Of a stretch of 64,000 nt of DNA, positions 1 to 64,000 are shown in pieces. Below the pieces are notes generated by a model. That model was not told where the DNA came from. It worked only from the letters and a program-made list of their open reading frames with translations, and did not search any database. Position 1 is the first letter of the stretch. Each line of letters begins with the position of its first letter. A program made the translations under genes and the position numbers. Origin of the DNA: Ochromonas danica (lineage: Eukaryota > Sar > Chrysophyceae > Chromulinales > Chromulinaceae); the NCBI GenBank assembly GCA_015146655.1, contig VKHL01000018.1:212063-276062 (forward strand), read 5' to 3'.

Positions 1-2348
1 AGGAAAAGAAAGAACGGTCGTAGGAAATGTTTGGTTGCTTGAATGAGGTCCAATGCTTGATTGGTCCGGCGTGCAGCACGTTCACCAGTAGTAATGCGGA
101 AGAAATGGAACACTTTGAAGTTGCCCACAAAACGAGCATAAACAGCTCTGCGATATCGGTCTCTGGCTCCTTTCAGTTTATTGACTGCATCGATCAATTT
201 CATTCGATAAGGAACCAGAGCTTTCCTCAACTGTATCTTGTGACTTCTCGTCGAAGATAGCCAGCGCACAAACAAAATTCTTGGATAATGATTCCAGTAA
301 TGATGTCTTCCGGCTAATAAAACCTGCCGCTGCCATCTCTTTCTCCGAAAGTATTGGAAGAGTTTGTGGAAGTTATAACTGAGTCGCTTCTCAACTGCGT
401 GGCCAAGAAACTGATGGAATGTATTCTTATGAAAAGCTCGAAACATGTTGAAGGCTCTTTTCTTCAAGGAATATCTGCGAAACGCAACAAAGCGAATTGC
501 CTGCTTGCGATACCACTGTAAATACTTGTATACTTTGGGTAGTTTAATAAAACGAATAACATATCCTCTCCACAACTTCTTCATACAGTTAACGATCGTG
601 GCAAGTGAGGTATGAAGACACCACTGAGTCCAAGCCAGTCGAATACTATCTTTTGCATGAATTCGATCATGGATAGCACTCAACCGTAAAGCACGTGCGC
701 GATCCTTTACATACAGAAACCAAGATCTCAACACAGCATGTTTTAGCCGTCTGTCATACTTATTGTGCACAAGAGTGCTGAACTGCGCGATTTCAGCCTC
801 TTGCTGGCGCATTAATTCCAGTCTATTAGCGCGTAACAGAGCTGATCTTTCATATTGACGACGCCAAGCATAGAAGGCTAAAGCGGTTGACTTGTGCACT
901 GCCTTTTTGCAAATACGATGTGCCAGCTGATTATAAATCCGAAATCGCGCAGTGACAATCAGCCACGACCCAAATACTTCGATGAGTCGCGATCGGTAAA
1001 CACGCGTCTGAATCGTGAGGACACATCTCCTGAAATAGCGTTGCTGTACAAGAAACTGTCTCCATCGCTTCCAAGCATAAACGCTCCGTTTTCGCAATAT
1101 GTATGCTCTGCCCAACTCACGTGTCTTGAACAAAGACGATTGCTGTTGGTTCGAAGCAGGGAGCAGTGAGTATGCCCCGCTCAGCTTCTTGGCAAAGTAA
1201 CTGACTTGATTCGGACTGTCTAGTGCTCGCTGAATAAGAAACGTCATCCACTTTACCATGGCCCTATATGTAGCACGTTGTCTGTGATATTGCTTGGCCA
1301 AGAAGACTCTCGCCCGCTGCGTTGGTGATCCTTGTTGTAGAATGACCATCATTTGCTTCCACTGCTGAGCCTTTTGAGTTAACTGGGGGCTGTAGAGCGA
1401 CTGCAAGGAAGAAAGTAGATGATGATAAAAAGGATGATTTCGATACAAGCGGCTTCTCTCTTCTGCAAGCCAATATAATCCTATTTGCTGATAGAATAGC
1501 AGCTTTGTTCGAGCTAATAGAGACTCCCTTATAGCATTTGACTCAGCGAAAGCTAACGAGTCCGATACCGCAATTCGACTATTCTGTAACAGATGGAAAG
1601 CTCTGGCTAATCGCACTGTAACATAATGGCAGTGGCCGAGACGCCATTGACATCTTTGGACTCTTATTCGATGTATTCTGCGAATAAACTTCTCCAATAA
1701 TCTCCATCGTCTGCGAGGGTATATGAAGTTGCGAATCATTCTAGAGGCGTGATAGGTCCGCTTCCATTGATCGAAGAGGGTAATTAGCTCTCTTCTTTGG
1801 TGGAGAAACCTTACGGCATTTGCTTCACCTCGTATCTCTCGTCGATACCGTATCTCACTAGCCCATATTCTCAGCAATCGCCTGCAGTAATTAACCTTGA
1901 AATAGTCATCCAATCGCTTGTTTCGAAGGTAGATCGCCTTCCACGAGCGAAAGCTGTGGAGCAAGGAGAACGCATCCAGCAGGGCTATGGCATGAACGAA
2001 GAGAGGGAAGTGCTTCTCTGGCAAGTGCAACTGCTCTGCTGCATAGCGGCGAATTCGTGAGATGAAGAAATTTGAATTAATTTCTTGTCTGCCTCGGCTG
2101 CGCTTGCGGTTGTATTCGTGTATGGCATGGAAAGGGAAGGTGTAGACGGTCTGACCTTCGTCTTTTCTCAGTGTCAGTGCAATCCATTTGAACAGAGCGA
2201 AGACGGTCAGTCCGTTAGCCAGCGGATGGACAAGACTCAGCTGCGATTTAATGTGATAGTCTCTCCATGCGAGGAATACCCTTTTCTTCAGCTTGTAGCA
2301 AGCATAGGTTCTCGCCCAGGGAATATCTCGATAGTCAACTATGGACAT
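1..2348 (-). CDS. Sfi1-like centrin-binding repeat protein (partial, runs off left edge)
   Basis: One reading frame stays open without a stop from an ATG at 2348 to the window edge (over 780 codons), with an in-frame TGA just upstream of the ATG. The protein is very rich in Trp, Arg, Tyr and Phe and poor in acidic residues. It is built from irregular repeats of about 25-40 residues that end in a hydrophobic pair plus F/W-x2-W-K/R, for example LLHSFRSWKAIY, LITLFDQWKRTYHA, LAFYAWRRQYERS, LIEVFGSWLIV and FHKLFQYFRRKRW; I count about 19. This is the Sfi1 pattern, a long helix that binds centrin at spindle poles and basal bodies. Family assignment rests on pattern, not alignment. The 3' end is outside the window, and a non-canonical upstream exon cannot be excluded. 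Confidence is high that this is coding and moderate for Sfi1. Confidence 0.7.
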   Translation of the reverse strand, partial: MSIVDYRDIPWARTYACYKLKKRVFLAWRDYHIKSQLSLVHPLANGLTVFALFKWIALTLRKDEGQTVYTFPFHAIHEYNRKRSRGRQEINSNFFISRIRRYAAEQLHLPEKHFPLFVHAIALLDAFSLLHSFRSWKAIYLRNKRLDDYFKVNYCRRLLRIWASEIRYRREIRGEANAVRFLHQRRELITLFDQWKRTYHASRMIRNFIYPRRRWRLLEKFIRRIHRIRVQRCQWRLGHCHYVTVRLARAFHLLQNSRIAVSDSLAFAESNAIRESLLARTKLLFYQQIGLYWLAEERSRLYRNHPFYHHLLSSLQSLYSPQLTQKAQQWKQMMVILQQGSPTQRARVFLAKQYHRQRATYRAMVKWMTFLIQRALDSPNQVSYFAKKLSGAYSLLPASNQQQSSLFKTRELGRAYILRKRSVYAWKRWRQFLVQQRYFRRCVLTIQTRVYRSRLIEVFGSWLIVTARFRIYNQLAHRICKKAVHKSTALAFYAWRRQYERSALLRANRLELMRQQEAEIAQFSTLVHNKYDRRLKHAVLRSWFLYVKDRARALRLSAIHDRIHAKDSIRLAWTQWCLHTSLATIVNCMKKLWRGYVIRFIKLPKVYKYLQWYRKQAIRFVAFRRYSLKKRAFNMFRAFHKNTFHQFLGHAVEKRLSYNFHKLFQYFRRKRWQRQVLLAGRHHYWNHYPRILFVRWLSSTRSHKIQLRKALVPYRMKLIDAVNKLKGARDRYRRAVYARFVGNFKVFHFFRITTGERAARRTNQALDLIQATKHFLRPFFLF

Positions 2349-2690
2349 GGCCAGCCAGGCACCTGGCAGGTCAGGTCACCCTCTGGCTTCTCTTTCTTCT
2401 TCTCTTCCCTCCCAATGATCGCCTAGGAGGACGAGAAGGACTCCGTAAGGAGCGGTAGTGGCTGAGTGGTCAGGCAGAAAACTGAAAATGAAAGATCTTT
2501 CTCAATCTTTCACAAAAGTGGTCGTTGTCGAGGAGCTTTGCCGGAACGTCTTCATCGCTGAAAACGCGATTGTTGAAAAACAGTTTCTTGGACTGTAACG
2601 GTCAACAGTTCCCACCAATGTTAACAAGATAGTCTAGACTGACAGCTGCTGTTATCTGAGTAGACTATGACTAGAGTACAATTTTCCTTC
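2349..2690. other. intergenic, Sfi1-like start to IGPS-like stop
   Basis: No gene seen. It holds a purine-rich tract on the minus strand just before the Sfi1-like ATG and a short AGTCTAGACT palindrome at 2631-2640, one of several TAGTCTAG-type motifs found between genes in this window. Confidence 0.5.
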
Positions 2691-4131
2691 CTAATAATCT
2701 AACGGCAGAGACTTCATTCCCAAAGTCATGGCAAAGTCTCTTGGAGCTCCTTTGAAGGAGTGAACGTCATCTACGAACTCCTTGATATCAGGTATCTAAC
2801 AATGACATTAATTAGCGATGACGACATGATTATGAGACGAGCAGTGCAGGGCAAGAAAAGGAGACATTCTTACGTCAGCTATGTGTCTTCCCAGCACCAA
2901 GCCATCATATCCATAGAAGCCCAGCTCAGCTATCTGCTCGACAAAGAGAGCGAAATGGGATGTAACAGCTTCAACACATTCAACAGTTTCAGCACATAAT
3001 CTTACCTGAGCAGGAGAATGAATATTCCCTCCAGCTATGTTGATGGAATTCATGGGGAACATGGAGGCCATTGCACTAGCCTGTCACACAGAGAAGGGGT
3101 AGGGAAGGTCACCAATAGCAGTGCATAAATTACAACAGGAGGTGAAAGAGTCCATACCTGCTTAGAGAAGAGCTTCCCAGTCATGCGGTCCCACATGTTG
3201 ACCAGGAAGTTGGTCGCTCCTCTTGACAGAGCGAAGTCCACCTCGTTGGGAGTGTGTACCTCTACTAGCGCCTCTGTGCCCATTAGTGTGCAAGAGTCTA
3301 GAAGAGTTTCGAGGTCACCACCCACCACGCCAGTCATGAGCAAGACCCCCGAGGCTCCATTCTCCAGAGCCTGTGCGATCTATTCGAACACAAGCACTGC
3401 CAGTCAGTCGGAGGCAGCGAGACAAAGCAGCGAACACCTCACTTGGATAGGGTGGAGGATGATGTCCTTGCAGATGCATGCCGGAGGGTTCCCAGGTCTG
3501 GCGGATCGCACTGCCTTGCTGGCAATCTTCAGATCCTCCACCTTGCCGCCGTATTCCATCTCGTCTGTATTGACTAACAAAGCGTCCACTCCCACCTGTT
3601 CCATATGGATAGTCAGCCTCCACCTGGGGAAGGGGCGGGGTAGGGGGTAGTTCTACCTGAGTCAGCAGCTGGCCGAAATGGCCGGCATCTTCAAATTCCA
3701 CCACACTGCGAGCATCTGGTAGGGTGGGCGATCTTCGCTTCATGTCGACCGTGATGCTCATGGTGTGTAACTTCTCCTCTCCATAGCCGTCGAGGCGCAG
3801 CGCCCGCGAGAGATTCATCCTGCAGAAAACCTCTTAAGTTAACTGTCACAACTCGAGGGCTGGGGAAAGGGTTCGACTGACACACTTACTTGCACTCACT
3901 GGCAGCGTAGTTAAGCCTTAAGACGAGAGGATCGTCAGCTGCTTGGTGCCTGCGCAGGAGGTTCTCCACCTCCACCTTCTTCTTGGCAACCAGTCGCTCG
4001 AGGTAGAGGCCCCGCTCCAAGTTTGACATCTCCAACCTCAGGGAGACCTGGGGGAGGATTTGGTGGGAAGAGAAGAAGGAAGAGACAGACTGGAGAAGTG
4101 ACAGAATAGCGAAAAGAAGAGCTTTATTCAT
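2691..4131 (-). CDS. plastid-targeted indole-3-glycerol-phosphate synthase-like protein
   Basis: Seven exons: 4131-3890, 3819-3657, 3595-3443, 3379-3158, 3080-3006, 2933-2874, 2795-2691; all junctions are GT-AG and phases close exactly to 339 aa. The family makes indole-3-glycerol phosphate in tryptophan synthesis. Visible family blocks are KRRSP, ICKDIILHPIQ (beta-3 Lys), MGTEALVEVHT (catalytic Glu), LVNMWDR (Asn) and GYDGLVLG (last strand). The N-terminus (MNKALLFAILSLLQSVSSFF) is a signal peptide followed by Phe, the bipartite presequence of stramenopile plastid proteins. Odd: the Glu before the first Lys is Asp (VDMKRRSP), and the usual E-S-G phosphate-binding turn reads A-G-G (NIAGGNIHS). 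It could be a true synthase or a diverged paralogue. The copy is standalone, not fused to other Trp enzymes. Confidence 0.85.
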
Positions 4132-4577
4132 GTCTTGCTGTTGTTTCACAATTCTCTCTTTGTTATCCTCCACCACCTTCTACTTCTTAAGTTAACTGCA
4201 AAAACGGGTTTTCTTGGAGAAACATGTTCCAATTAACTATTAACTGCTAAGTTAATAATAGGATACTCCTCCTAGTTAAATGTTTAACTAAAAAAAAGAC
4301 AAGTGGTAGTTGGCAGCAGACAGATAGCACAGGCTCTCAACCTCCACCGCCGGCACTGTACAAACACATACATTATTTACGCCTAATACTGTAGCAACCA
4401 CCACCACCACCACCACCACCGCCAAGAGCTTTGTTTGATACTGTACCCTGTTGGATATCCTCCATAAGACTTTTTCGCCACACTCAGTCAGAACCGCGAG
4501 GACTCCGGTCTAGGCAGAGAAGAGAAAAGGAAAATGCATTAGACGCAAAGCAAACAGCTTGGTTGGATGGATTTATT
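4132..4577. other. intergenic, promoter side of IGPS-like gene
   Basis: No gene seen. It contains the 12-mer CTTAAGTTAACT at 4186-4197, about 55 bp upstream of the IGPS-like ATG, AT-rich TTAACT variants at 4216-4290, and a short (CAC)n run at about 4396-4422. Confidence 0.5.
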
Positions 4578-6116
4578 TCATTGTAGACTAGCACAAGAAG
4601 AAGAAGAAGAAGAAGAAGAGAGCAAGACTGACCCATAAGAGAAGGCCTTCTTCAACACACCACCTCCTTGGCTGAGAAGATATTTCCCTGAAAGACCGTC
4701 CTCGCCAAGGTCCAGCAGAGTGCCACTAGCAACTGGCCGCAAGGACTGCGAGTCTTGCGAGTCAAGCAAGCTGGCTGCAGTGGCTATGGCATCAATACCA
4801 GGCATCTCCATGCTGAAGCTCTTCTTGAGAAGGTTGTTGTTCTTTCTCCTACCGAATTTTGAGCATTGCAGGCCAAGTGAATGATTGGGCTGGTCGAGAA
4901 GGCCTTCAATCTCGTTGACGTTGGCTTTGAAGGACAGATAGTTGATCTCCATGCTATGGTTGCCTTCCATGCGAGCCCTCAGGTCGGCACTTTTGCTCCG
5001 TTTGAGCTTTCGCTCATTTTCGCAAGAGAATAGTGCTCTTTTAGAGGGTGTTGAGCCTTTCTGTTTGCTTTCCTTCTGGTCTTTCACTGGATCATCATAG
5101 CAGCTGTTCATGGAAGGCATGCGACGAAGCAAGCATCCTCCGAAGTTGTCAATTTCAGAAGCAGTCAGGAAAGAATTGTCCAGAACTGTTTGGGGAACTG
5201 TCACTCCATTACTGGCTTCTGACTTGGAATCGGGCAGGGAGAGCGACGTGGTCTGCTCGCTATCAGTTCCCCCCACATTAGGAGACTGCTCTCCTTCTCC
5301 TTCCTCATCAACCAAGTCACCTTCTCCTTTCCCTCCCTCCTCTGTTTGATTGGCAGATCGCTTTTCTTGGAGAAGTTGGAGAGCTTCACACAAGAGATTG
5401 TGTTTGTGTGCGAGGTTGTAGTATAGATTAGACATGAGGTGGACTTTCTGTTCGAGATAGGCGACTTTGGCACGATAGCTGTCACTGCTATGATCTGATT
5501 GGTTCATATCGCCATCTTCTGGCAAGGGGTCGCTCACTTTAAACTGGTCGTAATCCGGCAGCTTGTTGGGGGAGCTGATCGCCAACAGCTGATCGCCAGT
5601 CGCCAAATCAATCATAGCATTCATATGGTTGTGGTTTTGTTGAGACTTTCTCTTAATCAAAGGGAGCAAATCTCTTCGACCACGTCGAAAGAGCTTGTGC
5701 GTGAACTCTCGATGGGTACTGTCATGTCTGGTCTTGCTGAAGCCATACATATTCAATTGTCGAATATAGGACTGTATATTGGAATGTTTGAAGTACTTGG
5801 GTAGCACAGTTTCAGAGAACTCATGGACCTTTTTGATGATGAAGGAAGCGCCATCAGGCTGCCAAGAGATGAGGTGGCTGTAGGGACTGTTCTCGTCCAA
5901 GATGTCGAAGAGTTTCTCCAAGAAAGCTGGCGTCGCTTGCTTGCTCTCGCCACTTGCATTACTGGCCGTCGATTGGTGTGGCAAGGAGTGACTAGAAGAC
6001 GACGCTGCTGGAGTCATGACTGTGGTGGTGCTCAGAGGTGGTATCTGACAACCCGTAGCGGAGGAGGAGGAGGAGGAGGAATTACCTTCTCTCTTGTATG
6101 AGGACCGCATTTTCAT
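4578..6116 (-). CDS. heat shock transcription factor (HSF)
   Basis: 512-aa intronless frame from ATG 6116. After a Ser-rich leader it carries a complete HSF winged-helix DNA-binding domain (about residues 55-150): PAFLEKLFDILDE, ISWQPDGASFIIKK, LPKYFKHSN and the recognition helix IQSYIRQLNMYGF, ending in a basic stretch. A short coiled-coil-like segment follows (YRAKVAYLEQKVHLMSNLYY). The rest is low complexity, with an acidic Glu/Gly segment and a terminal Ser run encoded by a GAA-type triplet repeat. HSFs bind nGAAn arrays as trimers and activate stress genes in the nucleus; stramenopiles typically have expanded HSF families. The reading frame extends upstream of the ATG through a hydrophobic stretch that has no ATG, so I treat it as 5' leader. 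Confidence 0.92.
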   Translation of the reverse strand: MKMRSSYKREGNSSSSSSSATGCQIPPLSTTTVMTPAASSSSHSLPHQSTASNASGESKQATPAFLEKLFDILDENSPYSHLISWQPDGASFIIKKVHEFSETVLPKYFKHSNIQSYIRQLNMYGFSKTRHDSTHREFTHKLFRRGRRDLLPLIKRKSQQNHNHMNAMIDLATGDQLLAISSPNKLPDYDQFKVSDPLPEDGDMNQSDHSSDSYRAKVAYLEQKVHLMSNLYYNLAHKHNLLCEALQLLQEKRSANQTEEGGKGEGDLVDEEGEGEQSPNVGGTDSEQTTSLSLPDSKSEASNGVTVPQTVLDNSFLTASEIDNFGGCLLRRMPSMNSCYDDPVKDQKESKQKGSTPSKRALFSCENERKLKRSKSADLRARMEGNHSMEINYLSFKANVNEIEGLLDQPNHSLGLQCSKFGRRKNNNLLKKSFSMEMPGIDAIATAASLLDSQDSQSLRPVASGTLLDLGEDGLSGKYLLSQGGGVLKKAFSYGSVLLSSSSSSSSCASLQ

Positions 6117-6838
6117 AAAGACAACAACGATTAGATGAATAATAAGAATCACGATAGCAATCAAATACTGACAGTCGTGCTACAGGTGGAAGAACAACTG
6201 TTATCGCATATAGCGCAGATGTTTGGCAAAGACTGCCATACAATACAACCACCTCCGCCCGATAATAGGAAGGAAAAGGATGGAGTTCTTGCAGTTAGTA
6301 GGAAGAGGAACACACTTCTTAGTGAGAGGAAATGTAGTAGTTAAGAGGCTAGCCACTGCCTACTCGCCTTTCCAGGACAAAACGAAAACAGAAAAAGAAA
6401 GTCGACGACAGAAACAAAAAGAATAGTTAGACTAGCCGAGGAGATAAACTCTAGTCGGTGTTAATCTCTCAAGGTGTGCAGGAGGTTAAGAAGGCTGCTA
6501 GTCTACTAGTCTGGGCCAAGTGGAGGTGCAAGGAGAGGAGCAGGGCAGGAAGTAGTCTACAGTGTAGACCAGACCAGTCTATCTAGATCGATGACATGGC
6601 TTTCAGTTCAAACAACAACACCCTTCCAGAACAACAACTCCCAAACCCAAGCCCAAACCCAAGCCCAAGCCCAAGATGCCCAGAAGTCTAGTCTAGAATT
6701 CTGGTAGTCTGTGCTGTGAGTCTAGTCTAGTCTAGTCTAGTCTAGTCTACTGTGTCTAAACAGCAATCAACCAAGTTAACTTCAACCCAAGTAACTTATT
6801 ATTACAAAACAACTTTCGCACGTCCTCATCTTCAACAA
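6117..6838. other. intergenic with low-complexity repeats
   Basis: No convincing gene. It holds imperfect CCCAAG repeats (about 6640-6676), an AGTCTAGTCTAG stretch near 6685 and a perfect TCTAG pentamer array at 6721-6749. It lies upstream of the HSF gene and downstream of NOM1. Confidence 0.6.
6721..6749. repeat. (TCTAG)n pentanucleotide array
   Basis: About six head-to-tail TCTAG units are read directly in the sequence. The same pentamer is scattered singly through other intergenic stretches of this window. Confidence 0.9.
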
Positions 6839-6972
6839 TCAAATCATCAATGCTGCTTTCATCTCTCTCAATATCTTTGACGCTATACTTCGACGCTGTT
6901 TGATCAGTTTGCGCTGCTCTGCTGAGAGAAGCTTATCGGGTAACGTTTGCAAGAATGTCTGTACATGCACAC

Positions 6973-7032
<60 letters not shown>

Positions 7033-9546
7033 CACAACATAAACAGCCCAGAGGTAAACAATTGCACACCACCATTCACACCATAGCCCTAGCAGCTGCT
7101 TACCTCTATGAAATAGGATACACTCCCGTGCACCTCATGGCAATCCTTGGCTGTGGAAAGGCGATCAAAGATTTGACGATAACTTTCCTCCTCGATATCA
7201 GCTTGGAAGATAGTCAAGAACAAAGTCGACAAGAAGAGAATATGGAGTTGTGTCAGTGTAGCCATGTCAATGGGGCGGATAACTGCCAGGGGCAAGGTGA
7301 AGGATACAACCAGATGACCCACCAACTGACCCAGATTGAGTATGTATTGGTGAGTGTATTGCTTCTCTTCGTCCAAGAGCTTGAACACATCCCACAGGGC
7401 GTATTGCAGTGACATGCGATATTGGCGATTGGCCTCGCATAGCATCTTGATGAGCTCAGTGTAGAAGGAATTGTAGGCTGGCTCGTTGCCACAGCACTCC
7501 AGCAACACTCGCACTACCTCGCGATCCTCTTTTGCTGCCATGGACTGTTCAATAGTCACCATTCGCTCAAAGGCATCGTGGACATCTCTTGCTAAGAGCA
7601 GCTGCTTGAGAATGAGTTTGCGAGTGGGTGTGTGCAGGTGCAGCTTGGCTGAGAGCTTCGAGACTGCCTTGTCTGACTTGCTGCGCTCGGCTTCTTCTTT
7701 TGTTTTGGCAGCTGGATTGGCAGTGTTTTCAACTGCACCACTCGCGACAGAAGTATCATCAGCATTGTTGTTATTGTTGTTGTTGTTATTGAAGAACGCC
7801 CCCGTCCTCCACCATCGCCCTCTCTTCTCCACTTGAAGGAGATCAATCATTCCTACACGCAGGGGAGGAGTATTGGATAACTGCTTACTGTAGACAGTCT
7901 TGACAGTGGAGAGATACTTGCGGTGGTTCTTGATGCTCTCGTTGAAGCCCACCATGATCTTCCGCACCTTGCCTTGCTTCAAATCAGTCAACAACTCGAG
8001 CATAAAGACGAGGCGGCTCTTGCTGCCACCTTCTTCTTCTACTCCTCTTTGCTGCTCCTGATGCATCTTCATAGTTTTTTGCAAGGTCTGTGCAACGAGG
8101 AGCATGTGGTTGGGATCGTCATTGCGTAACGTGGTTCCTGCATGGTAGAGGATGAGCTCAATCAGCTCCATACGGTAGACCAGATCCACTTTGCTGAAGA
8201 GGCCGTCAGCACTGTCCGAGGAGCTGACCAAGGCGAGCAGCAGGTCCATGACGAGAGTGTGGTGCAGAACCTTGAAGTTGTAGAGGTAGACAATGATGAG
8301 CAAGCAGTTGTGTGGGATCTTGTAGGTGGCACTGTCCTCTTCTCCTCGACCTCCACTGCTACTACTACCAGCGGTCATGCTTGTGTAGGTCTCAATCGCC
8401 TCGGCCAGCTTGGCAAAGGTCTTCTCGATGATAGTCGCCCCGACATCCGTGCCTTGGATGAGATGCAGTGCTGACACAACAGTCATTTGCAAGGGAATGA
8501 GCCCAGTCATCACACTGTGAGGAAGGAGACTTGCTTGGAAGAGGCGCTGGCTGAGCACCTCGAGGCAGTGATAAGTGGAATACTCTCGAAAGAGCGCGAC
8601 CATCTCCTTCACGATGAAGTCACGACTGCTCTCCGATAGCTTGTTCATCAAGCCTGTCATGCGATGCTTGAGCAAAGCATCACCTTCTCCCAGCTGTGCG
8701 GCCAGGCGCTTGGAAGGAGGGACATACTTTGCAGTGGAAGCCGCTGAGGCGCTGGCCGGGTCGATGATGCGGCCGTAAATATCCTCGCCTTGCACTGGGC
8801 GATAGGTGTGTAGGGCCTCCTCCTGCTCCTGCTCTTGCTCACCCTCACTGTTTACTTCTTCACTATCCTCTTCGTCTTGTTCCTCTTCGTCCTCATCTTC
8901 TTCATCTCCTCCCTGCTCCTCCTCAGCACTACTGCCCTTGCTCTGCTCTTCTCCCTCCTCCTCCACTTCTTCTAACCCCCCCTCCTCCTCCCCCTCCTCC
9001 CCCACGTCCACCTCTCCATCTCCTTCCTTAGCAGCTAAAGATGGTTTCTGGGTCTCCACAGCGGTTACGAGATCATCCAGTTCCATGAGGAAGTCTCCGA
9101 AGTTCCCGTCAATTCCCTGACACAAACACCGCAGCAGGTTAGCACTGGATACTCTGACAGCAACACTTCGGCTCCACCATCTCCCACTACTAGCACTAGT
9201 AGCAGAGGTGAGAGAAGAGCCAAGACACCTAGACACTCACCTCGAACTCCTCGTACTCCTTGTTCAGCTTCTTGGCACAATCTCTGCGAGCTGATTCTAG
9301 AACACAACACAAGTCTATGATAAAACCTTCGTTGGGAACATGAGAAGATGGTAACGGTCGCTTACTTTTGCCAATGCCAAGCAGTTTCTCGAGGCGGCGG
9401 ATTTCTCGATCCTCGGCTTCGATGAGAGGATCCACAGGAACATTCTTTTTGGTAGCCTTCTTAGCCAATGAGGGCGGCCCTTTAGCTAGACGAGGCTTGC
9501 TTTGCTTTGTTGGTTTAGCTGGAGCACTGCGCAATTTCGTTCTCAT
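6839..9546 (-). CDS. NOM1: NOM1/Sgd1-type nucleolar MIF4G-domain protein
   Basis: Four exons: 9546-9366, 9296-9241, 9116-7104, 6958-6839; phases close to 789 aa. NOM1/Sgd1 acts in the nucleolus in 18S rRNA maturation and recruits an eIF4A-type helicase. Evidence: a Lys-rich N-terminus, the family motif IRRLEKLLGIGK, a long Glu-rich acidic segment, KYVPPSKR before a MIF4G domain (LKHRMTGLMNKLSESSRDFI onward), then a C-terminal MA3-like helical region (PTRKLILKQLLLARDVHDAF). A run of nine Asn is encoded by an AAC/AAT repeat. The last intron (7103-6959) is almost filled by a (TG)n tract on the sense strand ending close to the acceptor. The gene shares a 135-bp divergent promoter with the gene at 9682. 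Confidence 0.9.
6969..7037. repeat. (CA)n microsatellite in last intron of NOM1
   Basis: Nearly uninterrupted CA dinucleotides. On the transcribed sense strand this is (TG)n, lying directly upstream of the 3' splice site at 6959. Confidence 0.95.
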
Positions 9547-9681
9547 CTCAAAAATGTTTCACAACCATTCCATTCGCGACATTGTCGACAGGGCAAAACC
9601 GCTGGCAAAACTAGTGGTAAAAGGTGGTAAAATAGGAAGGAGGAGGTTGGGCTTGATGAGATCTTCAGTAAAAGTGTTGTG

Positions 9682-9957
9682 ATGAACGAATTAGAACAAG
9701 AACAAGAAGACCCTCTTCTCTCTCATGACTATGCCAGTGAGAAGGAAGAGGAAAGAGCATATGACGCGGTAGATGAAGAGGAGGAGAGTGAAGAAAAGGT
9801 CACCGAGGATTACGAGAAGCTGCTGATGAAGAAGGACAAGTCCATCGACATGATCACTGATGCAATGGTGCTGGCCTTTTTCCTTGCCTTGCCTCTCAAG
9901 ATCGTCTATTACGTCTACCAGCTCTACTACCCCGATGAGGTGGATTCTGACTTCTGA
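9682..9957 (+). CDS. small acidic single-pass membrane protein, hypothetical
   Basis: 91 aa from ATG 9682. The first 50 residues are strongly acidic (runs of Glu and Asp), followed by a basic patch (KLLMKKDKS), one hydrophobic helix (MVLAFFLALPLKIVYYVYQL, about residues 62-82) and a short acidic tail. I do not recognise the family. It is the only good frame in a 780-bp stretch, is divergent from NOM1 and has a biased composition that looks like coding. It could instead be chance; there is no intron to support it. Confidence 0.5.
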   Translation: MNELEQEQEDPLLSHDYASEKEEERAYDAVDEEEESEEKVTEDYEKLLMKKDKSIDMITDAMVLAFFLALPLKIVYYVYQLYYPDEVDSDF

Positions 9958-10330
9958 CCAGACAGTAAAGGAGGAGTGTGAGATTGTCTGTGTTTGTGCC
10001 TTGCCCTCTCCTGTCGGTCTATTGTGTTTTTGTGTTCTTTCATGCTTTTCCTTCTTTCTTCCGTCATGCAACCTGCTGTGCTGTAAGCTCGACAGTCTAA
10101 TTCTGCAGAGCATTTCAACTTTTCCCTCAACAACCTTCTTCTTCATCGCATTTACTTATCACATATCTTAGCACAAGTCAAGTCGTCAAGTAACAACTTT
10201 GGGGGAGCAATAATGCGGTCGCTTGCAAATTGACGCCGAGCAGGAGAAATAAGCACGTAACAAGCATGAGCGACCAGGTAGACAACAAAGAAGCCAGGCA
10301 TGCAGTCGCTCTGCTACTACATCATCCAGT
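9958..10330. other. convergent intergenic region
   Basis: Lies between the stop of the small membrane protein (+) and the stop of the Tudor-like gene (-). It is T-rich downstream of 9957 and presumably carries the two 3' UTRs; no gene seen. Confidence 0.5.
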
Positions 10331-12178
10331 CTACTCATCCATGGCGTCGAGTGGGTCAGGAACGAGAACATCATCGATAATTTCTGACGTGTTCAACTCA
10401 GCAAGGATGCCATCTGTGTCTTTCGAGTCTTCGTCGTCTACAACTTCCGCCTGCTGCGTTGACGACTCAATTGGTTCTTCCTTCCTACTACCAGCCGCCG
10501 CCTCTTCGATCGCTTGGGTAAAGGAAGAAGCATTGCCCACAACAGGAGTGGAAGGTGGCAATGATGAATTCAGGTCTTGGCTGACAGCAGCCTCGTCGGT
10601 CCCGTCCACACCAGGTGTTTGCTGGGCAGACGATTTACTCGAACTGCGACGTCGACCATTCTTCTTCGAGGACGATCCTCCTTGAAGCGCTCCGCTCGCA
10701 TCTTCTTCAAACAAGGCGATGCCTCTCTTCAACTGTTTTTCGTCATAATCCTCTTCGTCTCCATCCTCCCAGCCGATGCGATAGAGCTGGTCATCGGCTC
10801 CTTCCTTGCTCGGAGGTGCATATTGTGTCACCTCTCCTTTGTAAAGGCGCTTGCTTCGACCAGAGCCGAAGTAGGCTGCCACCTTCGTGCCCACTGCTGG
10901 ATGGTCCTTCGTCCACTCCACTTCCTCTTCCTCCTCCTTAGTTGCCACTTCCTCCAGGCTTACCGCCTCCACTGCAGAGGCATTCTTTTGCTCAGATTTG
11001 GGTTCTAAGTCGGAGCTAGAATCAGATTCATGTTGAGGTTGCGATTCCACTGCAAGGACTTGAGGCTCTTCTAATGTAAACTCAGCCTCTTCTGCTGCTG
11101 CTTCCTTCTGGTTTGAGCTCTCTCCATCGTCTCCTCTTCTGGCAACCTTGTTATAGAGGGCGCGGCCCTTTTGTAACTGCCTCTCATCATAATCTTCCTC
11201 GTCGCCATCTTCCCACACGATATGATACAGTTGGTCCTTCTCTTCAGGAGCAGAGGGAGGAGCATACTTGGTCACCTTCCCTTCGAAGAGAGATTGCACA
11301 TTTCGCTTGCCTTTCACCACTGAGAAATAGAAAGCAACATTGGTGCCGACGGAAGGGTGATCAGTAGTCCACTCGACGGGCTCGCTTTCGACCGCCTCAC
11401 TCTTCTTCGCCTTTCTCCCACTGGTGGGCTTCTTGGCCTTCTTGGCTGGGGAGAAATCCAGGGTTCTTTCCGCACCAGAGTTGCGACGCTTTTTTCTTTC
11501 TCCGTTTGTAGTAGGATCCTTGGTCGCTTGCTGCTCAGTAGATTGCTTGGGTGTGGCAGCTTTGTTCGAAACGTCGTTGCAACTGTCAACCAAGAATTCC
11601 ACAAATCGCTTGCCTGGTACACTCAGAGCAGATTCAGGGAAGGGATGAAACAAGGACATTTCAGACTCCTCAGTTGATTCAGGGAGAGTGTTCAGTTGGC
11701 GGAAGACGATCTTGACCTTGCCAGCTTCTTCAGGCAGTCGGAAGAGCAGCTCGAGGGCCTCGATGACGGAGCGACGAGTCTCGAGATTGGAGGACGCCAA
11801 CAGCTCCTCGGAAAACCCTGCTACTGGCTTTAAAACGTTCGTCTGAAAGAAGATTCCACATTTGTTGAACATGGAGTCAGGCACAAGGGAGCGCGCATTC
11901 TCGAAGACCCTCCTGTCTCCTCCCTCAATAAAAGCCAGTCCAGCGGAGGAGATCACCTGAGGAAGCAGCTCACAGTCAGCATTCTCATAGGCTAACTTAA
12001 AGACATAGGTCTCAGTTGACTGTGTATAATCCGCCAGGATCTTCGCCATCATTTCCACCACAAGGATTCGATTCTCCAACAAAGAAACATTTTGATACTT
12101 CCTCCAGAAGTTGATTGCTGTAAAGTAAGGCTCACAATAGAGCTGCATGCATCTACACAAGGGAGTCCAAGTAGGCAT
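10331..12178 (-). CDS. protein with helical N-terminal region and two Tudor-like modules
   Basis: 615 aa from ATG 12178, no intron. Residues 1-190 are mainly helical with no family I can name. The middle is basic and nuclear-looking (KKRRNSGAERTLDFSPAKKA). Two copies of an about 75-residue module follow: VEWTTDHPSVGTNVAFYF...QLYHIVWEDGDEEDYDERQL and VEWTKDHPAVGTKVAAYFG...QLYRIGWEDGDEEDYDEKQL. The pattern V-G-x-V-A, aromatic, then Y-x-I-x-W-E-D-G-D-E-E-D-Y matches Tudor/chromo-barrel-like folds that read histone marks or DNA lesions. An acidic and Ser-rich tail ends the protein. Its role is probably chromatin-related. It shares a 232-bp divergent promoter with the subtilase. Function is inference. 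Confidence 0.75.
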   Translation of the reverse strand: MPTWTPLCRCMQLYCEPYFTAINFWRKYQNVSLLENRILVVEMMAKILADYTQSTETYVFKLAYENADCELLPQVISSAGLAFIEGGDRRVFENARSLVPDSMFNKCGIFFQTNVLKPVAGFSEELLASSNLETRRSVIEALELLFRLPEEAGKVKIVFRQLNTLPESTEESEMSLFHPFPESALSVPGKRFVEFLVDSCNDVSNKAATPKQSTEQQATKDPTTNGERKKRRNSGAERTLDFSPAKKAKKPTSGRKAKKSEAVESEPVEWTTDHPSVGTNVAFYFSVVKGKRNVQSLFEGKVTKYAPPSAPEEKDQLYHIVWEDGDEEDYDERQLQKGRALYNKVARRGDDGESSNQKEAAAEEAEFTLEEPQVLAVESQPQHESDSSSDLEPKSEQKNASAVEAVSLEEVATKEEEEEVEWTKDHPAVGTKVAAYFGSGRSKRLYKGEVTQYAPPSKEGADDQLYRIGWEDGDEEDYDEKQLKRGIALFEEDASGALQGGSSSKKNGRRRSSSKSSAQQTPGVDGTDEAAVSQDLNSSLPPSTPVVGNASSFTQAIEEAAAGSRKEEPIESSTQQAEVVDDEDSKDTDGILAELNTSEIIDDVLVPDPLDAMDE

Positions 12179-12410
12179 GGTGCCGTGTTTAGTTCCAAAA
12201 CAACACAATCCAACTCGTCGATTTCCTCATCATCCGCCACAACGAGCAGGGACAACAACAGTTCCTCGTCAAGTTAACGGCTAGTCCTTTAACTTCACTC
12301 CCTTCGTTTCAGTTGAGAAAAGGTGAGATTTTCAAAAGTCGACTTGTTTGGCCAGTACGGTGGCGTGTGGGAAAGCATGGCGCTTTGAGGACAAATACGA
12401 TGAATTAAGA

Positions 12411-15166
12411 ATGAAAGGGAAGTTGACAAGCACGATCCTATCCCTATGCCTGCTTCTCAGATTCGCTTCTTCGTCAATTTATCTTGAAGTCTCAAACCTT
12501 CTGAAGTCTCGCGCACAGTAAGTGACCTCTGTGACGATCTCTGTGTCAACTGCTCACTCACACTCTAACTGTGCAGTACCTTCCACCCCTCTGCTGACCA
12601 CTTCCACACTGCTGTACAAGACTATGAGAGTCATGTAAGGAGTAGCTCTGTTCACTCCGCGTCGGTCGTTCATCCCTTCGTCGTGCAGCTGGCCCCCACC
12701 TGCGACCACCTCTGCCATGAGGCCGTGGCGCAGGAGGTCGGGGGACAACAAGGCAGATATGAAATCCTTTCTGAAAACTACGCTATCGTGTCCTCTAGTC
12801 GGCTGTCGCTTGAGACTTTCTCCTCTCAGCATCCCGAGATGGTGAGAGACTACATGGTCATGCTCCCGGAGATGAAAGTGCACCGTGACATTCGCCACTT
12901 TGCCACTGACACTGCCAATGTGGCATGTGGGAAGAAACAAATAAGTGGCATTCGCTTGGCTTTCCACTCCCTCGCTTCTGAGGATGCGCACCGGGTCATT
13001 GCCTTCCTGCGTGCCTTCGAGCATCGCCATAAAGGCAAAGTGCGCCTTGGCCAGATTGACGATCCCATTCCAGAAGGAGAGACACTTTACTTCTCTCTCG
13101 ATGTCGATAATTGTGGGTTGATGGCTGAGTTGGCAATGGAGATCGCTCGCAGGCCAGAGGTCGTCTATATCGAGCACAAGAAGGCGATGGTGACCTTCAA
13201 TCGATGGAGCAAGGGCCTCTGCGATGTGGGAAACACGCTCTACACACCATTGAATAATAACAACTTCACTGGGTATGGTGAAGTTGTGGGCATTGCAGAC
13301 ACAGGGCTGGACATGTTCAACTGCTATCTGTATGACCCCGACCACAACGTCTCCTACAGCACCTCCACGGACAAGACCAAGATCTCTGTCAATACTGCGC
13401 ATCGCAAAGTCATACAGTACGTTGCTTATGCTGACAATAAGGAGAATGCTGAGGGCCATGGTACCCATGTGTCGGGGTCTGTGGCAGGGCTGGCCTATGA
13501 GAACTATGGAGACTACCAGCGATTCAATGGCATGTCTTTCAATGCCAAGATCGCCTTCTTCGATATTGGCAAGAATAACACTTCTTACCGCACTGTGAGT
13601 ACACCAGATAACATCAACACTCACATGCTACAAGTCATGTACGCAGCTGGTGCCAGGTATGCACAACAGCTACATAAATACAATACAGTCCTACAATACA
13701 GTGATGCTGACTCTTGCTTTGCATGTGTTGGGAATAGGATATTCTCTAATTCTTGGGGAAGCGAAGGCGACAATTCGTATGACACGCAAGCTCAGCAGGT
13801 GGACCAGTTCATGTTTGACTATCCCGATGCTCTGGTTCTCTTTGCTGCGGGCAACAACGGCACCACGCCTTCCGCCACCAATGAGGTGAAGTAGTTGTGC
13901 ACTTTGATTCGACGGTCTCTTAACGATGATGTTGATCAATAGGTGAGCTCTCCATCCACGGCGAAGAACTGCCTCACAGTTGGCGCGGCCAGCAATGATC
14001 ACGAGTCTTGGCAGGCCGTGACATCCGGGACTGTGTCTGATGCCGCTGGTATCGACGGGGTTGCGTACTTCTCCTCGCCAGGGCCCACCGCGGATAATCG
14101 CCTCAAGCCAGACGTTCTCGCCCCAGGCTTCTATGTTTTCTCTGCCAAGGGCACTGGAACGGCTACCGAGTATTTCTGTGCGATCGACGGGAAGTCTGGT
14201 ACCTCCATGGCCACGCCCACGGCCGCCGGCTTCGCCCTGAAGATCAGACAATATTTTATGGAAGGCTATTATCCAAGCGGAGTGCAGAATGCCTCGGCAG
14301 CGTTCATTCCGTCAGGCGCGTTGATAAAGGCAGTGATGATAGCCTCTGCGCAGCCCATGAAGTACTTCCTCTACTCCGCCTCCAACTATGCCACCTTGTC
14401 TGGCTACCCTTCCATCTATCAGGGCTATGGGAGGATTGAAATGTCTGCGGTACTGCAGTTTGGAAGCCAAGCGACGATGAATCCTCTCAATCTCTTCGTG
14501 GTGGGCTCCAAGAACAGCTCCTATCCCCACTACACTCAGTTCCTGGGCACCGGAGGGGTAAGACTCTACACTGTCACTACTTCGGGTGCTTCAACAGTGA
14601 GGGTTGTGTTGTGCTACACGGATCGAAGTGGAAGCGCTGCATCTGACACCACGGGCATGAAGAACAGACTCACTCTCTCTGTCACAGGCAATGACGGCTC
14701 CAGCTACACGCCGTACCGATATGGTGTCTATCCCTATTCCAATGTGCAAGTCATCGACATCACTTCGTCGACCAGCACTGTCTACACGATCAAAATAGTA
14801 GCCACCTCTCTTTCCGCCTCCCCGCAGGCCTTTTCTTTGGTGGCGGTTAGCAACTCTACCACCTATCTGGCCGATGGAGAGTCCAATGCCGTTGATCGAT
14901 CTTATCATTATGGTTCAGATTCTCTATCGCATTCTGCAACTATATATGTTATCGTTTTCACGATCGTCCTAGCTGCAATGATTGTCTTTGTCTGTTATGT
15001 GCGTGGTATTTCCCAAGCCCGCAATGCTACTCTTCTCAATCCAGCCAATTATGCTAATGAGTCCACCTACAGCTTCGACGTACCTGATGAAGATGAAGGT
15101 CAAAAACCCACCCTCTTCAATCGCGTCTTTGGCGGAGGTAGAAAACCAGGTGTTGTGAGGTCATAG
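12411..15166 (+). CDS. membrane-anchored subtilisin-like serine protease (S8)
   Basis: Four exons: 12411-12517, 12577-13656, 13738-13885, 13943-15166; phases close to 852 aa. A signal peptide (MKGKLTSTILSLCLLL...) leads into a pro-region, then the S8 catalytic domain with Asp about 277 (VGIADTGLD), His about 330 (GHGTHVSG), oxyanion Asn (AAGNNGT) and Ser about 533 (GTSMATP). A beta-rich C-terminal region follows, then one transmembrane helix (IYVIVFTIVLAAMIVFVCYV) and a cytoplasmic tail of about 60 residues. The intron at 13657-13737 lacks a stop and would insert 27 residues before the conserved FSNSWGSEG if retained; removing it restores the canonical spacing. It is probably a secretory-pathway or cell-surface processing protease. 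Confidence 0.93.
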
Positions 15167-15527
15167 TGGGTGTCAGTGCGTTTTCTTTCGGAGTTAATGC
15201 CCCGAGATGCTCTTCTCTGTTTGGTGAGTAGTATTTGTACTTGATAGGTAAAAGTCTTGTATAGGAGTGCAATGATGGTATAATGCACATTGTTTTTCTT
15301 CCCTTAGTCACACGTAATGTCAAAAATAACGAAATACTGATAGCTTGCACTGTATTCCATGGAATTCCATGGCAATACTTACGGCCACAGCGGAAATTCT
15401 CTGCTCTGCCGTGCTGCTGGTGCGCTTCCTTCTTGCAACCTTGGACCAGTACAAAGCACAACACATTCAACACCCCTTTCATTTCCACATATCGTCCACA
15501 GTCAAGTCATTCAATACTCTGGAAGAT
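15167..15527. other. intergenic, subtilase to globin
   Basis: No separate gene. It contains the subtilase 3' end and probably the globin 5' leader. An upstream ATG at about 15369 in frame with the globin would add a hydrophobic extension. Confidence 0.45.
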
Positions 15528-16444
15528 ATGGGTAGTACAGTATCTACCACTGCTGTTCAAGTGCAGGAAGAAGTGACAGGGAAAGAGAAGGACAAGGTCT
15601 CCTCCAAATCCCAACAACGAGTCATGGCCACGGAGGAGGACATCGTCGCTCTGCTCTTACCCCTCTATTACACGCGGGAGCCAATGACGGCTGACGAGCG
15701 AGAAGCTGCGGTTCGTGTGTGGAAGCTGATAGTGAAGAACCAATGCCAGCATTTTAACACGTACAAAGCAGCGAATCCCAATCGTGTCAAGACTGTGGCC
15801 GAGTTCTTGCACATTACCTTCTACGAGCGCTTGTTTGAAATGCACCCGTCTTGTCGCAGCCTTTTCACTCGCGACATCAGCAAGATGAATCTGATCCCCA
15901 TGGTGTCGCTGTGCTTGACGAAGTTGGACGACTTGGACAGTCTCAAGCGCTCGCTGGCCAATCTCGTCAACGTGCACAATCACATTGGCGTCAAAGCCGT
16001 GGAATGTGAGCCTCACATTGTCTTTCGTTTCTTCTCTTCTCTTGTGCTTATACGAGGCCTGTTGTGTGATATGTTGTAGATGGCATAGCTGGAGAGGTCT
16101 TGCTGCATGCCATTAAATCCTGTGTGGGCCCGGCAGAGTACACAGAGGTTGCGCATCGTGGGTGGACCAAGATATACTCTGCTATGTTGGCAGTGATGGT
16201 CCCTGAAGTCGTCAAGTTCGAATTGAGTCACAAGGCAGAGGCACAGCAGACGTTGATAAAGCGCTCCAGCATGGCCAGCCAGAGCCTTCGCTCCTTCTCA
16301 GACGTGATCTCCAAGGCCTCTCAAAGCAACCTGGCAGTCCCCCAAGTTGTTCAGACCTCAGTCACTTCTCTTGTAATGGACTATTCCAGTGGAGGAATGG
16401 CGGCAGAGAAGGTTCAAACTCGCCCTGAAGAGTCTGTCATTTAG
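15528..16444 (+). CDS. single-domain globin with C-terminal extension
   Basis: Two exons, 15528-16005 and 16080-16444, GT-AG, 280 aa. The globin core is visible: a helix with W and I followed by FYERLFEMHPSCRSLF (B-C region), a helix with LTKLDDLDSL, the proximal-His region VNVHNHIGV (H-x3-GV) and GEVLLHAIKSCVG followed by WTKIYSAMLAVMVPEVV (G-H helices). This resembles the FHb/neuroglobin-like lineage. Globins bind heme for O2 or NO chemistry. The distal position does not read as an obvious His. If translation starts at 15528, the N-terminus is MGSTVS, compatible with N-myristoylation; an in-frame ATG at about 15369 would instead add a hydrophobic leader. The roughly 90-residue C-terminal extension is Ser/Gln-rich and unassigned. 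Confidence 0.82.
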
Positions 16445-17736
16445 ACCTCTTCCCCTCTCCTCCCTCCAATATCAAGCAACTTATTGTGGTTGAACCTGAG
16501 TTATTATTTGATTTTATTCTATGTGGGAGTGTTTAGCTTTCGTTTTGCTTGAAGAATTTGATCCGCTTTTGAATCATGCGACTGCATTATATTATCTTCC
16601 TCTCGCAAGAAGTGCTGGCCAGGAGACTTCTCTTTATTTGGTATCATCTTTCTCATATCGCATTCCTTGCTGGTGGAAGCTCCATGTACCAAGTGGATGC
16701 TTCTATTACCAGGGAAATCTTGTCGTTCTGGCAAAGTCTGCTCGTTGTGCTGCTTGATGATGCGCTCGCTGTTAGAATTCGGCTCGCTTGTTCGCTTGAT
16801 TCATTGATTGTTTTATTGTCGCGGTGGCAAACCAATGCATCAAATGAAACTATCGTAAGATAGTTTGTTTTGAAGTTTGACTAATTGGTTTGATCTGGTA
16901 GTTTAGTGTTATTATGCATCATCAGGTTATTTTGTTGGATTCGCTTGAATGGATGGAAATACACTGTCGAAACATGTACAGTATACAGTATAAACAACAC
17001 GACAGTTTAGTCCTTTCACATTATCTGACATCTGATGCATAAGTTACAATATGATGCATCTATAGCGTTGGGATGTATCAATAACATTGTGATGTGTAAA
17101 TTGCTTCTTTCATACATGTTGGTGGAACTGTTGGGAAGTTGTATTCTCAGTGTCTTTGTCATTTCCTTGCTTCTTCCTCTGTGTAGATGAGGATTTAATT
17201 TAAGAGTATTTTTGTGTGAAGGGCAAATCCATAAGAGCCATTACCTCCAGCATCATTAGCTAATGTGAGAGTAGTATTTGTGGACCAGTAGACTACCCGC
17301 AGACAACACGGTACAACAACAACAAAACTAAGCTAGACAAGCAGTCTAGGTACAAGCCGTCTACAAGTAACCAGTACCACCACTGTTACCACTGACAACA
17401 GGTCAGAAAGGTAACAATGGAGAAGAGAAAGACGGTGGAGGATGCCATATGATTTAACTCAATTAATTTCAACGACGAAACCGCCCAAAATGCGAAATCA
17501 AAACATCGAAATATCGAAATATCGAACTCTCGAAAAGAAGCAACACTTCGTGAACCCCCTTGCCATGTTCCGTTGCCCAATAGATCGAGTTTAAAGTCCC
17601 AAAAGAAGAGTTGAGCTCGGAATATGGAAGTCTTCAGAATTTGAAGTCAGAATATGGAAATGCTGGAATTGGTGGAATCCACTCTCCCGGGTCTGCATCT
17701 CTTGCCCCATCCACAACCAAATCCAACACCAAGTTG
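16445..17736. other. 1.3-kb stretch without a supported gene
   Basis: AT-rich compared with its neighbours. It contains a perfect 8-bp stem hairpin (AAACTATC/GATAGTTT, about 16848-16867), four occurrences of an ATGCATC/GATGCAT motif between 16830 and 17060, and TAGTCTAG-type motifs at 17280-17360. A 95-codon frame at 16576 has no family features and I do not call it. The proximal part of the CREG-like promoter lies at its right end. Confidence 0.5.
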
Positions 17737-18490
17737 ATGATGATCCTCTCCATTGCCACCTTGACTTTGCTATTGCTCGCAGTGACTGCCGTCTTTGGTC
17801 AAGACGACAACCGCAAGCCTCCCTTTTGGAAGAAAGCGGAGACTGCTCGCTGGCTGGCTCACGAGAACTTGTGGGGCACCTTCTCCACCTCCTCTTTGCA
17901 CCTCAACAAGCAAGCCTGGGGTCAGCCCAAGTCCTTCGTGGACGGATCGAATTCCAACAGCACTGGCGTGCTCTACTTCTACGACAGCGACATGGACGTG
18001 TCTGTTCAGGTGAGATCGCCTGCATGTGTCTAACGGCTAAACCTCGCTCACAGTGCTCTGGGCTCCACAGGATGCCAACGCTGACTCCAGAGTTGCCTTC
18101 AGCCTGTCCATGGCTCAGCAGAACCTCTGCCCTGTGGACAAGCTGGACCCTGAGGATCCGCGCTGCGCTCGCGTCGTCTTCTCCGGCAACTTCGTCGAAG
18201 TGACTGACCCTGCCGAGCTTTCCGTAAGCCCAACTCACTCACTCTCGCACTGGACTGATATTCATGCTTGGGTTGTTGATGATTAGTTCGCTAAGCAGGC
18301 TCTCTTCGAGAGACATCCCGCGATGGAGACCTGGCCAACCGACCACGACTGGAAGGTGCACACCATCACCTTGAGCGAGATCTGGCTCATCGACATCTAT
18401 GGCGGAGCCGGAACTGTGGACATCAGCGAGTACTATGCCGTCGATGTGACTGCTCTGCGTGCCGCGAAGACTCTCCCTGCCAAGATCTAA
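17737..18490 (+). CDS. CREG-like secreted glycoprotein (FMN-binding split-barrel fold)
   Basis: Three exons: 17737-18009, 18071-18223, 18287-18490; phases close to 209 aa. The first in-frame ATG gives a clear signal peptide (MMILSIATLTLLLLAVTAVFG). The mature region follows CREG: ARWLAHENLWGTFSTSS, a DG...STGVLYFYDSDMD segment, then the cysteine-containing signature DPEDPRCARVVFSG and a C-terminal block with WLIDIYGGAGTVDISEYYAV. CREG proteins have a flavin-reductase-like barrel that usually does not bind FMN and live in the endo-lysosomal/secretory system. The frame extends upstream of the ATG for 42 codons without another ATG, so an additional 5' exon cannot be excluded. Confidence 0.85.
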
Positions 18491-18734
18491 GCTGTAGCTG
18501 CTGCTGCAGTGTCAAAAGCCAATCCATGACTTTGTCGCCGAGTGCGACCAGTCTGTCTGCTTAACAATAATCTGAAGCTGTTTGCTTCATCGTCTTAGTT
18601 TTCATTTGAAGGCGTGAGTATGGTGCGGCTAAAGCCATAACATCGTCACACTACAGTATGATAACTCCCCACAGCTGCGCTCGAGCTGTGCAGGACAAAT
18701 TGATAATTACACGACACAGCACAGTGAAAGTCGA

Positions 18735-21437
18735 TTAGCGTCCGACACGCATGAGTTCGGCATAATATCTATCGGGCAGATGGTCGGGCACCATAGTGGA
18801 GGAGACAGTGATCTGTGTGAAGAAGTCCAGGTCTCGCTCGAACAAGTTGTAGACAAAGCGACTTCGAAGTCTCTCGCGCACTGCTCAAACAAGATCAAAC
18901 AAACCATCATGACCATTATCCGTTATCTGCATTGCAAACAAAGTGTCTAAGAGGAAGAGTCTCCCCTACCTTTGGCAGTGCGAGCGATGTGAACGATTCG
19001 CCCCGGCAGGAACAGTTCGTGCTCCAACTTGTCCAGTCGAGCTTGCAGAGTATCCTACCAATCCAATCCAATTCATTCATTTAGCACAACAACGACAGAG
19101 GGGAAGTGGTAGAAGGCAAGCATACCTTGAACTGCTGCACCTGCTTCTTGAAGTCGGACTCGGGCTCCTGACCGACCGGGTACATCAACTCCTCGCTCGA
19201 GACATCATGGAACAGAGCCTTCATGATATAAACCTTGTTTATCCGCGCTCTAGAGATGGCATCCAAAACCTGATTGCGGAGGTTACAAAGGGATCGAAAG
19301 CTGAGCCTGCTGACCACGTCGTTGTCCAGCACGAGGGAAGTGACGAAACTCTTCACATCAACACAGCTTTGGCGATCTAGCACTGATGCAGGCGTACCAT
19401 ACGCCATGCATTGCAAGTTAGGATGTTCATGTCTCAACATCATCGCCAGCAGAATCGCCGCCCCTGCGCCGAGACTGTGTCCCACCACCGTGAGACGGTA
19501 ATGTCCGAACTTAGAAAGGTCCTCTGTCAGAGGTGTGTTCATGTTTGGTTGAGAATGATGACCACTGGGATCATGGTGTGAAGTAGTGGAATAGATCTTG
19601 CGAAGAATATCCAGGCGATCTAACTCTGTTCGAATGCGATCGGCTGCGCGCACCATGCCGCTGTGTGCCCATCTGTTTTTACCGTCAAATCCCCACTTCT
19701 CACCCATCGCCGACAACTGCACACAGTGTAATATCTCGGTCAACAGAGACAACAACAAGCTGTCAAGCAAAGAGCAGGGGGGGGGTAACTCACCTCACAG
19801 GGCTCGAAAGTGACATCCGTGATACAGTCTTCCAGAGACAAAGTGCCTCGAATACTGACCACCACCCACTGCCTGGCATGGTCCAGGAATATTCCAAAAG
19901 GCTTCATGTAGGTATCATTGACAAAGGAGGCATGGAGCAAACTGCTCTCTCCCGCGTCAATCAGATTGGTGAAGATGTGCATGCCCACGTAATGCAATCC
20001 GCAGCAGTTGTCGCCCACGACTTCAGGCTTGTAGGGGACATCGCCACCACGGCCTTTGCCAGGGAGAAAGCTGGTCAGACAGGTACGACCTCCTCTACAA
20101 CACCTTCCGCGAAAGGAGCAGCAGAGGCGGCACAGTCCAGTGCATGGATGAACATAGAGAGCCATGAGATGAGTGTACATGGCCAGGGCATAGATGCTTC
20201 CACGAAACCAAGCTGATTCATCATCAACATTACGGTTTGTGATAGCTTCATCCACCTGCTTTGATCCCATTTCCAGGTCTGAAGTCATGCGTTTATGGTA
20301 GTATTTCGTTTGAGAGGTTTGCAGGCCTTTGGTCGAGTCTGTGAGACTGTCCTGACTCGTTGAAGACTTCGAAATAAGAGGACTGGATTGAACGGGATGG
20401 TGTTTGCGATATTGTCTTTGCTCAAGACGAACTAAAACAAATCCTGCCACCACATCAGACGCCACCACGTCGAGGAATCCTTGATGGTGGAAGAATTGCA
20501 TCAACGCTTTGGCCACCTCGTCGAACCCCTGGACAAGGCAATGGCAATCAATGCACCTATCAGAGAAGCATGGCATTCAAATGTAAGCAGCGGTATGACT
20601 CACATCGTTGATTTGGCTGCCGCCAAAGAGGTTGCAGGACAAGATCTGCACGCTGCGAGTCAATTGCTGGCAGCGATTGGCCCAAGCGACCCACGCCTCC
20701 ATCTCATCTTGCATGACCTGATCACACCACAGAAATTAGCCCATCCTCTCATATCAGATCAGATCAGATCAAGAAGATTGACGCAGGTTACGGTACCTCT
20801 TCCGGCGAGCTGTCGAGGGAGGAACTGGAGCGCAAGAGACACGATCCGCAGCAGAAATAGAGAATGCTGTCGAACAGCTGCGAGGCAGCGACGATGGCAA
20901 TGAAGATCTGCCTCAGCCCTTGTGAGTCGAAGGTGTCATTGCACGGCATGCCCGAGTGCGCGGCGATGGCGATGATGCCGAAGATCGAGCAGGCCGTCTG
21001 CATGAAGATGAGCGCGATGCGAGTGGTCAACAGAGAGCCGAGCTGCTTCCGCTCTGACATGGCCGTGATCGACCCTATCCGCATCCAACACAAACCAAGA
21101 CAAACCAACACATAGCGCACACAGATGGTGAGGTTATGTTGACAGACTAATGGACTGAGAGAGAAAGGTTAGAGTCACTCTGCACACCTTGTAAAGAGAC
21201 GTATATAATAAGAATATCACAAAGAATATCTGCCACGAAAACAATGATAGAGATGAGCAAATAGGCCTCAAGCAGCCATCCTCGGTCACAGTCGGACAAA
21301 AAGGAATACGACGTGCCGTAGACGGCGGCGATCAGACCGGTCCACAGAATGCGACTGATCAAGGAGAATAGCGCTGGACAAGATAGCTCATCTCCTGAAA
21401 CATACCAATAGCGATTACAATATCGTAGGTGAGGCAT
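18735..21437 (-). CDS. sn-1-specific diacylglycerol lipase (DAGL-type, four TM helices plus lipase class 3)
   Basis: Seven exons: 21437-21188, 21074-20797, 20717-20604, 20528-19794, 19734-19126, 19054-18970, 18880-18735; phases close to 738 aa. The N-terminal part has hydrophobic helices (LFSLISRILWTGLIAAVYG, LLISIIVFVADILCDILII, RIALIFMQTACSIFGIIAIAA, IFIAIVAASQLFDSILYFC), a DAGL hallmark. The lipase domain follows: VVVSIRGTLSLEDCITD, VGHSLGAGAAILLAMML with nucleophile Ser about 546, LDNDVVSRLS with the catalytic Asp, and a C-terminal MVPDHLPDRYY with the likely His about 724. DAGLs hydrolyse diacylglycerol at sn-1 to give 2-monoacylglycerol in membranes. A Ser/Thr-rich insert with Lys and Gln lies before the catalytic domain. 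Confidence 0.9.
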
Positions 21438-21681
21438 GGCTGGAGATCAGATCATTCCTTTCTTTCTTTTTCCCACACTGACCCACCAACCCAAACCCGT
21501 CACGTCGACATATTATTGCGATGCGTTGGAACACACAGGTTGAGTCTTTAAAGTGCTAAATATCGAGTAATAACTACCTTTCTACTCTCCAAGAAGTCGC
21601 ATATCAACTTCAGCCTTCTGCTTGCTTCGCTTTCATCAACAAACTGCTCGGTTTGGCTCTTTCCGTCAATACACGATAATC

Positions 21682-24600
21682 ATGAGCCATTTCAAGTTCA
21701 AAAGTGCTTTGGTGAATGAAGTAGTGCATGACCTCATGGTGATGTCTGTCTACTCCACGCTATCCAAAGCCGCGCAGCAGGAAAGAGTGAAAGAAGCGCT
21801 TCTTCAACAGCGCTTGGCCTTCCTCGCGGCTTTCACTCAGCAGCAGCGCCACGCCACCCAGCAGGAGGTCACAGACTACTTGAAGCTCATGGGAAAAGAC
21901 CCTTCCTCAGGTGAGATGACGTGTTAGCGCTTCGCTCCTCTCGCCTCTCACCCCCGCTGGCTGGCTGGCTGTGCTTTAGTGACCGCGAAGGACTTGACGG
22001 TCTTGAGGACGATCTTCCACTACGTCAAGCACCCCTCCGTGCTGCTGTCTATAGGCGGAGATGACCGCTTAACGGTGAACCCGAACAATCACAATCTCAA
22101 CAAGTACTTGAGCTCCACCTCCGCCCGTGACGACATCTTGCGCAGAGGGTCCTGCACTTGCTCTACCGTGGATCCTGAGGGAGCGGAGCTGGCAGAGAAA
22201 GTCTACCACTCATTCTTTGCCGAGGTGGCGAAGGCTGTTGACGAGGAGAAGGCCGCCGACGGCGTGGAGGAAGATTTCTATTTCCTCCTCAGCCAAGCCT
22301 GCCAAAGTCTCATTCAGAGGCTGCGCTCTGTCTTCCATCTCTCTTCTGTGGCTCCTGACAGTGACATTGTGCTGTTCCCTTCTGGCTCGGACGCTGAGTT
22401 CCTGCCTTTGCTCTGTGGCGCATTGCTGTCAGCCAAGCGCATCGCGGCGGTCGATCAGCAGGCCATTGACTCCATCGACAACAGCAAAGTCAAGGTCTAC
22501 AATGTCATCACAGCTGCTGGAGAGGTGGGCTCGGGTACTCCCAATGCTGCAGCTGGACAGCATTTCAGTGCCTTCAGCCCCAATTCCAAGTCTGGATTGA
22601 AAGCAGGCCAAGAAATCGACGGATTCCTCTCTTCGAGAGTGGAGTGCATCTCCTACCCTCCTCGCAATAGTGATGGCTGTGCTTCTTTTCAGGAAGAGGC
22701 GATGATGGAGACGATTGTAGCGAAGCTGGAAAGCAATCCAAACGCTGTCGTCGTTTTGCATGCCGTGGTGGGATCGAAAACTGGTTTGATCTATCCTGCT
22801 CAAGAAGTGTTGAATGCTCTCACGGAGCGCTATCCAGAGAGAGTTCAAGTGGTAATTGATGCTTGCCAGTTGCGCTGTCGACTGGATCTGGTGGGTCGCT
22901 ATCTGTCCAAGGGGTACATCTGCTTGGTGACTGCGTCCAAGTTCTTCACTGGCCCGCCATTCAGTGGCGCAGTTCTTCTTCCTTCTCACTGTGGTGCTTT
23001 GTTGGAAAGCCATGCTGATCGCAACGCTGCGGGCCAAAAGTCTTGTCTGCTGCCCGAAGGCTTGGCTGACTACCTCACGCCCTGCGAAGTCAGCGACGGA
23101 TTGCCTGCTTTCAAAGCCTTTCTAGCGTCCATTCATCGACAAAACTATAATCCTCCAGCCTCTGGAGTTGCTGGTAGTGCAGGTAGTCTTGGCTATCCTC
23201 ATCGCTGGGGAAATCTTGGTCTCTACCTGCGATGGTCCGTGGGGTTAGACCGACTGGAACGCTACGCTGCCCTTCCGTCTGCTCTGGTGGCAGACTTCAC
23301 ACATCAATACATCTCCTTTGTGAAGCGTGAGATCAAGCAGCTCTACAGCCCTTTCCTCACAGTCATGGACGATGCCTATGTCTTCTACCAGGAGAACCTG
23401 GCCGAGGTCAACAGCATCGTCTCCATCCTGCCGCGCACTGTCGACAACAAGAAGGAGGACGGCAAGGGTGAGAAAGAGAGTGTGCTCTACTTGCGCGACC
23501 TAACCGCTGCGGAAATCAAGGCGTTCCATCAGTACTTGACTCTTCACTATGTCCAGCGCGGCGGGGAGGGCAACGAGAGGACTGTGTTGATCTTCAATCA
23601 ATGCAAAGCGCTGCTTGGCCAACCGGTCAAGATCAAAGACAACGGGTCGTCTATTGTTCGCATTGCTCTGGGGGCGGATATGGTTCTCCGCTGCTTGGAA
23701 GGCATCAACTCACCTCATGAGGCGACCTTGGCTGACCACCAATTGGCTGTGAAAGAAGCCTTCCTGTCCTTTGGCCGCCAAGGCAACGCGCTGGACTATT
23801 TGGACAATGTCGATCCTGCTGACACTGCCTTTCTCATGGCTCATTATGACGAGTCTCCTGCGGTCTCTGCTCTGCGCGAACAATACATCGCCAAGATTCA
23901 TACCCTGCTGGCGGAAGACGAGTTGGTTTTGGCGAAAATGGCTGTTTTGGCTAGAGACTTCAGCTCCTTCGACGCCAAGGCCTTTCTCTACACTGACTCC
24001 TTGGCGCTACTGCCATCAGCGGCTCCAGTGGGCAGCATCGTCAATGAGAAGCCGCTGGTGCCCAGGTACGATCTGCAGAAGTCTCGTTTGCAAGTCGATC
24101 GACTGGAGCGCACGAATCAAGACGAGCAGTCGTCTTTCCATCTCTCCCAGCTGACCCTCATCATGAAGACTTTGCAGCATGAGGGCAGACTGTCCAACAC
24201 GACCATGCTATACGATCTCAACGCTATTTACAATGCAGTGACTCGTCTCCATAAATCCTTTGCGAGCAGTTTACTCTCCGAGAAATGGATTGATTCCCAT
24301 CTGCACTGCTTTGCCGTCAAGTCTTGTCCTATCTCATTCATCTTGTCTTATCTCATCCATGAGATGAAAATGGGCTGCGAATGTGCTTCCATCAACGAAG
24401 TAAAGCATTCCTTGTCGCTGGGTTGTCCTGCTCATCAAGTGATTTATGATTCTCCTTGCAAGAGCAACACAGATCTGCTCTTCGCGCTTGTCAAAGGCGT
24501 CACCATCAACTGCAACTCCTACCACGAAGTGTATGCGATCAACAAGTTGTTGTTGGACTTGCAAAGTCGTGGAGTTGAAAGTCGCTCTCGCATTGGCCTG

Positions 24601-25875
24601 AGAGTCAATCCGCTCGTTGGCAGCGGAAGCATCACACAGCTCTCCACCGCCACGCTGACCTCGAAATTCGGCGTGCCCATCTTCTCCATGAAGACTTTGA
24701 AGCGTTTGGAGGGTTTGCTTGCCAAGCACCACGTAACGGACCCTCTCTTACTGCCAAAAGACGAGGTGGTGGCCATGATGCTGGAAGACGAAGAAGTGCA
24801 TCGCCTGCTCGCCGCCTTCAAGACCTTCGCCTTCCTTCGCGGTGTAATGTCTCACGTGGGCTCGCAGGGCATGCCTGTCTCGATCATGACGCTAGGTGTC
24901 CAGCGCATTGTCCATCTTGCCGATCTCATCGACTTGGTTTGTGCTTCTGCCATTGAGTTGCCGATGGTGGATTGGCACGCTGTGATTCACATGGAACACG
25001 TCCAGAACAAACCCTTTTCGCCCGGGACAACAGACGGTGTGAGTAAAGTACTTGATCATCAGCGTATTGACTTCATTGATATTGGTGGCGGACTGCCTGC
25101 CAACTATGCCTCCAATGCGATCAAGCCTTCCTTTGAAGACTACGCCCAGGCGATGGCTTTGCATCTCACACCTTTGCGACGTGATGACCTGCCCGACAAT
25201 ACCATCAAAAGGGATTATACTATTTTGCCCAAGAAGCGCGTGCTGATAACAGAGTTCGGCAAGTCAGTCATCACGAAGACAGGTCTCATCGTGAGCAAAG
25301 TGGAAGACGTGCTGACCCACCAGCTGCCCAGGGGACAAAGTCTGACCGCTGTTGTGCATGCAGGCGCTGATTTGCTTCTTCGCACGGCCTATGTCAATGA
25401 TAAGTTCGCTCATCGATTTTCTTTTCTTGCGGCAGGAACATTCCAGCCTGTGGCCATTGCAAGCAGTCCAAGAGACAGCGCCACGACGGAAGATGAAGAA
25501 GAAGTCGGCGATGGCAGCGAGTCCTTGCTGTTGTCGACCGTAGGGTTATCCTTGTACACTTCCATTCCAACCCCTTACACTGTGCGGCGACCACCTTGCA
25601 CTGCGGATATTGTTGGCCCTCTTTGCTTCTCAGGAGATGTCCTGGCAGAACAGGTTACGACTCCCACCGTGGAGCGTGGAGACTACCTGGTCTTGCATGA
25701 CACTGGCGCCAATACCTTGTCTCTCTTCAGTAAACACTGCTCACGTCTTTCTCCACGCGTCATCGTCTGCAGGGGATTGCTTGCAGCTTGGGACAGTCAA
25801 GAACACAAAGTCTTGCTGCTGGAAGAAGTGCGTGAAGAGGAATCGTTGCAGGCTTTGCTATCCTTTTGGGCATAG
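21682..25875 (+). CDS. fusion of fold-type-I PLP enzyme (class V aminotransferase-like) and fold-type-III PLP decarboxylase (DAPDC/ODC-like)
   Basis: Two exons (21682-21910, 21980-25875), 1374 aa; the second exon is a single 3.9-kb open frame. Residues about 80-600 look like a class V aminotransferase/cysteine-desulfurase fold: FPSGSDAEF, VVVLHAVVGSKTGLIYP, VVIDACQLRCRLDL and ASKFFTGPPFSG with the likely PLP Lys about 397. Residues about 790-1370 look like a group IV decarboxylase: HCFAVKSCP with PLP Lys about 857, SHVGSQGM, FIDIGGGLP, LITEFGKS, AGADLLLRTAYVN and PLCFSGDVLAE with catalytic-type Cys about 1292. The usual Tyr of the C-terminal GAY motif is replaced (DTGANTLSLFS). Both Schiff-base lysines are present. 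The substrates are unknown; no targeting peptide is obvious. Gene continuity is well supported by the single long exon. Confidence 0.85.
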
Positions 25876-26088
25876 AATCGCTTCCCTGACTTGCTATCAT
25901 CACGTCAGGAATTATTCTCCGTGTATGTGTATTAATGTGTGTCTGAGTAGAGTACGTGGACTGTGTAATGGCTACTCAAGAATAGATCTGCTTTAACTAA
26001 CTAGCTTGGCGCACCACACCAGTGCTGGTTACTCAAGATAACTACATACAAAGATACAGAACAAAAGGCAAGTCGAGTGGCGAGAGGC

Positions 26089-27393
26089 TCAGGAAAGAGT
26101 GAATCGCGAGAAGCTGTCTGTGATGCCAACCCTCGCCAATGGCTTGGCAGTCTTCATCAACAACTTCTTGACCTCTTCATCGTCAGTGACATATTGCACA
26201 GGGAAGTTACCATATCGATCTTTCACCAAGGCTCCGCTGGGGTAGATGTTGTAGATGTAGTCCACGACTTCTGCGGCCGCCTTGAAGAAGACCGCCAAGT
26301 GCAAGGGCAACATGTTGTTCTCATCTTGCAGGGCCGCCACTTCGGGATTCACCTGCAAGATTGCTTTCACGGTCTCCATTTGACGGAAGTGTAATCGCTT
26401 AAAGCCTTTCTCGATGTAATGAAAGCATTTGTGGATTGGCAGGGATTCATTGAAATTGCGCACGCGATTCAACGCTGGCTTGATGGCCAACAGCTTCTTC
26501 ACTCCCTCGTAATTCAACGCCTTGGAGGCGTCGTGCAAGGGAGTATTTCCATGATAGTCAATCGTGTCAATCGCGGCGGGATTGACATCGAGCAAGATGT
26601 CCATGATGAGCGTGTATTTATTCCACGCGGAGAGTTGGAAGGGAAGCTTTCCTTTGCTGTTGCTCTCAAACGCAGCTTGTGGATAGCTCTGCAAGATCAA
26701 ATGACAAGCCTCGAGAGATCTCGTGTTATAGGCACAATAGTGCAGGGGCATGTATCCGCGATGGTCGGCGATGGCCAAGGCTTTGGGACAAGTGGAGATC
26801 ATCTTGTTGATGGACGACAAGTGCGGATGGCGCAGAGAGGCAATGAGATGCAAAGGACATAGACCCTTCGTGACGGATGGGACTTGACCAAAAATGTCCA
26901 CCTCCCCACTGCCATCATGGTTATTGTTGTTATTGTTATTGTTGTTGTAATTGTCGAGTTGGTTCTCATCGTGCAGATGCCCTTTGATCAACTGCACGGG
27001 CCGCTCCTCGACAAGCTTGTTCATGACGATGGGGTCAGTATGGTGAATAGCAGCAGCCAGATGCAGTGGCAGCCAACTGCGTCCATCTTTTCGTTTGCTG
27101 TCGTCTGGGAAGGCTTGCAAGAGGTATTTGATGCCCGACTCCTCGTCGATGGGCTCCAGCCCGGAGAAGTGGTCGATGAAGAGCTTGACACCGTCGCAGA
27201 AGACAGTGAGCAGGTGCGGCTCGACGTGCGCGTCGCCTTCGTCCTCTAGGCGCACTTTCAACGTGCCCAGGCAGTCCAGCACGTGACGCATCAGGCCCTG
27301 CACGTCATACAAGGGCAACCCCAGGAAGCGCAAGTGATTGGCAGCACGCTCCGAGAGTGAGTCATTTCCTTCGGCCTCTTCCTTGAGGCTCAT
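26089..27393 (-). CDS. ankyrin-repeat protein with poly-Asn insert
   Basis: 434 aa from ATG 27393, no intron. Ankyrin-type helices with TPLH-like turns recur through the protein: SWLPLHLAAAIHHTDP, LCPLHLIASLRHPH, YMPLHYCAYNTRSLEACHLIL, NTPLHDASKALNYEGVKKLL, LPIHKCF and LPLHLAVFFKAAAEVVDYIY. Between repeats one and two lies an Asn run encoded by an AAC/AAT repeat (about 26920-26955). There is no catalytic domain; it is a protein-interaction scaffold of unknown partner. Stramenopiles carry large families of this kind. Confidence 0.85.
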   Translation of the reverse strand: MSLKEEAEGNDSLSERAANHLRFLGLPLYDVQGLMRHVLDCLGTLKVRLEDEGDAHVEPHLLTVFCDGVKLFIDHFSGLEPIDEESGIKYLLQAFPDDSKRKDGRSWLPLHLAAAIHHTDPIVMNKLVEERPVQLIKGHLHDENQLDNYNNNNNNNNNHDGSGEVDIFGQVPSVTKGLCPLHLIASLRHPHLSSINKMISTCPKALAIADHRGYMPLHYCAYNTRSLEACHLILQSYPQAAFESNSKGKLPFQLSAWNKYTLIMDILLDVNPAAIDTIDYHGNTPLHDASKALNYEGVKKLLAIKPALNRVRNFNESLPIHKCFHYIEKGFKRLHFRQMETVKAILQVNPEVAALQDENNMLPLHLAVFFKAAAEVVDYIYNIYPSGALVKDRYGNFPVQYVTDDEEVKKLLMKTAKPLARVGITDSFSRFTLS

Positions 27394-28087
27394 CACTCAA
27401 TAGGCACGAGACAAGACGTTTTGTTGTCATCCAAATCCACACCTCACCTGGTCATAACTCTCATTTTACGACTTCTCTTGAAGAGCAATGCGAGTTGACG
27501 AGGAGAGGGATTTTCTGGTCAGATTTGTAACTTATAACTCGATAAATTCACTTTGCAGACCGTTTCACTTTGACCCCTTGGACCTTAACGTTATTCATTC
27601 ATGCCGCTGGACATGTGGGATCGGATAATGTTGTGATACTTAATAATAGCTACGTAATCGCCACAAAATCGGATATATGGAGGAGTTCCCTTCAAAGCAA
27701 TGACAAGACTCAGAACTAGTGACTAGCTATTTCCTACACAGTTGTTGGTTTGCTACGCCAGACGTTTCTACACAACTCAAGTGTGAATCTGAGTCTTGTC
27801 ATTGCTCCGAAGGCAACTCCTGCTTACATCCGATTTTGTGGAGATTATGTCGCTATTGATAAGTATATTGCAACTGGACATTATCCCATTCCGCATGTGC
27901 AGCGGAGTCTTGTTGTGAAGTAAATTTATAAGTGAAGTAACTCCAACTGCGACACGGTGGAGTTAACTGCTGCGTATTGCGTGACTATTTACAACTACAA
28001 CTAGTGACTGTAGCATACACTTCCTACACAGTATTTGCTACGCCAGATTGCCAATGCTCGCGTCCACCAGCTGTACCAATCCAGTCA
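27394..28087. other. intergenic region with MITE-like inverted repeat
   Basis: No gene seen. Most of it is an imperfect long inverted repeat described in a separate entry, plus a second copy of the loop sequence at about 28000-28051 just before the helicase stop. Confidence 0.6.
27603..27906. mobile_element. MITE-like imperfect long inverted repeat
   Basis: The left arm (about 27603-27714) and right arm (about 27786-27906) are reverse complements with scattered mismatches; shared blocks include CCACAAAATCGGAT and CAATGACAAGACTCAG. A 71-bp loop separates them. Part of the loop (AACTAGTGACT ... TTCCTACACAG ... TTGCTACGCCAGA, 27714-27764) recurs in direct orientation at 28000-28051. There is no coding capacity, so it fits a non-autonomous DNA element or its remnant. 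I could not identify a target-site duplication. Confidence 0.55.
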
Positions 28088-30680
28088 TCAAGCTCTTCGA
28101 CCAGTTGAAGCTTTCTTGCGGTTGAGGAAGCGCAGCTTGGCCGCTTCCACCGCAGCATTCTGCTGTGATGACCCACCAACTGTTTCTTGGTCTCTTTCTA
28201 TCGAATCTGTCCCTGTCTCTTCGACTTCATCGTCTTGGCGAGGCCTTTTCCGCCCCTCGGAGGATGTTTGTTCCATGGATCCAGAAGAAACAGCGGCAGA
28301 TCGGGGAGGAGGAGGAGGTTCGCAGCTCAACTGGGCCACTGGAACAGGGCGATACGCCTTTTGATACTCCTTGAGACAAGAATTGTGCACACGAGCTACC
28401 ATGCGCATGAAGAGTTTGGTGGACTGCATGAGATCTTGGTAGACCACCACCTCGGGAGGGTCCAGGAAATGGAAAGCACACTGTGGCGAGACATGAACTA
28501 AACGCAAATCTCCCCCGCGCGAATGGCATTTGTACATGCTGCTATCATTAGCACATCTCGTTGCAGCGTGCATGAAGTACGCAGCAGTGATGGCATGAGA
28601 TAATCGTTTGGCCAGCGGAACATCTTCTTTCTCCTTCTCCTTGGCGCTTTCTTTCTTAACAGTTGGTTTGAACAAACCCGCGCGATCTGCCTCGTGCTGC
28701 AGATGGTCTCTATCATAGCAGCAAAGCAAAGCAAAGGAAACAGTCAAACACAAAACAATCACACCCTAAGCCTTGAATTCCCACTGACCTGATCTTGGCA
28801 GCTGTGCGCATGGATCGCAAATTGATAAAATGTCGATAACACCACTCAGCAGTCCTTCCAGCTTTCGTCCAGCTATCAAAGACTGTCAACAGACTGTGGA
28901 AGTCGCCATAAGGATGTCTCAAACCAGCATGAGCGATGGCGGCTGCTTCATCCTGAGCGCTTCCTCCTCTTCCCCCGCCATTAGGACGATTGGACGATGA
29001 CGATGAAGATGAAGCGCGAGGCTTGTTCCACACAGAGTCCACACACAGCATAGCACACAATGTGATGCCTTCCTCCAGGCAATGGCATTTCCTAAACACA
29101 CCAATCCAACGATTAGTCAGCGCAAAGGGGCTAACAAGACAATTCAACTTACCAGCTGGCTGTGGAAAGCAGTAGTCTTGACAGGTGTGGGTCCAATGGG
29201 AAATGCACCATTTGTTTCCCTTCAGCCGTCACTTCCCCGTGATCATTCAAGGCTTGCAAGGCATGCAACGTAACCAACGCCTGTCAAACAAAGCACTTCA
29301 TTACAATCCAAACACCATTAATTCGAAGAAGAAAGCACCTACCTGATGCAGTTGATCGAGGGCAGGGCGATCGAGGAAGTCAAACGTTTGCACGTCTCGA
29401 ATGCCGAGAGTTTTGAGATAGAGCACAGTGTGCGTGAGATTAGTTCGTTGAATCTCCGGAATAGTCTCTTCCATCATGGCGGCAAAGGAGTCAGAAGAGT
29501 AGAGTCGATAGCAATGTCCAGGACCAGTACGTCCTGCACGTCCAGCGCGCTGCAAGGCGGCAGTCTTGGAGACGGGCACCAATACCAGTCCCTCCATGTG
29601 GTGCTCTGGATTGTAGACCTTCTGCTTGACATAGCCACAATCGATGACATAGCGAACATGGGGAACAGTAATAGAGGTCTCGGCTATGTTAGTGGCAACG
29701 ACTACTTTCCGTGGCAGCAGCGAAGAGTTTTCCTTTCCCCCAATAGCACCTCCCGCCGCGGCTAGAACCTCCGGCTTTTGGAACACTTTCGCTTGCTGAT
29801 CATGTGGAAGAGCAGCATAAAGAGGCAAAATAAGCAATGGTCTCTCATAACTTCCCCCCTCTAACATAGCTTGTCGCAGCATTTGGCAAGTACTTTCAAT
29901 CTCCTCCTGTCCCGTGAGGAAGACCAGAATGTGTCCGTCCTCCTCTCGGCCATGAATCTTGCAAATAATCTCCACAGCTGCATTTAACACTTGCTGGCCC
30001 AGAGTAGATCCACCTTGTGTGCTGACTACTTGATGGAGGCGCGAGTGGTAGATGTCGACGGGGTAGACGCGGCCGGGGATCTCCAGCACGGGGCAGCGGT
30101 TGAAGAACTCCGCGAATCGTGTGGCATCCAAGGTGGCAGACATAATAATGATCTTCAAGTCAGCACGCTGCCTAGCAGCTCGTTTCAATAGGCCAAAGAG
30201 GATGTCAGTGTTCAAGGATCGTTCGTGGGCTTCGTCCAAGATGAGGATGGAATAGCGGGACATGGCGGGGTCATGCAAGGACTCACGAATTAGGATACCA
30301 TCTGTCATGAATTTGACCTTGGTCTTCGATGTGGTTTGGTCATCAAAGCGCACTGTGTAGCCTATTTCTTGGCTCAACTCTGGCTGTGCCTGCGAGGCTG
30401 ACCCGTGGCGCTCTTGATGAATGCGCTGACTCACAGAGATCGCTGCAATGCGACGAGGCTGCGTCACACCAATGAGTTTGTTGCCACCTAGACCACTGTC
30501 CAGCAGAAATTGTGGGATTTGAGTGGTTTTGCCACTGCCTGTCTCGCCAATGCAGATGACAATTTGATGGTCACGCACCGTGGAGAGGATCTCCTCTTTG
30601 TATGCCTCCACTGGCAGGCGCTCGAAATCTTGATCGATTACAGCGAGATCGCCTTCTGTGGCGCTCTCATCGTGAGACAT
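28088..30680 (-). CDS. DEAH-box RNA helicase (DHX8/DHX15/DHX40-type)
   Basis: Four exons: 30680-29343, 29280-29153, 29091-28789, 28709-28088; phases close to 796 aa. All motifs are present: GETGSGKTT (I), TQPRRIAA (Ia), DEAHERS (II), MSATLD (III), VVVATNIAETSIT (V) and QRAGRAGRTGPG (VI). A winged-helix/ratchet (HA2) region follows with the family signature VHFPLDPHLSRLLL, then an OB-fold region (MYKCHSRGGDLRLVHVSPQC, VVYQDLMQSTKLFMRMVARV). The C-terminus is low complexity with a Pro run and basic end. DEAH helicases remodel RNPs in splicing or ribosome biogenesis. It lacks the S1 domain of Prp22, and I cannot place it in one subfamily. A 12-mer CTTAAGTTAACT sits at 30806-30817, upstream of the start. 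Confidence 0.92.
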
Positions 30681-30977
30681 ATTGATTGCATGCAACACCA
30701 AAACCAGTTATTGACTCTGCTTGGTCAACAAGCATTGTCCTGTTAGGGTTAGGCGACTTTGAGAAGTGACTTGTTCGAGTCAAAACCTCTGAAAAGGGTT
30801 TTGTTCTTAAGTTAACTCTTGGTCCACAAATCAATAACTAAACAACAACAGAAATAAAAAACATCCAGTATCATATGGTTCGTCTGCATCTCTGCGACTT
30901 TATTCGACTACTTTTGCATATCTCATTAATACATAGACCGCAATTGATTAAACACCATCGTTAACCAAAGAATGTTA
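30681..30977. promoter_or_regulatory. 5' region of DEAH helicase with CTTAAGTTAACT motif
   Basis: Short intergenic stretch between the helicase ATG and the stop of the giant gene. It contains the exact 12-mer CTTAAGTTAACT at 30806-30817, also present upstream of the IGPS-like gene and in its first intron. Regulatory role is inference. Confidence 0.3.
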
Positions 30978-33900
30978 TTACGACGAAGACGAGCTGTCAG
31001 AATGCTGCCAAGGGAAGACATCGGACGACTCCTCACTCGACTGCTCAGGGTACATCCCCTCCACCACATTTACACCACTCTTCCCACCACCACCACCACC
31101 ACCACCACCACCACCACCACCACCACCACCACCACCACCACCACCACCACCACCACCACCACNNNNNNNNNNACCACCACCACCACCACCACCACCACCA
31201 CCACCACCACCACCACCACCACCACCACCACCACCACCACCACCACCACTCTCTGAATCTGAGTGACAGCTACCGCTGGAGCTTGATATGGAAATCGAAT
31301 CCGCCAGCCATGATTGGTCAGATGAAAAGCAACTCTCCATCTCCTTGCCATCATCTGCTTCGCTGCCTTTTCCTCTCTTACACGAGGAAGAGGAAGGCAA
31401 ACTATTGGCTTCCCTTCCAGCGGGACGATGGATCAACAGATCTTCATCCTCCTCATCCTCGTGATCAACAGCAACACCATCGATCAAGGGAGGAAGAATG
31501 GGGACCACATCAGAAGAAGGTGATGGAGGAGCGAGAAGACCAGGAAGGGCTGGGAGAGGTGTGATGGATGTTAGTCTTGAAGACCTGAGGCTCTTCAACC
31601 TTCTCCAAGTCTTCCACAACGAGAACGCTGCCAGCACAGCCACGGTGACACAAACTACGAGCAAGTAATAAGGCTTGCTGACCAGCGCATAAAAGGCCAA
31701 GGTCAGACCCGCTAACAAGATCGGCTCCGCCACTCGCAAGATCACACGCTGCACAGACAAGGGCACCTCCGCCGCCATTTCCTTCAATGCAGACAGCAGT
31801 GACAGCGAAGTGAAGAACGAGAGCAGGCAAGCATAAGAAGAGGAAGAAGATCGTCCTCTTCCTTGCTGGCCTTCTTGACCAGAGGCTTGTCCTGCTTCTG
31901 CCTCTTTTATTCCCAGCTTTTTCTGCCATCTCCTCCTCACCTCTCCCGGCAAATGGTTGCTATAGGACTGCACGATCCAGCTCTCCATCAAATCAGGAAA
32001 GGCATTGGCCAGCTGATAGGAAACGAACAGATAGGCTGCGGCATTCAAGCAAAGCGATTCATTCTCATAGTAGGAAGCATCGCGCAGATGAGCAAGAGTC
32101 TCCTGGAGTTGAGCGTAGACTGTGGACACTTCCTTCGTCACCAGAGAAGGTAAAAAGCAATGCGTCCATATGCACTCCAGGGTCTCAAAGAGCAAGACAT
32201 CCAATGCCAACTGAGCTGCCCAGGCCTGCACGAAGTCAATCTGCCAATCCAGACCTTTGCTGTACCCCTTCAAGAGGCTATAATAGAAGCAGAAAACATT
32301 TACACCCAGGATGATCATAGTTATGCCTATCTTCACGAACCATGACACCCTCTCGATTCGCTCGAAGTCTTGTTCGCTCTTTAGAGCAAAGATGCGAGCT
32401 GCTGTGGTCGTTCTGCCTAACAGATCCTGAACAAAGCACTGCAAGATCTCAAACCCTTTCTCTGCATCTCCCACCTCATTGTTACTTGACGCAGCTCGGA
32501 GATATTCCACAGTCCGCGCAGTTGCTTCTTGTACGCTTCGGACTTCTTCTTTCAGCTCTTGCTTCACAGAAATGACTTTTTCCACATGTCCACAGAGAAC
32601 AGCAGGAAAGCATAGCGAGTTCCCACTCTTGCGCACCTCCAAGAAGTAATCGGTGGTCGGATCAATCCCCCATTGCTGATCGAAGATGTTGCGGGTAGCG
32701 CCATCTAACAGTCTTCTCTGGAAGAAGATCTCTAGTTGCAAAGCCTGGAAGCTCTTGTGTGCTCTCATGGCTAACTCTTCGCTGTCATCTGCATCTGCTT
32801 CATCCTTTATTGCACGCACAGTTGATACTACGGCTCTCTCCGCGGGTATTCTCTTCTCAATGTCCTCAGCATCTCCACCATCCGCATCAACATAACCCCC
32901 AACTAGCACATGTTCTTGCAAAAGCCTGTTCACAGTCAACTTGCGCTGGGATTCCCTGCGTAGCAGCAATGGCCGGCTCTCAACGAAGTAAGATCGCCCT
33001 TCAGAGAGCGCCTGCTCTTGAGCTGACAGCACTTGAGATGAGATGTAGCGAAGAGGAATTGAATCATCTTGAGACTGTCGCATCTGCTTCAATAGCCACC
33101 CAGGTATCGCCAAGTTCGACAGCTTTTTCTGCCACGGCTTCCTTCCTTCTGTCATTTTACCCACTTCGATAAATTGTCCTTTGGGCGAACCCGATGAAGC
33201 CACACCAATAGGTATCGAAGGTGCTGAAGTTGATGCAGATGAAGGGGCAATGTTGAACAGCCTCTTGTCCTCAACGCTTTCAACCTTTGCCCTAACAGGG
33301 AAAGGAGATGGCGATGATGAAGGTGAAGGCAATCTGATGGGAGCGCCTAGCTTAGATATCAAATCCTCCAAAGGTGCAGAGACCAAGCACGTTGCCAGGG
33401 AGATGATGATGGCCACGTACAAAGAAGCGGTCAAAGAATAATTGGGATTCGCATAGCTGCACTCATATTGGCCCGTGTTGCCGTCCACACTCCAACTGCA
33501 ATAAGAATGCTTGCTGTCCAGCATGTATCGTCTGCTCAGGCAACTGTCCATCGTGGTGTGATAGACACAGGAGCCATCATCGTCAGGGTAGTTTAGGTCA
33601 TAAAGCAATGCCAGAAGGAAGAGAGTGAAGCTTTGCATGGTGACCAACTGGACAACAGAAAGAAAGGGTTTCTTCCCATCTCGAAGGTGCACAAAGAAGC
33701 TGATGTAAGCATGGTGGGCGAGAAGTTCTCGTTGCAGCAACATCAACAAAGGCTTGGATTCGTAGACCGCAGGGAATATCGAAGAGATGTAAGTTGCCAA
33801 CACCTCACGAGCTTCTTCTGTGCGGTTCTTCTTGCGATGGTCACACTCTCCATCTGCTTCTTGCAGGTGGTGGATTGCACTTCGCTTACCTTTCAATACT

Positions 33901-36900
33901 TCATCGCGCTTATTCTTTCCTTTTAAGCCAGCTCCAACTTTCTTTTTTCTTGTAGAAGACCCTTCTCTTCGATCCCAAGTCAAAAACACAACCAACACTA
34001 AGGCAGCACCCCATAGTGATCCATACAGAGCCAGGATGACGTACGTCTTGCCCAAAGAAGATAAGTTGGTGAGAGCCGAAGCAGCCTGGAAAGTTTGTGT
34101 CAGGTCAGAGGACATGTACTTCATCACCAAACCTGCAGCCACTCCTCCGCTGCTTCCAGAACCGATCACACATCGACACGTGATCCTGTTACCCTCAGTG
34201 GAAGAGCTGGAGTTAGATACAGCATTACTGACGGCATAGCATAAGGTGGACGATGAGCTGCCAGTGGAGGAACTCAAAGCAGCACATACAGTTGAGAGAA
34301 CAGGACAATGACCTTTATAGAAACCTTCCTTTCCTGTGCACTGCACAGACATCACCTGGCCAGAGTCTGGACAAGTATAGGTTCTTGTGGAAAGATTTCC
34401 AGCTGGGCAATAGATCGTATAGTTTAATCCAGCGCTGCCGCCAGGGCCGCCTGTGGAAGTCAAGGTGATGTCAACGTATTGCACGTTTTTCACTTTGACA
34501 TTCATAACATTCGAAGCAAGCGTAACGCTACCGTTTTTATTCGAGGCAGCAAACACAGACTGATCAAATATGGCCACGGAGACGTAGACCATTCCTGTGC
34601 TGCTGTTGGAAGTCTTCACCGCAAGGGAAGGCAACGTCGATTCTCCCAAACTTGCCATTAGTGCTTCCGCGGGGGTCAAGGCAACAGGAACAGACAACAC
34701 GCTACCATCACTGTTATCATATACAACAGTGGATAATCGAAAGGTGTCGTAGACCGTAGAGTAGTTCTGCTTCTCTTGGATCAACAGATCTTGGAAGGAA
34801 TAAATAGTAGTTGTGAGATTCTTCACGATATTGCTGTTGTTCCTGGACTGAGAGACTGATGAGATTGCTGAATCCACTGAACCCAGTATACTTGCCACTG
34901 TCGACGACAAAGGCTGGCCTGAACTACTCGCAGAGGAAGCATCCTTGATGATGGTAGAAGCCAAGGCCGCAACTTGCCCAGCAGACGTCGCCGAAACATC
35001 GTACTGATCCCGCACAATCGCAGACAGAGAGGATGCAGCACTGGCCAGTGAACTCTTGTCTGCATCTACATGATCCAACACACTCGACAAGGCTGTCAAC
35101 AGCTGTGACCGCAAAGCTTGCTCGGCTGCAAGCTCTGCGCTTGTCATGCCACAACTCGATCCTCCATAGCCAGCATTGCAAACACAGACCGCTTCACAAG
35201 TCGTAGCTAGAATAGAACAAGTGGAGACTAATTGTGCTGTGCTTGTCGAAATCGTATCACAATATCCGTGACCCGAGCAATTCGCACTGCTACAACTTTT
35301 GCTTTTCGTTTGACACAACCCTACCGAAGCGTTACAATATTGCCAGGAAGCACATGCACTCTCACTCCCAGCACTGACTAACGAGCAGGATTTGTTCGTG
35401 TATGAGGTGTAGCTGGCAAACGAAGACGAGGCAAAACACACACTATTGGAATCTCCTGACACACCTGGCGCAATAAAGCCATCCACACACTCACTGCACG
35501 TATTCGCTGTGGACAAACAGCTCTTTCGATGAAGAGCCGAGCAGTTGGGAGCAGAAGAGCAATCAACTGTATTTAACAATGTCGTTGTCACCGACACCAC
35601 ATTCTGGAGCTCATCTGCTGAGAGGTTTTGCTGATGGCTCAAGCGATAGGATATGATGCTATTGATCATAGCTGAAGGAAGTGGATCTACTTTGACTGAA
35701 CCATTGATTCGATTGCTACTACATCCATACGAATCATCAGCTATCACACTTACATTCAAGGAGTAGTTGGCGCTGCTACTCCCAGGTGGCAAGATGGCGG
35801 TTGTAATAGACGATTCCGACTTGGCTTGAAGGGCCAAGAATGTCGAAGAAGAGTAGGAAAAATAACCGAATGCATACGTTAAGGGGAGATCATCGTCGAC
35901 CCACATATCTGTGTTGATCAAAAAGCTCGTGTTTAGCGTATAGCCCTGCCCAGGCTGAACCAGAACACGACCTCCAGCAGGAGGGGCATTGGTAGCGATC
36001 GAAATCGATATGCTGCTGGCTACCACATTCTCGTTTTCACCACTTCCGCCACTTATCGATATCTTTCCGTCATGCGATAATATGTCGGTTGACAACCGAC
36101 GACGATGAGAGCCACTCACAACAGACAATTGCAATCGACAAGAGAGAGAAAAAGTGTAGACAGTCCCTCCCTTCAGAGAATTAGCACCAAGATAGAGATT
36201 GACGAAGGTCTTTCGACCTGCCGGAACCTGCTTAGGATAAGCTGCATAAATCAAACGATCAAGATCTAAAGAAGGGTCATCCACCATCCAAGAAGCATTG
36301 CATCCTGTAGAAGAGAAGATGGTGCTGTATAGAGTGAGCATCCCATCCACATTCCAATAAGCAAATTTGGAGAGATACGAAGAAATCATGGAATCTCCAG
36401 AAGAGGAAGAAACCAGACTGATCAAGGGTTGATAGCTGGAAAGAATGGTCAAGGTGACTGTGAGACTGCTATTGCTTCTTGAGTAGAGATGGAGCGCATC
36501 ATAGATCGTTAAGGTGATTGCTACCGTAGAGCCCACGTACGAAGCATTGTTTGCAACCACAGATATTGCGGCTGTTGTGCAAGTGCAGCCGGAGTAGCTG
36601 CAATTCTTATCATTAATAACAGTGGACACAGGCTGCATTGTCACTCCGCAATACGCAGATGAGGAACTGGTCACAGATCGACATGTCCATTCATAGATAA
36701 GTCGAGACGATGGCAATGATGCAGCAGAAAGCAAACTAACTCGTGCATTAGGGTCATAACTACTGGAACCATTCAACACTAGTCTGCTTTCATAACGAAG
36801 ATGCTGCTCAAAAGTCGCAGGTAGAATGACAGGCACCAAGCCCAACGACTGCACTGCAACCAGAGCATGGTCAGATGAAGCTAAGCCAGTGGACATATCC

Positions 36901-39900
36901 CTCACCGCAACAAACACTTGATAGCTGCTATTAGCTGCTAAACTATAGGGTGAAAGCAAGAATTTCTTTGGATCTTTGGATTGGGACGGTATAGACAAGG
37001 CTGTCCAATCGCTACCATTGCACCTATTGCTGTTGAAAGCATCGCATTTCTCAATCCTCCAAGTGTATTGCAAAGAAGAAGTGCTTCTTTTGCCCAGACA
37101 TTGAGGAACATAGGCGCTCACAGAGACTGACAACGTCTCGTTCACATACATGCTTATAACCTCGCCATCATTTACTCCATTGATTGACACCACAGGGGGA
37201 AGAGTAGCACTACTTGTTATTGCCGTGACTTGAGATCTGAAGGAGCAAGCAAGCAGGAAGTTGCAAAAGCTGACTCCCACTCCGTAGCTACTCCCGGCAG
37301 TGAGCCATGAGCTATTCAGATTCACGAGGCTCTTCATGCTGTATTGGTGATAGAGCTCTTGTTCCATCTTGATAGTGACATTGCTAGATAAAGATGACGA
37401 TGACGACGAGTTTCCAACCTCCCAGATCGAAAAGGAAACATTCTGCCAACTTCTTCCCGCGTTGCCCTTGGTTACGCTGCCGATGGAGAAGTCCAGCTGC
37501 CAAGAGCTGCAACTACTCACCACGGACACTGTGAAGCTACCAATCGAAGGTCGAAGTGGATTTGGTGAAGCCTGTATGGCCACATTTTTGCCACCGTCAA
37601 GGACAGTAGATGAAGAGGAAGCACGAGTAACAGAGGAAGACACATTAGTAAACTGAAAATCAAGTGCTTGATAGTAACTGCTGGACAAACTCTCATTCGA
37701 CAAGGCTAGCTGAGTGCCTACCGCAACATCAGAGGAGACTGTATTGCGAATAGCCAGCAGAGATGCATTTTTCCACGAGCAATCATAGTTCGTCACTGTG
37801 CGAAAGCGAAGAACTATTCTGCAAGGAAACACCATCCCTACAGACAGCAAGAGCATGCTTGTAGGAGCGGAGAAAGAAACCAGCACCTGTGCTCCATCAC
37901 TGCTAAATGTTGCTGATTGCAATGACAATGAACGGTTGGGCGACGATTGAACAGAAGGTTGTGAAGATGGCTGGGATGTCGGGTGAGAGAAAGGTTGGGG
38001 GGAAGGCTGTGCCGATGGCTGAGAAGATGGTTGAGATGATGGTTGGGATGTTGGGTTCGATAAAGGTTGGGAAGATGGTTGCGAGGAAGGTTGTGATGAT
38101 GGCTGAGAGGATGGTCGAGAAGACGGGTGAGAGGAAGGTTCTGTGGAAGGTAGTGCAGAAGGTTGTGTTGATGGTTGTGCGGAAGGTCGTGATGATGGTT
38201 GAGAGGAAGGTTGAGAAGACGGATGAGAAAAAGGTTGGGAGGAAGAAGGCTGTGCAGATGGTTGTGTTGATGGTTGTGCGGAAGGCTGTGCCGATGGTTG
38301 TGATGATGGTTGAGAAGATGGCTGGGATGTCGGGTGAGAGAAAGGTTGGGGGGAAGGCTGTGCCGATGGCTGAGAAGATGGTTGAGATGATGGTTGGGAT
38401 GTTGGGTTCGATAAAGGTTGGGAAGATGGTTGCGAGGAAGGTTGTGATGATGGCTGAGAGGATGGTCGAGAAGACGGGTGAGAGGAAGGTTCTGTGGAAG
38501 GTAGTGCAGAAGGTTGTGTTGATGGTTGTGCGGAAGGTTGTGATGATGGTTGAGAGGAAGGTTGAGAAGACGGATGAGAGAAAGGTTGGGAGGAAGAAGG
38601 CTGTGCAGATGGTTGTGTTGATGGTTGTGCGGAAGGTTGTGATGATGGTTGAGAAGATGGCTGGGATGTTGGGTGAGAGAAAGGTTGAAAGGAAGGTTGT
38701 GCAGAAGGGTGGGAAGAAGGCTGAGAAGACGGGTGAGAGAAAGGTTGGGAGGAAGGCTGTGCGGATGGTTGTGCTGATGGCTGAGAAGACGGATGAGATG
38801 ATGGTTGAGAAGACGGGTAAGAGAAAGGTTGGGAGGAAGGCTGTGCGGATGGTTGTGCTGATGGCTGAGAAGACGGATGAGATGATGGTTGAGAAGACGG
38901 GCAAGAGAAAGGTCGGGAGGAAGGTTGCGCTGACGGTTGGGAGGAAGGTTCGGAAGGTTGTGATGAAGGTTGAGCAGATGGTCGGGACGTCGGGTGGGAT
39001 AAGGGTTGGGATGAGGGAAGAGAAGAAGGAAGGGTTGTTGGCTGCTGTGTTGGAGAATGAAAATTCTCGATGCTCTCTCCATAGACGAAGAAATCCACGC
39101 CTCCATGATTCACTAAGCCACTCAATTCGCCATAGGTCCAGCCGCTGACAAAGACCGTGGAGTTATAAACCGCTACAGCAGACGAATAGTCATCATTGGA
39201 AGAGCAGAAAGATCGAACTGAACGTAACTCTCCCTCATAATCGAGCATGAAGAGGAAGGCATCAAAACCACCAGCTGTTGGCCCTGTCAAAGACTGATTC
39301 GAGGAGAACCCAAGTAACATATGGCCTTGAGCATCAGTCGTGATGCTTGGGGACAAGTCATTTCCAGACGTCCCCAATAGTTTCGTGTATTGCTTCACCC
39401 CATCATAGCTGTATTTCACAAGGAAAACATCGCTGCCCCCTAGTTTAGGTTGTCCACCCAAGCTCCCCAAAGTGGTGCCTGTGATATAGACACTGTTATC
39501 AATTCTCACACCACTTGCCACATCATCACTTGAGCTTCCTAATAACCTAGTAAATATTCGGGTACCATTGCTCGCATACTTTTGCAAAAATATATCAGCA
39601 CCTCCGGCATTCACTTCGCCATCCAGATTCCCGTAGGTTGTCCCAACTACGTAAACATTATCTTCACTGTCTAAGGCAACACCATTATTATTGCCAGATC
39701 ATTCTGCGACCCCCCATCGAGTATGGAAAACAGTTTCGACCCATTAGCAGCAAACTTCATGATAAATACATCAAACCCACCAACATTCCTCTGACCATAC
39801 CAAGTTCCCTTTGTTCTTCCCACCACATAAATATCATCATGACTATCCGTGGCAACAGCAGTTGCGATATCATTCTGCATCGTGCCAAAGAGGACTGTGG

Positions 39901-42900
39901 ACAACTTCGTCCCATCTGATCCATATTTGACCATGAATGCATCTTGATTACCAGCATTGATCTGTCCATCAAAACTGCCTAGCGTGCTTCCTACGATATA
40001 GACACTGTTCGAGCTGTCTGTGGCCACGCCAAACACTTGATCATCTTGACTACTACCAAACTCTCTCACAAACTCCACTCGACGGTAAATATCCAACTTC
40101 ATCAAATAAACATCCGAGCCCCCACTATAAGGCTGGCCACCTAAAGCTGCGGTGGTGGTTCCCACAACATACAAATTCCCATAATGATCTGTCGCCATAC
40201 AACAACTGTCATCATCTCCTGAAGTCCCAAAAAGCACCAGGAACTTGTCAGACAGTGTCAAGCGCGAGGAAAAAGAAGGAGCCAGAGTGAAGTTATTAGT
40301 CGCTTTCATGTAGAAAGCATCCAAACCACCTCCATTGATGTTGCCACCAAGATTGCCACTGGTGTACCCAGTTAGAACAATATTATTGGAGCCATCCATC
40401 GCGATGTCAGCACCGTAATCATCACTTGAAGTTCCATAAAGTGCACTGGATAACTTCGTCCCGTCTCCATCGAATTGAATCAAGAATATGTCATTGTTGC
40501 CAGCATTGGGTAATCCATCGAAGATTGCGCCATTTGTATAGCCAGTGATCAGAATGGAATCAGCATTGCCGTGAAAATGAACAAGCGCACCAAGTTCATC
40601 AGTTCCTGCAGAGCCAAAAGGAGCTGCCCACAAAAGATTTCCATCATTTGAATACTTCAGTAACAGCCCATCTTGGTCACCGAAGACAGTTTGGTGACTA
40701 AGAAGAGTTCCAGAGAAACTTACCATCACATAGATATCAAGTGAGCTATCTATTACTACACCTTTGCCAAAAGAATTTGTTGAACCTCCAAATAGCCGCA
40801 TGAAGATCTTTTGGCCGGTGGATCCGTCAAATTTGATCAGAAAGGCGTTGTTCGTTCCACTAATCGCCTGTCCGTCCAACGTTCCACCGGCATAACCTGC
40901 AGCATAAACAAACCCAAAGGGGTCCATGGCTATACTTGCTGCTTGATCGACTAGTGTACTTCCCCACAAGCGAGTATAGATCCAGTTTCCAGCGACACTG
41001 AACTTTACCAAGAAAGCATCAAGGTTCCCGTACCCCGTATTACCACTCAAAGTACCTCTGGTGCCGCCAACCATGTACACATGCGACGAATTGCTGTCAA
41101 CAGCAATTGCATATGCTCTATCTATTGAAGGAGTTCCCAGCAATCGGGTGTACACTTTAGAACCTTCCCTATTGTACTTCACCAAGACTATATCAGATCC
41201 ACCACCTGAATAAACTTGGTCATCCAGGGCACCGCCAACTTGCCCACAAATATAAATGTTATCGGAAGAGTCGATAGCCAAGCCACTTCCGACGTCATCC
41301 CCACTTGTACCGAGTAGTCGAGTAAAGATCTTGTAGCCATTCGGAGCAAATTTGACAAGAAAAATGTCAGAGGAACCTGAATTCACCTGTTCATCCAGAA
41401 TAGGGCTCTGTGACTTGCCCGTGATGAAGACATTATCCAAGCTATCTGAAGCAATGCTCGTGCCGTAGTCATCGCCAGTCGATCCCAACAATTCAAGCGA
41501 TGTAGGATAGGTAGAAGGCAATGGCATATCACGGACAAATTGTCCCATTAAAACTGCACTCCAGCTGCTTTGGTTGACAAAGCCAGTCATTACCACACAG
41601 TTTCTGGCTGTGAAAGACAAAGAGTACAAATAACTGTTATAACTGGTCCCACTTAATCTCCAAATGCTGACGAAGAGAGACGTGCCATTTGAGGAAAATG
41701 CTTGCCAATAAAACTTCACCACATTGGTGGCATCACCAACAAAGCCTCCAACGTGGACGTTGTTGTTTCGATCAATGGCTACCGTTGTACCATAGTCGTT
41801 ACCCTCCACGCCGCTCAACACAGTAAAGATTCGCGTGCCATTGGATGCATATTTCATTACAAAAGCGTCAATACCGTGGTTATTAACTTGACCATTCAGC
41901 AAACCAAGAGAAGTACCCGCAAGGTAAATGGAATCGTTCCCATCGATCGCCACACTGTAACCTTCGTTGAAATAGGCATTCCCCTCCATACGAACAAACA
42001 GAATGGTCCCATCACCATCCATCTTGATAAGCACAATGTCGGCGTCACCACTATAGGTCTGTCCAGCAATTGACCCTTCAGCATGGCCAGCAACATAGAT
42101 CATACCCTGGCTATCGGAAGCAATACCTCTCCCCCAGTCCGTACCACTGGACCCCAGAACAACGGAGAACAGCTTCGTTCCATTATTAGCGTATTTCACT
42201 ATCACAATATCAGCACTTCCAGCGTTGGTATGATTATCGAACACACCAAAAGTGAATCCTGTAAGATAAACATTGTCTGCAGGATCCACAGCCACTCCGT
42301 AGGCTGCATCGTGAGCAGATGATCCCGCCACTCTAGTATAAATCTTTGTTCCATTGTTATCGTATTTAATCAATACCATGTCGTTACCACCAAATCCTGC
42401 TTGTCCATCAATACTGCCAGCAGTCAAACCCGCAACAAAGACGACATCTGCACTGTCAATAGCGATGCCGAAGCCCATGTCTCCCCCTGTCGTTCCAGAC
42501 ACTCTTGCATAAATTCTGTTACCAGTGCTGTTATATTTCATCATGAGAATATCAGTGTCACCATAAGCGGCTAGTCCATTCAAGCTACCTCCCACTTGAC
42601 CAGCAAAGAACACATTGTCTCGACTGTCGACCGCAACGCCATAGCCCACGTCATTCCCAGATGAATCTATTCGTTTGGTAAAATTCATCACTTTAGCAAC
42701 AAGGGGGATCTCTTCCGCTTTCACTAGGAGGATATCCCAACTTCCATGATTGACTTGCCCGCCAAAACTGCCAGTGGTACAGCCTGTGAGGTAGATATCT
42801 CCAAAGCTCCCAGCTGCTAACCCAACTATTTTGTCGTCATTTACCGTTCCCCATAGTTGGCAATAGACCAATGCGCCAGAAGGAGAGTATTTTGCCAGAA

Positions 42901-43993
42901 AAACATCAGAAGATCCAGTGTTCTTTTGTCCGCAAAGATCGCCTGTTGAAAAGCCTGAAACATAGACGTAACCACGAGGATTAATTGATATTGATGTTGC
43001 AGTTTCGTCTTTAGGGGAACCCAAAAGTCTCGAGTAAATTTGAGTGCCATTATTGCTGACTTTCAGCAACAAGATATCACTACCGCCTGCATTGGGAGCG
43101 CCAGCAATACTGCCATTACTGTGGCCTACTAAGTAAACAAAGCCCTGATAATCGATTGATATCGCCCTGGGGAAATCAACTTGATCGGTACCCAGCAACT
43201 TGGTGAAGATTTTAGTGCCATTGTTAGCCAACTTCACCAAGAAGAAGTCCTTCATGCCTATAGGGGGTTGGTTATCAAAACTTCCTTCCGTACGACCCAT
43301 AACGAACACATTATCCATCGCGTCTACAGCAATGCCAAACGCGAGATCATTACTCGGTGTGCCCATGACGTGGACAAACAGCTGGCTTCCATTCTGACTA
43401 TACTTTGCAATCAAGACATCTTGATTTCCGTTAGAGGGTATACCATTGACCGAGCTAAAACAATAGCCAGCCACGAAGATATTATCATTACTATCGAAAG
43501 CCAACGCACTGAACTCGTCGTCTTGAGTGCTGCCCAGCAAGCGGGTGAAGATCGCGCTGCCATTCTCTGGGTGGAGCTTCATCAAGACAGCATCTAATGC
43601 CCCCACATTGCTTTGACCGCTGAGGTCTCCCTTGATGCTTCCTGACACATAGACATTATCCCTGGAATCTGTTCCCACAGCTGCTCCTCGGCCGCCAGCA
43701 ATTGTGCCAAATTGTCTGAGGTAGAGCATCGTGCCGTTGGGAGAAAACTTCGCAAAGTAGACGCCAGTTGACCCAGCAGGAGCTTGAACATCGAGCACGT
43801 CGTTCGTGTAGCCAGTGATGTAGAAGTAATTTCTGCGATCCAGGGCAATGGCATTGCCTGCCTGAGCGTCTGAGCCACCCAACACCCAGGTCTCATAAGT
43901 TAGTTTGGAATATTCCGCTGCTAATAACAAGTGCAGAAAGAGAGAACTCAGTGAGAATAAATATAAAAAAAGAGACAGTACTTTGTTTCTCAT
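30978..43993 (-). CDS. giant receptor-like protein: about 28 SBBP beta-propeller repeats, Pro-Ser-Gln stalk, REJ/GPS-like region, multi-pass membrane end (one frameshift)
   Basis: ATG 43993 with signal peptide (LSLFLYLFSLSSLFLHLLL), stop at 30978, about 4,330 aa if a frameshift near 39.69 kb is bridged. Order: about 28 SBBP repeats of about 50 residues (pattern D-x3-G-I-A-x-D-S-x-D-N-V-Y-V-x-G then G-G-x-D-x-F-L-x-K), a stalk of about 370 residues of P-S-S-Q-P-S type (37.93-39.06 kb), a beta-rich Ser/Thr-rich ectodomain resembling PKD/REJ regions, an EGF-like Cys cluster (CSGHGYC...CVCNAGYGGSSCG), a GPS-like ITCRC motif, a first TM (YVILALYGSLWGAALVLVVF), then at least five more hydrophobic helices with a large intracellular loop and a Cys-bearing extracellular loop (YPDDDGSC). 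The tail holds a long poly-Gly run interrupted by a 10-N gap. The topology resembles polycystin-1/adhesion-receptor-like proteins. The ligand is unknown. Confidence 0.8.
31084..31250. repeat. (ACC)n triplet array with assembly gap, encodes poly-Gly
   Basis: Uninterrupted ACC triplets on both sides of a 10-N gap at 31163-31172; on the minus strand they read GGT, Gly. True copy number is unknown because the gap lies inside the array. Confidence 0.95.
37930..39060 (-). repeat. Pro-Ser-Gln coding repeat with 351-bp internal duplication
   Basis: Degenerate 12-bp units (coding CCxTCxCAxCCx type) giving PSSQPSAQPS-like peptide. On top of that, a block beginning at CTGGGATGTC (37971) recurs at 38322, an offset of 351 bp (117 codons), with near-identical sequence through the block. 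Periods are multiples of three, so reading frames on both strands stay open; the minus frame continuous with the propeller repeats is the real one. Confidence 0.85.
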
Positions 43994-44567
43994 GCTGGCT
44001 AAGGGCTAAATAATACAATACTATAACATACTGTGGGCCAAGTAATTCAATGATGATCCATCCCAACAACGCTTCGTATTTTGGTTTTTTGTTGGGTTTC
44101 GGTTTTTGGGTTTCCGGGTTTCGTGTCATCCTCCTCACCAAAGTGCAGCTTTAGAGAATTAATAGACTTTTTTGAGGACGTATAGTTATGTAGCAGGAAG
44201 TGTAATGGTGCTTTATATGGAGGAGGGTTGAACATGCTGATCATTTTATTTCTTAATCATATAACTTACAATATTCCATTGCTAATGCATGGAGTTTTCC
44301 AAGCTATCCGTTTCTGACTTCCAGATCGTGTGTCTGATTTGTCTGAAGAACTTGAACCAGTTGAGTGGTTTCATGTGGACAATCACAAGTCACAGATGCA
44401 ATAAATCTTAAGAAGCTCCCAGCGTTTGGACGGAAGCTCGCATGGCTGACACCGACAGAATGCAAATATAGAAGCTTGTTTCTACAGAAGGTCGTGAGTT
44501 CAACAGATTGAGCTGTAATACTATAAGGGGGACAAAGCAAACACTGCCTACATAACTGCAGCATGAA
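43994..44567. other. intergenic, promoter side of the giant gene
   Basis: No gene seen. It contains a degenerate GGGTTT/GGTTTTT-type stretch at about 44080-44126 and AT-rich sequence at 44200-44290. Confidence 0.5.
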
Positions 44568-46470
44568 TTAGAGCGGGAATCCCAGTGGGAGATGCTGCAA
44601 CATTTCGTGCATCCATAAGCGTGTATTCTCTACACTTCCATTGTGTGCAACAAAAGCAGCATAGGAGGAGAACGGTCTGAACTGACCATTTTCCACTTTA
44701 TAAATAGTTCGATCGTGTGGATGTTTAATAAGATAACCTTCCAGGCGCGATCGAACTTGTTCAACATCGTATGTACTGACAAGATCTACTTTAGAAGTTG
44801 TCGTTTGACTGGGAGGGATATTTAAGACCTGATAGAGCGCTGCAAATAACGCCTGTTGAGCAAAATGCATCCGTTCTGCCCAGTTAGTCCCTTTCACATA
44901 ATGAGTGTTGAGTAGATCAAAAGAGTCGCATTTGTAGCCACCACCGCGTTGACTCTGAACCAACCAAACACTTCTATCTTCAAAACAACGTCTTTTATTT
45001 CCACAATAGTTGGCGTGGAAGGCCACGGGATAGTGATAGTAAGGATAGCCATCTTTTAAAAACTGTTTGCTAAGGAACTGATAAAGATTAAAAGGAAGCA
45101 AAGCAGCAGTTTGATTGACAACTTTCCCCACCCTCTGCACCAAGGATTGTCGGGCCATGCTGAGATAGAAATCGTTCGAGTTGCTACCTTGCAAACCTTT
45201 GGAGCAGAACTTTTCTACCATCCCAGTGAAGAAGAGCATCTCATGCAATATGCAGTATTGTAATGCTTGGCTGCTGTTCGGAGATAAACGGCTGTGTATA
45301 CCATCAACTTCCATGACGTGATTCACTCTCTCGTCCAGCTCACAGTCACGTATCCACTTCCCATGCTGATGAAGGTGCATGGTCCGTTGGTCATTCATTG
45401 CATTGTTCTGAACTATTCGACGAAGCCAAAGACGCATGAAATTTACGACTCGATCGTTCGCAGAGAGAAATAGAGTGCCTGTGTTGGGCTCAGTGAGTGA
45501 CCGTTGAGGTCTGAAAGACAGAGAAGGGAATTTGCAGTTCTTCAGCTCTGGCGCAACGAGAATGTCTTAAAAGCTCCGGTTAAGTCCGAATTAAGCGATG
45601 TGGGCAAAGAAAAAGCTCACCTGCTTGACTGCGAAGGAAGATGGGCAGAGGGTCGGCGTAAAAGACCATGTCAGAGTCCAAATAGACGACATTATACCCC
45701 AGTTCGATGGCTTCAAGAGGCGGAACAAGCATGGGTAAGGCTCCAAAGTGCAAGAAAGCAGGACTGCTCTCATTATAATCCCCGAAACCAGATCCTGAAG
45801 AGTACAACGCATGCTTTCAATCGATTTTCTAACTCCTCAAAAAAGAGCCAGCCTACCAAGTGAGATGGGAGTGGTCTTTTGTGCCACAATTTCCCAGAAC
45901 AGCGCGTAAGGGAACTTGATCACCTCCACGAAGGGATTAAACGAGGTGTAGAAGGCTTTTTCTTTGTCAAACCACGCCTCATCCTCGGCTCTTGTAATGA
46001 GATAAAGTGCCGATCGCCAGCCATAGTGCTTTGTAAAGCAATAGAAATTGAGAAGCTGTTCGCGGTATTTTTCTCCGTTGTCAACATTTGGTCCGAGACT
46101 TTCTACAACCTGGAAGAGATTGTATGCTACAGTTACAACTATCGTATAAAGCAATGGCAAGCCTGAGCCGTGCACCAACCTGAATCAGCACAGTCTTGGC
46201 CAATTTGGGGTTCCTAATCTTTGATTTGTCCACATAAACGCCGGCGATTTTCTCAAATATGGCGGAGAGGTAAGCTGTGCGATTGGCATCAACAGTCTCA
46301 TTGGCCCACTGCAGCCAGAGAGGACGCAACAAGTTGGTGTCAACCTTTTTAGGCTCACCCCGTACAATGCTTATATAATAAGTGAAGACGAGCAAGAGCC
46401 ACCATAGACTGCCGAGCAAGTCATGGCTCATCTCACAGAAGGAAGGCTTCGGAGCAGATCCTATTTTCAT
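44568..46470 (-). CDS. type II membrane glycosyltransferase with DxD motif (GT77-like)
   Basis: Four exons: 46470-46176, 46138-45857, 45794-45621, 45478-44568; phases close to 553 aa. One N-terminal signal-anchor (LLGSLWWLLLVFTYYISIV) predicts Golgi topology. The catalytic core shows a helix with LLNFYCFTKHYGW, then the diagnostic LGYNVVYLDSDMVFYADPLP (DxD, binds metal and nucleotide sugar) and GTLFLSANDRVVNFM, as in nucleotide-diphospho-sugar transferases of the GT77/reticulon-like class that decorate cell walls or glycoproteins. The first intron would be only 37 nt (46175-46139), and the exon 4 acceptor (AACACAG) was chosen because a nearer-looking acceptor with a better pyrimidine tract gives an immediate stop. 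The donor sugar is not predictable. Confidence 0.8.
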
Positions 46471-46588
46471 CGGGGTGAAAGGGTAGAAGACGACTTCTAA
46501 GTCTTATTTTGCGACTTCCTGGATGTGGCGGCGGCGGTCAGGAAAGGTGGCGAGGTTGAAGAACTAATTCCATTTTCGATCTATCAAG
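46471..46588. promoter_or_regulatory. 118-bp divergent promoter (glycosyltransferase / ECH)
   Basis: The start codons of two divergent genes are 118 bp apart, so both promoters must lie here or overlap the first exons. No TATA box or known motif is clear. Confidence 0.4.
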
Positions 46589-47801
46589 ATGATGCCTATT
46601 GGTCGCTCCTCTGCTCGCCTCGCCTTGCGCACTGTGCAGCCTCTTCGTCCTGCTGCTTTACAGAATGTAAATAGTGACGTTTTTTCCCCGCGTATTATCC
46701 TGTTGGTCATGATTTTCTTCGTGAAATGTTCAGGTCCAGATTCGGTGCTACACTGACAAAACTTACTCCAACATTAAGGTTGAAGCTAGAGGAAGAGTTG
46801 GCTTGATTACTCTTTACCGTCCCAAGGCGCTAAATGCCCTGTGCGATCAGCTGGTGTCTGAGGTGGTGGAGGCTGGTAAAGCCTTCGTGGCCGATGAGAA
46901 CATCGGAGCCATTGTAATCACTGGTACGTGATATGTCCATAAATTACTACCCTATCTGGTTGAATAGAGGTACTAATCTTCTTGTTAGGCTCCGAGAAGG
47001 CCTTCGCTGCCGGCGCTGATATCAAAGAGATGTCCACCCGCACCTACGTGGAGAACTACACCAGCAACATGTTTGCTAACTGGGCAGATGTCGCGAAGCT
47101 GCCTAAGCCCACTATTGCTGCTGTTTCTGGCTACGCACTTGGCGGTGGCTGCGAGCTGGCCATGATGTGTGATATCATCATCGCTGCCGAAAACGCGAAA
47201 TTCGGACAGCCTGAGATCACTCTCGGTGTGATTCCTGGTGAGTTGTGGCATTTCGTTTCATTTATTGCCTAGGTTTTATAGTCTTTGTGTGTTAGGCGGT
47301 GGTGGAACTCAGCGCCTGATCAGAGCCATCGGCAAGTCCAAGGCCATGGAAATGATTCTCACTGGTCAGTCAGCTCAGACGCAACCATCCGATGTTATGC
47401 ACTTTATCCTCATCCAATGTTAATGTGTCACAGGTAGCATGATTGATGCTCATCAAGCGGAAAGAGATGGTCTGGTGAGCAAAGTGGTTCCTGTTGATAA
47501 GGTTGGTTGACTTCTTCTCATTGAACTACAAGTATTAGTTCAGCAAGCAATTGACAATTGACCGTTTTGATGTCTTCAGCTTCTTGATACTGCGATTGGC
47601 ATTGCTGATCGCATCGCCTCTTTCTCTCAACCAGTCGTGAGAATGTGCAAGGAGACTGTCAACTCTGCCTATGATCTGAATCTTGAGGAAGGCCTGCGCT
47701 TCGAGAGACGCATCTTCCACTCCACGTTTGCTTTGGAAGACCAGAAGGAGGGAATGGGAGCCTTCTTGGCCAAGCGCAAGCCTGAATGGAAGCACAAATA
47801 G
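46589..47801 (+). CDS. ECHS1: mitochondrial short-chain enoyl-CoA hydratase
   Basis: Six exons: 46589-46666, 46734-46923, 46989-47237, 47296-47364, 47434-47501, 47580-47801; 291 aa. It hydrates trans-2-enoyl-CoA in fatty-acid beta-oxidation and branched-chain amino acid breakdown. The N-terminus ([15 protein letters not shown]) is Arg-rich without acids, a mitochondrial presequence. The crotonase fold is intact: [21 protein letters not shown] (oxyanion), [16 protein letters not shown] and [13 protein letters not shown], with both catalytic Glu residues (in GGCELA and GQPEI) present, so a hydratase rather than an isomerase. PGAGGTQR of the family reads PGGGGTQR here. Exon 1 may join at 46734 or 46740; both keep the frame. 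Confidence 0.95.
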
Positions 47802-48022
47802 ATCTTTGCTAGCTTGTCTGGCGGGAGATTGCAGTCTTGTAGCTAGCTAAGCCTCTAATCCTAATCGAGTTTTATAGCAACGAGTGACTGAATAAACGCG
47901 TTCCTCGAAAGTGTTTCTCACTGACACAGCGAAGAGGTCATGAGAAGAAAAGCTGACGGAGAACAGAGAGGCTGTAACCTGCCCGCCAACTCATTTCTCA
48001 AATCACCGCCTCGTCTTGGCTC

Positions 48023-49823
48023 ATGCTAGTGCTACTTCCTCTCTTGTGTCTCTTGATCCAGCCATGGAAAGGCTCTCAGGCCTTCTCCAAGCTGAAGCAT
48101 CCCTTGTTGACGATTGGCAGACGATCGTCGCCTCGGACTTCTCAGGCTGTCGTCACCTCTACGAGCTTGTCTGTGCTTCCCGCAGACGGTGCGCTCGAAG
48201 AGGTGGCACGAAATGACATAATCCTCCAGCAGCTTGCAGCGCTGCGAGAACAGCAGCAAGGCAGTGCGGACGGTCTGCTCCCAGGACTCTCGCACTTGCT
48301 AGACTCACTCTCCTCAAGCGATGGACAGAGTGTGCTTCTCATCATCTCAGCTATGATTTATCTCGTGGCAGACAATCGACCTCGTGGCTCTGTCGCAGAG
48401 GATCTCGTGGATATTGGCCGCTCGCCCTCAGACCCCGCCAACCTCGGCCTGCTGGCCAAGAAGTTCATCGCGAAAGACACTTCTTTAGGGTATTATCCTG
48501 GATTTATCAAGTCTGTTGAACGCACTACCGCGGGAAGTAAGTCTGCTTGCCATGTCTGTCTCTGTTTGTTGTCTCTACTAACAACAACCATTACACTTGG
48601 CAGAGGTGGATGACAAGGCGCTGCAACAGGCGCGGAAGTACTTGTGGGCTGTGGGGAAAGACAAAGTGCTGGACCCCACAGATCGCCGGGGACAGCTTCC
48701 ACTCCAATTGTCCTATCTCTTCGGGGGAGTGAAAGTTCCGACCACTTTGGCTCGCATTCGAGAACCATCTTTGCCGTTCAGCGACAATCTTTACACTGCC
48801 TCGCGTGGTGGGGATGGCGTAGAGATCTTTGCTAGTCGAGACATTGTAGCAGGGGGTGAGTGTGCTCTATTGCTGTGTGGCTATGTGGTTAACCTGGCGA
48901 TATGTGATGATGATGTTATAGAGGAGCTCTTCCTCATCCGCAGAACTCCTGCCTTGCCTCTTCCAGAAGAAGAGATAAAGGATGTGAGTGAAAGAAATAC
49001 TAATCCTGAGGACTCCGCCACATCTCAACAGGCTGTCATAGAGCCTATTGTGCTGAGTGAAGACAGGCCATTCTCTCCTTCTGTGCTGCCCAAGCAGGAA
49101 GGCTTCTTGGGCGAATTGGTTGATAGAGACGACCGGTATAGGGAGAAAGGCATCATTAGTCCTCAAGATGCTGAGAAACGCTTCCGTGCTCGGGGACAGG
49201 GAATGTTTGGAGAGAGCGCGGAGGATCGCGAGCTGATGGACAGTCTGCTGGGCCAATCTGGCGACCTCGTCCCTCCTGCCGCGACCCCGTCGACTGGTGA
49301 CAAGGAGACAAGGCCTGTGAACTCTGTCTTCTCTACTCGCCGTAACCCTCTAACTAGCGTAGATGGTGTGGAAAGCAAGTCAGAGGAGGACGAGGAGCTG
49401 CTGGATCGTCTTTTCCAACAACTGCAGCGAGACATCCGCGAGACTGCGCCGACCGGATCTGACGCCAAAGAAGGGGAAGGATCCAGCGTTTTATCCAAAG
49501 AAGACGTCGAACGCCTGCAAAACAAGTTTGACCAACTCTCTGATGAGGAAGTAGAGTCTGTCTTTCGAAAACTGCGCAAGAATTTCGGCAAGCAGTTGCT
49601 GAAGGACTACCAGGAGTTCAAGAAGGAAAACCCCATCTCTTCTATGCCTGCTGTGCCGCCTAAGAACGAAGTCGTTCGCAATAAGTACCAAAAAGAGTTC
49701 CATGAGGTGGAGAAGGAGTTGGAGAAGCTCTATCAAGACCCCATCGCGGTGTGGCAAGATATGCTCCAGTCCCCAGAAAAGTGGATTTCCGGTGAAGGAA
49801 ACGAAGAAGACAAGTCGAAATGA
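48023..49823 (+). CDS. plastid-targeted protein of unknown function
   Basis: ATG 48023. The N-terminus MLVLLPLLCLLIQPWKGSQA followed by Phe is a signal peptide with the heterokont plastid Phe signature, then a Ser/Arg/Thr-rich transit region. Intron 1 is certain (48537-48603). Two further GT-AG segments, 48856-48921 (66 nt) and 48984-49031 (48 nt), are both multiples of three without stops, so they may be introns, retained sequence or alternative introns; the product is about 500-540 aa. The middle holds SASRGGDGVEIFASRDIVAGEEL-like sequence that vaguely recalls the end of a SET domain (spliced form), but no full domain is visible. The C-terminal half is charged and helical (SDEEVESVFRKLRKNFGKQL). 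No family recognised. Confidence 0.7.
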
Positions 49824-50108
49824 TAGTATACTAGTATGATATATGATATGATTGGCTTCCTTGACGACCTTCTACCTTCTGTACTCTCTGTTATCGTTTA
49901 ACCTAATCATTCTTTTGTTAATCATTCGTGTGGTCCAGTCTAGTCCAGTACCGGTATAGTGTGGGGAGTGTGGTGTGGTAGTTATTGTTGTGGTGCGTGC
50001 GCCCTACACGGTGACGACTGCCTCGCCCCCTTTGGCTGTCTGCAACAACAAAGAAGAAGAAAGCACTCGCTTGCCCGCCTCTTCCTCATTGCTCATCGTG
50101 GAGGCGGT

Positions 50109-53110
<3,002 letters not shown>

Positions 53111-53390
53111 TCTAGGTGAGGTGGTGTAGGTGACCTGCTGGGTAGTGTTTAATAGGTTTAGTCTAGCGTTAGGATCAGTGATGATAAAGTCTGTAAATAA
53201 TGGTGTTATTGATATACAAGCATGAGGTGTCTATGTACTAGAGTAGGCTAGCTCCATACAATACCATCTACAAACATACAATGGACTACATCTAGCCTAC
53301 ACCAGTGTATTAGTCCAGAATTCTAAATCTAGATGTCTGGCTGCTGCTAAGGAATTACCTAATTTGATCTGATCGTTTCGTAATGAATGA

Positions 53391-54065
53391 ATGAAGACAA
53401 AGGCAACAACCCCTTCGAGTCGTCGTTTCAAAGGGCTAGACCGCATCACTGCCATCGACGACCCCTTCCTGGAGGTGCGCAGAGGTAACTTGGATGTCGT
53501 GCGTGACTGGCTGGCCTCAGGCAGAATCCGCCCCGAGACTAGCCGTTGGTCGGGTTTCACTCTCTTGCACCGCGCGGCTGAGCTGGGAGAGACGGAGTTC
53601 TGCCAGCTGCTCGTGCAAGAAGCAGGCGTCTCTCCGAATATCCGCACAGCGCGAGGCTGGTACACGCCCCTCCACTGCGCACTGGCCCACGGCTACCTGG
53701 ACACTGCCTACGCACTCATCGCCTTGGGCGGCAGTCCGTGGATCAAGTCGAAGTACGGAGAGGATGCCTTTGACTACGGCAGCAAGCGAGGCTTCCGCAC
53801 ACTGTGCGATGACTTCAAGAACCGCGTGATGAAGGAAGAGATGAAGAAGAGCATCGACCGCCTCTCGCGCCTCTCCTCCGACTCGCTGCCTGCAGGCGCG
53901 GCTCTTCCCGCCTCCTCTCAAGGCTATGAGGTGGAGGAGGTCAATGAGGAGGAGGAGGAGGAGGAGGGCGGGGACGTGTTCTCCACGGAAGGCTTCCTGC
54001 CATCGCCTTCTTCGTCTCCTCCGCGCAATGCCAACAAGAAGGAGAAAGAGCAAAGCATTGGCTAA
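53391..54065 (+). CDS. small ankyrin-repeat protein
   Basis: 224 aa, no intron. Three ankyrin-like units: FLEVRRGNLDVVRDWLASG, FTLLHRAAELGETEFCQLLV and YTPLHCALAHGYLDTAYALI with GGSPWIKSKYGEDAFDYG. A charged helix (NRVMKEEMKKSIDRL) and an acidic Glu run follow. Interaction module of unknown partner. There are TAGTCTAG-type motifs in the 280-bp gap on its left. Confidence 0.8.
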   Translation: MKTKATTPSSRRFKGLDRITAIDDPFLEVRRGNLDVVRDWLASGRIRPETSRWSGFTLLHRAAELGETEFCQLLVQEAGVSPNIRTARGWYTPLHCALAHGYLDTAYALIALGGSPWIKSKYGEDAFDYGSKRGFRTLCDDFKNRVMKEEMKKSIDRLSRLSSDSLPAGAALPASSQGYEVEEVNEEEEEEEGGDVFSTEGFLPSPSSSPPRNANKKEKEQSIG

Positions 54066-54467
54066 ACATTGGCTAACACTTGTCTGATCTGACAGCACAA
54101 GACTCACTCTTCCAGCATGGAGAGATATGATGGTTGCCCCCTCCCACTGGTTGATGATAAGATCCAAAGAACTGTGCGATGGACTTCGGATCAGATCAAT
54201 TGGTGATGTGATGTGATCAGATCAGAGAGAGAAGTCATCCTCATCGTCATTGTCATGGTCTAGCCTTGTCAAGTCTACGGGAAGAGAGGCTGTAGGCTGA
54301 CTAACTGACTTCTCATTCTCATGTGCTGCTATTAATGAATGTGCTGCTTTGTCAGTGTGAAGGAGAACTAGAATATCTCTCACTCTGTCTCTCTTTCGAT
54401 GTAATAAGCGTTGTTCAGTCATACTTAAGCAAAAAAGCATTAAAGCACAATTTCTACACAAAGTCGA
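54066..54467. other. convergent intergenic region
   Basis: Between the ankyrin gene stop (+) and the stromal peptidase stop (-). It contains short GATCAGATC repeats near 54190-54225; no gene seen. Confidence 0.5.
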
Positions 54468-57400
54468 TTAAATCACTTTTGCCTCTGACGCCACAGCCTT
54501 CGCACTCTTCATGCCTACCAAACCACACACACACACACACACATACACAGTCCATTAGCTGAAGTGAGAGAGAATGATCAAGGCAAGAGGTCGTCTTACC
54601 AGCAGGAGGTTGAGGGGCGGCGATTCCTACACAGGCGGTCATCTTCTCTGGCTCCCATTGCAAGAGCTTGACCAGGAGCTGCACGTCCTGCACAGTGACA
54701 CTTCCCAGGACAGTCTCGTAATCTAATATGTTCTTCCAGCTCTTGGCGGGGATGTGATCCAACTGAGTGCCAGAGAGGTTGTCAATGTAATATCTGTTAG
54801 TTGTTCGTTCCAAGCGATGCTTGTTGATGAGCGTTCTCTTGGCAGAGGTCACGCTGTCTCCAAGAATGCCAAAAGGGCCTTGCAGCGAGCCTAAAGCCTC
54901 CATACAAGCGCGAACAGCCTGCTGGACAGTGGCGGGCGAAGACGTCACAGAGACGGTGTAATAGGAGCCTTGGCACGCCTCGAGGGGATGGAAAGAGAAG
55001 GAGGCGTCGTAGGTCAGCTGGCGTTCTTCGCGCACAACTGAGAACAGCCTTCGATTGGCAACCTGTGGATATCACACACTCTGTTAACAGCAAGTTGAAG
55101 GCAAGCAAAGGGGTCAATGCGTACCTCCTGCACGATCTGCATAGCTGCGGAGGCAAAGAGCGGATGCTCCCATCGCCCTTCTTTCTTCCCTCCACTCGCT
55201 TGGACGAGCTCATCAGCCAGATTTCGACCATCACTCAATACGCCGTATTTGTTTGGTGCTGGTCCAGCAAGATAGCCCATAGCACGCTCGTCTGAGTCAG
55301 GGAGGTAAACTCCGAGCTGCTGCCGACCGCCTAGCGTGTGGACGGAGAGACTTTGCTTCTCAACAGCGTGAGAGACTATGGGAGGACTCATGGGGTGGGT
55401 GGTTGGATGAGTGGGGTGAGGCACGGTGCCAAGGTATTTGAGAACCAACTGCTCTTGCTCAGCAATCGTGAGGTCGCCGGAGATGGTGACCTCCACGTTG
55501 TCTGGTCGCAACTGGTCCCTCACGGCCTGCTTGCAGATGTCAAGAGACAGTCCGTCCACTTGATGATGGTTAGGTGTCAGCAGACGTCCATCTCCGCCTG
55601 TCAGAGAGTACAGAAGCGATTCCATGCAAGCAGACTCGAGACCCTTCACAATGGAATCGAATTGCTCGTGATAAGCTTGTTGAGCGCGAACGAAGGCATC
55701 GTTCTCAAACTTGAAATCTGTGAGAATGATATGGGCAACTTGCATAGAAGCTTCTATGCCTAATCGAGCACAAGCAACAGCATGTTTAATTGGTTGAAGG
55801 GTAACAGAGCAACGAAGAGAGACAATGAGTTGCTAACCTGTCACTTTGCCTCCAGGGCCTGGGGTGGTCACAGTTTGGAAGTCAAAGATAATGGACTCTT
55901 CATTCGCTGTGATCTCCACCATCACCTGCAAACAAACATGTTGTTGCTCTAAGAGAAGGTCGTCAACAGAAGGGAAAGATTTGACAGAAAGCACGTACGA
56001 GATGATCAATGCAGAAGAGCTCGACTTCTTCGCGAGTCATGTCCAAGAAAGCGCCTCCCTATACCATCAACCAACACCAACACTAGCATAAGTCACTGAA
56101 CAACGGCAAGTAGTCTAGGTACCCGCCCACAATGAGTTACTATACTGTACCTCTTGCATAGTGCGGCAGCCAAGAAGGATGCTGCCCAGCTCAGACTTCT
56201 TCTCAGTCAGTCGTCCACCTGGAACAAGCATTCTGACATGCGCCTTCTGAGACTCGGTGGGGAGTGTGTGAAGATTGACCTTCACGCCATTGGACAGCCT
56301 GCGTTGAACCACGTTGAGCGAGTTCTTGGACTTGTACTCCTTCTGCGCCTTGCCCTCCAAAGGGATGAAGCGAGGCTGAGTGCGGCGCAACTTCTCCTCC
56401 ATCTGCTCATCATCGAGCAGAGTGGCTGGCACGGGGGTATCTTGAAGGGGCTCCACATCTTCGATCAAAGCCTGAGCAACGACTTCTGCCACTTCCTCCT
56501 CCGTCACAGAGAAAGACTGTCCGCCACGAGTCACGAGAGGACTGCAAGCCACCAAAGCAGATGGCTTGACCGTGGTGTCAACATGCGAGAGATGTTCGCA
56601 GAGATCTCTGGCTACTTCCTTGACCTCGTCTAGAGTGATATCCTGCAAGACCTGTTCGATCACCTCGTAGCGCTGCACGGGGTGCATGTAAGTGTGTCCT
56701 GACGCTTCAGCCTCCATAACTTCCTGAAGGATGTCTTCAGAAGACTTCTGATCGCACTGAGCAGCAATCTGGGCCGCCTCTGCCAAAGAGGCCTGCTTGT
56801 AGCGAGCTAACTCCGAGCCGGTCAGACCGTAGAGACCCAATCGACGGATCTCCTTCACGGCCAGCTGGACCGCCTCTTTCCAGTGATCAATATCAGTCGT
56901 CATGTCGAACGAACACACAGCACAACCTTCTCGTGGCCAGCCAAGCTGATTAAAGTCGGCGAAAGTGAACAAAGGCTCTTGGCGTTCCATCACATTCAAT
57001 CGAATCTGCAAGGCGGACAAAGTCATGCGACGCATGATCTCTCTTTTCAACGCTTCCTTGGTGGTTATATGTTCGATGGGTCGCTTGGCGAAGAGATGGA
57101 AAGAGAAGGACTGCAAGAGTTCGTGATGGAAGACCTTCGTGGCAGGCAGCAAGACCTCCTGCTTGATCACTTCCTTCCGTGAGGTATGCTCAGGGGAGGG
57201 GGCAGGAGGGGCAGAGCCAACAAGCTCTTGCGGTTTGATCAACGCTGGAGGGAGAAGGTTTTCCAGCTTCTCCTCCGCGCAAGACCACTTGTGTATCACA
57301 GGGGGGAAGTGCCTCCAGGCGTTGCGCATGGAAAGCGCTGGGAATTCTCCCGATTCGTCGAAGATCTACACACCACACAGCTCAATCAGACTCTCTTCTC

Positions 57401-58495
57401 TCCAACAAACTACAAGCTATTCACCTGTTGTGCGTCGATCTTAGGCTGAAGATGGCCAAACTTCTGCTTGATCGTGTCAATGGCGCTATTGACTTCCACG
57501 TCTCCCACCACGAAGAGAATCACATTGTCTGGGCGATAGTGCAGATTGTGATAGAGCTGAAGATCTTCCTTCGTCCATTGCTTGATTAGGTTCTCCTTGC
57601 CGATGGGGAATCTGGTTGAAATGCGATTCTCAGCGTGCAGCGAAGACAAAATCTGGCACTCCACGCGATACTCCATCTTGTTGACCATGGAAGCCTCTGA
57701 GAGAACAGCTGCGCGCTCCTTTTCCAGGCGATCTTCATCGATGTTGGTGGTCATAACGTCTAATAAGGCATCTAACGCCATGGGCAGCCTGCATGGCACA
57801 ACTCGCCGTCAGTCACTCCCAAAACAAACAATGCAATACAATGAACAATACCATACAACACAATACTATACAATACAACGCAAGGCAATACCATACCATA
57901 CAATACAAACAACACAATACACAGTGAATGATGCTCACATTGGCTTCTTCCAAAACTGATCAGGCGTCTGAACAGGACAAGAAGCAAAGAAGACTGTGTG
58001 GTGGAAGTCAGTATAAGCATTAGTCCTCGACCCTGTGCCAGAGATAAGCTGTCGCTTGGGGGAGCCCATGTAGGCCACGTGCTCCAGAAGATGAGCCATG
58101 CCTTGCTGACGCTCCAGCTCATTCGCTGAACCTGACAATACCTCCAAATGCGCCTCAAACCTTCCTGGGGGGTGTTGATTTGGCAGGATGACATAGGTGA
58201 ACCCATTCTCTAGCCGCCCCTCCACTAAGTTGGGGTGCTTGGGCAAGGGGGTGGCTACCAGAGGCGTTTGAGAAGCCTCGGTGATAGTTTCTGCATCAGT
58301 AGTTGACATATAGACACCTTTCTTCAGCACAGCATTCCTTCTGAGTGGCAGCACCGCAGGGGAGTGCATCACACGGTTGCTTGCCAGTGAGCGAAGATTG
58401 GTGGGCGCAGGGCGAACTGCTATCCATTTCCAAGACTGACCAGAGAGAAAGCAGAAGGCAAGCAAGACAGCTAGCCTTTCTTGCAATCCTAACAT
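54468..58495 (-). CDS. SPP: chloroplast stromal processing peptidase (M16 zinc metallopeptidase)
   Basis: Eight exons: 58495-57939, 57788-57425, 57365-56151, 56058-55999, 55925-55838, 55759-55125, 55062-54600, 54514-54468; all GT-AG, phases close to 1142 aa, near the size of the plant enzyme. It removes transit peptides from imported plastid precursors. A hydrophobic leader (LAVLLAFCFLSGQSWKW) plus basic segment is a plausible bipartite presequence. The inverted zinc motif HLLEHVAYMGS (HxxEH, residues about 135-139) is followed by the SPP-specific SGTGSRTNAYTDFHHTVF, then KERAAVLSEASM with the third zinc ligand. A second M16-like half includes GGAFLDMTREEVELFC and IEASMQVAHIILTDF. A (TG)n run abuts the last acceptor, and intron 1 is CAATAC-rich. 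Confidence 0.93.
57826..57921. repeat. CAATAC-type low-complexity tract in intron 1 of SPP
   Basis: Loose repeats of CAATAC/CATAC/CAACAC fill most of the 150-nt intron between exons 1 and 2 of the stromal peptidase gene. Confidence 0.7.
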
Positions 58496-58958
58496 GGCGG
58501 GTTCGATTGATGGAGTGAATGGCGTGGCAAATTCTCTTTCCGCCTGCCAGCCCGCTGACTTGCAAAGCGAGGATCGCAGGCGCTGAGGGAAAGAGGAGAC
58601 TTCTAAACCCACTTATTCAGCTTTTCTGCAACTTCACGCTCAACTGAACTGTGCGTTTGTTAGCCTTTACTGTTTTGCGCGGGATCTACTTTAAGTTGAC
58701 ACACAGTTGGAAGTCTGGGTTTCTGGCAGAGAGTAGAGGCACATCAGACTTTTGTGAGCGATATTTTGAAGTTAAATATCAACAAATGCGGAGTTTTGAA
58801 TTAGGCGAGGAGTCTTTCAGGCCAAAAAAAGAAATGAAGAAATGAAATGTGCATGAAGAAGACAAGGTATCTTTTCTGGGAGGCAGTCAGTGAATAGTTA
58901 TGCCTACTGTATCATCACAATCCATTGCCATTGGGGTAGATATTCTTCTTCCTAAAGG
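58496..58958. other. divergent intergenic region
   Basis: Between the divergent stromal peptidase and secreted repeat-protein starts. No gene or recognisable motif beyond A/T-rich sequence before 58950. Confidence 0.5.
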
Positions 58959-60338
58959 ATGACTGTGCTTTGGCTTCCGTGGTGTGCTATTATTCTGTTC
59001 TCGCTTGCCATGGCGGAACATCATGCACCTATGATGGCTTCAGATATGGAAGTCAAGGTGGCCCACCCTTCAGCTCCTGCTCCAGTCAACTGCACCTGCA
59101 CATGCTCGGTGCCTGCGTGTCCGTACACTTCTCTTCCCTCTCCTCAATGTATCTGTGTTTGCATCGTTCCTTCAGGAAATTGTCCAAGTTCTAGTCCTGT
59201 GATTGCCCCAAGTGCCTCGCCAAGTGCTTCGCCAACAGTGGGATTGACTGGGTCTCCCAGTGCTAGTCCTTCATCTCTCACTGCTTCCCCTTCGGCCTCC
59301 TCATCCACCTTCCTCCCTTCAATATTTCCCACGGCGGCTCTTTCGGGTTCCCCCTCGCTTTCTCCTTCAACTTCTCCTAGCGCTATCCCCTCGCTTTCTC
59401 CTTCAGCTTCTCCTAGCGCTATTCCCTCGCTTTCTCCTTCAACTTCTCCTAGCGCTATTCCCTCGCTTTCTCCTTCAGCTTCTCCTAGCGCTATTCCCAC
59501 GCTTTTGCTGACTAATACGCCATCGCTTGCTCCAACGACTGCTTCCTCGACTGCCGCCCCAACAGCTACTGCCACGGTAGCTCCCTCTGAAGCTCCCACG
59601 CTAGCCACAGCAGTTCCCTCTGAAGCTCCCACGGTAGCCACTGTAGCTCCCACTGTAGCTCCCACTGCGGCTCTTTCGGGTTCCCCAACGCGTTCTCCTT
59701 CAGCTTCTCCTAGCGTTATTCCCACGCTTTTGCTGACTACTACGCCGTCGATTGCTCCAACGACTGCCTCCTCGACTGTCGCCCCAACAGCTACTGCCAC
59801 GGTAGTCACAGAAGCTCCAACGGTTGCTCCCACGGTAGCCTCAGAAGCTCCCACGGTTGCTCCTACGGTAGCCACTGAAGCTCCAACGACTGCCTCCTCG
59901 ACTGTCGCCCCAACAGCTACTGCCACGGTAGCCTCAGAAGCTCCCACGGTTGCTCCTACGGTAGCCACAGTACCTCCAACGACTGCTCCCACGGTAGCCT
60001 CAGAAGCTCCCACGGTTGCTCCCACGGTAGCCACTGAAGCTCCAACGACTGCTCCCACGGTAGCCTCAGAAGCTCCCACAGTGGCTCCCAGCGTAAATCC
60101 GACCACTTCTCCCACATTATCACCAACTTCTTCGCCAACCCTCAGCCCGACTTTGAAGCCGACTCCTGCCCCATCTCATTCGCCCACGAGAAGGCCCACT
60201 CGAGTCCGCACTCGCAGGCCAACAGCCACTCCTTCAGCGTCAACTCCAGCTCCAACCAGACTCAACACCATCGCCATTCCCGCAGTCCGTCCATCTCGTC
60301 CGCCCACAAGAAGACCAACAATCTCCCCTACTGTTTGA
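58959..60338 (+). CDS. secreted mucin-like Pro/Ser/Thr/Ala repeat protein
   Basis: 459 aa, no intron. A signal peptide (LWLPWCAIILFSLAMA) is followed by a compact Cys cluster (NCTCTCSVPAC ... CICVC), then about 350 residues of repeats: first SPS-A/TSPSAIPSL units of 12 residues (36 bp, about 59350-59500), then APTVA/SEAPTVAPT units (about 59570-60090), and a basic tail of PTRRPTR-type repeats. It is a candidate O-glycosylated cell-surface or extracellular-matrix protein. The composition parallels the stalk of the giant gene and the neighbouring gene at 61.6 kb. The function of the Cys cluster is unknown. Confidence 0.8.
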   Translation: MTVLWLPWCAIILFSLAMAEHHAPMMASDMEVKVAHPSAPAPVNCTCTCSVPACPYTSLPSPQCICVCIVPSGNCPSSSPVIAPSASPSASPTVGLTGSPSASPSSLTASPSASSSTFLPSIFPTAALSGSPSLSPSTSPSAIPSLSPSASPSAIPSLSPSTSPSAIPSLSPSASPSAIPTLLLTNTPSLAPTTASSTAAPTATATVAPSEAPTLATAVPSEAPTVATVAPTVAPTAALSGSPTRSPSASPSVIPTLLLTTTPSIAPTTASSTVAPTATATVVTEAPTVAPTVASEAPTVAPTVATEAPTTASSTVAPTATATVASEAPTVAPTVATVPPTTAPTVASEAPTVAPTVATEAPTTAPTVASEAPTVAPSVNPTTSPTLSPTSSPTLSPTLKPTPAPSHSPTRRPTRVRTRRPTATPSASTPAPTRLNTIAIPAVRPSRPPTRRPTISPTV

Positions 60339-60487
60339 GCACAGTAGAGCTTTAAATGCATGCTGTTTATCAGTGTTATTGAATAGTCTCAATGCATGTA
60401 ACTAAAAATCTGTCAAAAGCAACGATAATTATCAATTATGCTTCAAAAGCATATAAGTACATATAAGTGAGGCAAACTATACAGCGC

Positions 60488-61291
60488 CTAAGGCAGCTGA
60501 GAGACTACATGATCCCAGTTGACGAGATGGTCCATGAACACTTTGGAGTACTCGGTGCGCCTATTTTGGTAATCCAGGTAATAGGCATGCTCCCATACGT
60601 CCTATTTCAATAGATATACAATTTAAAACCGACAGGTGCATGTGATTATCCCATCACAGCTTACCATGGTTAATAAGGGCTTCAAACCGCTATCGGTGAG
60701 AGGATTCTCGGCATTAGGAGTTCTGAGAACTTGCAGACGACTTTCCGGATATGACCATACCAACCACGCCCAACCAGATCCAAATTGGGTATTGCCAGCG
60801 GCCTCAAAGTTGTTGCGAAACTCCTCATATGACCCGAAAGCTTCATTGATTGAGTCAAGCAATCGACCTTTCGGTCTTCCTCCTCCATTCTGTTTCATAC
60901 AGTTCCAGTAGAATGAATGATTCCACGCTTGCGCTGCACTATTGAAAAGTGCTTGGTTGCCAGCTTCTTTAGCTCCTGTGATAGCAATAATGTCGCGCAT
61001 CACTTTCTCGGGCAATATAGATCATCCACAAAGAATCGTTACCTCTGATAATGGCTAGCTCGTCGGCATCTTCGAATTCGGTACCGGCACCTAATTGAGA
61101 AAATTGCGAACAGAACAGGGAAGCTGGTATCAAGATTCGAGATGTGTCGGGAATGTTCTCTTACTGAGTCTGTTTGCTGTGTCGACATAGAGGGCATGAT
61201 GCTTGCCGTGGTGAATTTGAAGAGTTCTTTCAGAGATATGAGGCTCTAAAGCCGAAGCATCATAAGGCAAAGGTGGTAGTTCAATAGGCAT
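60488..61291 (-). CDS. iron superoxide dismutase
   Basis: Four exons: 61291-61165, 61090-61043, 61002-60665, 60601-60488; phases close to 208 aa. It converts superoxide to O2 and H2O2. Metal ligands are visible: His in the first helix ([14 protein letters not shown]), His in [11 protein letters not shown], and the [15 protein letters not shown] Asp and His. The Gln in NSAAQAWNH is the position typical of Fe rather than Mn enzymes, and FGSGWAWLV is the usual family block. There is no obvious presequence from the chosen ATG ([11 protein letters not shown]), so it is probably cytosolic; an upstream non-ATG extension is hydrophobic but lacks support. The exon 3 acceptor (GAGAAAG) was chosen to keep frame. 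Confidence 0.92.
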
Positions 61292-61627
61292 CTTAAGCAA
61301 ACAGCAGTAGCAGAGCAGGAGCGAACACAGCACGACTTCTTCGTTATTGCTTTAGAATGTGTCATATCATATCATGTCATGTCATGTCATGGTCTGCAGT
61401 GGACTTGAGGATGCAGATGAGCGAAGAGTATTTTCAGTTTATTACCCCTTGGAGAGAAGGGGAAACGGTTGGCATTAGTCCCTTCACTTGCCACACGCTC
61501 TGGGAAATATAACTTCCCCATGAAATGAAACTGAAAACCTCTGAACAGAAGGAATTCTCTCTAATGAGAGAGGTCATGTCCTCTGGAAGACACAATCAAT
61601 CAATTGCCAGCAGAGAGGACAAAGAGA
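61292..61627. other. divergent intergenic with CATGT pentamers
   Basis: Between divergent Fe-SOD and the second mucin-like gene. It contains a short CATAT/CATGT pentanucleotide array at about 61362-61391; no gene seen. Confidence 0.5.
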
Positions 61628-64000
61628 ATGGTTTCTGGTCGTGCTGTGCACAACTTCTTTTGCATTGCATTCTTTGTCGTCATCAGCAGGGTTTTGTCTC
61701 ATCCTCTTGAAGTAGATGATCATCTTCGAGGTATGTGTATAATCTTCTGTATCGTAGTGCATGTTAGTGGTACTTATGGGCTTTGGCTGTCCGATCGGCA
61801 CACTCTTGTCCAGCCCAACAGGACGAGTCAAACAAATGGTCAGATCGCCCATCAGCAACACCAAACGTAGTCCCATCCAGTCGAACTTTGTCCATTTCAT
61901 CCAAGCCATCTCACACTCGTCGACCCAAATCGTCTCCTCCAACTTCACCAAACCTAGTTTCGAACACACCTTTAGGCCCTTCTCCATCCACAACATCAAA
62001 GGCCACTCCAGCAACGGCGATTACAACTATAATCCCCAGCGCTATCGCCGCACTGCAAACCATTACTCCTTCAGTGCCGCCAACCATTGTTCCTTCAGTA
62101 CCACCAACCCTTCTTCCTACGGTGCCACCCACAGGATTGCCCCCAACCATTCTTCCTTCAGTAAAGCCCACTGGCTTGCCCCCAACTATTATTCCTTCAG
62201 TGCCGCCAACCATTGTTCCTTCAGTACCACCAACCCTTCTTCCTACGGTGCCACCCACAGGATTGCCCCCAACCATTCTTCCTTCAGTAAAGCCCACTGG
62301 CTTGCCCCCAACTATTATTCCTTCAGTGCCGCCAACCATTGTTCCTTCAGTACCACCAACCCTTCGTCCTACGGTGCCACCCACAGGATTGCCCCCAACC
62401 ATTCTTCCTTCAGTAAAGCCCACTGGCTTGCCCCCAACTATTATTCCTTCAGTGCCGCCAACCATTGTTCCTTCAGTACCACCAACCCTTCGTCCTACGG
62501 TGCCACCCACAGGATTGCCCCCAACCATTCTTCCTTCAGTAAAGCCCACTGGCTTGCCCCCAACTATTATTCCTTCAGTGCCGCCAACCATTGTTCCTTC
62601 AGTACCACCAACCCTTCTTCCTACGGTGCCACCCACAGGATTGCCCCCAACCATTCTTCCTTCAGTAAAGCCCACTGGCTTGCCCCCAACTATTATTCCT
62701 TCAGTGCCGCCAACCATTGTTCCTTCAGTACCACCAACCCTTCTTCCTACGGTGCCACCCACAGGATTGCCCCCAACCATTCTTCCTTCAGTAAAGCCCA
62801 CTGGCTTGCCACCAACCATTCCTCTTCCTACGGTACCACCCACTGGCTTGCCACCAACCATTCCTCTTCCTACGGTGCCACCCACTGGCTTGCCACCAGC
62901 CATTCCTCTTCCTACGGTACCACCCACTGGCTTGCCACCAACCATCCCTCTTCCTACGGTACCACCCACTGGCTTGCCACCAACCATTCCTCTTCCTACG
63001 GTACAACCTACAGGATTGCCACCAACCATTCCTCTTCCTACGGTACCACCCATTGGCTTGCCGGCAACCATTGTTCCTTCAGTGCAGCCCACTTGGTCGC
63101 CCCCAACCATTGTTCCTTCAGTGCAGCCGACTTGGTCGCCCCCAACCATTCTTCCTTCGGTGCAGCCCACTTGGTCGCCCCCAACTATTCTTCCTACGGT
63201 GTCACCCACTTGCTTGTTCCCAACCATTCTTCCTTCGGCTTCAACCACATTACTACCCAGCACAGTACCTAGTGATATCCTTACCACTAGACCTTCTTTA
63301 TCGCCGTCTCTAGCTCCATCAAGAGCCCCTTCTCTTTCCATTTCGACTCGACCAACCAAACGCAACAAAACCAGACCACCAAGATCTTTTCCCACAGCCT
63401 CGCCTACAACCACTCCAAGCATTGCTCCTAGTACATCAGCATCCTCCTCAACACCAAGCGAAGCACCGTCAGAGAGTCCTACTGAGATCTCTTCATCATC
63501 TCCCACAGGCACAGCCTCGCCTACAACCACTCCAAGCATTGCTCCTAGTACATCAGCTTCCTCCTCAACACCAAGCGAAGCACCGTCAGAGAGTCCTACT
63601 GAGATCTCTTCATCATCTCCCACAGCTGTACCCACAGGCACAGCCTCGCCTACAACCACTTCAAGCATTGCTCCTAGTACCTCAGCTTCCTCCTCAACAT
63701 CAAGCGAAGCACCGTCAGAGAGCCCTACTGAGATCTCTTCATCATCTCCCACAGGCACAGCCTCGCCTACAACCACTCCAAGCATTGCTCCTAGTACATC
63801 AGCTTCCTCCTCAACACCAAGCGAAGCACCGTCAGAGAGTCCTACTGAGATCTCTTCATCATCTCCCACAGCTGTACCCACAGGCACAGCCTCGCCTACA
63901 ACCACTTCAAGCATTGCTCCTAGTACCTCAGCTTCCTCCTCAACATCAAGCGAAGCACCGTCAGAGAGCCCTACTGAGATCTCTTCATCATCTCCCACAG
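61628..64000 (+). CDS. secreted Pro-rich repeat protein, partial (runs off right edge)
   Basis: Exon 1 (61628-61730) encodes a signal peptide (FFCIAFFVVISRVLS); intron 61731-61813 ends at CTCTTGTCCAG; exon 2 enters a frame that stays open to the window edge. Exon 2 starts with Ser/Pro/Arg-rich sequence, then 126-bp units (PTIVPSVPPTLLPTVPPTGL ... PSVKPTGLPPTII) repeated about six times (62065-62812), then 42-bp units of PLPTVPPTGLPPTI (62815-63065), a few VPSVQPTWSPPTI units, and from 63430 alternating 114/126-bp units of Ser/Thr/Pro/Glu type (SEAPSESPTEISSSSPT). I prefer this frame because it matches the PSxxPT style of the neighbouring gene and follows a signal-peptide exon. A 503-codon frame on the same strand and a long minus-strand frame are by-products of the repeat period. 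Confidence 0.75.
62065..63200 (+). repeat. 126-bp and 42-bp coding minisatellites
   Basis: About six near-identical 126-bp units, then about six 42-bp units that share the CACTGGCTTGCC core, then three variant 42-bp units. 126 is three times 42, so the longer unit probably grew from the shorter one. Copy number is likely variable between strains. Confidence 0.9.
63430..64000 (+). repeat. 114/126-bp coding minisatellite at right edge
   Basis: Units starting ACAGCCTCGCCTACAACCAC recur about five times; alternate units carry an extra 12 bp (CTGTACCCACAG). The array is cut by the window edge. Confidence 0.9.

Follow-up and report, generated by a model that had tools for sequence, protein, structure and literature searches.

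The window, a 64,000-nucleotide stretch of Ochromonas danica DNA, carries on its forward strand a gene that combines two halves of PLP type in a single polypeptide. Its first exon (21682..21910, +) starts with an ATG at 21682 and contributes 76 amino acids plus one nucleotide without a known domain; searched against Pfam, it returned nothing above cut-off, with two DUF matches at E 0.14. An inferred GT-AG intron of 69 nt (21911..21979, +) can be read in the DNA from a GT at 21911 and an AG at 21978-21979; it preserves the phase and encloses an in-frame TAG at 21925-21927. Exon 2 (21980..25875, +) holds both PLP-type halves in an open frame and ends at a stop, and the surrounding frame (21928-25875, +) is unbroken over 1315 codons. 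Arithmetic on the predicted exons gives a spliced product of 1374 aa. The N half (21979..23814, +, end approximate) belongs to a fold-type-I-like PLP family with class V-like motifs, as judged from tblastn, profile scans, AlphaFold, and hhalign. The C half (24211..25872, +) is assigned by Pfam, tree, and motif table to a TEFGR/CFxGD subfamily of fold III decarboxylases. Between them lies a linker (23815..24210, +, limits approximate) that has no Pfam match and falls outside the shared alignment regions. An earlier note on this DNA had described two PLP-type enzymes in one polypeptide and one long exon, with candidate Schiff-base lysines near residues 397 and 857. This description holds: the frame carries both halves, and K397 (TASKFF) and K857 (FAVKS) are found at these places.

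The neighbouring genes in the window are eukaryotic and encode an HSF-type factor, a MIF4G/MA3 protein, an ankyrin protein, and PI3/4-kinases. In the genome assembly analysed (31.2 Mb, 337 contigs), a search scoring the best candidates only found no second copy of the fusion. Further fold III genes of the host were absent from its output; a separate search located them by PF02784 at L104, L105/L106, and L108, the L105/L106 pair being near-identical LysA-like twins. With these genes present, we rejected the idea that the C half is the only lysine or ornithine enzyme of the cell. Elsewhere in the same genome, a match to the silicon-transporter family was above cut-off but weak (46 bits), no more than a hint of a silicifying alga or a relative of one. 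Two scans of viral contigs revealed no relatives of the fusion, and a phage collection searched with the C half gave six records with weak, local matches; a viral origin was accordingly rejected. Among the titles and abstract openings listed in literature searches, none described the fusion or the family of its N half.

By sequence, the N half has no match in Pfam, NCBIfam, or the PDB, and for aminotransferase class V (PF00266) in particular no Pfam match appeared at E 1 or better. Three bacterial relatives likewise matched no PLP family in Pfam or NCBIfam. Relatives are nevertheless readily found with the N half itself. A tblastn search of plasmids yielded 33 records (best E 1e-28), all from Rhizobium, Sinorhizobium, or Neorhizobium, and a five-row alignment, used in one scan of genome contigs, recovered 441 confirmed relatives. 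We examined the best 80 of these 441, best meaning most like the window, and aligned 49 of the 80 loci with the window (A4, 50 rows). The N half shares homology over most of its length with this family, hereafter the N family, together with the motifs GGDxR, SGxD, DAxQxR, SKFxxGPxF, RW, and a GQPV-type stretch. Invariant in all 50 rows, in query numbering, are S135, D294, Q297, S320, K321, and R561. The SGSD motif (22381..22392, +), which we take to be the phosphate-binding position, combines the invariant S135 with G136 and D138, each conserved in at least 90% of the 50 rows. DACQ (22858..22869, +) supplies D294 and Q297, and the candidate Schiff-base lysine K397 (22939..22941, +) corresponds to query K321. 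R561 (23659..23661, +) is a candidate binder of the substrate carboxylate, a role we presume by comparison with fold I enzymes.

The earlier note had called the N half class V aminotransferase-like and proposed a profile search of each half. That search placed the C half in fold III by Pfam but left the N half unmatched in Pfam and NCBIfam, so the label "class V" was not obtained from any family search and rests instead on hhalign and AlphaFold secondary structure. Aligned by hhalign with six cysteine desulfurases, which are class V fold I enzymes, the N-family profile (49 rows, window excluded) scored a probability of 53.6% at E 1.3e-4. SGTD, DACQ, and TGSKF stood opposite the corresponding desulfurase stretches, the same order of SGxD, DxxQ, and SK, although the N half has no significant match to these enzymes in Pfam, NCBIfam, or PDB sequence searches. 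The five control families reached E values between 0.087 and 0.31; two of them, group II and S1P-lyase-like enzymes, are also of fold I. The cysteine desulfurases were the only one of the compared families to align, and weakly, which does not establish the N half as an aminotransferase. When the profile was cut down to the seven rows closest to the coupled loci described below, the signal weakened to E 0.042, barely better than one control at 0.063. In the PDB, the N-family profile found nothing significant; the top match had E 0.16, and a NifS-like protein scored 0.27. Group II and S1P-lyase-like families do align to class V by hhalign, yet neither gave an hhalign signal with the N family although both are fold I; we therefore rejected the N half as a relative of group II decarboxylases or S1P-lyase-like enzymes.

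The earlier note also suggested a structure prediction. For query residues 1-639, AlphaFold returned a pTM of 0.89 and a mean pLDDT of 80.7, with predicted strands at 129-133, 172-178, 221-226, 256-264, 289-295, 314-318, and 330-334. In this model, SGSD follows strand 129-133 at the start of a helix (138-158), D294 lies near the end of strand 289-295, and K321 comes just past the next strand, 314-318. A strand order with SGxD, Asp, and Lys placed in this way is the order shown by fold-type-I enzymes. In the model, then, the strands are ordered much as in fold type I, and SGxD, DxxQ, and SK lie where such a fold would have them. The N half is a putative fold-type-I enzyme that would bind PLP.

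Assignment of the C half as DAPDC/ODC-like, also claimed previously, is confirmed by two Pfam domains above their cut-offs: Orn_Arg_deC_N (PF02784; E 4.6e-21, 75.8 bits, cut-off 23.4) and Orn_DAP_Arg_deC (PF00278; E 5.8e-9, 36.6 bits, cut-off 23.0). The best NCBIfam model, lysA (TIGR01048), scored 122.2 bits, well under its cut-off of 297.9. In an alignment of the window with six bacterial partners (A2, 7 rows), the Schiff-base lysine position K857 in FAVKS (24319..24321, +), HVGSQ (24853..24867, +), and GGG (25084..25092, +) are invariant, and the catalytic-type Cys lies in GPLCFSGD (25624..25626, +). All of these are features that the C half has in common with LysA and the fold III family at large. 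The GAY tyrosine is replaced by an Asn in GANT (25711..25713, +), where all six partners have GAYT, so that the earlier description of a decarboxylase half retaining GGG, HxGSQ, and the Cys and lacking this tyrosine is accurate. A second substitution is the Lys of TEFGK (25261..25263, +), an Arg (TEFGR) in six of six partners. Both changes occur in the window alone among these seven sequences, and the window C half additionally contains long insertions that are absent from the partners.

Window and partners share departures from other fold III enzymes, namely DSPxK, TEFGR/K, and CFxGD; in 13 of 17 other bacterial rows the Cys stretch reads CES or CET, and 13 of 17 have EPGR. With CFSGD and TEFGK in place of CES/CET and EPGR and a score below the NCBIfam cut-off, the C half differs from LysA, of which the host has separate copies. 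The Glu of CES/CET in DAPDC touches the far end of the substrate. Since this Glu is missing from the C half, diaminopimelate is an unlikely substrate. Given that both the Tyr of GAY and the Arg of TEFGR are lost, it is also possible that the C half is weakened or dead, and continued decarboxylation is less certain than the earlier note had it.

The six partners come from bacterial loci in which an N-family gene is immediately followed by a fold III relative of the C half (six of the best 80 loci). Their hosts are Phycicoccus (L014 and L024), Ilumatobacter (L023), an Acidimicrobiia MAG (L013), a Gammaproteobacteria MAG (L042), and Mariniblastus (L075), spanning Actinomycetota, Pseudomonadota, and Planctomycetota. 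The partners match the C half at E 4e-40 to 9e-59 with 32-36% identity. Four of the six pairs have a 4-nt ATGA stop/start overlap, one has a 38-nt overlap if an upstream TTG is the start (another start is possible), and one has a 7-nt gap. Near the pair, two enolase-like/RimK ATP-grasp frames and a gene of asparagine-synthase-like type are found in L023, and a sugar-transfer ATP-grasp and a glycosyltransferase in L042. Each of the six genomes encodes at least one further fold III decarboxylase, LysA-like by motif in five of them; together with the additional host genes, this shows that enzymes of this kind exist beside the pair in these organisms. In some bacteria, then, genes of the N family and of a separate fold III subfamily are coupled neighbours. 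The bacterial arrangement resembles the window in having both halves, coupled and in the same order; it differs in consisting of two genes with GAY and TEFGR intact, no linker, and none of the window's insertions. The distribution check proposed in the earlier note recovered the pair, in these six bacterial loci, as separate adjacent genes.

We placed the C half in a 29-row decarboxylase tree containing other fold III enzymes from 15 bacterial genomes and the host sequences L104-L106; L108 yielded no usable row and was left out. The window C half grouped with the six partners (SH-aLRT 93), and with L007 and L008 added the clade reached SH-aLRT 100. L007 and L008 are actinobacterial enzymes with no N-family gene in the fetched stretch. 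This clade stood apart from the other fetched bacterial fold III enzymes and from host L104-L106, and forcing the window C half onto the LysA-like twins of the host was rejected (p-AU 9e-38). Membership of the C half in the partner clade therefore has good tree support, with an end branch of 1.5 for the window sequence. In the N trees, the six coupled rows formed one group (support 92 with 50 rows, 95 with 26 rows), and the nearest sequence to the window N half was L011 (support 99), a desulfobacterial gene without a decarboxylase on its short contig, which extends only 1767 bases downstream. The group of window, L011, and the six coupled rows had support of 50 (50 rows) and 69.8 (26 rows), and a union of the window with the coupled rows to the exclusion of L011 was neither recovered nor rejected (p-AU 0.065). 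The window N half is a long branch in both trees, and its joining to the coupled rows is weakly supported.

Fold III enzymes are only one kind of partner of the N family. Counted per locus rather than per genus (many loci are from Gluconobacter and Bradyrhizobium), a PLP decarboxylase lies within 2 kb on the same strand or is fused in 44 of the best 80 loci: 31 are group II enzymes, seven S1P-lyase-like group II relatives, and six fold III. The N family is thus beside or fused to a group II-type decarboxylase, unrelated to the C half, in 38 of the 80. Eight of the 31 group II loci have both in one frame, in Halovibrio, Vreelandella, Halospina, Chromohalobacter, and Ectothiorhodospira, with one of them, L017, carrying only a 168-aa piece of the decarboxylase. 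Fusions such as Halovibrio L009 and Chromohalobacter L045 resemble the window in joining the N family and a PLP decarboxylase in one chain; they differ in that their decarboxylase is a group II enzyme and occupies the N-terminal part of the chain. Beyond 2 kb, the fetched stretches contain a decarboxylase of these sorts in one of the best 80 loci (L048). ATP-grasp relatives are present at 29 of the 80, in two cases without a decarboxylase, and a histidine-phosphatase-type gene, one member of which was tested with Pfam, comes next in 26. The remaining 34 loci, 27 of which are Acetobacteraceae by title or genus, lack any nearby decarboxylase or ATP-grasp of the kinds tested. Three-phylum genome surveys with the A3 profile, with the seed genomes counted among those surveyed, detected the N family in 7 of 297 (E 1e-20), 3 of 392 (1e-60), and 2 of 396 genomes (1e-60). 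Among 13 survey loci with short flanks, a fold III partner was present only in L097 and L100, both from seed genomes. At these thresholds, the N family is rare and patchy, as is its fold III partner.

How did the two halves come to share a chain? That a missed stop merely links two genes, or that the locus reflects contamination or faulty assembly, is favoured by rarity alone, as no second copy or close relative was found, and we regard it as very improbable in view of the single open frame of 1315 codons, the legible intron, and the HSF, MIF4G, ankyrin, and PI3/4-kinase genes on the flanks. The earlier note would have had its reading overturned by homologues that are separate genes, joined here by a missed stop. 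Homologues are indeed separate in bacteria, but the frame here is continuous, and because both families are known as a bacterial gene pair, the locus is better explained as a fused pair; a missed stop or assembly error was rejected on the basis of the continuous ORF and the intron. The halves might alternatively have unrelated jobs and have been fused by chance after inheritance of a head-to-tail operon, in keeping with the grouping of the window N half with L011, which is partnerless on its contig. We think this improbable: 44 of the best 80 loci have the N family next to a PLP decarboxylase or fused with one, these decarboxylases come from two unrelated folds, and eight of the 44 loci have both in frame (L017 with its partial decarboxylase included).

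A stronger competitor is a degenerate C half whose fold is kept as a scaffold, regulator, or PLP-binding relic, leaving only the N half catalytic. Antizyme inhibitors are a non-catalytic parallel among ODC relatives. GAN and TEFGK, unique to the window among window and partners, the long insertions, and the end branch all fit this possibility, and PMC8503589 describes a decarboxylase-arginase fusion whose arginase half was judged unlikely to be active. Retention of the Lys, HxGSQ, GGG, Cys, and Asp positions speaks against it, however, since a broken enzyme no longer under constraint should have lost some of them. We consider a non-catalytic C half unlikely, and because of the double change at GAY and TEFGR we still grant it an appreciable minority chance.

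The explanation we prefer, and consider probable, is that the window gene is a eukaryotic fusion of a two-gene bacterial operon in which the N half readies an amino acid for the C half. The gene pair would have passed from bacteria to the eukaryote. The N half, as a putative fold-type-I PLP enzyme, would act first and make or alter an amino acid by amino-group transfer, epimerisation, or side-chain chemistry, and the C half would then decarboxylate the product to an amine. Fusion would hold the two steps together at a 1:1 ratio. Subsequent ligation of the amine or amino acid may, in bacteria, fall to the ATP-grasp enzymes that are often alongside. Diaminobutyrate aminotransferase and decarboxylase, both fold I, offer a precedent for this logic. 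In Vibrio, Acinetobacter, and Bacillus megaterium, according to PMC3969229, the ORF for a 2,4-diaminobutyrate aminotransferase lies next to that for a decarboxylase or is fused with it. The likeness to the window gene considered here is one of gene arrangement, a PLP aminotransferase with a decarboxylase, and the enzyme families are different. The sequential transfer and decarboxylation envisaged in the earlier note gains plausibility from this precedent and from the 44 linked loci, while the substrate and the N-half reaction remain conjectural parts of it.

A broader and more tentative reading, to which we give slightly less than even chances, is that this uncharacterised fold-I-like PLP family is a general decarboxylase partner, of which the eukaryote has fused the fold III version. 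Bacteria would pair the N family with a fold III or group II decarboxylase, often with an ATP-grasp ligase, to make and attach an as yet unknown amine, sometimes next to surface-glycan or flagellar genes, and the eukaryotic single chain would hold two PLP cofactors in different folds. Beyond the earlier note, the analysis adds the bacterial gene pair to which the fusion corresponds, a decarboxylase subfamily of its own, and a fold-I-like family with partners of two folds. The fusion points to a family for which we found no Pfam or NCBIfam model and which, through partners of two unrelated folds, is tied to decarboxylation in bacteria. It offers one protein in which to assay PLP reactions of two folds side by side, and the gene is a candidate case of a bacterial operon acquired and fused in a eukaryote.

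Two frames on the plus strand of the window, at 12569-13894 and 13943-15166, give profile matches to successive parts of the subtilase profile and are therefore probably a single gene with a short intron. On the minus strand, a frame of 2906 amino acids (30978-39698) carries a REJ domain and PT repeats, with other reading frames likewise open across its repeat arrays, and a frame of 1444 amino acids (39671-44005) contains SBBP beta-propeller repeats (E 2e-82). Six copies of a 126-bp tandem repeat, matching at 99%, lie within an open frame at 62058-62820 and look like a recent expansion. Elsewhere in the host genome, two LysA-like genes (L105 and L106, G000:C68) form almost identical twins separated by ca. 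1.8 kb.

Bacterial relatives of the N-terminal half of the window fusion protein (the N family) occur among varied neighbors. On a Sinorhizobium medicae plasmid (L006), the N-family gene (10025-11560) lies immediately downstream of an adenylation-domain gene and close to SagB-type and phosphopantetheinyl transferase genes. In Halovibrio (L009), a TPR protein with an acylphosphatase domain (6556-8496), which resembles an ATP-grasp cluster by blastp, is encoded upstream of a decarboxylase/N-family fusion. The Ilumatobacter pair of N-family and fold III decarboxylase genes (L023) adjoins two frames (12743-15379 and 16599-19442), each joining an enolase-superfamily domain to a RimK-like ATP-grasp.

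Inspection of the sequences by eye placed flagellar hook-associated-protein-like and flagellin-like genes next to N-family genes in Bradyrhizobium (L048, 5486-9698) and Chromohalobacter (L045, 4735-5787). ATP-grasp and group II decarboxylase, the latter a PLP decarboxylase unrelated to the C-terminal half, are found nearby or fused at these flagellar-type loci. Such a gene neighborhood may possibly represent a flagellin or surface modification system.
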